Source: a virus
IMG/VR virus record: IMGVR_UViG_3300027736_000119
Coordinates: 1-35,897 of that record
DNA length: 35,897 nt
Direction: 5' to 3' (one strand)
How positions within the stretch are numbered: position 1 is the stretch's first letter; every line of letters starts with the position of its first letter. Made by a program: the position numbers and the translations under genes. Below the pieces are notes generated by a model. The model had not been told where the DNA came from, did no database searches, and was given only the letters and a program-made list of their open reading frames with translations. Positions 1-35,897 of the stretch are shown one piece after another.

Positions 1-138
1 CATTACCACTTTGCAATACAAAACATGATTGATTGTGCAGGTCGCTATGGTATCGATACAGTCTTACAAGATATCGTTGATGCCTGGAACTTTAAACTAA
101 AGCAACACGATACCACTGCTGAGTTCAGCTATGAATAA
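1..138 (+). CDS. 3' part of a 54-aa unknown protein gene (left copy)
   Basis: The first base starts codon 10 of a small open frame whose complete copy lies at 35625-35789. The readable part ends in KQHDTTAEFSYE and a TAA at 136-138. Compared with the right copy it has Thr instead of Val at residue 28 (ACA versus GTA), and the other two differences are synonymous. The stop overlaps the next gene, which starts at 131. I do not recognise the family. It is truncated only because the window was cut inside it. Confidence 0.8.
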   Translation, partial: HYHFAIQNMIDCAGRYGIDTVLQDIVDAWNFKLKQHDTTAEFSYE

Positions 139-246
139 ACTAGTCGATGAAGCACCTTATCATCCAGGATATGAGGATGCAGTGGTAACTCCTGCTACTA
201 AATACATTGGAATGAATCCTTCTAAGATGATATGGAAAACTAAACC
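1..246. repeat. Left copy of imperfect terminal redundancy
   Basis: These 246 bases recur at 35652-35897, so the window closes on itself. By direct comparison the copies differ at four positions: 58 and 59 (AC here, GT in the other copy), 114 (C versus T) and 120 (T versus G). The repeat runs through the end of one coding sequence and most of the next with both frames intact. This could be an assembly overlap that captured two strain variants, or a real terminal repeat with drift. The mismatches make the first more likely, because true phage terminal repeats are normally kept identical by replication. Confidence 0.93.
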
Positions 247-343
247 CTTAACTACTGAGGAGATTGAAGGTATTCGTATGAATACTCAGGGAGATATCGT
301 AGCATTCGCTAGAGCAATTGAACAGAAACATGGGATTAAATGA
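131..343 (+). CDS. Small phage protein of unknown function (70 aa)
   Basis: A complete 70-residue frame whose ATG overlaps the end of the preceding gene by 8 bases, the compact spacing seen through the whole plus-strand arm. It has no membrane segment or cysteine motif. The C-terminal half looks helical and charged (TTEEIEGIR, FARAIEQKHGIK). The first 39 codons are repeated at the right end of the window (35782 onward) with no amino-acid change. Its stop overlaps the start of the next gene (ATGA). I do not recognise it; its position just before the primase-helicase suggests an early or replication-linked accessory protein. Confidence 0.75.
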   Translation: MNKLVDEAPYHPGYEDAVVTPATKYIGMNPSKMIWKTKPLTTEEIEGIRMNTQGDIVAFARAIEQKHGIK

Positions 344-519
344 ACTTACAAACAATCCACGAGAGAACTGCTAAGTGGGTCGATGATACTTGGAATGTAA
401 CTGATGTACCTAGCTACTATTGGGAGGATAAGATTACTAGGTCTCCTACATTCTCTAGTTTCAATGATGCACTGCAGTGGATTATTAAACACGATGAGGC
501 ATTGAATGAAAACAGATAG
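340..519 (+). CDS. Small phage protein of unknown function (59 aa)
   Basis: The ATG at 340 overlaps the previous TGA (ATGA), and the frame runs 59 codons to a TAG at 517-519, which lies inside the start of the primase-helicase gene. The product is rich in Trp and Asp (KWVDDTWNV, YYWEDKI) and ends in a helical stretch (ALQWIIKHDEAL). No family is recognised. The overlaps at both ends and the plus-strand context support a real, translationally coupled gene. Confidence 0.65.
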   Translation: MNLQTIHERTAKWVDDTWNVTDVPSYYWEDKITRSPTFSSFNDALQWIIKHDEALNENR

Positions 520-2143
520 TAACTTTTTAAAACACATACCTTGCAGTACCTGCGGATCTTCAGATGCTAACAGTATCTATGATGATGGGCATGAGTACTG
601 TCATAAGTGTGGAACTTATAAGAAGGGCTCAGAGGCGATGGTTCAGGCTGTCCTAAGGGAGGGTATCACCGCACCTACGAACTCTTCTCCTAAGCAGTTT
701 AAATCAGTCCTAGAGGCATTGGCTAATGTAGAATCTACTCCAGTTGTAGAGCGTGGCATATCTACACAGACTATGCACTTCTTTGGTGCAGGTTCTGATG
801 GCACTAGTTACTACTTTCCATATTGTGATATGACTGGTAAAGTGGTTGCTGCTAAGACAAGGTCAATGACTGAGAAACAATTCAGTGTGATTGGTGACTG
901 GAAGGAAGCAGTGCTCTTCGGACAGAACAAGTTTACTCCAGGTGGTAAAGCTATCACGATTACCGAGGGTGAGTTTGATGCCTTGGCTTGCTATCAGTTA
1001 ACAGGTTCTCGCTACCCAGTGGTATCAATCCGTAATGGTGCGACATCTGCATTGAAGGATTGTAGAGCAAGCTTCGAGTACCTAGATTCCTTTGATAAGA
1101 TTGTGATCTGCTTTGATAATGATGAGCCAGGTCAACAGGCAGCTAACCAGGTTGCTGAGTTATTTGGTAGTAAGGCACACATCTTTAGATTCCCTAAGCA
1201 GGAACTCAAGGATGCTAATGATTACCTGATCCAAGGATTGGTGAAGGAGTTTGTTGAGGAGTGGTGGAACGCAGAGAAGTATGTACCTGATGGTATCGTA
1301 GCAGGATCTACCTTGTGGGAACTAGTAAACCAACCAGTTGAGAAGGCTGAGGTACAGTATCCGTATCATGGTATGAACAATCTTACCTATGGTATTCGCT
1401 TAGGAGAACTCGTTACAGTTACTGCAGGATCTGGACTAGGTAAGTCTCAGTTTATGCGTGAGATTGTGTGGCAGATTCTTAATAAGACTGAGGATAACAT
1501 TGGTCTTATGTTTTTGGAGGAGTCGGTCAAGAAAACTGCTAAGAGTTTGATGTCACTTGCTGCAAATAAACCATTACACTTACCTGATTGTGACGCTGAT
1601 GAGGAGGAACTTAGACATGCATTTGATGCTACCCTTGGAACTGATCGTGTATTTTTGTTTGATCATTTTGGGTCTACCGCCATTGACAATATTATCAACC
1701 GAGTACGATTCATGGCAAAAGGTCTTAATTGTCGTTATGTATTTCTTGATCACGTATCGATTGTGGTCAGTGCTCAGGAGAACGGAGACGAAAGGAAAGC
1801 ATTAGACGAGATCATGACTAAGCTTCGTACTATTGTGCAAGAGACTGGCATTGCTTTGTTTGTGGTATCACATCTCAAGCGTCCCGAATCTAAGGGGCAT
1901 GAGGAAGGTGCTGCTACATCCCTAGCACAGCTACGTGGTTCAGGTTCGATTGCTCAGCTATCAGACATGGTTATTGGACTGGAGCGTAACGGACAGCATG
2001 AGAATGAGCAGGAACGTAACACTACCTATGTCCGAGTATTGAAGAATCGTTTTAGTGGTTTAACTGGGTTAGCTTGTCGCCTCTTGTATCGTCGTGATAC
2101 TGGTAGGATGAATGAGCTGCCTCCTGAGGAGACTAAATTATGA
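506..2143 (+). CDS. T7 gp4-like DNA primase-helicase
   Basis: Bifunctional replication protein that lays RNA primers and unwinds DNA at the fork as a hexameric ring. The N-terminus has a zinc ribbon (Cys13, Cys16, Cys32, Cys35) with the T7-like context HIPCSTCGSSD. A TOPRIM primase core follows, with Glu154 in ITEGEFDAL and the acidic pair Asp204/Asp206 in CFDNDEPG. A RecA/DnaB-type helicase domain has Walker A GSGLGKS at residues 308-314, a Walker B-type strand before LDHVSIVVSA, and the late motif LRGSGSIAQLSD. The length, 545 aa, is close to T7 gp4 (566 aa). Both ends overlap neighbouring genes. It should work with the DNA polymerase at 2870-4666 and the SSB at 5038-5457. Confidence 0.97.
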   Translation: MKTDSNFLKHIPCSTCGSSDANSIYDDGHEYCHKCGTYKKGSEAMVQAVLREGITAPTNSSPKQFKSVLEALANVESTPVVERGISTQTMHFFGAGSDGTSYYFPYCDMTGKVVAAKTRSMTEKQFSVIGDWKEAVLFGQNKFTPGGKAITITEGEFDALACYQLTGSRYPVVSIRNGATSALKDCRASFEYLDSFDKIVICFDNDEPGQQAANQVAELFGSKAHIFRFPKQELKDANDYLIQGLVKEFVEEWWNAEKYVPDGIVAGSTLWELVNQPVEKAEVQYPYHGMNNLTYGIRLGELVTVTAGSGLGKSQFMREIVWQILNKTEDNIGLMFLEESVKKTAKSLMSLAANKPLHLPDCDADEEELRHAFDATLGTDRVFLFDHFGSTAIDNIINRVRFMAKGLNCRYVFLDHVSIVVSAQENGDERKALDEIMTKLRTIVQETGIALFVVSHLKRPESKGHEEGAATSLAQLRGSGSIAQLSDMVIGLERNGQHENEQERNTTYVRVLKNRFSGLTGLACRLLYRRDTGRMNELPPEETKL

Positions 2144-2274
2144 AAAAGATTTTACTTGCAGTAAGTTTATTTATGGTGTATAATAATAGCATGGCTTGTA
2201 CTACTACTATCGTTTCATCTGGTGGTAAGTACGTAACATGTACTGTTTGTACTACTGTGGTGATATGCAATTGA
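2140..2274 (+). CDS. Small secreted, cysteine-rich protein (44 aa)
   Basis: The frame starts at an ATG overlapping the stop of the primase-helicase gene (ATGA). It opens with a clear signal-peptide pattern: MKK, a hydrophobic core (ILLAVSLFMVY), then a possible cleavage site after NNSMA, directly before a Cys. The mature part would be only about 25 residues, rich in Thr and Val, with four cysteines (the first just after the cleavage site). The site could also be read as a degenerate lipobox. Export to the periplasm or outer membrane is inferred. The function is unknown; superinfection exclusion is a reasonable guess for a tiny exported phage protein, but nothing in the sequence proves it. Confidence 0.6.
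   Translation: MKKILLAVSLFMVYNNSMACTTTIVSSGGKYVTCTVCTTVVICN
2156..2184 (+). promoter_or_regulatory. Internal sigma70-type promoter
   Basis: TTGCAG (2156-2161), a 17-base spacer and a perfect TATAAT (2179-2184). It lies inside the small secreted-protein gene, so it would feed the membrane-protein genes and the DNA polymerase. It has nearly the same form as the promoter before the SSB gene (TTGCAT, 17 bases, TATAAT), and both have TG directly before the -10 box. Confidence 0.6.
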
Positions 2275-2486
2275 TTAAATGGAGTGGTACAATACTATGC
2301 TTAATTGGAATAGGATTAACTAGCTTCAATGTATATCCCCTTAATATATTATTTGGACTTATTGGATCAGGCTTGTGGACTTATGCTGGTATATTGCAGC
2401 GTGATCTACCTTTGATCCTGGTTGAAGTTGTGGCTGTAATCCTGTACTTCGCAGGAGTAGTCACCTATATAAACGTGAGGTTATGA
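2265..2486 (+). CDS. Small integral membrane protein (73 aa)
   Basis: Three hydrophobic segments are visible: around GTILCLIGIGLTSF, ILFGLIGSGLWTYAGIL and LILVEVVAVILYFAGVV. This suggests a three-pass inner-membrane protein. The ATG at 2265 is preferred because the protein then starts MQLIKWSG with the usual short charged N-terminus and overlaps the previous gene by 10 bases. An in-frame ATG at 2238 would add nine residues. Neither start has a strong Shine-Dalgarno sequence, so translation is probably coupled. No function can be assigned. Confidence 0.7.
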   Translation: MQLIKWSGTILCLIGIGLTSFNVYPLNILFGLIGSGLWTYAGILQRDLPLILVEVVAVILYFAGVVTYINVRL

Positions 2487-2487
2487 A

Positions 2488-2652
2488 ATGAGTTTAATGC
2501 AATTGCCTAAGGTAATCGATTCAGTCAACGAACTGGGTGCTAAGGTTGCTAAGTTAGAACTGATGGTCAAGGAATTACAAGATGCTTTTGTGATGGCTAC
2601 CCAGCAGACTATCGTTAAAGAAGTTGAGAAGCGTACTCCTAAATCTAAATGA
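2488..2652 (+). CDS. Small coiled-coil protein (54 aa)
   Basis: The frame starts two bases after the membrane-protein stop and ends overlapping the next start (ATGA at 2649). The middle has heptad-like hydrophobic spacing (VIDSVNELGAKVAKLELMV) and the C-terminus is basic (KRTPKSK), so a short coiled-coil or helical-bundle protein is likely. I do not recognise the family. Coupled overlaps with conserved neighbours support it as a gene despite its size. Confidence 0.6.
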   Translation: MSLMQLPKVIDSVNELGAKVAKLELMVKELQDAFVMATQQTIVKEVEKRTPKSK

Positions 2653-2870
2653 AAGATGCTATCGTCTTTGCAGCCCTACTGCTAGGACTTATGATAGGGT
2701 ATGCTGCTAATGAATACCGACACATGTTAGAACACATCGAGTGCAACAGTTATAACACCAGACATTCTTTATGGGTTGGTTATGTGGCGAAAGACGAGCA
2801 TGGACAGCTACGTTGCTTTTGGTTAGAGCAAGAGTTTCCTAATCGTATTAGACAAGGAGTACCAGTGTAG
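2649..2870 (+). CDS. N-terminally membrane-anchored small protein (73 aa)
   Basis: The protein opens with one hydrophobic segment (IVFAALLLGLMIGYA) after MKDA, followed by a soluble part rich in His, Tyr and Trp. The pattern fits a single-pass membrane anchor or uncleaved signal. The start overlaps the previous stop (ATGA). Its own stop (TAG, 2868-2870) shares a base with the GTG start of the polymerase gene. Function is unknown. It is the third consecutive small membrane or exported protein wedged between primase-helicase and polymerase. Confidence 0.65.
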   Translation: MKDAIVFAALLLGLMIGYAANEYRHMLEHIECNSYNTRHSLWVGYVAKDEHGQLRCFWLEQEFPNRIRQGVPV

Positions 2871-4666
2871 TGATATGGAAATGTCCTCCATTAAATTTAT
2901 TTAATTGGAATAACTTTTGGAAATGGAATGCAATGAGAAAGATTATTCTCGATATAGAAACAAACACTGAGCATGATAAGATTTGGATGTGTGTTACTAG
3001 GGAAATAGGAGGAGATGTACAAGTATGGAAGGAAGCAAACGGACTACAAAAGTATTTGGACAGTTGCGATTTGATTATAATGCACAACGGAATATGCTTC
3101 GATGCCCCAGTACTGAGAAAGAACTGGAACATTACGATGAAGCAGAACCAGATGTGCGACACGCTCGTACTAAGTCGCCTCCTAAGTCCAAGCCTAGAGG
3201 GAGGACATAGCTTAGATGCATGGGGTCAACGCTTAGGTTTTCCTAAGATGGATTATAAAGCAGCATGGATTGACGAAGTAACATTCGAAGATAATGGTAA
3301 TCCAAATAGTTTTAGAAAGTTTGTGCAATATAAGGAAGGAGATTGGTTCAATAAGCCAATCATGAAACTGTTTGAGAAGTACTGTATCCAAGATACTTTA
3401 GTAACTGAGAAACTGTACCAGCATTTAACTGCTGAGCTTACTAGAAATAAATTTGATGAAAGGAGTATTAAACTTGAGCACAATGTACAAGCGGTCATCG
3501 CTACGCAAGAAACAAATGGATTCAAACTCAACGAGAGGGCTGCTGTCACTCTTCTTGCAACGCTGCAAAATAAGCTGGCTATTCTTGAGACTGAGCTTCA
3601 AAACATTTTTCCAACCAAGACAACCCCACGAGTCTCAGAGAAAACAGGAAAGCCCCTCAAGCCCCTCGTCGAAGTCTTCAACCCAGGCAGTCGCAAGCAA
3701 ATCGGTGAAAGGCTCATCGAAAAAGGCTGGAAGCCAGAAAAGTTCACAGAAAACGGTCAACCAATCGTCGACGAAGGGACGCTCGAAGGTTTAGATTTTC
3801 CTGAAGCTAAAGCGATTGCTGAGTTCTTGTTATTACAGAAACGAATTGCTCAGATCAAATCATGGTTAGATGTGATACAACCTGATGGTAGAGTACATGG
3901 TAAAGTAATAACGAATGGTGCAGTGACAGGACGGATGACACACCACAGTCCTAACATGGCACAAGTACCTAGTTGTGGTAGCCCCTACGGAGAAGACTGT
4001 AGGGATCTTTGGATTGTAGAGAAAGGATATAAGTTAGTTGGTATCGATGCTTCAGGACTGGAGCTTAGGATGCTTGCTCACTATATGAAAGACGATGCGT
4101 ATATTTATGAGGTCACACAAGGTGATATCCACACAGCCAACCAGAAAGCTGCTGGACTCGAAACACGTGCTCAAGCAAAGACGTTTATATATGCATTCCT
4201 CTATGGTGCGGGGGCTGCCAAGATCGGGAAAGTTGTGGGTGCTGGAGCGAAAGAAGGACAACGACTTATTGATTCTTTTTTGGAAAACACCCCGAAACTG
4301 CGAGCACTTAGGGAGAACGTGGCTAAAGTCTGCAAGTCGTCGGGATCATTACCAGGTCTTGATGGACGTAGACTACACGTTAGGTCTGACCATGCAGCAC
4401 TCAACACACTTCTCCAAGGTGCGGGTGCGATTGTCATGAAGCAAGCACTAGTAATCCTAGATGAACGATTAACCAAACTAGGTATTGATTATAAGTTTGT
4501 TGCTAACGTGCATGACGAATGGCAGATTGAAGTAGAAGAAACATACGCAGATATGGTAGGTAAGTTAGGAGTACAAGCTATTGAAGAAGCAGGTCGTGTA
4601 TTAGAAATGCGATGCCCTCTCACTGGCGAGTACAGAGTAGGAAATTCATGGAAGGAAACACACTGA
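2870..4666 (+). CDS. T7-type DNA polymerase A with 3'-5' exonuclease
   Basis: Replicative family A polymerase. The exonuclease domain carries ILDIETN (Asp28, Glu30), a second motif around NGICFDAPVL and a third around CIQDTLVTEKLY. The polymerase domain has motif A DASGLELRMLAHYM (Asp393), motif B RAQAKTFIYAFLYG (Lys437) and motif C NVHDEW (Asp549), all strikingly T7-like. At 598 aa it is about 100 residues shorter than T7 polymerase. The stretch before FNPGSR, where T7 carries the thioredoxin-binding loop, is short, so it probably does not use host thioredoxin in the T7 way. The GTG at 2870 has AAGGAG upstream. An ATG at 2933 (MRKIILDIET) matches the T7 N-terminus better and may be the true start. 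Codons around 3600-3790 look different from the flanks. Confidence 0.96.
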   Translation: MIWKCPPLNLFNWNNFWKWNAMRKIILDIETNTEHDKIWMCVTREIGGDVQVWKEANGLQKYLDSCDLIIMHNGICFDAPVLRKNWNITMKQNQMCDTLVLSRLLSPSLEGGHSLDAWGQRLGFPKMDYKAAWIDEVTFEDNGNPNSFRKFVQYKEGDWFNKPIMKLFEKYCIQDTLVTEKLYQHLTAELTRNKFDERSIKLEHNVQAVIATQETNGFKLNERAAVTLLATLQNKLAILETELQNIFPTKTTPRVSEKTGKPLKPLVEVFNPGSRKQIGERLIEKGWKPEKFTENGQPIVDEGTLEGLDFPEAKAIAEFLLLQKRIAQIKSWLDVIQPDGRVHGKVITNGAVTGRMTHHSPNMAQVPSCGSPYGEDCRDLWIVEKGYKLVGIDASGLELRMLAHYMKDDAYIYEVTQGDIHTANQKAAGLETRAQAKTFIYAFLYGAGAAKIGKVVGAGAKEGQRLIDSFLENTPKLRALRENVAKVCKSSGSLPGLDGRRLHVRSDHAALNTLLQGAGAIVMKQALVILDERLTKLGIDYKFVANVHDEWQIEVEETYADMVGKLGVQAIEEAGRVLEMRCPLTGEYRVGNSWKETH

Positions 4667-4815
4667 TGGATGAAATTAAACAAGCAGTACTTAAACTTCT
4701 AAGACAAGGTAATCATGTGTCTACTGTTAGAACACTGCTACGTGAAGCAGAGAAAGAACTAGATCAAGCACAGGAATACTTAGAAGCTATTAAAGATGCG
4801 GATTTTGCACCATGA
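4666..4815 (+). CDS. Small helical protein (49 aa)
   Basis: The ATG at 4666 overlaps the polymerase stop (TGATG) and is preceded by AAGGAAA at good spacing, so I prefer it to upstream in-frame starts that would lie inside the polymerase gene. The product looks fully helical and amphipathic (LLREAEKELDQAQEYLEAIKDA), possibly a coiled coil. The stop overlaps the next start (ATGA). Family unknown. Its place between polymerase and SSB suggests a replication accessory, but that rests on context alone. Confidence 0.65.
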   Translation: MDEIKQAVLKLLRQGNHVSTVRTLLREAEKELDQAQEYLEAIKDADFAP

Positions 4816-4994
4816 AAATTCAAGAGATTCCTGAGGGAGTAGAGCCGTTAGTTATCTTAGGGGACGACAATAGTTACTTGACTGTCTACACTTGTATGTC
4901 CAACGAAGATACTATCGAATTACTACGTCGATCCTTGCATGTTCTTGAACTAGAAAATGCAGGAGATGTAGATAAAAACTTGCATTTGCATTAA
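4812..4994 (+). CDS. Small protein of unknown function (60 aa)
   Basis: This 60-residue frame overlaps the previous gene by four bases and ends just before the SSB promoter. The sequence has a beta-like start (VEPLVILGDDNSYLTVYTC) followed by a helix (EDTIELLRRSLHVLELE). I do not recognise it. The gene's 3' end contains the -35 element of the downstream promoter. Confidence 0.65.
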   Translation: MKIQEIPEGVEPLVILGDDNSYLTVYTCMSNEDTIELLRRSLHVLELENAGDVDKNLHLH

Positions 4995-5008
4995 AAGTAG
5001 TGTATAAT
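4980..5008 (+). promoter_or_regulatory. Sigma70-type promoter for the SSB gene
   Basis: TTGCAT (4980-4985), a 17-base spacer and a perfect TATAAT (5003-5008). The start codon at 5038 follows a leader of about 25 bases carrying ACTAAGGAGAAA, a strong ribosome binding site. The leader closely resembles the start of the terminase-side transcript (see 31773-31809), down to a shared AGTTGT before ACTAAGGAG. A private promoter fits the need for large amounts of SSB. Confidence 0.7.
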
Positions 5009-5037
5009 ATATGTAGTTGTTTACTAAGGAGAAATAA

Positions 5038-5457
5038 ATGGAACAAGTAAAACCAGTACCAATTAAAGCCGATCTCTTCTGGGCTTCGTTAAATGAGAAG
5101 AACAAATATTCTGACAAGTTTCAGGTAGATCTTTGCAACCTATCCAAGGATGCTATCAAGACTTTGATGGACATGGGTATCAATGTAAAGAACGACGCTA
5201 AGAAACCTGACCAAGGCTTCTTCGTTACTGCTAAGAGCAAACTATATCCTATCCTCGCAGTAGATGAGAAGGGTAATCAGATCAATGTTAAGATTGCTAA
5301 CGGATCTAAAGGTGTAGCTTTAATTAAACCATACAACTACAATGTTGGTGGTAAGCAAGGTGTAGGAGTAGGCATTAGCAAGATCATCGTTAAAGATTTA
5401 ATCGAGTACAAACCTACTGGTGTTAACCTAGCAGACATCGAGGAAGAAGCTCTTTAA
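5038..5457 (+). CDS. Phage single-stranded DNA-binding protein
   Basis: A 139-aa protein with an OB-fold-like, lysine-rich and beta-rich body. It ends in a short acidic tail finished by a hydrophobic residue (ADIEEEAL), the hallmark of SSBs that recruit partner proteins, as in T7 gp2.5. It lies between polymerase and exonuclease, has its own promoter and has a strong AAGGAG. Role: coating single strands during replication and recombination. There is no strong primary-sequence motif beyond the tail, so the call rests on tail, size and position. The TAA overlaps the next ATG (TAATG). Confidence 0.75.
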   Translation: MEQVKPVPIKADLFWASLNEKNKYSDKFQVDLCNLSKDAIKTLMDMGINVKNDAKKPDQGFFVTAKSKLYPILAVDEKGNQINVKIANGSKGVALIKPYNYNVGGKQGVGVGISKIIVKDLIEYKPTGVNLADIEEEAL

Positions 5458-6200
5458 TGCACACTGCCCTGATTGATGGGGACATCTTAGTATATCGCAT
5501 TGGCTTTTCATCCGAAGAAGATGAGGAGTCAATAGCGATAGCTAGGTGTGGTGAGTTTCTAGAGAACTTGATTCTTTTCAATGGATTTGAGGACTACAAA
5601 GGATATCTTACAGGTGGTGGTAACTTCAGGAATGAAGTAGCAGTAACTGCTCCGTATAAAGGTAATCGTAAATCAGCTAAGCCAAAGCACTACGCTATAC
5701 TAAGACAGTATATGCAGCAGAGCTGGGGCTTTGAAATGATTGAAGGACAAGAAGCAGACGACGCTATTGGTATCGCAGCGTATGCACTAGAGCCTGGTGA
5801 GTATTGTATTTGTACAATTGATAAAGACTTAGACATGATTCGTGGTGATCACTTTAACTTTACTAAGGATCTCCGATATTATGTGACTGAGGAAGAAGGC
5901 ATCAGGAATTTTTATAAACAGATTTTAACTGGTGATAGGGTCGACAATGTTATTGGGCTTAAAGGCATTGGAGAAGTTAAAGCAGAAAGAATACTCAAAG
6001 AATGCAAAGACGAAAACGAAATGTATCTTGCTGTCCTGGAGGCTTACAAAGGCGACGAAGCAAGGGTGCTGGAGAACGGACAGTTGTTATGGATAAGAAG
6101 ACAGTCAAACGAAATCTGGAAACCTCCAAAGTTATCTACGTCCAGTGGGTCGACGCAGTTGCCGACGCAGGATGGGAAGACGAAGTCAAAGCAGAAATAG
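5457..6200 (+). CDS. 5'-3' exonuclease / flap nuclease (T7 gp6-like)
   Basis: A 247-aa PIN/FEN-family nuclease that would remove RNA primers and resect ends during replication. Visible signatures are the N-terminal DGDILVYR with an early metal-binding Asp, APYKGNRK, the acidic clusters GQEADDAIG and TIDKDLDMI, and a helix-three-turn-helix DNA-binding motif in VIGLKGIGEVKAERIL. The C-terminus reaches LLWIRRQSNEIWKPP, a normal end for the family, and then runs about 20 residues further through a region also used in another frame by the next gene. The start is coupled to the SSB stop (TAATG). Confidence 0.92.
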   Translation: MHTALIDGDILVYRIGFSSEEDEESIAIARCGEFLENLILFNGFEDYKGYLTGGGNFRNEVAVTAPYKGNRKSAKPKHYAILRQYMQQSWGFEMIEGQEADDAIGIAAYALEPGEYCICTIDKDLDMIRGDHFNFTKDLRYYVTEEEGIRNFYKQILTGDRVDNVIGLKGIGEVKAERILKECKDENEMYLAVLEAYKGDEARVLENGQLLWIRRQSNEIWKPPKLSTSSGSTQLPTQDGKTKSKQK

Positions 6201-6430
6201 ATCTTTGTCATACTGTAGGTTTTCTGATTAGTGAAACAAAAGATGCTTTATGTATTGCGTCCACAGTGTCTAAAGATAATAGTAACGCTAGGATACACAT
6301 ACCTAAGGCATGGATAAAGAAACGAAAGGTAATGAAGTTTGAAACCACAGTCAGCAAAAGCAAAAGGAAGAAAGCTACAGCAGTGGGTGAGAGATCAGAT
6401 ACTCCAACGATTCCCTACGCTGAGCACTGA
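6089..6430 (+). CDS. Conserved-looking phage protein (113 aa), overlaps the exonuclease gene
   Basis: The ATG at 6089 lies 112 bases inside the exonuclease gene in a different frame. The body has a beta-rich pattern (KVIYVQWVDAVADAGW, TVGFLISETKDALCIAS) and a basic end (IHIPKAWIKKRKV). I recall this general pattern from phage proteins found next to replication genes but cannot name a function. The last 30 residues are basic and low in structure, and they overlap the next gene by 92 bases in a third frame. The start could be a little further downstream, but the VQWVDAVADAGW block requires most of this frame. Confidence 0.75.
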   Translation: MDKKTVKRNLETSKVIYVQWVDAVADAGWEDEVKAEIDLCHTVGFLISETKDALCIASTVSKDNSNARIHIPKAWIKKRKVMKFETTVSKSKRKKATAVGERSDTPTIPYAEH

Positions 6431-6683
6431 TGATGTCAGAAGCACAAGCATGGGAGCGAGTGGAGAGGATGTTCAGCTTAGCTCGGCTGCTCGTAGTATT
6501 TTTCCTTTTCAGATTGAGTGCAAGAATCGTAAAGCTATTGCAGTTTTCAAAGATTATGAACAAGCTCAGACGCATGGATTAGTCGAGCCACTCGTAGTCT
6601 TGAAGCAGAATAATAGTAAGCCTCTTGTCTTAGTGGATGCTGAATACTTTATTGAATTAGTTAGGAAAGCAAATGGCAATTAA
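6339..6683 (+). CDS. PD-(D/E)XK-type phage endonuclease
   Basis: A 114-aa protein with the arrangement expected of small restriction-fold or resolvase nucleases. A basic helical N-terminus (KAKGRKLQQWVRDQILQRF) comes first, then DDVRSTSMGASGEDVQLS with a candidate metal-binding Asp, then FQIECKNR providing the E-x-K pair. It probably cuts branched or structured DNA during replication, recombination or packaging; the exact substrate is not visible. The only start that keeps the N-terminal helix is TTG at 6339, with AAAGGT eight bases upstream. It overlaps the previous gene by 92 bases and the next by 11. Confidence 0.78.
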   Translation: MKPQSAKAKGRKLQQWVRDQILQRFPTLSTDDVRSTSMGASGEDVQLSSAARSIFPFQIECKNRKAIAVFKDYEQAQTHGLVEPLVVLKQNNSKPLVLVDAEYFIELVRKANGN

Positions 6684-6792
6684 TATTAAAGAATGGAAGG
6701 TTATCGGAGATAAAGATAACTTCACTGTCCTTGGTATGGATGAACAAGGATGGATTTACTTTTGGAAGGACGCTAAATGGAACATCCTATAA
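6673..6792 (+). CDS. Very small protein (39 aa)
   Basis: A 39-codon frame from the ATG at 6673 to a TAA at 6790-6792, overlapping both neighbours. It reads like a single small beta domain (EWKVIGDKDNFTVLGMDEQ, then WIYFWKDAKW) and has no membrane segment. No family is recognised. The support is its coupling inside an operon with no gaps. Confidence 0.5.
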   Translation: MAINIKEWKVIGDKDNFTVLGMDEQGWIYFWKDAKWNIL

Positions 6793-7025
6793 ATAGATAT
6801 ACGTTTGAATTCGTAGAAGGTGATGAGACAGACGCACGTCATGGCTTTCCTTTTAATAAGGAACTCCGTCATGAGTTTAGTATCCCAGCAGATCAGACTT
6901 GGGATTTTGTGCTAAGAGAATTCCTAGCATTCTTGTCAAACATATATGGATATGAACTTAAAATAGAGGACTTTGATGCCGACTCATCTAATAATTCCAG
7001 ACTGTCAAGTGAAACCTGGTCATGA
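6777..7025 (+). CDS. Phage protein of unknown function (82 aa)
   Basis: A complete 82-residue frame, overlapping the previous gene by 16 bases and the phosphoesterase gene by 50. Features are an acidic-aromatic N-terminal half (YTFEFVEGDETDARHG) and a helical block rich in Phe and Leu (TWDFVLREFLAFLSNIYGY). Phages carry similar small proteins beside replication genes. I cannot assign a function. Confidence 0.72.
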   Translation: MEHPINRYTFEFVEGDETDARHGFPFNKELRHEFSIPADQTWDFVLREFLAFLSNIYGYELKIEDFDADSSNNSRLSSETWS

Positions 7026-7740
7026 TTATAATTACTTACGAGCGATAGGAAACTACATTGTTAAGAAGCGTCCTGATGTTATTGTTAATATTGGGGACTT
7101 TGCGGACATGCCTTCACTATCAAGCTATGATAAAGGAAAGAAGTCCTTCGAGGGTAGACGATATAAGCATGATGTAGCAGCAACACACGAAGCAATGGAC
7201 ATCTTATTAAAACCACTGCGTGACTTACAAGCAAGACAGCGGAGGAATAAAGATAAGGTATATAAACCACGAATGGTATTAACACTGGGTAATCACGAGC
7301 ATCGTATCAATCGTGCAGTTGAAAACGATTCGATGTTAGATGGTACTATTTCAATAGAGGACTTGAAGTATGCTGAAGCAGGTTGGGAAATTATTCCTTT
7401 TGAGCAGCCAGTTATTGTTGATGGTGTTTTATATGCCCATTATGTTACTGCAGGTGCTCTTAATCGCCCTGTTGGATCGGCAGCAGCCATTATCTCCAAG
7501 AAACACCAGTCGTGTGTTGTGGGTCATCAACAAGGTAGACAAGTTGCTTACGCTATTCGAGCAGATGGCAAAACGCTTACGGCTATAATTGCAGGGAGTT
7601 GTTATGAACACGACGAAGATTACATGGGGGCTCAAGGTAACCACTATTGGAGAGGTATTGTGGTCTTACACGAAGTTCATGATGGTTGCTTCGATGAGAT
7701 GTTTGTTTCCTTAGACTTTTTAAAGAAGAGGTATTTATGA
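6976..7740 (+). CDS. Calcineurin-like metallophosphoesterase
   Basis: A 254-aa enzyme of the binuclear-metal phosphoesterase superfamily. In order: the first metal-site motif IIPDCQVKPG (Asp9, with Gln11 where many members have His), the second NIGDFAD (Asp41), the third GNHEHR (Asn106, His107) and a late VVGHQQGRQ histidine site. The substrate could be a nucleotide, a nucleic-acid end or a phosphoprotein. The ATG at 6976 is preferred over a TTG three bases earlier, with AGAGGA upstream. It sits among nucleotide-metabolism genes (DUF3310, ribonucleotide reductase), which favours a nucleotide or nucleic-acid role, but this is inference. Confidence 0.88.
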   Translation: MPTHLIIPDCQVKPGHDYNYLRAIGNYIVKKRPDVIVNIGDFADMPSLSSYDKGKKSFEGRRYKHDVAATHEAMDILLKPLRDLQARQRRNKDKVYKPRMVLTLGNHEHRINRAVENDSMLDGTISIEDLKYAEAGWEIIPFEQPVIVDGVLYAHYVTAGALNRPVGSAAAIISKKHQSCVVGHQQGRQVAYAIRADGKTLTAIIAGSCYEHDEDYMGAQGNHYWRGIVVLHEVHDGCFDEMFVSLDFLKKRYL

Positions 7741-8048
7741 ATCCAATAGCAATGCCTAGACCCTACGGATACTCAGACAATTGTCCAGGTGAGTTGACAT
7801 TAGAAGAATACTTTCGTAGACTTCAAGTAGAAGAGCCTGAGTTAACTCCTAGGGATACACAGGTAGGAGGTAAACACTATCACAAGGGTAATGGCATACA
7901 ACCTTGGGATATTATAGAAGCTTGGGAGCTTGACTTTTGGGAGGGAAATGTGGTAAAATATATGCTACGTTGGAAACATAAAGACGGACTGCAGGACTTA
8001 CAGAAAGCGAGACATTACCTTGACTACATCATTAGTAAAAATTCTTAA
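7737..8048 (+). CDS. DUF3310 family protein (T7 gp1.7-related)
   Basis: A 103-aa protein with the hallmark block VGGKHYHKGNGIQPWDI, then GNVVKYMLRW, then DLQKARHYLDYI. This is the DUF3310 signature. The family includes T7 gp1.7, which has nucleoside-monophosphate kinase activity, so a role in dNTP supply is plausible. It overlaps the phosphoesterase gene by four bases. Its 3' half contains a promoter for the following genes. Confidence 0.85.
   Translation: MNPIAMPRPYGYSDNCPGELTLEEYFRRLQVEEPELTPRDTQVGGKHYHKGNGIQPWDIIEAWELDFWEGNVVKYMLRWKHKDGLQDLQKARHYLDYIISKNS
7930..7959 (+). promoter_or_regulatory. Candidate internal promoter before the ribonucleotide reductase segment
   Basis: TTGACT (7930-7935), an 18-base spacer and TAAAAT (7954-7959), with TGG just before the -10 box giving an extended -10. 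It lies inside the DUF3310 gene and would transcribe the 96-aa protein, the 58-aa protein and the ribonucleotide reductase. The elements are good but not perfect, and coding sequence can produce such matches by chance. Confidence 0.5.
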
Positions 8049-8082
8049 CGAATCACATAAATTTTTAGAGGAACAGAAACCA

Positions 8083-8373
8083 GTGAAGACAGTAAAATTT
8101 AATAAGTTTTTTCCAGACGATAATGCATTCGTAACAGTCGATGGACGTATGGATAAGGACGATGATTGGCAAGTTAGCGTAACCATTCAGGCTGATACCA
8201 AGAATGTAGTTAATTGGTGGTGCAGTGATTGGAACTACAAAGAATCTGTGGCACAGTTAAAAGCTTTTCAAGATGGTGCTCAGAAAGCTATCGACTTTAT
8301 CACAGCTTGTGCTGCTCAACCAGCCAAGGCAGCTAAAGCTAACGCTACTAAACGTGCTACTAAGAAAAAGTAA
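8083..8373 (+). CDS. Phage protein with Lys/Ala-rich tail (96 aa)
   Basis: The likely start is GTG at 8083, preceded by AGAGGA. A TTG at 8020 in the same frame would add 21 residues overlapping the DUF3310 gene. The body is acidic and aromatic (KFFPDDNAFVTVDGRMDKDD, NWWCSDWNYKE). It ends in a low-complexity Ala/Lys tail (AKAAKANATKRATKKK) that could bind nucleic acid or be disordered. Family unknown. It precedes a 58-aa helical protein and the ribonucleotide reductase. Confidence 0.72.
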   Translation: MKTVKFNKFFPDDNAFVTVDGRMDKDDDWQVSVTIQADTKNVVNWWCSDWNYKESVAQLKAFQDGAQKAIDFITACAAQPAKAAKANATKRATKKK

Positions 8374-8374
8374 A

Positions 8375-8551
8375 ATGAATCGTACTCTTACACTGCCAGA
8401 GTTAAAAGAACGGTTGAAGAGTTTAGACGAAGTAATGCTTCTGGAGCTGCTCGACATAGCTTCAGAAGATTTAGTAGAAACTTTTAGCGATACGATAGAA
8501 CATAACTATAACCGACTTCTAAAAGAAGTAGATTGGGAAGAAACTGAATGA
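8375..8551 (+). CDS. Small helical acidic protein (58 aa)
   Basis: The ATG at 8375 follows the previous TAA by one base, and the stop overlaps the reductase start (ATGA). The product is all helix by appearance (LPELKERLKSLDEVMLLELLDI) with an acidic C-terminus (VDWEETE). Small proteins of this form are common just before phage ribonucleotide reductase genes. No function is assigned. Confidence 0.7.
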   Translation: MNRTLTLPELKERLKSLDEVMLLELLDIASEDLVETFSDTIEHNYNRLLKEVDWEETE

Positions 8552-10455
8552 CAGAATTTAATACACCGTTTAGCACCGTAGGCTATATCACATACAAAAG
8601 GACATACGCTCGTCGATTGAACGAAGCAGATCCTGCTAGTCCTACAGAAGAGTTTGAAGACACAGTTAATCGTGTCGTAGCAGCGTCTAATGATCAGCTT
8701 CAGTGTGGCTTTACTGATGCTGAGAAGAAACGCTTACAGAAGTATCTGATGGAATTGAAGGGTACTGTAGCAGGTCGCTTCTTATGGCAGCTTGGTACTG
8801 AGACAGTAGGTCGCTTAGGTCTAGCTAGTCTACAGAACTGTGCCTTCACTGTGATAGACCATCCAGTACGTCCCTTTACATGGGCAATGGACTTATTAAT
8901 GTTAGGATCTGGAGTTGGATACAATATTCAAAGAGAGCATATACAAAAACTTCCTCCTGTTAACTCCAGCTTTGCTACTCCTACTCGTGTGGATAGTAAC
9001 GACGCTGACTTTATCGTTCCTGATTCTCGTGAGGGATGGGTTCAGTTGCTTGGTAAGACTCTTAAGGCAGCTTTCCTCAGCGATAGTAAAACTACTTTTA
9101 CGTATTCTACTATACTAGTACGAGGTAAAGGTTCTCCTATCAAGGGCTTTGGTGGTACTGCTTCAGGTGCTGAGGATTTATGTTGGGGTATTGCTAAGAT
9201 CAGTGAGATCTTGGAGAAGAGAGCAGGTAGACAGTTACGCTCTATTGACTGCCTCGACATCATGAATATTATCGGTGCAGTAGTAGTCGCTGGTAATGTA
9301 AGACGCTCTGCTCAGATTGCTATTGGTGATCCTGATGACGTTGAATACTTGCTGGCTAAACGGTGGGACATGGGTAACATCCCTTCGTGGAGAGCTATGT
9401 CTAATAACAGCGTAGTATGTAACGACTTCAAAGATCTACATGAGTATTTCTGGGATGGGTATGAAGGTAAGGGCGAACCTTATGGTTTAATAAACCTAAA
9501 GCTTAGCAGAAAGATTGGAAGACTGGGAGAGACTCAGTATCCTGACCCTAAGGTTATGGGTTACAATCCTTGTGCTGAGCAGTCCCTAGCTCCTTATGAG
9601 ACTTGTTGCTTAGCTGAGATATATCTATCGAATGTAACTAGTAAAGAAGAATTCGTAGACATCTGTAAGCTGCTGTATCGAATCAATAAGCATAGTCTCG
9701 CATTACCCTGCCATCTCGAAGAGACTGCAGATATTGTGCATAGTAATATGCGGATGGGCATCGGAGTTACTGGTGTCTTGCAAGCAAGTGATGAACAACG
9801 TAGCTGGTTATCTGAAGCTTATGAAGAGTTACGAGCTTTCGATAAAGAGTACAGTGCTAAGCATGGCTTTCCTGAGTCAGTAAAACTCACCACTGTTAAA
9901 CCTTCAGGTACTCTGTCGTTACTTCCAGGTGTAACTTCTGGTTGCCATCCTGCTTATTCTAGACACATGATTCGTAGGATTCGTATCGCAGCAGACCACG
10001 CTTTAGTACAAGTCTGTCGTGATCATGGATATCCTGTGGAGTATCAGCGTAACTTTGATGGTAGCGAAGATCACAGTACAATGGTAGTTAGCTTCCCATT
10101 CTGCTATCCAGAGGGAACAAAGCTTGCTGCTGAGATGACTGCGATTGATCAGTTAGAAGTTGTGAAATGGTTACAAGCTCATTGGTCAGACAATAGTGTT
10201 TCCTGTACAGTGTATTATCGTAAGGAAGAACTACCTGAGATTAAGAAGTACCTTGCTAAGAATTACAAGAACAACCACAAGTCCTTGTCTTTCCTGCTAC
10301 ACAATGAACATGGATTCCATCAAGCACCTCTAGAGGAGATTACTAAGGAGCAGTATGATGAGCTAGTCGCTAAGACTCGTTTGATTACTAAGGTTGATGA
10401 AGCAAACTTTGATGGAGGGGACGAGTGTGCCAGTGGTGCATGTCCAGTTAAATGA
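8548..10455 (+). CDS. nrdJ: Class II (adenosylcobalamin-dependent) ribonucleotide reductase
   Basis: A 635-aa enzyme converting ribonucleotides to deoxyribonucleotides for phage DNA synthesis. The chemistry is visible: Cys98 in LQNCAF, the active-site block NPCAEQ (Asn340, Cys342, Glu344), a second radical-loop Cys353 eleven residues later, and a redox-shuttle pair Cys627/Cys632 in CASGACPVK at the very end. These match Cys119, Cys408, Cys419, Cys731 and Cys736 of the monomeric Lactobacillus leichmannii enzyme, including the 11- and 5-residue spacings. No separate small (NrdB) subunit is present, as expected for class II. It needs host-derived B12. The start overlaps the previous stop (ATGA). 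It is about 100 residues shorter than the bacterial enzyme. Confidence 0.95.
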   Translation: MTEFNTPFSTVGYITYKRTYARRLNEADPASPTEEFEDTVNRVVAASNDQLQCGFTDAEKKRLQKYLMELKGTVAGRFLWQLGTETVGRLGLASLQNCAFTVIDHPVRPFTWAMDLLMLGSGVGYNIQREHIQKLPPVNSSFATPTRVDSNDADFIVPDSREGWVQLLGKTLKAAFLSDSKTTFTYSTILVRGKGSPIKGFGGTASGAEDLCWGIAKISEILEKRAGRQLRSIDCLDIMNIIGAVVVAGNVRRSAQIAIGDPDDVEYLLAKRWDMGNIPSWRAMSNNSVVCNDFKDLHEYFWDGYEGKGEPYGLINLKLSRKIGRLGETQYPDPKVMGYNPCAEQSLAPYETCCLAEIYLSNVTSKEEFVDICKLLYRINKHSLALPCHLEETADIVHSNMRMGIGVTGVLQASDEQRSWLSEAYEELRAFDKEYSAKHGFPESVKLTTVKPSGTLSLLPGVTSGCHPAYSRHMIRRIRIAADHALVQVCRDHGYPVEYQRNFDGSEDHSTMVVSFPFCYPEGTKLAAEMTAIDQLEVVKWLQAHWSDNSVSCTVYYRKEELPEIKKYLAKNYKNNHKSLSFLLHNEHGFHQAPLEEITKEQYDELVAKTRLITKVDEANFDGGDECASGACPVK

Positions 10456-10613
10456 AGATTGAACTGCTATGCTTGACTGAGAATGAGGATGGGTCTGCTG
10501 ATATGGAAGTAGAGCTAGACGAAGAAGCTAAGACTCTTCTCATTCAGGTTGGCTTAGAAGCCCTGATCACCAGAGCAATTGATAAATACAAGGAAGAATC
10601 AAATGAGTCTTGA
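10452..10613 (+). CDS. Small acidic protein (53 aa)
   Basis: The ATG at 10452 overlaps the reductase stop and the frame runs 53 codons to a TGA at 10611. It has a beta-like start (MKIELLCLTENEDGSADMEVE) and a helical end (LIQVGLEALITRAIDKY). Proteins of this shape recur in phage replication operons. I do not know the function. Confidence 0.65.
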   Translation: MKIELLCLTENEDGSADMEVELDEEAKTLLIQVGLEALITRAIDKYKEESNES

Positions 10614-10731
10614 ACTATATTTTCTCACTGGATTTATGGTGGGTTTTGAATATGTCGCTGAGTATGATGACTGTCGACATCTAATCGTAGACGTAGGAAT
10701 ATTTAGACTACTGTTTTCTTTTGAGCTGTAA
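10603..10731 (+). CDS. Last gene of the plus-strand operon, 42-aa unknown protein
   Basis: The ATG at 10603 overlaps the preceding gene by 11 bases and the frame ends at the TAA at 10729-10731, just before the terminator. The product is hydrophobic at both ends (ELYFLTGFMVGFEYV, GIFRLLFSFEL) with a polar centre, so it may associate with membranes. No family is recognised. Confidence 0.55.
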   Translation: MSLELYFLTGFMVGFEYVAEYDDCRHLIVDVGIFRLLFSFEL

Positions 10732-10737
10732 CTTAAG

Positions 10738-10760
10738 AGCCCTCTTCGGAGGGCTTTTTT
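10738..10760 (+). terminator. Intrinsic terminator with UUCG tetraloop
   Basis: A 7-bp stem AGCCCTC/GAGGGCT closed by the extra-stable cUUCGg tetraloop and followed by a T run (10738-10760). It ends the replication operon seven bases after the last stop. On the minus strand the stem is not followed by a U tract, so termination should be mainly on the plus strand. The endolysin gene converges on it from the other side. Confidence 0.92.
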
Positions 10761-11194
10761 CATTGGAACGGACGAGTACCAGCCTTATCAATAATTAGAG
10801 CCTGTCTTCTGGGCTTATCAGCAGTACCGTTAGGAACGCTTATATGCGTCCAGGAGCTGAATTCTTCGATGATTTGATCGAAGGGTATATCCGAAGCAAT
10901 GCAAGCCTCTACGACCTGTTTAGGGGTCATTCCAGGGACTCTGATATCAGCAGCACAACCTAGCCTATGCTGGCTAGTGTCCTTGCTACCGACAGAGTCG
11001 TTGACTGGTTTAGATCTAAAGCCTGAGTTAATCATTATTGGCTTACCTAATAGAGTTCTAACCTGCTCAAGCAAAGCTGCTAAGCGAGTTAAGTTAGCAA
11101 CCTCACTGGCATTAGGGGTATTGTCTAAGTTTTTACGCTCAGCTACTTCTGAGTGAGTTAGTTCTTCTAAGGTAAAGTTAGGGCTTAGGTTCAT
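10760..11194 (-). CDS. Endolysin, peptidase M15 family
   Basis: A 144-aa L,D- or D-Ala-D-Ala-type peptidase that should cut peptidoglycan cross-bridges at lysis. The zinc-site residues are His76 and Asp83 in SQHRLGCAADI and His117 in SWTHISV. The upstream GKPIMINSGFRSKPVN block is also typical of the family. It has no signal peptide or membrane anchor, so it depends on the holin encoded just upstream (17-base overlap). It is the last gene of the minus-strand arm, so lysis comes at the end of the late transcript. Confidence 0.93.
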   Translation of the reverse strand: MNLSPNFTLEELTHSEVAERKNLDNTPNASEVANLTRLAALLEQVRTLLGKPIMINSGFRSKPVNDSVGSKDTSQHRLGCAADIRVPGMTPKQVVEACIASDIPFDQIIEEFSSWTHISVPNGTADKPRRQALIIDKAGTRPFQ

Positions 11195-11594
11195 CTTTCT
11201 TATCCTTCTTCATGTCCATGATTTTCTCTAAGGTGCGACCTCCAAAGTAGAAGGACATAATCAACATACCCCATTGACCTAGCAGTTCAACATAGTTGTT
11301 GTTTACTTCTATATCCCATGCTGACATCGTAGCGAATGCTGAATAGACCAAGAGAATAAACACTAGCGTCATAGGTCTTATATTCTTAGACAGCCAAGAA
11401 TCAGAAGCCATGTCTGCTTCGTGTCGCTTAGTGAGCTCTTGTGCCTCAATGTTATCAGCTTGTAACTCAGCAAGCTTTCCTTCCTGCTGCATCTGTAGTA
11501 GTTCTTTCTGAGCCTTTGCCTTAGCTTCTGGATCAGGAATGAATTTATCTAGGACTTTCATCCCAACATCGAATAGTGCCATTAATGGTAACAT
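11178..11594 (-). CDS. Holin of the GTA/3TM type
   Basis: A 138-aa protein: a hydrophobic-amphipathic N-terminus (MALFDVGMKVLDKFI), a long charged helix rich in Gln, Lys and Glu, then two clear membrane segments (PMTLVFILLVYSAFATMSAW and LLGQWGMLIMSFYFGG) and a lysine-rich tail. This matches the holin family first seen in gene transfer agents (3TM, GTA release). It should permeabilise the inner membrane so that the M15 endolysin next to it can escape. Neighbouring lysis genes support the call. Confidence 0.82.
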   Translation of the reverse strand: MLPLMALFDVGMKVLDKFIPDPEAKAKAQKELLQMQQEGKLAELQADNIEAQELTKRHEADMASDSWLSKNIRPMTLVFILLVYSAFATMSAWDIEVNNNYVELLGQWGMLIMSFYFGGRTLEKIMDMKKDKKDEPKP

Positions 11595-11596
11595 TA

Positions 11597-12046
11597 TTAT
11601 TTAACTCCCCAAGTTAGATACCAAGCAATGACCGCAGCCACTGCATAGCACATGAACATTGCTCTACGAACCTTTGCCAAATCTTGTTTAAACTCTCTAG
11701 TAAGTTCATTGTCTTGTTTCTCTATCTTTTGTTTAATGGATTCGATTTCATTCCAGCGTTTAGCTCCATGCTTTCTAATGAAATCAGCTTTGACTTTAGC
11801 TTCTTCGATACGGATGGTTTCTTGACGTTGCCATTCCATCATTGCTCTCTTGAAGTACTGCTCTTTAAAGACCTGAGCTTCTCGTATCTGCCTCTTACGC
11901 TCTAAATCTTTCTGCTGTGCTACTGCTGCAGCGTCCTTCTGTACATCGGTAATGCTTTTAGTAATGGACTTACTAGCCTCACGACTAGCATCCATACTAC
12001 TTGTTACAGACTTTGCTCCTTCGATAAATCCAAATTGATCTGACAT
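11597..12046 (-). CDS. C-terminally anchored coiled-coil protein of the lysis region
   Basis: A 149-aa protein: a long charged, helical region rich in Gln, Lys and Glu (about residues 30-125), then one membrane segment at the C-terminus (FMCYAVAAVIAWYLTW). It lies directly upstream of the holin. It might be a spanin-like or holin-modulating protein, but classical inner spanins have the anchor at the N-terminus. It could also be a small virion protein, since the next gene upstream encodes a large virion protein. Confidence 0.7.
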   Translation of the reverse strand: MSDQFGFIEGAKSVTSSMDASREASKSITKSITDVQKDAAAVAQQKDLERKRQIREAQVFKEQYFKRAMMEWQRQETIRIEEAKVKADFIRKHGAKRWNEIESIKQKIEKQDNELTREFKQDLAKVRRAMFMCYAVAAVIAWYLTWGVK

Positions 12047-12049
12047 GAT

Positions 12050-14851
12050 TCATTTTTCTTTTTTCCTGCGAGTTTCACGAGCTGCTTCAATACGATCTAA
12101 TTCAGTAGTGTATTTTTCTAAAGCTGCCTCAGCGTCTAAAACTTCTCTAGTTTTTTCTTTCTTAGCTGCTCTGTTAATAAATCCTTTTAGAGCATTAATA
12201 TCTTGTTTAATCTTCATTGCACTCTGATACCCAGCATCATCATATACAACATCATATACACGAATACCAGTTAAGTATTGTGCTTCACGTTGTTCCTCAG
12301 GCAAATCAATACGAGTTTCACGAGGAGTAAAGCCTAAGATCCCAGGAGTTGTAGTAACTTCTTTACTAACTGGATCTACTGATCGTGTACCAAATACACC
12401 GCCAGGATTAGCTCTATCGATTTCATTGAGCATAACAATATTAGATAATAACTTAGCTAAATGTACAGGCATCTTCTGACCTAACATATCAGCAGTCTGT
12501 CCCTTAAATTCCTCAATGTTCTTACGACGGAAGAAATCATAATTAGACATGTATTCCACAGGGGCTTTTAGCAACGGAGATACTCCTCCTAAAGCTGTAG
12601 AAATTGTGCTTGATAACTTACCACGCTCTGTCATAGGAGCAGCAGTCTCTGTGTCTAAGAACTTAGTAAATGTAGTTAGATCAGAGAATGGAATTAAGTT
12701 CTGTAATGTAATTGCCTTAGCAGTTCCAGGTACAGCAGGTTCTCCTAAGAACTTCTCAGCACCATAGATAGGCATAGCTGATCTGATATAATCAGGAACA
12801 TCTTCGATATCAGGCACATCAGTTTCAAACTGAATATTCTCTCTAGCTAAGTTAAGCTTATTCACCTTATCTGGATGACGTACAAGAGCTTCTAATTGCA
12901 GAGGTAAGTTCTTACGTGACCATGTATAGAAAGGCATGAGACGCTTAAGAGTGCTACGCTCAAATGGGCTTAGATCACCGTAATCAAAGAGGTACTTACG
13001 CACTTGCGAAGCAGCCTCATCAAAGTTCTTTCCTTTATTTAAAGAGTCAATGAATAAAGCAATACGAGCATTGTCTTCGATAGTCTGACCTACTTTAAAA
13101 CCACCACGAAGAATAGGATTCTTAGTAGATAATGTGAAAGGATTAGAAGAACCGCCCTTAAGAACATCTTCTATAGTACGTGTAATATCTCCTGAGTATT
13201 GTCCTTCACCAAAGATACCACGAGTAGCCATTGCTTCATAAAGTTCGTCTGTCTTATAGCCAGCAATAGAACCATTCATATTATTCTTAGCAAGCTTTAC
13301 TTGGAAAGCTGCAGCATCGGCATATGGCTTAGGAGTATTAACACCAGCAAGGTAGTTATTCCATAAGTTACCGATAGTATTCTTAGTATGGTATGCTGGA
13401 CGAGCACCTAGAGACCACATCTTCCACCAGTTCTGAGCACCGTCATATACTTTTAAGAATTTGCTAATCTCTTCAGTATTTGTCAGAGTCTGATATGATC
13501 TGTTAAGACGCTGTGCTACTTCAGGAGCAAACTTCACACCTGGAATCTCAGGGACTGTGACGTAATTTGCAGGAGCTGCGTCAGCACGAACTCCTAACTC
13601 CGAAGCTTTGTTTAAGAATCCACGACCAGCTATAGCGTTAGCTGCGTTAAACTCAGATACACCTGAAAGAATAGCAGGATCATCTTGGAAGAACTTAGTA
13701 GTTCCATAGATATTCTTAGCGTTGATCTCAGCTACTGTACCGTCAATGTCACGAGCTAGTGACTGAGGTGTCTTAGCAGAAGGACGGATACCAAAGAAGT
13801 TCTTAGCTCCTTTGCTATTCAGAATATCATCAGCTTCTTTAGTTAATATGTGAGGCATATAAGTCTCACCTAAATCACCAATATCAATACCAGCAGCTCT
13901 TTGTTGTTCTAAGATCTCACGATTACGAGCTACAATTTTCTGCTCCATTATTCCAATAACATCATCACTAATGTTACCAGTCTCAATGTCTTGTACTATC
14001 TTAGCTTTTAATTCGTTAACTGGAATGTTAGTCTGCTTAGATAATGCTTTAATCTGATTCTCTACTGCCTTAGCGTTCTGAACACCTTCGATTCTAGCTT
14101 TATCCCTAACATAACGATAGTCATTGAATAGCTTCTGAGCTTTGTCTACGTCACCTGTGTTAATATTAAACGCTCTGAACAATTCATTATCTGCTAAACG
14201 AGAAGCAATACCAACAGAATTATCTACAGTCTTAGCAGCAGTCTTAGCTGTATCAAAGAAAGGCTTAACTGTTCCTGTTTTGAGAGGATCAACAATAACA
14301 TCTCCCATAAAACCAAGAAGCATAGACTTAACTGGATTGTTGCGACGGAATTCATCAGGCAAAGCTTCTTGAAAGGAAGCCTTCTCTTCTCCTTTAATAC
14401 CACGAATACTAGCCTTCTGAGCATTTGCTAAGTTCTTATCAGAAAGAATCTCCCATATCGGAGCACCACTCTTAAATTCAGGAGTTTGTCCAATAGCTTT
14501 TAGATACGTAGAGGTAGCTTGGAAGGGACGACTAAGGATCTCGATAGAATCAAGTAAGAAGTTACCAGTAGATTTACCAGCTTTTTGTACATCCTCAGGC
14601 AAAGCATTGTAGCCAGCACTAAAGATACTGCCAATCTTACTAGCCACTTCTTTAACTGGTTCAGGAATAGCCTGAGAAATCTTATCGATAGCTGCTTTGT
14701 TTGTCTCAGCTACTAAAGGATCTACAGCAGGAGCTTGTTTACCTGCAGCAGCTTCTCTATTAGCTAATTCAGTTAAGACAGTAGTAAGCTGTGCTTGCGA
14801 TAGATTATCAGGTACTTCATACGTAGAAGAACCTACTTGATATGTAGCCAT
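12050..14851 (-). CDS. Large internal virion / DNA-ejection protein
   Basis: The largest gene in the window (933 aa). The N-terminus has a short repeat-like unit also seen in phage ejection proteins (STYEVPDNLSQAQLTTVL). Then come long helical, charged regions and conserved-looking blocks such as WKMWSLGARPAYHTKNTIG and LKRLMPFYTWSRKNLP. Such large proteins are carried inside podovirus heads and injected with the DNA, as T7 gp15 and gp16 are. No lytic transglycosylase motif is obvious. It lies at the end of the virion gene run, after tail genes and before lysis, the usual place for internal core proteins. Confidence 0.8.
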   Translation of the reverse strand: MATYQVGSSTYEVPDNLSQAQLTTVLTELANREAAAGKQAPAVDPLVAETNKAAIDKISQAIPEPVKEVASKIGSIFSAGYNALPEDVQKAGKSTGNFLLDSIEILSRPFQATSTYLKAIGQTPEFKSGAPIWEILSDKNLANAQKASIRGIKGEEKASFQEALPDEFRRNNPVKSMLLGFMGDVIVDPLKTGTVKPFFDTAKTAAKTVDNSVGIASRLADNELFRAFNINTGDVDKAQKLFNDYRYVRDKARIEGVQNAKAVENQIKALSKQTNIPVNELKAKIVQDIETGNISDDVIGIMEQKIVARNREILEQQRAAGIDIGDLGETYMPHILTKEADDILNSKGAKNFFGIRPSAKTPQSLARDIDGTVAEINAKNIYGTTKFFQDDPAILSGVSEFNAANAIAGRGFLNKASELGVRADAAPANYVTVPEIPGVKFAPEVAQRLNRSYQTLTNTEEISKFLKVYDGAQNWWKMWSLGARPAYHTKNTIGNLWNNYLAGVNTPKPYADAAAFQVKLAKNNMNGSIAGYKTDELYEAMATRGIFGEGQYSGDITRTIEDVLKGGSSNPFTLSTKNPILRGGFKVGQTIEDNARIALFIDSLNKGKNFDEAASQVRKYLFDYGDLSPFERSTLKRLMPFYTWSRKNLPLQLEALVRHPDKVNKLNLARENIQFETDVPDIEDVPDYIRSAMPIYGAEKFLGEPAVPGTAKAITLQNLIPFSDLTTFTKFLDTETAAPMTERGKLSSTISTALGGVSPLLKAPVEYMSNYDFFRRKNIEEFKGQTADMLGQKMPVHLAKLLSNIVMLNEIDRANPGGVFGTRSVDPVSKEVTTTPGILGFTPRETRIDLPEEQREAQYLTGIRVYDVVYDDAGYQSAMKIKQDINALKGFINRAAKKEKTREVLDAEAALEKYTTELDRIEAARETRRKKEK

Positions 14852-14859
14852 GTACTTCC

Positions 14860-15834
14860 TTATTTAACTTTTGTAACAGGAATACCGTTAATTGTGATAG
14901 TACCAGGAGTTGTCGTAGCTGGCTTAGCAGCAGGTGCAGCAGGAGGAGGAGCTCCAACAGCAGACGGAGGAGTAATTGTTACATTCCCTTTTCCAGTCCA
15001 AGGATCACGTAGTGCTTTTGCTTGTGCGTTAACTAACTCAGTATTAGCAAGTGCTGCTCCTTTGAGAGGCTTAGTAGGATCTAAACCAGCAGCTCTGAAC
15101 AACGATATAGCAGCTTCACGTTCAGCATTCCAGCGATCACCTTGTGTAAAATCGTTGCCAATTTTTTCTAAGTCTTTTTTATTCTTTTTAATTAGTACTT
15201 CAGTATTCTCAATATCAAGACCACGTTTTTTCTCTTCTTGTGCTTCTTTTGTTTTTTCTTTATCAGCTACTTTATACATAGACGAATAGCGACGGAAATC
15301 AGGATCAGAAGTTAAATCAAATTTCTTAGCAAAGTCTGCCATCTCTGCAGCAGTTGTAGGCACTGGAGTTGTTTCTTCGCTCCACCCTTTACGAGTAGCT
15401 TTCTGTAGAATACTAATCTTCAAAGGATCAGCAAAAGTGTCTACTGTCTCAGGATTATCTTTGATTGCTTTAATAGCATTAGCATATGTATCTGTCTCAG
15501 CTTTTTTAAACTTAACAAACTCTGCCAATGCTTGGGCTTTAGCATCAGGATACTGAGCAGGAAGTGCATCAGCAACAGCTTTGTAATACTCCGCAGTTCC
15601 TACTTGATATTGTGTGCCAATGTCATTCAGTACTTTAGAAATATCAGCTATCTTCTTATCTACTGGTGTCTCAGTTAATCCAAAAGCAGTTCCACCAATC
15701 TGAGCTAAAGCAATACCCATCTTCTCATAAGGAGAACTAGCTTGTGAATACAGATTAGACCACAGCTTTTGTTGCTGCATGGAGTATTCTGCAGGATCGA
15801 CTCCAAATAAACCTTTAGCGAATGTAGTTGCCAT
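14860..15834 (-). CDS. Probable internal virion protein (324 aa)
   Basis: A helical, Ala- and Lys-rich protein starting MATTFAKGLFGVDPAEYS. It has a coiled-coil-like middle (KEKTKEAQEEKKRGLDIENT) and a Pro/Ala linker (VGAPPPAAPAAKPATTTPG) before a short C-terminal beta motif. It sits between the large ejection protein and the next putative pilot protein. A role as core or ejection protein is inferred from position and composition. No enzyme motif is visible. Confidence 0.72.
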   Translation of the reverse strand: MATTFAKGLFGVDPAEYSMQQQKLWSNLYSQASSPYEKMGIALAQIGGTAFGLTETPVDKKIADISKVLNDIGTQYQVGTAEYYKAVADALPAQYPDAKAQALAEFVKFKKAETDTYANAIKAIKDNPETVDTFADPLKISILQKATRKGWSEETTPVPTTAAEMADFAKKFDLTSDPDFRRYSSMYKVADKEKTKEAQEEKKRGLDIENTEVLIKKNKKDLEKIGNDFTQGDRWNAEREAAISLFRAAGLDPTKPLKGAALANTELVNAQAKALRDPWTGKGNVTITPPSAVGAPPPAAPAAKPATTTPGTITINGIPVTKVK

Positions 15835-15842
15835 GATTGTCC

Positions 15843-16805
15843 TTATTCAGCAGTTGCAGGTCGTTTAGAACCACCATATACCTGAGCACCACCACTAATT
15901 AAACCACTCCAGAAGCTGGCATTAGCTTGATTCGCAGCAGCAGTTGCACCGTATTGTGTTTGTGCTCCTTGGATCTGACCACTAGTGTATAAATTAGCAG
16001 CAGCTTGAGCACCTGGCTGAGCAGCTTGACCTAATTGTAAGCCTAACTGATAAGGTTGCATACCCATTTGTTCTACTTGACCTGATGCTCCTAAGGTACT
16101 TAACAATGGTTGGAATGCCTGAGCATATGTTCCATATTGTGTGCCTAATAAATTAGCACCAGTACCAAATAAACCAGTACCGAAGGCAACACGCTGTTGT
16201 CCTGCTTGTTCAGCTTCAGCAGCTAATTCTAAATCTTGCCGAGCTAGTGCATTATAATATGCTTGCATCTCAGGATTAGCAGGAGCACGACCTGTACCAG
16301 TCTGAACTCCTAAGCCACCACGACCAGTAGCAAAGCCACGACTACGAAGACCAGCTAGTTGTTGTTCACGTAGAGGCTGGAGCAGAGCCTGACGTGATTG
16401 AATATATTGTTGAGCCGTTTCTTCAGGAGATGTAGCTAAATATTGCTGACCTAATTCAAATAATCTTTGAGACGCAGGAGCTAAAGGCTGTAAAGCTCCT
16501 CCAGCTTGTTCAGCATAGCGAAGAGAAGGATCAAGTTGACCGAACAAACGGTTTTGAATAGCTTGTAACTCAGGCGAAGGTGTATATCCTGCAGATGAGA
16601 TATAAGGAATCCCAGTAGCTGGGTCTACTTCTCTGGTAAACTGAGATGTACCAAACCGAGTAGTCATTCCTACTGGTCTAAATGCTGTAGCAGCAGCTCC
16701 TTCACGAGACGCTTGTCGTTGCTGTTCAGCAGCTTGCTCACCAGCTCTCCTAGTGCTGTCAGCTCCTGTAAATATATTGGCTACACTACTTACTAAACCG
16801 CCCAT
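15843..16805 (-). CDS. Probable DNA-ejection/pilot protein (320 aa)
   Basis: The N-terminus is glycine-rich and hydrophobic (MGGLVSSVANIFTG). A helical, Gln- and Ala-rich body follows (TRRAGEQAAEQQRQASREG) and the C-terminus is rich in Gly, Ala and Gln. The composition resembles podovirus ejection or pilot proteins that pass through the tail and insert in the membrane. AGGAG lies upstream of the ATG. The family assignment is by analogy and position, not by a diagnostic motif. Confidence 0.72.
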   Translation of the reverse strand: MGGLVSSVANIFTGADSTRRAGEQAAEQQRQASREGAAATAFRPVGMTTRFGTSQFTREVDPATGIPYISSAGYTPSPELQAIQNRLFGQLDPSLRYAEQAGGALQPLAPASQRLFELGQQYLATSPEETAQQYIQSRQALLQPLREQQLAGLRSRGFATGRGGLGVQTGTGRAPANPEMQAYYNALARQDLELAAEAEQAGQQRVAFGTGLFGTGANLLGTQYGTYAQAFQPLLSTLGASGQVEQMGMQPYQLGLQLGQAAQPGAQAAANLYTSGQIQGAQTQYGATAAANQANASFWSGLISGGAQVYGGSKRPATAE

Positions 16806-17089
16806 TATTTGCTCCTAGAGTATATATCATACTTCACGTTATTAAATACTGCTTTATCAATTTTCTTCCATCCTGTCGTTTCTCCAAACTTTGCAAGCTT
16901 TGTATCTGTTTCAGCTACTAATGCTACTAATGGAATACTTACTAAATATTGTAATAAATTTAAATCTTCTAAATACTTTACTTTTACTTCTGATGTCCAC
17001 TTTCTTATATCTGTATGAAACCACAACATCCCTTCAAATAATTCTAGAAACATTGTGTAGTCATCTCTTAAGACTACAGGTACTTTCAT
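16805..17089 (-). CDS. Unknown 94-aa protein between adhesin and internal proteins
   Basis: A compact soluble protein with a beta-like start (MKVPVVLRDDY), Trp-containing blocks (LWFHTDIRKWTSEVKV) and a hydrophobic stretch (LVSIPLVALVAE) too polar at its edges to be a sure membrane segment. Its stop overlaps the start of the next gene. Podoviruses with this gene order often carry one small protein at this point. I cannot name its function. Confidence 0.65.
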   Translation of the reverse strand: MKVPVVLRDDYTMFLELFEGMLWFHTDIRKWTSEVKVKYLEDLNLLQYLVSIPLVALVAETDTKLAKFGETTGWKKIDKAVFNNVKYDIYSRSK

Positions 17090-17090
17090 C

Positions 17091-17765
17091 TTAGGTCTTC
17101 ATAATAAACGCTAATGCGTAGTATGGAGGCAAGTTAGCATTTGTACCGCTAGATCCTTCTGTACTAATAGTAATTCCTGTTGTAACTGTGCTTGTGTCAG
17201 TTGTTGCGTATCCAGCAATACTAGTAGATCCACCGCCACCAGCAGCAGCACCACCAGTAGTTTGTTGAAATGTATGTTTATGTCCAGGATCAGTTAATGT
17301 ATGTGTGTGGCTTACATTAATAGCATCTTTAGAACCGCCAGATGTTGTATTGCTTCCAGTAACTGTGGAATATGCTACTCCAGCAGAATCGCTATGAGCA
17401 CCAATAACAAACTTATTACGAAGATCAGGAGTGCTATTAGAACCATTACAGAGAACCCATCCTGTAGGAATCGTAGCGATTGTACCAGACCACATCATAA
17501 TCATACCTGATGTAAATGCTGCTGATAAAGCTGTCTGTACAAAAGCAGTAGTAGCTACTTGTGTTGTATTCGTAGCAGCAGATGCAGTAGGTGCTGTAGG
17601 AGTGCCTGTTAAAGCAGGACTATTTAAGTCTGCCTTAGAAGAAATAGCAGAAGCTATAGCAGTTAACTCAGTGTCAATCTCTGTGCCTTTAACAATCTTT
17701 CCAGAGTTACCTGTAGGTAGAGTATCTTTTGCTGTAAAGTTAGTTGCTTTTGTATAGTTACTCAT
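17091..17765 (-). CDS. Tail-collar-domain adhesin / short tail fibre
   Basis: A 224-aa protein. The first 80 residues form an attachment segment (KATNFTAKDTLPTGNSGKI, EIDTELTAI). Then comes a phage tail-collar domain with the classic IPTGWVLCNGS and TPDLRNKFVIGA blocks, followed by paired histidines (SHTHTLTDPGHKHTF) that in T4 gp12-type tips bind metal ions. It ends NLPPYYALAFIMK, the usual collar-domain finish. It probably binds the host receptor or caps the tail tip. It follows the tail tubular B gene, separately from the main fibre cassette at 21309-25231. Confidence 0.9.
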   Translation of the reverse strand: MSNYTKATNFTAKDTLPTGNSGKIVKGTEIDTELTAIASAISSKADLNSPALTGTPTAPTASAATNTTQVATTAFVQTALSAAFTSGMIMMWSGTIATIPTGWVLCNGSNSTPDLRNKFVIGAHSDSAGVAYSTVTGSNTTSGGSKDAINVSHTHTLTDPGHKHTFQQTTGGAAAGGGGSTSIAGYATTDTSTVTTGITISTEGSSGTNANLPPYYALAFIMKT

Positions 17766-17774
17766 ATCAGTTCC

Positions 17775-19427
17775 TTAGATTAAAGTCTTTCCTTTTTTTA
17801 TTCCTACGTCAATCTTCTGAATAGACAGAGGATTACCATTAATATCTGCTTCTAAACCTAGTTGAAGTACAGTTCCTTGACCACCTGCATTAATGGAGAA
17901 GCGATCTAAAACAATACCTGAGGTATATTCAGCAATGTTGTACTCTGTAGATCCTGGTATAGTATCAACCGTAGAATTATTATACTCATATATTACAGCA
18001 GGGTCTAAAAGATAAGTAGTAGCTTGATAGCCTTCACTATAATCAAAACCCCACTTAATAGCTACTGACTGGTTAGTACCTCCAATCAATACCCAGCCAA
18101 TCTTCTTTAATAACTTTAACGAAGTAGCAGCATCAAAATCAAAGTAATTAGTATAATACTGTAAACGATATGAAGAAGTGTTGTCAGCATGTCCAAAGTA
18201 TTTACCAATATAACCAGGTTTACCTATAAATAAATTTCTATCTTGTGTTACGCAGAAAGCCTTAGGTTCAATACTATCCCAAATAGTTACACGCATTGCC
18301 CCATCTTGTAGTGCAGCTCTGGTGTCAAAGCAATATACAAACTTAGTAGCAGGAAGCGTTAATAAATAAATAGCATCACGCTCAAAATAGATACTCTTAA
18401 TCTTAGTTAGGTCTGTCTCAGAAGCTACTGCTGCCATTAAGTCATCACGAACATTCTTAGAGATATCACGCATTGGTAGCGACTTCTCTTGGATTACTCG
18501 TTGTAGACTGCGAACTCCTGCGTCAGACAAGAATATTACATCTGTACCTAAACTCTGAACTGAATCACGAGCAATACATCCTACGTTGTTTAATACTTCT
18601 ACTAATGTTAACCCACCAGTATCTAATGGATTAGCGTAGATAGCTGTGTTCTTCTTACCAAAGAATATAATATATCCATTATGTGCTGCAGCAGCGACTA
18701 CAGGGTCGCCATTCGGTAATACTTCTTGTAAGTTTAAGTAACCAGCAGAACCATTCTGAAAATCTGTACCAGCTAATAAGTCACTGAAATAAACTGTCTG
18801 TGTATCTCCACTGATACCACCACACCAGATCCTACCATAAGCAGATAATACCCAGCTAGGCATGAATGTTGAAGTAGTATGATTAGAAGGTAACGTAGCA
18901 GCATCTCCTACACGCTGATAACCAAATGTACCACTATCATGTGAATTAAAAGGATTACCAGAAACAGGTAACTCATGATACACTAGCATGGGATGAGCAG
19001 CTTGTGCCATATACACATGAGGCTGGAAGTCGCTCACATCGCCATAAGATAGAGCAGCACCTTGCCAATCATTAGCAGTAATTGTATATGTTGCATTACC
19101 ACTGTTAGTAGTATTACGTACTGTCTTAGTAGTCATCGTAGTTGTGCCTACGAATAACTTATTATTACCAGCACTCAATACATCTGTGCCACCACCAGTG
19201 ACTACTTCAAAGATAAACTCTACTGGATTACCAGAACCTAAGTCTGTATTAACTGCAGAGTTTACTGGTGTCCATCCACGACGAGCACCGATACGACCAT
19301 ACTTATCAATCACACAGTTCTGTGCCTTCAGAGCATATCCCGAAGACAACGTAACACTACTCTCCTGAGTGTTTAATCCGTAGAATCCAGGAGCTGCTAC
19401 TGAAGCTGTTTGTAGTGGACTAGCCAT
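17775..19427 (-). CDS. Tail tubular protein B-like (nozzle) protein
   Basis: A 550-aa beta-rich protein with blocks typical of podovirus nozzle proteins: PGFYGLNTQES near the start, KAQNCVIDKYGRIGARRGWT, and ICG- and YFSD-type repeats with FGKKNTAIYANP and DVIFLSDAGVRSL in the middle. It should form the distal tail tube beneath the adaptor. The start is placed at the ATG whose first base is 19427, because it overlaps the upstream TAA as TAATG, a junction used repeatedly in this genome. A GTG at 19442 would add five residues. Confidence 0.9.
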   Translation of the reverse strand: MASPLQTASVAAPGFYGLNTQESSVTLSSGYALKAQNCVIDKYGRIGARRGWTPVNSAVNTDLGSGNPVEFIFEVVTGGGTDVLSAGNNKLFVGTTTMTTKTVRNTTNSGNATYTITANDWQGAALSYGDVSDFQPHVYMAQAAHPMLVYHELPVSGNPFNSHDSGTFGYQRVGDAATLPSNHTTSTFMPSWVLSAYGRIWCGGISGDTQTVYFSDLLAGTDFQNGSAGYLNLQEVLPNGDPVVAAAAHNGYIIFFGKKNTAIYANPLDTGGLTLVEVLNNVGCIARDSVQSLGTDVIFLSDAGVRSLQRVIQEKSLPMRDISKNVRDDLMAAVASETDLTKIKSIYFERDAIYLLTLPATKFVYCFDTRAALQDGAMRVTIWDSIEPKAFCVTQDRNLFIGKPGYIGKYFGHADNTSSYRLQYYTNYFDFDAATSLKLLKKIGWVLIGGTNQSVAIKWGFDYSEGYQATTYLLDPAVIYEYNNSTVDTIPGSTEYNIAEYTSGIVLDRFSINAGGQGTVLQLGLEADINGNPLSIQKIDVGIKKGKTLI

Positions 19428-20074
19428 TAGTTCCAGACCCACTCTTGTTCTTCTAAATACCGCCCTGATTCGAGTGCTATAGCGTCTGCTAGGCTTTGTT
19501 TCATTAACTGATATGTCTCCCCCGCCTGAACTCCTCCGTCCTCACCACGCTCTGCCTGAGCCCTTGCAAGAGCACCTAGGATTACAGGCTCTTCAGGTAC
19601 TAGTAAAGTATCAGCGTTAACTGCTAAGGGTACTTGTGGTTTAATAATGTTAAAGCGAAGGTTATAAGCACCGTTAGGAATAGGATATAAGTCTACCTGA
19701 GTATCTCCGTTAGAGTTAGTACCGTTAAAGTTATAGTATGCAGGAGACCCCTTCTGAGGAGTGGTCATTAAGAACTGCTGATCCATCCATTTAGTAGAGG
19801 CTAGTTCTACGAAAGAATTCTGAGTATCGTTAATAACATCGATAACCCTAAACCTTTGACCTGAGCCTACTAAGACATAGTTAAACACATCGGCTGTAGT
19901 GGTAGCAGATAAGGTATCAGACAAAGCATTCCAGTTGTAGGAGTCTTCTACGACCCTCTTAGAATCATTGACATATCTAGCAATCAATTTTACATAGGCA
20001 TTATCAGAGACCGAGGAAGCCTCAGGCTCACGAAGCCGTATCAGTACGTCATTTACTAGTTGAATGTAGTTCAT
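19427..20074 (-). CDS. Tail tubular protein A-like (head-tail adaptor)
   Basis: A 215-aa helical protein starting MNYIQLVNDVLIRLREPEA, the typical opening of podovirus gp11/gp4-like adaptors. A beta region follows (FRVIDVINDTQNSFVEL), then YYNFNGTNSNGDTQVDLYPI, and C-terminal helices ending in EEQEWVWN. It should join the portal to the nozzle. A strong promoter lies so close that its -10 box ends only eight bases before the ATG, which suggests a leaderless or nearly leaderless message from that promoter. Confidence 0.9.
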   Translation of the reverse strand: MNYIQLVNDVLIRLREPEASSVSDNAYVKLIARYVNDSKRVVEDSYNWNALSDTLSATTTADVFNYVLVGSGQRFRVIDVINDTQNSFVELASTKWMDQQFLMTTPQKGSPAYYNFNGTNSNGDTQVDLYPIPNGAYNLRFNIIKPQVPLAVNADTLLVPEEPVILGALARAQAERGEDGGVQAGETYQLMKQSLADAIALESGRYLEEQEWVWN

Positions 20075-20082
20075 ATCTCTAT

Positions 20083-20111
20083 ATTATACCATAAAATTGA
20101 TTAAAAGTCAA
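20083..20111 (-). promoter_or_regulatory. Late promoter for the tail tubular genes
   Basis: On the minus strand: TTGACT (20106-20111), a 17-base spacer and a perfect TATAAT (20083-20088) with TGG before it (extended -10). The core TATGGTATAATATA is shared exactly with the promoter at 27731-27759 and nearly with that at 31816-31844. Transcription should start about 20076, practically at the ATG of the adaptor gene. Confidence 0.88.
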
Positions 20112-20115
20112 TACC

Positions 20116-20385
20116 CTACCACTTAACTTTATCAGCCCAGTACGCAGCAGAAAGCTTACCTTTAGCAATATTCGCAGCATGTCGAGCTTTGAAGCTCTTC
20201 TGTCTAGCCTTCTCTGCTGGTGTCTTAGGGTTTGAACCTGCTCCGCTTACACCTTGTTGACCAAATCTAATTAACTTCTCCGTATCTCCAGACTTAGCCA
20301 ATACAGCATGGGATTTAGTAGGATGTCCTGGAGTACGCTTAGGCTTATTATAGCCTGAGAATGTTTCTTTACCCTTCTTAATCAT
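20116..20385 (-). CDS. Small basic phage protein (89 aa)
   Basis: Highly basic, Gly- and Lys-rich and probably poorly structured at the start (KGKETFSGYNKPKRTPGHP), followed by LIRFGQQGVSGAG and a helical, basic end (KARQKSFKARHAANIAKGK, then YWADKVKW). Proteins with these blocks recur in podovirus and cyanophage virion clusters. I do not know a proven function. It may bind DNA or decorate the virion. Its start overlaps the previous gene by four bases. Confidence 0.8.
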   Translation of the reverse strand: MIKKGKETFSGYNKPKRTPGHPTKSHAVLAKSGDTEKLIRFGQQGVSGAGSNPKTPAEKARQKSFKARHAANIAKGKLSAAYWADKVKW

Positions 20386-20534
20386 TTCTTCTTAGCTGTC
20401 TTAGCAGCTTCCTTAAAAGCTTTAGCAGTAGGAGCACCTTTAGCCCCTACCTTACGCATCTTCTCGCCTGATCCTGCAGCGATACGACGACGCTTTGCTG
20501 CGATATTGGCATACAAGCCAGGCTTAGTAGCCAC
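20382..20534 (-). CDS. Small lysine/alanine-rich protein (50 aa)
   Basis: Starts at a GTG (20534) and begins ATKPGLYANIAAKRRRIAAG. It continues with a Gly/Lys-rich centre (SGEKMRKVGAKG) and an Ala/Lys helix ending in AKKK. The composition is strongly basic, like a small histone-like or DNA-condensing peptide. It overlaps both neighbours and uses a different frame from the protein encoded just upstream. Many podophages have a similar peptide in the virion cluster; its function is not established. Confidence 0.78.
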   Translation of the reverse strand: MATKPGLYANIAAKRRRIAAGSGEKMRKVGAKGAPTAKAFKEAAKTAKKK

Positions 20535-20658
20535 GCATAGCTCCCATCTTCTTCATGGGCTTAGCAACTACTTTAGCACCAGTCTTCTTAGCATACTGCT
20601 TAGCTTGCTTCTTACCCTTAGTTGTATAGGGGAACTTCTTCTCTTTTACCATTGGCAT
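20524..20658 (-). CDS. Small lysine-rich protein (44 aa)
   Basis: A 44-codon frame starting MPMVKEKKFPYTTKGKKQAK and ending KPMKKMGAMRGY. It is strongly basic with no hydrophobic core, so probably a nucleic-acid or virion-surface binder. Its 3' end overlaps the next gene by 11 bases. It is one of three consecutive tiny basic genes that gene callers with a 60-codon limit would miss. Confidence 0.72.
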   Translation of the reverse strand: MPMVKEKKFPYTTKGKKQAKQYAKKTGAKVVAKPMKKMGAMRGY

Positions 20659-20659
20659 A

Positions 20660-20803
20660 TTACTTACCTTTCTTTTTGGGTTTAGGAACTTTAGCTGTTT
20701 GTAATGCGATTGCTATTGCTTGCTTCTGAGGACGACCTTCTTTAACCATCTTAGAGATGTTCTTACTGATTGTCTTCTGTGATTTACCTTTAGCGAGTGG
20801 CAT
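20660..20803 (-). CDS. Small basic protein (47 aa)
   Basis: Starts [20 protein letters not shown] and continues [20 protein letters not shown] to a lysine-rich end. This pattern is widespread in phage genomes as a tiny conserved protein of unknown role. The context (virion arm, first of three basic peptides) suggests a virion component or DNA-binding peptide. Confidence 0.78.
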
Positions 20804-20812
20804 TATTTCTCC

Positions 20813-21163
20813 TTAGTTAAACTGTTGTACGGTACTGCGTTGTTCTATCTCAAATGATGCTATGATTGTGGTGGTTGAGCCTGTTTCTGAGAGAGCCCTA
20901 AGCTCATCTCCTTCATCCATCATGAAGTAGAAACCACTATCTAGGATTAAGAAATTCTTTGATGTTAAGTTATATTGATATAATATCTCTATTGATACGT
21001 TGGCACTAGCATCATACCAATACACAGTAATATGTTTAGCAGAAGTACTGTGATTACTTACCAGTATATTAGTAGCCTTTGCTAAGTTACGAGTAGGAAC
21101 AGTAAAGAGAGTAGTCAGCGTATTCGCTGTTAAGTTCTTTCCTATGGAATGTATAATACTCAT
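20813..21163 (-). CDS. Probable virion beta-sandwich protein (116 aa)
   Basis: Beta-rich, with a pattern typical of small decoration or fibre-associated domains: TLTTLFTVPTRNLAKATNIL, then NHSTSAKHITVYWYDAS, and the C-terminal TTTIIASFEIEQRSTVQQF. The start overlaps the previous gene (ATGA). No enzymatic residues stand out. It lies between the fibre cassette and the tail tubular genes, so a structural role in the tail is likely but unproven. Confidence 0.72.
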   Translation of the reverse strand: MSIIHSIGKNLTANTLTTLFTVPTRNLAKATNILVSNHSTSAKHITVYWYDASANVSIEILYQYNLTSKNFLILDSGFYFMMDEGDELRALSETGSTTTIIASFEIEQRSTVQQFN

Positions 21164-21312
21164 TTAAGTACCAAGGTTAGTAGTGTTACAATAATGAACC
21201 CAGCAGTGCCTATAAGAATCTGTTCTAGTCTCTTTAGTCTAGCGTGTATCTGTTCGTATCGAACCTTACAGACTTCTTCATGGCTTAGGAGTTTTAATTC
21301 TGCTTCAGTCAT
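21160..21312 (-). CDS. Small C-terminally anchored membrane protein (50 aa)
   Basis: The ATG at 21312 overlaps the stop of the preceding gene (ATGA). A short acidic/basic helix (VRYEQIHARLKRLEQ) is followed by one membrane segment (ILIGTAGFIIVTLLTLVL). A tail-anchored peptide in the late arm could be a second holin, a pinholin or a lysis modulator, though it is far from the lysis genes. Starts further upstream in the same frame would overlap the previous gene and are not needed. Confidence 0.65.
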   Translation of the reverse strand: MTEAELKLLSHEEVCKVRYEQIHARLKRLEQILIGTAGFIIVTLLTLVLK

Positions 21313-21566
21313 TTGGGATATTTCGCTTTCACAGTTAAACAATCGGCAATATATTTATCAATCTGTGCTTGGTCACCCTTTACTACGCCATCAATGTAAT
21401 CAGTAATGGGTGGGTATTCTGCGGCTCGTTTAGCAATATAAGCATGAGCATCTACATAAGACTGAACTGCATCTTTATCGTATGCGACTTCGTTGCCGTC
21501 TGCATCATAAGCAATATTTCCTAATGTTCTAACGACTTGTGGATATAGTTTTCTTAAAGCATCCAT
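21309..21566 (-). CDS. Fibre-cassette accessory protein (85 aa), paralogue of 22962-23228
   Basis: Starts MDALRKLYPQVVRTLG and ends in a helical block closing with VKAKYPK. It shares the N-terminal KLYPQVV, the AEYP/SEYP centre and the KYPK end with the protein encoded at 22962-23228. The pattern resembles XkdW-type tail accessory proteins. Each copy follows a fibre gene, which suggests a fibre-assembly or fibre-attached role. The start is coupled by TAATG. Confidence 0.75.
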   Translation of the reverse strand: MDALRKLYPQVVRTLGNIAYDADGNEVAYDKDAVQSYVDAHAYIAKRAAEYPPITDYIDGVVKGDQAQIDKYIADCLTVKAKYPK

Positions 21567-22132
21567 TATGCGGCTACCTCATAAACAGTTAAAGCAGAAG
21601 TAAAAGAACCAGCGTAAGTATCTCCGTTAGCATTATACGAAGCTGGAGAATAGTTTAAATAAAATGTTTGACCTGATTGAGCCATCCATTGTACTTTATA
21701 TGTAATTGCAGATGAAGTTGCAGGGGAATCTAAAAACTGCATTGTTACATTAGTTCCGTGGCTTGTATTAAAACCACCAGTTGCAGTTCCAAAGTTAGCA
21801 CCAGAACCCGAAGCAGCAGTTGAACGACCTATTGTAGTTCCGTTCCTCACAAAATTAAACGCAGCAGTTGTGCTTGCTGTACTTACTCCTAAAAATCCAG
21901 TAAACACTAATAAAAACTGACTGGTGCTTGCTGTTGGTGTAATAGTTACACTAATTCCTGTGTCAGCCATGGAGTTTGTAGATGTTGAAGCAGTAGATGT
22001 AAGTTGATATTGTTTAACTTGCAACACAGAGCCAGTAGGCAGGTTTGCTCTTGCTACATTTTGAGCAGAACTAATACCGCCACTAGCGTTTAAGCCAGTT
22101 ATTGTTCCATCGCCTGATAATGTAATGGGCAT
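21566..22132 (-). CDS. Distal tail-fibre/adhesin protein (188 aa)
   Basis: A Ser/Thr/Gly-rich, beta-rich protein with fibre-like composition. The opening MPITLSGDGTITGLNASGG and the later NVARANLPTGSVLQV are typical of phage fibre-tip modules. It shares a domain with the protein at 23225-23758: a TSTASTSTNS-type stretch, SVTITPTAS, and FLDSPATSSAITYKVQW near the end. It is probably an interchangeable receptor-binding module. Coupled by TAATG on both sides. Confidence 0.8.
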   Translation of the reverse strand: MPITLSGDGTITGLNASGGISSAQNVARANLPTGSVLQVKQYQLTSTASTSTNSMADTGISVTITPTASTSQFLLVFTGFLGVSTASTTAAFNFVRNGTTIGRSTAASGSGANFGTATGGFNTSHGTNVTMQFLDSPATSSAITYKVQWMAQSGQTFYLNYSPASYNANGDTYAGSFTSALTVYEVAA

Positions 22133-22461
22133 TATGCGACTCCTAATAGTGCTTTAACTTCATCAGCAGTCAAGCCAAGTGCAGTTAGTTTAGATAGTGC
22201 TGATTCTTTAGCGGTTATTTCTGCTTGTTGTTTAGCAATAATTTCAGCTTTTTTAGTTGCGTCTACTGTAACAACACCATTGTTTAATACCCAAGCATTA
22301 AAATAATTTGCATCATCACCCTGTGGTAACGCAGATTCATCAACAATCATTGCACCTGCTGGGCAATCTTTAGCCAATACTTCTTCAATAGAAATCTCAC
22401 CTGTAGGAGTGCATACTGAAACTCCGCCATTAGAATTTGTAAATATAATTACTTGTGACAT
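22132..22461 (-). CDS. Fibre-associated chaperone-like protein (109 aa)
   Basis: Beta-like opening VIIFTNSNGGVSVCTPTGEI, then SIEEVLAKDCPAGAMIVDES, and a helical Lys/Ala-rich C-terminus with a final LTADEVKALLG. Small proteins with this opening commonly accompany phage tail-fibre genes and may help fibre folding or assembly. It lies between two fibre modules. Function is inferred. Confidence 0.72.
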   Translation of the reverse strand: MSQVIIFTNSNGGVSVCTPTGEISIEEVLAKDCPAGAMIVDESALPQGDDANYFNAWVLNNGVVTVDATKKAEIIAKQQAEITAKESALSKLTALGLTADEVKALLGVA

Positions 22462-22464
22462 GAT

Positions 22465-22962
22465 TTATGCTCCAAAAAATACTACACTAAATACAGAACC
22501 GCTATCTTGTGCAGAACCAGCAGTAGTATAAGAACCAAATCTACAAGAAGTTGTAGTGTTAGAAGAACTTGCACCACCAGCTAAAATATTAATAAAATTT
22601 GATGTTGCACCTACAGAACTACCAGCTATTACATAGTTTGCACTTGATAATGCAGTAGTAAAGTTAGCTGTGTAATCACCAGTTCCGTTTCTTGTAATAG
22701 ATGAAACATTAAATGTAGCTAAAGTTGCCCCTGTAGAAGCTGTAAAGCTGACCCATGCTTTAGCAATACCAGTCATTCCGTTCTGTGTTGCAAGAACACC
22801 AGTTGGTGTGTTTAAAGTAGTTACTGTAGCAGTAGGAATTGTTGCTCCGCTTGAATTAACAGTCAGCTTAGTCGTTCCATTGTTTTGTAACTCAATTATT
22901 CCACTTGTATCAGCACTCTGAACCAGCCCTGTAGATGTGCTTGCATTTAATGTAACAGCCAT
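22465..22962 (-). CDS. Tail-fibre module protein (165 aa)
   Basis: Fibre-type composition, with the opening LNASTSTGLVQSADTSGIIE and then NNGTTKLTVNSSGATIPTA, a pattern typical of phage fibre-shaft-to-head transitions. It ends in SGSVFSVVFFGA. It is one of three separate small fibre proteins downstream of the long fibre. Start coupled to the previous gene by TAATG. Confidence 0.8.
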   Translation of the reverse strand: MAVTLNASTSTGLVQSADTSGIIELQNNGTTKLTVNSSGATIPTATVTTLNTPTGVLATQNGMTGIAKAWVSFTASTGATLATFNVSSITRNGTGDYTANFTTALSSANYVIAGSSVGATSNFINILAGGASSSNTTTSCRFGSYTTAGSAQDSGSVFSVVFFGA

Positions 22963-23228
22963 TATGCTACTCCTTTTGGATACTTATCTTTTACGGCTTG
23001 AATTTGTGCTTTCCAAGCATCTAAGCCTTCATGGAAGATGGTGTCAAACTGGTCAGCAAATGATGGGTATTCGGATGCTCTTGCAAACTTATAGGCATCG
23101 GGGTCAACCCAAGCATTTACTGCGTTTAGGTCAATCTCAACTTTGTTACCTTGTGCATCAAAAGCACCAGCCGTATCATCAATAGAAACGACTTGTGGAT
23201 ATAGTTTATATATAGCTTTATGGTTCAT
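22962..23228 (-). CDS. Fibre-cassette accessory protein (88 aa), paralogue of 21309-21566
   Basis: Opening MNHKAIYKLYPQVVSIDDTA, a centre with ASEYPSFADQFDTIF, and a helical end VKDKYPKGVA. It is clearly related to the 85-aa protein at 21309-21566 by the shared KLYPQVV, EYP and KYPK blocks and similar length. It also overlaps its upstream fibre gene by four bases. The two copies argue that fibre plus accessory gene was duplicated or acquired as a unit. Confidence 0.75.
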   Translation of the reverse strand: MNHKAIYKLYPQVVSIDDTAGAFDAQGNKVEIDLNAVNAWVDPDAYKFARASEYPSFADQFDTIFHEGLDAWKAQIQAVKDKYPKGVA

Positions 23229-23758
23229 CCTGCAATCTCCAAAAGTTGCAAAGTAACTAAACTATTATTTGAATTAAAATAGCCTGTTCCAGCTCCTGTC
23301 CTAAAATAAATTGTATAAGTTGTAGATGATGTAGTAGCTGGCGAATCAACATAAGAAAAATTTAAAACACTAATAATTCCACCAGCACCATTACTAATTC
23401 CGTTTAATCCATTTGCAGTTCCTGATAATTCTGTTGCACCACGATATAAAGTTATCCAAATAGCAACAGAACTTGACGCTATAAAACCATTTGCAGATAA
23501 CAATGCTAGTATTTTGCTAGATGAACTTGTTGGTGTTATAGATGCACTAAATCCTGTTGTTACAAAAGATGTTGAAGTTGTTGAAAATGTAGATGTGCTA
23601 GTAGCATTAACCACCTGAATCACATTACCAGCTTTAGGTGATGTATCTGTAAGCACAGTTCCCGATACAGTCGGCAAAGTAAGCGTAGTAGTACCAGCTA
23701 CCGCTTGTTCCTGTAGCGTACAGCTTCCGCTAGTTGAGCCTACTAAAACAATACTCAT
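23225..23758 (-). CDS. Distal tail-fibre/adhesin protein (177 aa)
   Basis: Opens MSIVLVGSTSGSCTLQEQAV, then TTTLTLPTVSGTVL, a fibre-type start. A TSTFSTTSTSFV block leads into a domain shared with the 188-aa protein (SASITPTSSSS, YVDSPATTSSTTY). It ends VTLQLLEIAG. It should form part of the receptor-binding tip or side fibre. The paralogue is 1.1 kb downstream in transcription. Confidence 0.8.
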   Translation of the reverse strand: MSIVLVGSTSGSCTLQEQAVAGTTTLTLPTVSGTVLTDTSPKAGNVIQVVNATSTSTFSTTSTSFVTTGFSASITPTSSSSKILALLSANGFIASSSVAIWITLYRGATELSGTANGLNGISNGAGGIISVLNFSYVDSPATTSSTTYTIYFRTGAGTGYFNSNNSLVTLQLLEIAG

Positions 23759-23767
23759 ATTTTTTCC

Positions 23768-25231
23768 TTAAAGAATTACCCAGCGAACACCTGAATTAAC
23801 TGTAACTGAGAAACCAGAACTAATAGTAATAGCCCCTACGGACATACCGTTATAAGTCATTGTAATATTCTCACCAATTGTTGAAGCATTATATGCGATT
23901 GCTTTTACTGCAGCAGAACCAAAGTATTGACCACCAGCTACCGTAGCAGTAGATACTGCAGTTACTAAACCTTTGCCGTTTACTGTGATTACTGGAATAG
24001 AACTAGAACTACCGAATGATCCAGTATTGCTATTAACTGTTGCTAAAGTACCTGCAGCAGTTACGTTAGAAGAACCATTAAAAGAAGGACTGGTGTAAGT
24101 TAAATCGCCACTAATGCTAATTGTACGACCAGTTGTTAGCGTTGCAGCAGAACCAGTTGTATTCTGATTTAATGTTGGTACATCAGCAGCAACTAATGCT
24201 CTAAATGTTGGAACACCTGAACTACCATTAGGAGAAGCTAAAACATAATTAGCAGTTTTAGACGCATATGGATTCTGTGTATCTCCATATCCAGAAGCTA
24301 AACTAATTGCAGGAGTACTGCCACCTGAAGAAGAAATAGGAGCAGTTCCTGTTACAGAAGTGACACCAGAAGCAGGAAGTGCAGATGAAGTCCAGCTAGT
24401 ACCATTACCAATAATAGCATAGTTGTTTGTAGGAGTTAACCCAGCAATCGTAGCTAGGTCAGCATCATAGGCTTGGACATTAGTACCAATTGCTAAACCT
24501 AGATTAGTACGAGCAGTAGCTGTATTTGTTAAGTCAGATAGGTTATTTGCTTTAGCTAAGAAAGATGAACCAGCAGCATAGGCATCAACCCATACAGAGC
24601 CAGTGTATACCTTCATTGATCCAAGAGAACTATTAAAGTATAATGCTCCAGCTACTAAGGCATTGCCATCGTTATCTAATGAAGGATCAGAAGTCTTAGA
24701 CCCTAAGTACCTATCATCAAAGTTATCGTATGCTGTTAAGGTTTGATCTCGTGCTGTCTCAGCAGCAGTCTGAGCATTAGCAGCGTTAGTCGCTGAAGTA
24801 GCTGCGTTGCTTGCAGAAGTACTTGCATTAGATGCAGACGTAGAAGCAGCAGAAGCTGAATTACTTGCGTTAGTTGCTGAAGTGCTTGCTGCGGAAGCTG
24901 AATTACTTGCGTTAGTTGCTGAAGTAGACGCAGCAGATGCTGAGTTAGAAGCATTTGTAGCGGATGTAGAAGCGTTGCTTGCAGATGTTGAAGCTGCACT
25001 TGCAGAGCTTGAAGCATTACTTGCTTGAGTGCTTGCAGTAGATGCACTGTTACTTGCATTAGTGGCAGATGTAGCAGCGTTTGTTGCTGAGGTCTGTGCT
25101 GCTGCCTGAGCTGTCTCAGCAGCTACTTCTGCAGCAATAGCAGCATCTTTAGCTTGCAGTGCTAATAAGACTTCACTAGAAGCGTCGCCTACAGCGTCAC
25201 CTGCTCCACCTGCACCACGATAAATAGCCAA
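23768..25231 (-). CDS. Long tail-fibre protein with Ala/Ser/Asn repeat shaft
   Basis: A 487-aa fibre. The N-terminus MAIYRGAGGAGDAVGD is probably the virion attachment site. Residues about 45-155 are an Ala-Ser-Asn-Thr repeat shaft that includes a 14-residue unit present three times (89-130). Next comes an AALYFNSS/MKVYTGSVW-type beta domain (about 190-225), a shaft, and a C-terminal block ending in VTVNSGVRWVIL, common at phage fibre ends. It is the first fibre gene after the capsid gene and is separated from it by a terminator, which should lower its expression relative to capsid. Confidence 0.92.
   Translation of the reverse strand: MAIYRGAGGAGDAVGDASSEVLLALQAKDAAIAAEVAAETAQAAAQTSATNAATSATNASNSASTASTQASNASSSASAASTSASNASTSATNASNSASAASTSATNASNSASAASTSATNASNSASAASTSASNASTSASNAATSATNAANAQTAAETARDQTLTAYDNFDDRYLGSKTSDPSLDNDGNALVAGALYFNSSLGSMKVYTGSVWVDAYAAGSSFLAKANNLSDLTNTATARTNLGLAIGTNVQAYDADLATIAGLTPTNNYAIIGNGTSWTSSALPASGVTSVTGTAPISSSGGSTPAISLASGYGDTQNPYASKTANYVLASPNGSSGVPTFRALVAADVPTLNQNTTGSAATLTTGRTISISGDLTYTSPSFNGSSNVTAAGTLATVNSNTGSFGSSSSIPVITVNGKGLVTAVSTATVAGGQYFGSAAVKAIAYNASTIGENITMTYNGMSVGAITISSGFSVTVNSGVRWVIL
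24842..24967 (-). repeat. Three 42-bp in-frame tandem repeats in the fibre shaft
   Basis: Within the fibre gene, a 42-base unit encoding TSATNASNSASAAS occurs three times in a row, with degenerate copies on both sides. The first two copies are almost identical in DNA and the third differs at several bases. Such repeats allow the shaft to grow or shrink by recombination. Confidence 0.88.
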
Positions 25232-25274
25232 AATTTATCTCCTATATTTGTTTAAATACACTCATCGAATGCAC

Positions 25275-25307
25275 TTAAAGAAAACTCCCCAGCCGAAGCT
25301 GGAGAGT
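25275..25307 (-). terminator. Intrinsic terminator after the capsid gene, UUCG loop
   Basis: On the minus strand a 10-bp stem ACTCTCCAGC/GCTGGGGAGT with a UUCG loop (25284-25307) is followed by TTTCTTT (to about 25277). It stands 14 bases after the capsid stop and before the fibre gene. It probably gives partial termination, keeping capsid transcripts abundant over tail-fibre transcripts, since no strong promoter is visible between it and the fibre gene. Confidence 0.92.
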
Positions 25308-25321
25308 CTTAGGAACTACTA

Positions 25322-26278
25322 TTAGCCGTTAACAGCTAATACAAAGCCAGTCTCAGGACGCACTACTTTAACACCGTAGAGGGTGTCAGCAGTGTACAGA
25401 GTAGACAAGTACTCTTGTTTGTACTGAGTCTGTGAACGAACAGACATCTGCTCAGCAAGAACCATTGTATCACGATGAGCCAAGATAGCTGCTTTAATAT
25501 CGCCACCAACGCTGTTGTTAGCGTCAGTTTCGATTACTGGGCAGTTGCTGGTTACATAGATATCGATACCATAGAGCTGACCGATCTGACCGTTGTTTAC
25601 ACCACGACCATCAACGAAATCAGAACTGTTGTAACGATCAATTCCCATGATAGCTGCACGCAATGATGGAGGAACAGCAAAGAAACGACCATCCATTGGG
25701 GTGTCAGCATCGTCCATGAGTTTGATCAAGGCACGGAAGCCAGCGTCAGTGAATACGTCGCCAGTAACTACAGTGTCTTCAGCGTAAGCTGTGAGACCAG
25801 TAGATACGTCGATGTAATAGCTGGTGCTGTGTGTCCAGTCAGAAGCGTCACCGTTACCAAAGGACTTGCCTAATTGGAACAATTGGTCGTCAACTTTCTT
25901 AGCCAAAGCATAGCCAGCGTCTTCTGTGTAGAAGCGACGGAGTGATGCCAAAGCTTGAACTTCAACGATGTCCTCAATGAAACGTGAGTACTCAAAGTGC
26001 TGGTCAATAGTGACGTTTACTTCGGTCTCGGTGTCAGCTTGGATGGTAACTGCGGTGTTAGCTGCTTTAGCTGTTGCTACACCACGTGTTGGCTTTGGAA
26101 TATGGAGCGTGTCGCCCTTCTTACCTTTCATGGTCATCTTATTGACGAGGTTTGCCAATACTAGGTTCTTCTGATACGCAGCGATTACTTCGTCAGACCA
26201 AATCTCTGGAATGAATTTATCTGCTGCGGTTTTGTTAACGATGGATGTTGATCCACCTGGGTATGCGACTGCTGCCAT
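25322..26278 (-). CDS. Major capsid protein
   Basis: A 318-aa protein between scaffold and terminator, in the conserved head-gene order. Recognisable features are the N-terminal region IVNKTAADKFIPEIWSDEVI, the A-domain-like blocks (FRALIKLMDDADTPMDGRFF and VPPSLRAAIMG), and a C-terminal YKQEYLSTLYTADTLYGVKV typical of podovirus coats. An HK97-like fold is expected from the family. The codons look more uniform than in neighbouring genes, as expected for the most highly expressed protein. AGGAGAT lies before the ATG. Confidence 0.93.
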   Translation of the reverse strand: MAAVAYPGGSTSIVNKTAADKFIPEIWSDEVIAAYQKNLVLANLVNKMTMKGKKGDTLHIPKPTRGVATAKAANTAVTIQADTETEVNVTIDQHFEYSRFIEDIVEVQALASLRRFYTEDAGYALAKKVDDQLFQLGKSFGNGDASDWTHSTSYYIDVSTGLTAYAEDTVVTGDVFTDAGFRALIKLMDDADTPMDGRFFAVPPSLRAAIMGIDRYNSSDFVDGRGVNNGQIGQLYGIDIYVTSNCPVIETDANNSVGGDIKAAILAHRDTMVLAEQMSVRSQTQYKQEYLSTLYTADTLYGVKVVRPETGFVLAVNG

Positions 26279-26304
26279 TTTAAATCTCCTAAAATTAAAT
26301 TAAA

Positions 26305-27132
26305 TTAACGTACCCGACCTTCTGCGTAAGCTTGTAGAATTTCTTCTGCCATGCTTTCGTATCGGTTTGGGTCTTGCATTCTTAAGCGAATAAGATCTGC
26401 ACGACGATAAACAGGTCTTGTTGACTCCCCTGTACCACCTTGTTGTACTGCAGCAGTTTTAAGGTTTTTACTTCTAGTTTCAGCATCTACTTTTTTAAGA
26501 GATTCATCAGCAGCTTTAACTGTTTCTTGCTGTTGTTGTTTGATATTACGTAGAGACTTGTAAGTATCTAGTAACTCTAACGCTGAATCTACATCGTAGT
26601 CTGACGCTTGTTCGTATAACCTTGTGCGTATCTTAGAAGATGTTACCCATTGCTGGAAATCATCGCTCTGTGCTACGCTTACAAAATCAGGATGTGCCTT
26701 CTCAATTGTCTGCAGTGCTACGAGCTGAGCCTGTTTAGCTTGCTCCTCTTGCATCTTCTTAAGAACAGGATTATTTTCTACAGCCTGTTTTACTGCTTTT
26801 TCAGGGTCTTCAAACCAATCAATCTCTTGTGCTTTACTTGGCTGTGTGTCGTGCTTCGTTTCGAGTTGTTGCTTTAGAAGTGAATCAGCTAACTTGCGTA
26901 CTTCACCAACCTCTTGTGCCTGTCGTCCGATTAACTTCTCGGCTTCTTGGTGCATCTTGATAATCTCATCTAGAGCTTTACCACGATACTTCTCAGGTAG
27001 TTCTGGAGTAACCTCTTCAGGTTCTGCTGTAGTTTGTTCTACAGCGTCTGGGGTTGTACTCTCTTCTTTAGTTGGATCAGTGTACTTCTCGTTAGCATCT
27101 ACTTCGGGCAGTTCGATAAAATTTGCAGCCAT
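26305..27132 (-). CDS. Scaffolding protein
   Basis: A 275-aa, very acidic and helical protein directly before the capsid gene. The N-terminal half is low-complexity (EESTTPDAVEQTTAEPEEVT), the centre is a long coiled-coil-like helix (ALDEIIKMHQEAEKLIGRQA), and the C-terminus is basic (RRADLIRLRMQDPNRYESMA). Basic C-terminal ends bind the capsid in several phage scaffolds. It should drive procapsid assembly and then leave the shell. Confidence 0.9.
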   Translation of the reverse strand: MAANFIELPEVDANEKYTDPTKEESTTPDAVEQTTAEPEEVTPELPEKYRGKALDEIIKMHQEAEKLIGRQAQEVGEVRKLADSLLKQQLETKHDTQPSKAQEIDWFEDPEKAVKQAVENNPVLKKMQEEQAKQAQLVALQTIEKAHPDFVSVAQSDDFQQWVTSSKIRTRLYEQASDYDVDSALELLDTYKSLRNIKQQQQETVKAADESLKKVDAETRSKNLKTAAVQQGGTGESTRPVYRRADLIRLRMQDPNRYESMAEEILQAYAEGRVR

Positions 27133-27198
27133 GTATATTCTCCTGTCGCAATGCGATTTTAGGACATTTAAAAAATAGCTCGGTGGTCAAGAGTCCAT

Positions 27199-27444
27199 TT
27201 ACGAGCCGTGATTAGCTTTTGTTTTTCTTTCCAATGCCAGCTTCTCAGCTCTCATCTTTGCCCATCGTGCCGTAGCACTAGGGAAATCTCCACTGATTGG
27301 ATCTAAACCCAACCTAGGAGAGGAAAGAATGCGAGTAGCTACCTCGCCACACTCACCACACCGAACTTCTTTTGTGTCAACATCGACGAAGGACTCGGTG
27401 ATATGCGAATTCTTACATTCAAATTCAAACAGTCGTCTTGGCAT
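27199..27444 (-). CDS. Zinc-ribbon phage protein (81 aa)
   Basis: The ATG at 27444 with AGGAAG upstream gives MPRRLFEFECKNSHITESFV, followed by VRCGECGEVATRIL. The CxxxH and CGEC pairs form a likely zinc ribbon of the FmdB type. The end DPISGDFPSATARWAKMRAE is a conserved-looking block in podoviruses. It sits between portal and scaffold. A role as a transcription- or assembly-related zinc protein is possible but unproven. A start nine codons upstream is possible, but that part overlaps the previous gene. Confidence 0.78.
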   Translation of the reverse strand: MPRRLFEFECKNSHITESFVDVDTKEVRCGECGEVATRILSSPRLGLDPISGDFPSATARWAKMRAEKLALERKTKANHGS

Positions 27445-27682
27445 TGTCTTCTTCCTGCTGAAGCTGCTCATATACTTCTTCGCTAGACTGTTTTAAGTTC
27501 TTAATCCACGTCATGATAGAGACTTCGCCCTTTCTGAAGTGGAGCTGCTCTACAGTTTCTACACCTTTGACGGTGTCTGTGGAGCTAAGCATTAAATCTA
27601 TGTCTTCTAACAGATCCTGCCACCCTGGAGTAGCCATCATGCTGAATCTGTTTTCGTAATAATTCTGTAATTCTCTGTTCAT
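27425..27682 (-). CDS. Conserved podovirus-type protein (85 aa)
   Basis: The ATG at 27682 (AAGGAAAAAGAG upstream) gives MNRELQNYYENRFSMMATPG, then a mostly helical protein with QLHFRKGEVSIMTWIKNL and an acidic end. It is the first gene of the transcript from the strong promoter at 27731-27759. The pattern of an aromatic opening and the TPGW block recurs in podovirus head clusters between portal and scaffold. I do not know its function. A TTG start six codons earlier is less likely. Confidence 0.78.
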   Translation of the reverse strand: MNRELQNYYENRFSMMATPGWQDLLEDIDLMLSSTDTVKGVETVEQLHFRKGEVSIMTWIKNLKQSSEEVYEQLQQEEDNAKTTV

Positions 27683-27730
27683 ACTCTTTTTCCTTGACAA
27701 GGAGAGTTTATTGTGGTATTATGTACTTAT

Positions 27731-27759
27731 ATTATACCATATTTATTGTAAATTGTCAA
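27731..27759 (-). promoter_or_regulatory. Consensus late promoter for scaffold/capsid segment
   Basis: On the minus strand: perfect TTGACA (27754-27759), a 17-base spacer and a perfect TATAAT (27731-27736) with TGG before it. It lies across the end of the portal gene. The leader holds a small hairpin, TCCTTG-T-CAAGGA, close to the ribosome binding site of the first gene. Fully consensus boxes fit a need for high capsid and scaffold output. Confidence 0.93.
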
Positions 27760-29725
27760 GCCCTTTTTGCATTTTTCCCATACTTTGGATCTCAGCAATA
27801 CGCTCATTGGACTTAATATCCTCTACTTTAATAAGGCGATCAGCAATTTTCATGCGTTTATCAAACTCATCTGCCATAGGATCAGCAGTGTTCTTAGAAG
27901 CTGCAGCGATTACCTTAGCCTGAGCCTCAACAGGTACAGCCTGAGCTTGTGCTCCAGCTTTCTGAGCCTCTGCAAGGGCTTTAGCAGCCTCTGCTTGAGT
28001 CTTCTGTAAGGTAGCCTCAGCCGTAGCCATAGCAATCTGTTGCATCTGTTGCTGCATTGGGTCAGGTTGACTCATTTGCTGGAGCGTAGAAATGATTTCT
28101 TCACGGTTTGCAATGCTAGAACCTTGGATTACACCTTGTAAAAGTACTGGAATTATAGGAGATTGACCTCCTAAGGTGGACATTAAACCCATCATTTGTT
28201 GTTGTTCGTACTCACGAGCTACCATTCCTAGGGTAGATACAGGCAAGAACACAAAGTCCTTAACAGGGTAACGCTCTGGATCAAACTGCATGAATCTGTA
28301 GGCAGATTTGGTGATGAATGGGATTAAGAAGTCCTCTTGGAAGTTAATCAAGGTACGCTTGTTCTTCTTCATCAAGCCTGAGAGAGCCATCGAAAGACCA
28401 GCACCTGAAGCTTCCCCAGCAGCTACTTGGCTAGGCATAGCAGCAGCATCCATTGTTCCTGTAGCTTGGAGGAGCATTGATTGGAAAGTCTGAGCAGTAC
28501 CCATGTTTAGAGGATCTGTGTTGCCAAACTTGAATGGCATCATGATCTCGTTAGGATTACCGTTGACTAAGAGATTTTTTCCTGGACGTACATCATACTT
28601 AGCACCACGAGGCAGACGTGTAGCATCCATCGCCATCATCGGAGCAGTGGTCAAAGCAAGACTATCTAGGTGAGCTCTGATCTGTGCGTCGATAGCTTTC
28701 TGCATATTGTAGCCCTTCTCAGCAGTGCCACGACCCCAGAAACGACCAGGCATCGAGTCAGCTTGATAGGAGACAATAGGACGATCCTTCATCATATAAG
28801 GATTCTCTTCAGCTTTTAAGAGCCACTGATCATCAGCAATCACTACAAGAGCTTCTACCATATCTTGGTAATCTTCAGCCATCGAGCCTTCAGGGAAGAG
28901 TTCAACTACTTCTTCTCCGTCTTGCTTCTTTAATTCTTCTAAGTAGTTCTTAGGAACAAGACCATAGTAACGAATAACTCTTACCTTGTCGTCCTGCTTA
29001 GGAGACATCTCTTGGACAGGCTCTAAGTCCATGTCGTTGTAGCTAGGAGTGATTCCTACTTTACGATACGTACCATCGACCATACCTTGGACAATCTTGA
29101 AGTAGGGCATGTATTCTTCGATAGCAACACCTAAGGCAGATTCTACGTCACGAGCATTAGGATCAACTAGGAAGTTACGAGGATTGATAGGGTTTAGACC
29201 TACCATGAACTTCTTCTGCTCTTTTACACCAATCGCTGCCATAGCACTGCCAGGGATAGGCTGGGTAGCAGGAGACATTACAGTTTTTTCTTCTACTACA
29301 ATCTCTCCGATACCTGTACCATATAATTCTCCTAAGAGAATCACATCATCAATTGCTTTCTTAATCCTAGAGAACTTAAAGTCCTCATGCATCTGTTGAC
29401 GTACTAAGGCAATATCTTGTTGGTCAGGATCAAGGCGATCATCAACAATGTCAAAGAACTCACCACGACCAAACACAGCTTCAGATATCTCAGCTTGCTT
29501 ACCTTCGATAGCTTGCTGGAGGGCGGGAGTAATAAGACGAGATCTCTCGGACTCACGAGTCTTGTCAGCCCCGTCCCAGATTCCTCTCCAAAGTCTTTCA
29601 TACTCTTCCCATTTGTCTAGATAGTTTACATCTCTGTGATCTCTCCAACGATTGCAGTGATCAACAATAAATGAAACTAACTCACGATCAGCTTCAGTAA
29701 CTGTATCTTCTTTGAACTCAGCCAT
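27743..29725 (-). CDS. Portal protein
   Basis: A 660-aa protein with the features of podovirus portals: an N-terminal RDHRDVNYLDKWEEYERLW, wing-region blocks such as NPINPRNFLVDPNARDVE, KDRPIVSYQADSMPGRFWGR and KGYNMQKAIDAQIRAHLDSL, and a long C-terminal helical barrel rich in Gln and Ala (ATAEATLQKTQAEAAKALAE). Twelve copies should form the ring through which DNA is packaged. It lies three genes after the terminase, the usual order. Its 3' end contains the promoter of the next segment. Confidence 0.93.
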   Translation of the reverse strand: MAEFKEDTVTEADRELVSFIVDHCNRWRDHRDVNYLDKWEEYERLWRGIWDGADKTRESERSRLITPALQQAIEGKQAEISEAVFGRGEFFDIVDDRLDPDQQDIALVRQQMHEDFKFSRIKKAIDDVILLGELYGTGIGEIVVEEKTVMSPATQPIPGSAMAAIGVKEQKKFMVGLNPINPRNFLVDPNARDVESALGVAIEEYMPYFKIVQGMVDGTYRKVGITPSYNDMDLEPVQEMSPKQDDKVRVIRYYGLVPKNYLEELKKQDGEEVVELFPEGSMAEDYQDMVEALVVIADDQWLLKAEENPYMMKDRPIVSYQADSMPGRFWGRGTAEKGYNMQKAIDAQIRAHLDSLALTTAPMMAMDATRLPRGAKYDVRPGKNLLVNGNPNEIMMPFKFGNTDPLNMGTAQTFQSMLLQATGTMDAAAMPSQVAAGEASGAGLSMALSGLMKKNKRTLINFQEDFLIPFITKSAYRFMQFDPERYPVKDFVFLPVSTLGMVAREYEQQQMMGLMSTLGGQSPIIPVLLQGVIQGSSIANREEIISTLQQMSQPDPMQQQMQQIAMATAEATLQKTQAEAAKALAEAQKAGAQAQAVPVEAQAKVIAAASKNTADPMADEFDKRMKIADRLIKVEDIKSNERIAEIQSMGKMQKGLDNLQ

Positions 29726-29727
29726 TC

Positions 29728-29982
29728 TTAGTCTTCCTCAGTGGTGTCATCAATCGATGATTTGAATAAATCTTCAAACTCAACCTCAACAACTTTTACT
29801 ACTGGCATAAAGATCTTATCGTCTTTAAGTCCTTCTTCTTTCGCAGCAGTGATAATCTTCATTAAGCAGTCACCGCTTAGGTAGTTCATCTCTTCTTTGA
29901 TTACTTCCCATACTGCTGGGTTCTTACTAAGTTCATCAAAGTTTAGAGGGACATAGTCGTTTTCATATTCTTTATCGTACAT
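29728..29982 (-). CDS. Small acidic protein between terminase and portal (84 aa)
   Basis: A soluble acidic protein (MYDKEYENDYVPLNFDELSK, ending DDTTEED) with a central helix and a beta motif (MPVVKVVEVEFEDLF). It sits two bases before the portal and eight after the terminase. No family is recognised. A packaging or head-assembly role is suggested only by position. Confidence 0.72.
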   Translation of the reverse strand: MYDKEYENDYVPLNFDELSKNPAVWEVIKEEMNYLSGDCLMKIITAAKEEGLKDDKIFMPVVKVVEVEFEDLFKSSIDDTTEED

Positions 29983-29990
29983 ATCTTTCC

Positions 29991-31244
29991 TTAGTAGCCA
30001 GCAATGAAATCGGTTGGTTCATAATCTTCTTCTTCGTCATTTGTAAAGTATGACGTTACAGCTAACTGATCGATGTAACTTAGGGCATCCACTAAGTCAT
30101 CATGTACCTGAGCAGTAGGGAACATTAGGAGCTGGTCTACAAACTCTCTCCAGTTTTCCTCTTCATTCAGTGTTACCTTACTGTGCTCGAAGCGTCCTTG
30201 TAATGCCCAAACCACTCGTTCAGTCTTTTGTTTACCACCATGCGTTAAATCTTGTATACTAGCGTAGACGTTGTTTGCTCTCATTAAATCACTGAGATAG
30301 GGCAATACAGCGTTACGTACCGTCCCTCGCTCCATCCCAACACCTACTGGTTGAAACTCTCTGATGTTCTTTAGAATCCTAGCTGCAGCATCCTTAACAT
30401 CCCAGCGTCCATGCTCAATCTTTTTTACAAACCATTCACCATCCTCTGTTACTTTTACTACAGCGATAGCTGATTCGTCTAGTTTCTTTTGTCTTGCAGA
30501 AGAGTAGTTAACATTGGTAAAACCTGCTAAGTCTATTGCAATATAATAAACACCATCGCTAGGCTCTTCTCCATACTTTATCCATTGTTCTTTGAATAAG
30601 TCTGTTCCTGCATTATCAAAGCTTGCTTCGTATTCCTGCTTAAAACTGAACGAAGATAATGTCTTCTTAGCTCCTTCAATCTCTTTAGGATCGATAAGTG
30701 GGTTATCTTTCGTAGTAAAGTGCCAGCTCTTCCACTCCTGATCCTCTTCAGAAGACCCCAGGTTATACATATCGTAGAACCAATTGCGTCCCTTCGGAGT
30801 CCCAATAAAGAGTGCTTTACCCTTTTTGTCTGATAACGCTGCACGTAAGACCTTCTCCCAAGTATCTGGTTTAATGTCAGCTACCTCGTCTAGCACGAGA
30901 AATGTTAAGCTGACTCCACGCAAGGTGTCTGGTCTATCAGCTCCTCTGACATAGATCTTAGCACCATTAATCAAAGTGATATCCATGTTATTCACATGAG
31001 AGTTTGTTATCACTTCTCTGCCAAGATCCATCAGCAAGTCCCAGATAATCTGTCTGGCTTGTCCTTGCGTAGGAGCTACGTACATAACCGCACTACCTGC
31101 TGGACATCTCAGTCCCTCCACCAAGAGGGCTACTGCTGAGAGTCTACTCTTTCCACAGCGACGACCTGCTACGATTACCTTAAACCTAGTGTCGTCACTA
31201 AATACTTTCTTTTGCCAAGGCAGGAGCTCGAAGTTAAGGTTCAA
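29991..31244 (-). CDS. Terminase large subunit
   Basis: A 417-aa DNA-packaging motor with ATPase and nuclease. It has Walker A AGRRCGKS at residues 26-33, Walker B TFLVLDEVADI (about 113-123) and a coupling motif IGTPKGRNW. The RNase-H-like nuclease half has Asp238 in AIDLAGF, GMERG, and HDDLVDALSY (381-390). The length is somewhat short but complete. The order small terminase, large terminase, portal is standard. The start overlaps the small-subunit stop by four bases. Confidence 0.95.
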   Translation of the reverse strand: MNLNFELLPWQKKVFSDDTRFKVIVAGRRCGKSRLSAVALLVEGLRCPAGSAVMYVAPTQGQARQIIWDLLMDLGREVITNSHVNNMDITLINGAKIYVRGADRPDTLRGVSLTFLVLDEVADIKPDTWEKVLRAALSDKKGKALFIGTPKGRNWFYDMYNLGSSEEDQEWKSWHFTTKDNPLIDPKEIEGAKKTLSSFSFKQEYEASFDNAGTDLFKEQWIKYGEEPSDGVYYIAIDLAGFTNVNYSSARQKKLDESAIAVVKVTEDGEWFVKKIEHGRWDVKDAAARILKNIREFQPVGVGMERGTVRNAVLPYLSDLMRANNVYASIQDLTHGGKQKTERVVWALQGRFEHSKVTLNEEENWREFVDQLLMFPTAQVHDDLVDALSYIDQLAVTSYFTNDEEEDYEPTDFIAGY

Positions 31245-31660
31245 TTTGTTGAATCCTCTTCATTTGAATTTCCTTCGAACATGTCGATTATCTCAACATC
31301 TTCTACAGCTTCCACCTTAGTCTCACCCAAGCCAGTAATGTTAATGGTTACAGCATTCCGCTGACCCTTAGCATCCTTTTCAAAGAGTGAGACAGGTAGA
31401 AGTCTGTCCATGCACATCTTTAGACATGCTACCTGATCTTTATCTTCATCGTCCAAGGCTTTTCTTAAGACAGTGTCTATAACCTTAGTTCCAGTAGTAC
31501 TCAGGAGTCTAGCTTTGAATTCAGCGATCCTTCCTGTGTCACCCTGGGGACGACCTACCTTGCCTCTTTTACGCTTCGCTTCTACGACAGCCTTAGGTGG
31601 ACGACCCCTACGAGGTATAGACACAACAACCTGATTGTCTTCTTTTTCTTCTAAGTCCAC
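31241..31660 (-). CDS. Putative terminase small subunit with AT-hook-like motifs
   Basis: A 139-aa DNA-binding protein. Near the N-terminus are two AT-hook-like motifs, RRGRPPK (17-23) and KVGRPQ (34-39), separated by a basic helix. A helical centre (DTVLRKALDDEDKDQVACLK) and an acidic C-terminus (VEIIDMFEGNSNEEDSTN) follow. It likely recognises the packaging site, for which AT-rich minor-groove binding is attractive given the AT-rich intergenic region just upstream. Start is GTG at 31660 with AAAAGG upstream. The call rests on position, size and DNA-binding motifs. Confidence 0.78.
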   Translation of the reverse strand: MDLEEKEDNQVVVSIPRRGRPPKAVVEAKRKRGKVGRPQGDTGRIAEFKARLLSTTGTKVIDTVLRKALDDEDKDQVACLKMCMDRLLPVSLFEKDAKGQRNAVTINITGLGETKVEAVEDVEIIDMFEGNSNEEDSTN

Positions 31661-31740
31661 TCTAAGCCTTTTCCTACGTAAGTAGAGACTAACATTTAAA
31701 AATTACTACTCTTCTAAGTTTACTTCTAAGTTAACTAAGT
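31648..31740 (-). repeat. ACTTAGAAG-type repeats before and at the terminase start
   Basis: On the minus strand ACTTAGAAG occurs at 31723-31731 and 31711-31719 (period 12) and again at 31648-31656, inside the first codons of the small terminase gene. A partial copy, ACTTAG, is at 31735-31740. The same core forms a 13-base triple repeat in the leader at 35584-35622. Meaning unknown: duplicated ribosome-binding-like sequence, protein site or leader element. Confidence 0.6.
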
Positions 31741-31772
31741 AGTTTTTATATTGTTTGTTTTTTATATTGTTA

Positions 31773-31809
31773 TTACTTAGGAGCTAACATAGCGTTTTTT
31801 CTCCTTAGT
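31773..31809 (-). promoter_or_regulatory. 5' leader hairpin with a five-codon open frame
   Basis: The minus-strand transcript should begin near 31809. Its first bases, ACTAAGGAG (31801-31809), can pair with CTCCTAAGT (31775-31783): eight of nine pairs across a 17-base loop. The 5' arm contains AAGGAG, followed by ATG at 31790 and the codons for MLAPK, then tandem TAA stops. The hairpin may stabilise the message, or the short frame may be a leader peptide or the remnant of a lost gene. Confidence 0.5.
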
Positions 31810-31815
31810 ACAACT

Positions 31816-31844
31816 ATTATACCATACTTATGAGAATTTGTCAA
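31816..31844 (-). promoter_or_regulatory. Consensus late promoter for the packaging genes
   Basis: On the minus strand: perfect TTGACA (31839-31844), a 17-base spacer and a perfect TATAAT (31816-31821) with TGG before it. It drives small and large terminase and probably the portal through a leader of about 150 bases. It shares the core TATGGTATAAT with the two other minus-strand promoters. Confidence 0.93.
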
Positions 31845-31911
31845 GTAATATTTTACTATGATGTTGACTACGTAGCACATTATGTACAATACCTGTCTAT
31901 TTTGTGTACTA

Positions 31912-31972
31912 TAGCTAACACTTCTATGCGGGTCTACCCAGTAAACTAGCACGTATTCCGCAAGTGTAGCTA
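31912..31972. repeat. Imperfect 15-bp inverted repeat
   Basis: TAGCTA-a-CACTT-ctat-GCGG on the left pairs with CCGC-AAGTG-TAGCTA on the right: 15 base pairs interrupted by a one-base and a four-base bulge, around a 26-base loop. It is the largest foldable element in the intergenic region. Confidence 0.65.
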
Positions 31973-31992
31973 ACTAGCCTTTATTATTCACT

Positions 31993-32024
31993 ATCGTAGC
32001 TCATCTTCTGTTATCTTCTACGAT
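31993..32024. repeat. 7-bp inverted repeat ATCGTAG/CTACGAT
   Basis: A perfect 7-bp stem around an 18-base pyrimidine-rich loop, 20 bases after the larger inverted repeat. Its loop holds the first copy of a 13-base direct repeat that recurs 50 bases further with one change. Confidence 0.5.
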
Positions 32025-32166
32025 TACTAACTCATTGATTTATATAGTATTCCTTATCTGTTGTCTTCTGTCGTTAACTTCAGCTAATATGCCTAATTAT
32101 TAAGCACTTCTTAATTCTACTTTTTAGGTGTTTCAGAGGGTTCTGATTATAAATATAACACACCAA

Positions 32167-32178
32167 CCCCCCTCCCCC
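32167..32178. other. C-rich tract (G-rich on minus strand)
   Basis: CCCCCCTCCCCC, preceded by CCAA, stands out sharply in an AT-rich region. The complementary strand reads GGGGGAGGGGGG followed by TTGG, which could form an unusual G-rich structure or act as a protein site. Confidence 0.7.
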
Positions 32179-32274
32179 ATGCTCAAAAGTTAAACTCAAT
32201 AGATCTAGTAAGCTTTCTGTATAGTTTAGCGAGTGTGAGAGTAGAGATGCCATACTCTAGAGACAATTATTAGT

Positions 32275-32288
32275 AATCTAGCTAGATT
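32275..32288. repeat. 14-bp perfect palindrome
   Basis: AATCTAGCTAGATT is its own reverse complement. It lies about 45 bases upstream of the early promoter, a good position for a dimeric regulator. A second inverted repeat, AGAGTA/TACTCT, lies just before it (32238-32258). Confidence 0.6.
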
Positions 32289-32332
32289 CTAGAAAGACAT
32301 CCTACTTAGGGAAAGTACCTATAAAATAATTG

Positions 32333-32362
32333 TTGACATTCTGAGAATTGATCCGTTATAGT
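32333..32362 (+). promoter_or_regulatory. Promoter of the early module
   Basis: Perfect TTGACA (32333-32338), an 18-base spacer and TATAGT (32357-32362). The transcript should start near 32369. The first gene has AAAGGAG at the right distance from the ATG at 32393. Confidence 0.85.
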
Positions 32363-32392
32363 AGAGACATGATCAACAAAGGAGCAAACAAC

Positions 32393-32488
32393 ATGAGCCA
32401 ATCAGATAAACTAATAAGCCTATTCAATACAGGGTTATTGCTATCAAGCTTTACATTCTTATTAATCTATGTATCATTCTATCTATAA
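32393..32488 (+). CDS. 31-aa single-pass membrane peptide
   Basis: MSQSDKLISLFNTG followed by one strongly hydrophobic segment (LLLSSFTFLLIYVSFYL) to the stop. AAAGGAG lies eight bases before the ATG and the gene is the first after the early promoter. An in-frame ATG at 32369 is near the predicted transcript start but has no ribosome binding site. Tiny membrane peptides in early phage modules may alter the host membrane or block superinfection; here that is a guess. Confidence 0.62.
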   Translation: MSQSDKLISLFNTGLLLSSFTFLLIYVSFYL

Positions 32489-32503
32489 ATGGAGGGTTTA
32501 AAA

Positions 32504-33145
32504 ATGATCAAACTAAGCAAAACAAGTAAACTAGATGGAATTTTATCTTGGTCTCTTCAAGCTTTAGAGACATGTCCCGCAAGTAAGAATAAGGATGGGT
32601 CTCTAGTACCCGCTTGCCAAGGTTGCTACGCTACCACAGGTAATTACAGGTTTTCCAATGTAAGAAAGCCTAGAGAATTTAATAAGGAGGATTGGAAAAG
32701 GGACGATTGGGTTAGTGACATGGTAAAAGCTTTAGACTCTAGCAGGTATTTTAGATGGTTTGATAGTGGCGATATGTATGATCTAAGCTTAGCCAATAAA
32801 ATCTTAGCAGTAATGAAAGCTACTCCATGGTGTAAGCATTGGCTACCTACTCGCATGCATAAGTTTATTAAATTTCAGCATACCATTGACGCTATGATGT
32901 CTCTAGATAACGTAGTGGTACGATTCTCTAGCGATAGTGTTACAGGTGAGATCGTCAACGGACAAACTACTAGCACAATTTTTAGCGATACAGTACCCAA
33001 AGGGGCTCTAGAGTGCAAAGCTTATGAGCATGAAGGTAAATGCTCAGGATGTCGGGCTTGCTATGATAAGGACGTGAAAGTAATAGCGTATAAAGCTCAT
33101 GGAGTTAAGATGGCTAAAGTAATTAAAATTATTGCAACTAAATAG
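32504..33145 (+). CDS. GP88-like cysteine-motif phage protein
   Basis: A 213-aa protein with the pattern of the phage gene-product-88 family: an opening like LSKTSK, TCPAS (Cys24), then CQGCYATTG (Cys38, Cys41) and a C-terminal cluster KCSGCRACYDK. A conserved-looking middle RWFDSGDMYDLSLANKILAV carries Asp/Gly residues suggestive of a TIM-barrel-like enzyme. Clustered cysteines imply metal or iron-sulphur binding. Function is unknown to me. The ATG at 32504 follows GGAGGG at ideal spacing; an ATG at 32489 would contain that site. Confidence 0.82.
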   Translation: MIKLSKTSKLDGILSWSLQALETCPASKNKDGSLVPACQGCYATTGNYRFSNVRKPREFNKEDWKRDDWVSDMVKALDSSRYFRWFDSGDMYDLSLANKILAVMKATPWCKHWLPTRMHKFIKFQHTIDAMMSLDNVVVRFSSDSVTGEIVNGQTTSTIFSDTVPKGALECKAYEHEGKCSGCRACYDKDVKVIAYKAHGVKMAKVIKIIATK

Positions 33146-33157
33146 GAGGGATTACTT

Positions 33158-33580
33158 GTGGAATATGTGAATAAAATAGCCCATGTAAAAGGTGAGGATC
33201 GTAATTGTTGTGCCTTGAATGCTACTGCTTTGACCATGGATATACCCTATTATGATGTCTATAAGGTCTATAAGGCATTCGGGAGGGTACATGGTAGGGG
33301 ATGCTCTACCCTTATGATGTCGTGCTCTATCAATTGGCTAATGAATGCCGAGAAGGATTACAATATAGAGAATGAGGAGGATGTCATTAAAGTAAGGGGC
33401 AATTGGAGGATGCCTACTTATCTCAATATGACATTAGAAAAGTTTGCTAAATTATTCCCTAAAGGTAGATATATTGTGGTAAAATCTAATCATGCTCTAG
33501 CGTTAATTGATGGGGTATGGTACGATAACCATGAGCCAAACCCAAGGGCACGAGTAAAACATTTTTATAGGATAGCTTAA
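33158..33580 (+). CDS. Papain-like cysteine peptidase candidate (140 aa)
   Basis: The order of motifs fits a small C39/papain-fold peptidase: a nucleophile region GEDRNCCALNATAL (Cys17 or Cys18 at the start of a helix), a long middle with GRVHGRGCS, and a late KSNHALALIDGVWYDN supplying His112 and Asp123 (or Asn124) as catalytic partners. The GTG start has AGGAGG eight bases upstream. Phages carry related small proteins with C...H...D order and unknown targets. In an early module it could cleave or bind a host protein. Activity is inferred from residue order only. Confidence 0.68.
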   Translation: MEYVNKIAHVKGEDRNCCALNATALTMDIPYYDVYKVYKAFGRVHGRGCSTLMMSCSINWLMNAEKDYNIENEEDVIKVRGNWRMPTYLNMTLEKFAKLFPKGRYIVVKSNHALALIDGVWYDNHEPNPRARVKHFYRIA

Positions 33581-33581
33581 C

Positions 33582-33842
33582 ATGAATATAGACGATAACG
33601 AATTGAATGAGATTAAAGCATACGTTAGAGGTTTGATTGAGGGAATTAAAGACACTCATAAACCCGAAGAGGTAGACATTATCTTAGAAGACTATTGGAA
33701 TGCTTGGGATGGTACAATAGATATTAATATCTGGATTGATGAGACAGATCCTAAGCGATACTTATGTACGCTATATCGTATAAGCGAATCAGGGTATACT
33801 GATATGGAGACATACCAACGATTAGATTACTTGAGAGGATAA
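33582..33842 (+). CDS. Acidic early protein (86 aa)
   Basis: An acidic protein with a helical first half (DDNELNEIKAYVRGLIEGIK) and a beta-like second half with Trp (WNAWDGTIDINIWIDETD). It starts one base after the previous stop. No family is recognised. It is the first of several acidic proteins in this module. Confidence 0.72.
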   Translation: MNIDDNELNEIKAYVRGLIEGIKDTHKPEEVDIILEDYWNAWDGTIDINIWIDETDPKRYLCTLYRISESGYTDMETYQRLDYLRG

Positions 33843-33843
33843 T

Positions 33844-34029
33844 ATGTTTACATATGAAGAAAGAGTTTACTTGTGGCAGGGAGTGCTGTATAATCAGGAG
33901 GATACTAAGAAAGGATTAGATAACCCTTACTTGGAGGAAGACGTAAGAAAAGGATTGGAGAAGAAGCTTGCTGTATTAAATAATTTAGAGGATGTATTAA
34001 TTTTTAACGGAGGAAGAAATGAGAATTAA
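33844..34029 (+). CDS. Small helical early protein (61 aa)
   Basis: Mostly helical and charged (TYEERVYLWQGVLYNQEDTK, VRKGLEKKLAVLNNLEDVL). It has GAGAGGATA upstream and overlaps the next gene by 11 bases. Resembles small coiled-coil proteins, possibly dimeric. No known family. Confidence 0.68.
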   Translation: MFTYEERVYLWQGVLYNQEDTKKGLDNPYLEEDVRKGLEKKLAVLNNLEDVLIFNGGRNEN

Positions 34030-34237
34030 AGACCCTGTATTAGTATCTAAACAAGTCACTTCTATTTATGAGGTTGATGTCGAGGGAAAGAAGATCGAAG
34101 TATCTTATTGGTACAACATGGACGATGAGGGCAAGGGAGGATGGGACTGGGATTTATCACCTTGCTATGAGGGATTGACCGAAGAAGAAATCCAAGAACT
34201 TGATGATGAGTTTGAAGAAGTTATTTCTAATTTATAG
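34019..34237 (+). CDS. Acidic early protein (72 aa)
   Basis: Beta-like start (VLVSKQVTSIYEVDVEGKKI), Trp- and Gly-rich centre (DEGKGGWDWDLSP) and a strongly acidic C-terminus (GLTEEEIQELDDEFEEVI). GGAGGAAG lies before the ATG. A high negative charge in a small early protein is seen in DNA mimics and other host-interaction proteins, but no family is recognised. Confidence 0.7.
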   Translation: MRIKDPVLVSKQVTSIYEVDVEGKKIEVSYWYNMDDEGKGGWDWDLSPCYEGLTEEEIQELDDEFEEVISNL

Positions 34238-34246
34238 GAGAATGAA

Positions 34247-34432
34247 ATGCCAATATATAGCGGAGTAATGATTAGAAAACAGTATTTTGAAATTGAAGTT
34301 GAGGCTGATAACGAAGATCAGGCAAGAGATTTAATCATGGATGCAGAGATTAAAAACGATTCTTATGAAACTGATTGGGAATTTTTCGAAGGAAGCGTTA
34401 CAGAAGTTGTGACTGACATTGAAAAAACTTAA
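34247..34432 (+). CDS. Acidic DpnD/PcfM-like small protein (61 aa)
   Basis: The layout of strand, strand, helix (KQYFEIEVEADNEDQARDLI) followed by an acidic beta part (EFFEGSVTEVVTDIEKT) resembles small proteins in which a short beta hairpin leads into a helix with DNEDQA. The resemblance to DpnD/PcfM-like domains is loose. Net charge is clearly negative. TAGGAG precedes the ATG. Confidence 0.65.
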   Translation: MPIYSGVMIRKQYFEIEVEADNEDQARDLIMDAEIKNDSYETDWEFFEGSVTEVVTDIEKT

Positions 34433-34444
34433 CTGGAGATTAAA

Positions 34445-34606
34445 ATGACTGAATGCTCGACGTGTAGTTGTGAGTTTAGTTTAGAAGATGAGGGAGGTAT
34501 TGCTGGGAATTTTGGTATACTACCAGTAGCTTTTTGCCCTACTTGTTTGTCTTCTGTCTTCGATATGGTAGAGCAATTAAAAGGGTATGATGATGGGGAA
34601 GCTTAA
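34445..34606 (+). CDS. Small zinc-finger-like early protein (53 aa)
   Basis: Two cysteine pairs, CSTC near the start and CPTC in the middle, separated by 23 residues, suggest a single zinc finger or ribbon. It ends in an acidic helix (VEQLKGYDDGEA). The ATG at 34445 follows a CTGGAG. A small zinc protein in an early module could bind host RNA polymerase or DNA, but this is unproven. Confidence 0.65.
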   Translation: MTECSTCSCEFSLEDEGGIAGNFGILPVAFCPTCLSSVFDMVEQLKGYDDGEA

Positions 34607-34631
34607 ACAATTATTAATTGAGGAGGAGTAT

Positions 34632-34916
34632 ATGAATAGATACGATAGCGGATACTATAACGATAAGTATTACGAGCCAGAGGATGAGGACTTCGATGAG
34701 GAAGTAATTGAGGAGAGAATCCATAACATGGTAGAAGACCCTGAGGGACAATTCTATTGGAAGGATGATGCACAATGGTATGAAGGATTATCTGAGACAG
34801 GCTATATAGGTACTGAATTCGAGGAGATTCCATTTAATCTAGCACCTCAGGAAGTAAAGGATAAAGTCCTAAACTATTGGAGGGATGTTGCTAGAGGCTA
34901 TGCCGATGGAGATTGA
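34632..34916 (+). CDS. Very acidic, tyrosine-rich early protein (94 aa)
   Basis: The ATG at 34632 follows the strong site GAGGAGGAG. In-frame starts at 34587 and after are possible but overlap the previous gene. The first part, RYDSGYYNDKYYEPEDEDFD, is extremely acidic and Tyr-rich. It continues with EEVIEERIHNMVEDPEG, and then a more ordered part with Trp. The charge pattern is that of a DNA mimic or a protein that binds a basic partner. It is a good candidate host-takeover factor. No family is recognised. Confidence 0.7.
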   Translation: MNRYDSGYYNDKYYEPEDEDFDEEVIEERIHNMVEDPEGQFYWKDDAQWYEGLSETGYIGTEFEEIPFNLAPQEVKDKVLNYWRDVARGYADGD

Positions 34917-34980
34917 TTACAAAGATATTATTATATTGATTTGGGTATGCTTAACTTACTACGTTGGAAGGGACTTATGA
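34906..34980 (+). CDS. Possible 24-aa membrane peptide
   Basis: MEIDYKDIIILIWVCLTYYV plus GRDL: an acidic start and one hydrophobic segment. AGAGG lies eight bases upstream, and the stop overlaps the next ATG as ATGA, the standard coupling in this module. An ATG at 34900 in the same frame is also possible. Very short, so only moderately sure. Confidence 0.42.
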   Translation: MEIDYKDIIILIWVCLTYYVGRDL

Positions 34981-35102
34981 TAGATAACGAAGACAAGTAC
35001 ATTAAATATATTTTATGGTTTGCACTTGCTTACTTTGGTGGTCATGTGTTATACTATATCGGATTAGAATTATCTTGTTACTTATACGGAGTACTACAAT
35101 GA
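34977..35102 (+). CDS. 41-aa membrane protein
   Basis: GAAGGGA precedes the ATG at 34977. After MIDNEDKYIK comes a hydrophobic stretch (YILWFALAYFGGHVLYYIGL) and a second short one. Its ends are coupled by ATGA to the neighbours on both sides. Function unknown. Confidence 0.6.
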   Translation: MIDNEDKYIKYILWFALAYFGGHVLYYIGLELSCYLYGVLQ

Positions 35103-35290
35103 GAAAGCTATATAAGATTTTAGACTATGATGGTTCAGTTGTTAGAATATTTGGTTATAAAGAGGAGGCTGAGAGATTCCTAAGACTAGATAAAAGCTTT
35201 AAGATTCAAGTACTTATGATGGAGAAGAAGAAAACAGTTGACAATAAATTTAATTGGGCTTATAAAATTTTAGGAGATGCACTAATATGA
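35099..35290 (+). CDS. Small early protein (63 aa)
   Basis: The ATG at 35099 overlaps the previous stop (ATGA). The protein has a beta-hairpin-like start (RKLYKILDYDGSVVRIFGYK) followed by helix (EEAERFLRLDKSFK) and a basic turn. Strand and helix order resembles small phage proteins sometimes seen in early modules. The 3' part contains a consensus promoter. A longer in-frame reading from 35015 would run through the previous membrane-protein gene and is not supported. Confidence 0.68.
   Translation: MRKLYKILDYDGSVVRIFGYKEEAERFLRLDKSFKIQVLMMEKKKTVDNKFNWAYKILGDALI
35238..35266 (+). promoter_or_regulatory. Consensus internal promoter
   Basis: Perfect TTGACA (35238-35243), a 17-base spacer and TATAAA (35261-35266), inside the preceding gene. 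It would drive the zinc-ribbon gene at 35287 and add to downstream transcription. The predicted start leaves only a short leader that begins near TAGGAG. Confidence 0.72.
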
Positions 35291-35526
35291 GATGCTATTG
35301 CTGTAATAAAATGTTGTCTGATTTTGAAGCCACTCGTAAGAGTGTACATACAAACGAATACTTAGACATGTGTAATAAATGTTACGCTACTATAAGTGAT
35401 GACTTACTAACATACGAAAGAACAGACTTGTATGATGAAGACGAAGACTACGAAGAGGAAGATTTAGACCACAATGAGTACGATTCTTTTAGTCGGATGG
35501 ATAATAGGGTTGACAACGATTACTAA
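35287..35526 (+). CDS. Zinc-ribbon protein with acidic tail (79 aa)
   Basis: Starts MRCYCCNKMLSDFEATRKSV with a CYCC pair (a CxxC spacing is present) and a second pair in MCNKCYATI, giving a four-cysteine zinc ribbon over residues 3-33. The second half is strongly acidic (YDEDEDYEEEDLDHNEYD). Coupled by ATGA. Zinc ribbon plus acidic tail suits a protein that binds host RNA polymerase or a nucleic-acid enzyme, but this is inferred from architecture only. Confidence 0.72.
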   Translation: MRCYCCNKMLSDFEATRKSVHTNEYLDMCNKCYATISDDLLTYERTDLYDEDEDYEEEDLDHNEYDSFSRMDNRVDNDY

Positions 35527-35538
35527 GCATGCTATACT
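35510..35538 (+). promoter_or_regulatory. Strong promoter of the replication arm
   Basis: Perfect TTGACA (35510-35515), a 17-base spacer and TATACT (35533-35538) with TGC directly before it (extended -10). Its -35 lies in the end of the previous gene. Transcription from here would cross the circle junction into the replication operon at position 1, so it is the main promoter for the plus-strand arm. Confidence 0.9.
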
Positions 35539-35583
35539 ATATACTTAATAGTATTTATATAGTAAGTATTTTATATAGTATGT

Positions 35584-35622
35584 ACTTAGGAGTTAAACTT
35601 AGAAGATAAACTTAGGAGTAAA
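35584..35622 (+). repeat. Three tandem 13-base leader repeats carrying ribosome-binding cores
   Basis: ACTTAGGAGTTAA, ACTTAGAAGATAA and ACTTAGGAGTAAA follow one another without a gap, and the ATG at 35625 is two bases after. The last copy is a proper ribosome binding site (AGGAG, six bases from the ATG); the earlier two look like duplicates. They sit in the leader of the strong promoter at 35510-35538. Confidence 0.85.
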
Positions 35623-35624
35623 CT

Positions 35625-35789
35625 ATGGAAGATAACTACGAAGAAGAAATGCATTACCACTTTGCAATACAAAACATGATTGATTGTGCAGGTCGCTATG
35701 GTATCGATGTAGTCTTACAAGATATCGTTGATGCCTGGAACTTTAAACTAAAGCAACACGATACTACTGCGGAGTTCAGCTATGAATAA
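35625..35789 (+). CDS. Unknown 54-aa acidic protein (complete copy)
   Basis: Begins MEDNYEEEMHYHFAIQNMID and ends AEFSYE. It is helical and acidic with no membrane segment. It is the first gene after the strong promoter and the triple repeat. The last 45 codons are also present at the left end of the window, with Val28 here and Thr there. The next gene starts eight bases before its stop. Function unknown. Confidence 0.8.
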   Translation: MEDNYEEEMHYHFAIQNMIDCAGRYGIDVVLQDIVDAWNFKLKQHDTTAEFSYE

Positions 35790-35897
35790 ACTAGTCGATG
35801 AAGCACCTTATCATCCAGGATATGAGGATGCAGTGGTAACTCCTGCTACTAAATACATTGGAATGAATCCTTCTAAGATGATATGGAAAACTAAACC
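35652..35897. repeat. Right copy of imperfect terminal redundancy
   Basis: Matches 1-246 at 242 of 246 bases. It contains the end of the 54-aa gene and the first 39 codons of the 70-aa gene, so joining the ends gives uninterrupted frames. Confidence 0.93.
35782..35897 (+). CDS. 5' part of the 70-aa unknown gene (right copy)
   Basis: Same start and first 39 codons as the gene at 131-343, cut by the window end. No difference in sequence over the shared part. It marks the place where the circular map continues into position 247. Confidence 0.8.
   Translation, partial: MNKLVDEAPYHPGYEDAVVTPATKYIGMNPSKMIWKTK

Follow-up and report, generated by a model that had tools for sequence, protein, structure and literature searches.

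Layout of the leader region

The window analyzed here, meaning the whole stretch of viral DNA, comprised 35,897 nt of record IMGVR_UViG_3300027736_000119, and the island under study spanned positions 32393–35526. The island contained 13 small ORF genes, all on the plus strand and tightly packed, with intergenic gaps of 1–25 nt, three 4-nt ATGA overlaps (at 34977, 35099, and 35287), and two 11-nt overlaps (at 34019 and 34906). This matches the first-pass annotation, which described packed small ORFs joined by ATGA overlaps behind a TTGACA promoter. The bounds that it drew do enclose 13 genes, but the operon runs past 35526, through a 14th gene (o54) just beyond this position, into the primase at 506. 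The contig ends are repeated, with 35652–35897 corresponding to 1–246. Relatives and purifying selection were found for 12 of the 13 island genes, the exception being g61, and the pooled pN/pS ranged from 0.07 to 0.49 across all leader ORFs having relatives. The tiny membrane peptides reported at first pass (a31, j24, and k41) were among the genes under purifying selection, and the cysteine-pair zinc proteins proved to be two CxxC...CxxC proteins, h53 and m79. The likeliest start of GP88 was 32504, which has a good ribosome-binding site, and that of the ORF listed at 34587 was 34632. ORF n26 (35529–35609), which overlies the second promoter, was rejected as a gene (pN/pS 0.79). For the right half of the window, no DNA-level match was present in the phage collection. 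In this freshwater bacterial virus, the leader is a real cluster of about 14 small genes, placed at the end that is predicted to enter first.

Table 1. Features of the leader and its flanks in the window
Feature	Position	Strand	Description	Occurrence	pN/pS
Bipartite element	32120..32178	.	CTTTTTAGGTGTTTCAGAGG, 28-30 nt, CCCCCC T CCCCC; candidate genome terminus/packaging site		
Leader promoter	32333..32362	+	sigma70-type, TTGACA-18-TATAGT, 11/12 match; precedes island		
a31	32393..32488	+	31-aa single-helix membrane peptide	9 relatives	0.49
GP88 (PF17338)	32504..33145	+	213 aa, seven-cysteine putative Fe-S protein; core leader gene		
PEP (phrog_3754)	33158..33580	+	140 aa, putative papain-like cysteine peptidase, GTG start	35/68 leaders	0.125
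d86	33582..33842	+	acidic accessory protein	10 leaders	0.07
e61	33844..34029	+	accessory protein	14 leaders	0.36
f72	34019..34237	+	strongly acidic accessory (net -14)	6 leaders	0.22 (one comparison)
g61	34247..34432	+	strongly acidic accessory (net -12)	only window and one near-identical contig	
h53	34445..34606	+	CxxC...CxxC zinc-type accessory	11 leaders	0.33
i94	34632..34916	+	core acidic protein (net -19)	33/68 leaders	0.14
j24	34906..34980	+	tiny membrane peptide	9 relatives	0.22
k41	34977..35102	+	41-aa membrane peptide	32 leaders	0.17
l63	35099..35290	+	basic core protein	62/68 leaders	0.25
m79	35287..35526	+	core zinc-type protein, CxxC-x22-CxxC, acidic tail	66/68 leaders	0.20
Second promoter	35510..35538	+	sigma70-type, TTGACA-17-TATACT, 11/12 match		
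o54	35625..35789	+	core acidic protein adjoining primase operon	64/68 leaders	0.18

The TATAGT promoter was found at the equivalent site in 17 of 41 leaders, and TTGACA-17-TATACT was found 3′ of m79 in 32 of 41, where it would drive o54 and the replication genes; the promoter scan alone was not above chance (20 found versus 17.4 ± 4.1 in shuffles). RNA polymerase was absent among the long proteins scanned, which make up part of the ORFs, and this is consistent with transcription by the host enzyme. The late arm has an equally perfect sigma70 promoter at 31844, so promoter type is no proof of early timing. The early-type character assigned at first pass is supported by position and host-type promoters, and early expression is predicted.

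The ORF-free region upstream of the leader promoter held the bipartite element CTTTTTAGGTGTTTCAGAGG-N28-30-CCCCCTCCCCC, both blocks of which were kept, with equal spacing, in relatives. Ten of 34 related leader contigs ended 0–75 bp upstream of the C tract of the element, two 38-kb contigs opened exactly at it, and late-arm homology ended at 32142–32144 in 15 contigs. The contig ends, as indirect evidence, together with the stop in homology and the conservation of the element, suggest that the element is probably the physical genome end, with the terminus at about 32143. Terminal direct repeats, which are often collapsed by short-read assembly, were looked for in two 38-kb relatives and not found. 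For cobaviruses, terminal repeats are known from the ORF-free gap that separates the two arms, and their 5′ end is G+C-rich (PMC6775973).

Conserved core and variable slots

Across a comparison set of 68 leaders, the fixed core consisted of GP88, m79, l63, and o54, to which about half of the leaders added PEP, the acidic disordered protein, and a membrane peptide. Relatives of m79 occurred on 516 viral contigs. GP88, or the distant relative DUF7227 (PF23872) that fills its slot in some related leaders, was present in 58 of the 68. The GP88-like protein of the first-pass annotation is a true family member (PF17338 in Pfam, E = 2.9e-27, 96.5 bits versus a gathering cut-off of 24.4), with invariant cysteines at C24, C41, C171, C180, C183, and C186. 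Its model (pLDDT 77) gave GP88/DUF7227 proteins as the best BFVD matches (E down to 1e-12) and no significant match to solved structures; as regards a (partial) TIM-barrel fold like that of radical SAM enzymes, BtrN (E 0.057, prob 0.60), NifB (prob 0.44), and phage Fe-S oxidoreductases were weak, nonsignificant matches. The radical SAM motif CxxxCxxC was absent from the window GP88, which has C-x13-C-x2-C plus C171...C180xxC183xxC186. A literature search combining DUF5131 with radical SAM gave no result.

PEP, proposed at first pass as a cysteine-peptidase candidate, matched phrog_3754 (9e-16) and is supported as a candidate. Its C18-H112-D123 residues were invariant across 20 sequences with identities as low as 30% and follow the Cys-His-Asp/Asn catalytic order of papain-like peptidases. 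The phrog_3754 proteins of PAK_P1-like and Otagovirus Pseudomonas phages, one of which is annotated "putative peptidase", resemble PEP over the full length and in C-H-D order, but are only 22–29% identical to it and lie in other small-gene clusters without GP88. Searches of PEP against Pfam, NCBIfam, and PDB profiles turned up no peptidase family and no solved peptidase, and the 20 sequences gave scattered chance matches only against Pfam at a relaxed E-value. PDB profile searches with GP88, m79, and i94, as with PEP, yielded no meaningful match. No PEP relative was confirmed in bacterial or archaeal genomes, so no host-borne homologue informs its function.

The remaining slots showed high turnover: across the 68 leaders, they held 177 families, few of them recognizable and 90 of them seen once, and ten close relatives held 37 families versus a core of 6. 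Eleven leaders carried a DNA methyltransferase, in each case immediately ahead of l63 or the l63 position. In the distant relative MW202796, an ArdC-type antirestriction gene follows GP88 and precedes the m79 homologue, taking the place of PEP. This ArdC-type protein (ArdC-N + MPTase-PolyVal) is a metallopeptidase that has no sequence relation to PEP and is absent from the window. PADLOC on the variable proteins gave homing-endonuclease and marginal matches only, and a search for repeats as insertion sites between accessory genes gave weak two-copy matches only.

Acidity of the leader proteins

The strongly acidic products described at first pass were confirmed. A pI below 4.5 was found for 8 of 14 leader proteins versus 5 of 38 elsewhere in the genome, and the median net charge per 100 aa was -10.6 in the leader versus -1.2 elsewhere (Mann–Whitney p = 0.004; p = 0.0025 versus other small proteins). 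The first-pass annotation had noted that acidic early proteins of other phages, such as T7 Ocr, mimic DNA or inhibit host enzymes. Of the 116 aa of Ocr, 34 are acidic and 6 are basic (PMC4872106). The charge density of i94 (-20 per 100 aa), f72 (-19), g61 (-20), and m79 (-19) is close to that of Ocr, and the minimal relatives of i94 are peptides made almost wholly of acidic residues, as would be expected if one or more of i94, f72, g61, and the m79 tail were Ocr-type mimics blocking restriction or other DNA-binding defenses. However, the AF2 model of i94 (10 homologues) was largely disordered and of low confidence (pLDDT 58, with the acidic N-terminus below 50), and it gave no support to a DNA-mimic fold for this protein, no structure search being worthwhile. 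The conserved part of i94, with the N-terminal motif GYYNDxYYEPEDxDFDE, is short and tyrosine-rich, more suggestive of a binding motif than of a DNA-shaped surface. Comparison with known antirestriction and anti-CRISPR proteins, which had been proposed as a check, likewise failed to support mimicry: the window proteins showed no such family match, and no Ocr or ArdA, in Pfam, PHROGs, or PADLOC, and the single PADLOC match (E = 0.008) was at chance level. On the i94 model and these family searches, we consider DNA mimicry unsupported and very unlikely.

Affinities and proposed role of the leader

The genome shares with the Zobellviridae (PMC6775973) a two-arm organization, a family A DNA polymerase, a primase-helicase, a B12-type RNR, and no phage RNA polymerase among the scanned ORFs. 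The virus is a Zobellviridae-like podophage, and the island lies at the front of its replication arm. The cobavirus/Zobellviridae phages CRP-4, ICBM1, and MEP401/402 resemble the window in arms, polymerase, primase-helicase, and RNR, and also share the ORF-free gap between the arms; GP88 is the first gene of CRP-4, and in MEP402, an m79 relative precedes the primase, as in the window. However, polymerase identity to these phages is below 50%, the other small genes of the leader are not shared, and the window belongs to a freshwater-type clade known from metagenomes only; the nearest isolates that were found have marine OM43 and Roseobacter bacteria as hosts.

In the class I early region of T7, small genes at the entry end are transcribed from promoters of the host type ahead of the replication genes. 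The leader is similar in belonging to a podophage, in having small genes with host-type promoters, in its probable position at the entry end, and in its several strongly acidic products. It differs from T7 in having no phage RNA polymerase among the scanned proteins and no Ocr homologue, in a conserved core that includes GP88, the putative peptidase, and the zinc protein, and in its two-arm genome with divergent transcription. We regard it as reasonably likely that this region serves as the left-end leader transcription unit of the Zobellviridae-like podophage, a host-preparing functional counterpart of the T7-type first region; it would probably be the first to be switched on, disarming or redirecting the host. 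The leader would probably enter the cell first, host sigma70 RNA polymerase would transcribe it immediately from 32333, and its approximately 14 small proteins would prepare the cell before the replication genes are read from the promoter at 35510. The stable core (GP88, m79, l63, and o54, joined in this subgroup by PEP, i94, a31, and k41) may perform jobs needed in every host, with GP88 as an Fe-S enzyme, possibly radical-SAM-like, PEP as a cysteine protease that cleaves a host or regulatory protein inside the cell, and m79 as a zinc protein whose acidic tail couples to replication. The variable slots (d86, e61, f72, g61, and h53) would hold exchangeable inhibitors specific to particular hosts, and some of these probably act against restriction or other defenses.

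The takeover or anti-defense role proposed at first pass fared differently within the window and among its relatives. No window protein had such a function at the family level (Pfam, PHROGs, PADLOC, and NCBIfam), but the DNA methyltransferase and the ArdC-type gene in the variable slots of relatives favor takeover and counter-defense as the putative function. Since m79, l63, and o54 adjoin the primase, they could be plain replication accessories, and the leader as a whole might mainly support replication, with GP88, m79, l63, and o54 aiding the primase-helicase or the provision of nucleotides and with minor modifiers in the variable genes. In keeping with this, m79 and its neighbors stay tied to the primase operon, and this holds for the OM43 phage MEP402 and MW202796 as well; the promoter at the m79 tail is conserved, and the left arms of cobaviruses serve replication and nucleotide metabolism (PMC6775973). 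We nevertheless judge replication support to be unlikely as the main role, because it leaves unexplained the very high gene turnover, the membrane peptides, the protease, and the methyltransferase and ArdC genes in the slots. Still less probable is that the variable ORFs are short-lived ORFans, mostly without function, that persist at a recombination-prone genome end. The many families seen once, the sharp homology break in the adjacent ORF-free region, and the rejection of n26 would suit such an origin, whereas the strong purifying selection on d86, f72, h53, and e61 and the good ribosome-binding sites retained by the accessory genes argue against it.

Host takeover from a leader is a familiar phage strategy, here with mostly undescribed parts. 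A more specific proposal, which we hold as a tentative and rather doubtful one, is that GP88 (a new Fe-S family, probably radical-SAM-like), PEP (an early protease cleaving a host regulator such as RNA polymerase or a defense protein), and the disordered i94 act together as an undescribed, conserved takeover set and that the neighboring slots are a large counter-defense reservoir, nearly all of it uncharacterized. Early leaders are where phages keep host-shutdown and counter-defense proteins; if the takeover set is real, slot proteins could be found by their place between GP88 and m79. The fixed landmarks (the bipartite end element, GP88, and m79) delimit the slot in at least 68 compared leaders, offering about 170 mostly uncharacterized small protein families to screen for anti-defense or antibacterial activity, and the leader highlights two conserved candidate enzymes, GP88 and the putative peptidase.

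Selection, acidity and protein content of the island

In each ORF of the island at 32393–35526 (+ strand) that has a relative, pooled pN/pS against up to 12 related loci was 0.07–0.49, indicating that these ORFs encode real proteins under purifying selection. The island of small genes described in the first-pass annotation was confirmed, with gene ends and boundary corrected: the operon runs past 35526, and the ORF at 35529, which overlies a promoter, was rejected as a gene (pN/pS 0.79). The small protein g61 lacked a diverged relative and was private to the window among the compared leaders (the island plus o54, just beyond it). The strong acidity reported earlier held, with pI below 4.5 in 8 of 14 leader proteins vs 5 of 38 elsewhere in the genome (net charge, p = 0.004), as did the cysteine-pair zinc-type proteins (CxxC...CxxC in m79 and h53) and tiny membrane peptides (a31, j24, and k41). 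The conserved part of the acidic core protein i94 was its N-terminal GYYNDxYYEPEDxDFDE segment, and many relatives consisted of this segment and an acidic tail, nothing else. The i94 model was poor and the acidic N-terminus disordered, leaving unsupported the suggested DNA mimicry of the type of Ocr, described in PMC7261183 as blocking restriction and BREX.

GP88 of the window matched PF17338 (E = 2.9e-27). Six cysteines (C24, C41, C171, C180, C183, and C186) were invariant in 42 sequences including DUF7227, suggesting that the protein has two sites for a metal or an Fe-S cluster. The AF2 model (pLDDT 77) matched GP88-family models, some from archaeal-virus proteins, and solved structures gave only non-significant TIM-barrel matches, including radical-SAM BtrN (prob 0.60) and NifB (0.44). 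Because GP88 lacks the canonical CxxxCxxC motif, we offer "radical-SAM-like" only as a hypothesis. DUF7227 occupied the GP88 slot in about nine leaders (L058:632-1309 and others); the two are distantly related, uncharacterised families that exchange with each other in one slot. The 140-aa protein PEP matched phrog_3754, and the family and structure searches returned neither a family match nor a structure match. Its C18, H112, and D123 were invariant down to 30% identity, in the C-H-D order of papain-like peptidases, and PEP is a putative papain-like cysteine peptidase.

Core genes and variable slots across leaders

The m79 search brought up 516 viral contigs with a relative; 80 were kept, and families were counted in 68 leaders, window included. 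Their ORFs fell into 177 families (median family length 61 aa; 90 singletons). The core comprised m79 (66 leaders), o54 (64), l63 (62), and GP88 or the distantly related DUF7227 (58, with truncated contigs accounting for several of the other leaders), followed by PEP (35), i94 (33), and k41 (32). The accessory genes d86, e61, f72, and h53 each occurred in 6–14 leaders, and ten close relatives held 37 families, just 6 common to all ten. Most families went unnamed: among 135 family representatives searched, Pfam assigned names to just 13 families, and PADLOC to two more marginal cases. The variable genes that could be recognised are informative: a DNA methyltransferase (phrog_757, E = 3.9e-69) immediately preceded l63 in 11 leaders, and MW202796 (Manatee Spring phage) carried an ArdC-type antirestriction gene after GP88, with an m79 homologue and primase farther along.

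In most close relatives, a 108-aa protein (MEALTLKEQ...LNLYNT; L002:5662-5988 and homologues), absent from the window, lay between GP88 and PEP; a separate 89-aa family in 37 leaders had the same C-terminal LNL(W/Y)NT. Small acidic g61-like proteins with the pattern YxVxxxxxxYYxxEIEAxxxxEA (family 13; L061:2791-3021, L041:6550-6735, and others) were found in 14 leaders and possibly share one adaptor-like fold with g61.

Genome plan, promoters and candidate genome end

The contig was circularly closed, its first 246 bases (1–246) recurring near-exactly as the last 246 (35652–35897). This repeat, which has a few mismatches, is the overlap of a circular assembly from slightly different strains and not a true terminal repeat. 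The layout of its two gene arms was that of the cobavirus/Zobellviridae plan (PMC6775973). The DNA polymerase was nearest to those of Pelagibacter and Roseobacter podophages (40–48%), and the scan of the long window proteins turned up no RNA polymerase. The island forms the front of the + strand arm and continues via the wrap from 35526 to the primase.

Features of the window outside the island genes
Feature	Position	Strand	Content
Replication arm	506-10455	+	primase-helicase, family A DNA polymerase, exonuclease, RusA-like resolvase, B12-dependent ribonucleotide reductase
Late arm	10760-31660	-	tail, lysis, capsid, portal, terminase genes
Tail fibre gene	23768-25231		internal tandem 21/42-bp repeats at 24783-25024, encoding an alanine/glutamate/leucine-rich repeat
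AT-rich element, copy 1	31734-31787		near late-arm promoter
Late-arm promoter	31816-31844	-	perfect extended -10 sigma70 promoter, TTGACA-17-TATAAT, 12/12; possible five-codon mini-ORF (MLAPK) after it
Bipartite element	32120-32178		CTTTTTAGGTGTTTCAGAGG-N28-30-CCCCCTCCCCC, in ORF-free region
AT-rich element, copy 2	about 35543-35596		downstream of m79 promoter

The promoter scan of the window alone gave a count at chance level, whereas conservation across relatives is informative: of 41 relatives, 17 had TTGACA-16/18-TATAGT (TTGACT in some) ahead of the leader, and 32 had TTGACA-17-TATACT behind m79, in a few cases with a single change or an 18-nt spacer. The TTGACA promoter originally placed before the island is supported by its conserved position and not by the scan itself. 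The two copies of the ~54-bp AT-rich element, also present in relatives, were 78–83% alike and contained tandem TTTATAT(A/T)GT repeats and ACTTAGGAG; the element is a candidate regulator site common to both arms.

The ORF-free region preceding the island spans 730 bp, and its bipartite element was retained across the clade by nearly all relatives holding this region. Ten of 34 leader contigs (L087, with a variant tract, counted by eye) ended 0–75 bp upstream of the C tract; a 38,352-bp contig started at this tract and ended shortly past the terminase genes, and a 37,800-bp contig also opened there. In 15 relatives, the late-arm side was alignable no further than 32142–32144. Terminal repeats of cultivated cobaviruses are located in the inter-arm gap, and their 5′ end is conserved and G+C-rich (PMC6775973); an end repeat was not seen in either long contig. 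From the conserved element, contig ends, alignment stop, and cobavirus repeats, we infer, indirectly, a physical genome end at the element and the island as the entry end. The element itself is a candidate terminase cut or terminal-repeat start.

Proposed role of the leader

The analysis shows real genes under selection, synteny, gene turnover, and promoters. In the most likely model, the leader would be read by host sigma70 polymerase from 32333 once the left end enters. The core enzymes, together with the membrane proteins and zinc proteins, would alter the host, slot proteins would neutralise host-specific obstacles, and replication genes would follow from the promoter at 35510. The takeover or anti-defence module first suggested is plausible and further supported by comparison, through the methyltransferase and ArdC-type gene in relatives' slots, its timing and protein functions being predictions. 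Variable early genes at a genome end are a familiar class of region, though the contents of this leader are almost wholly undescribed.
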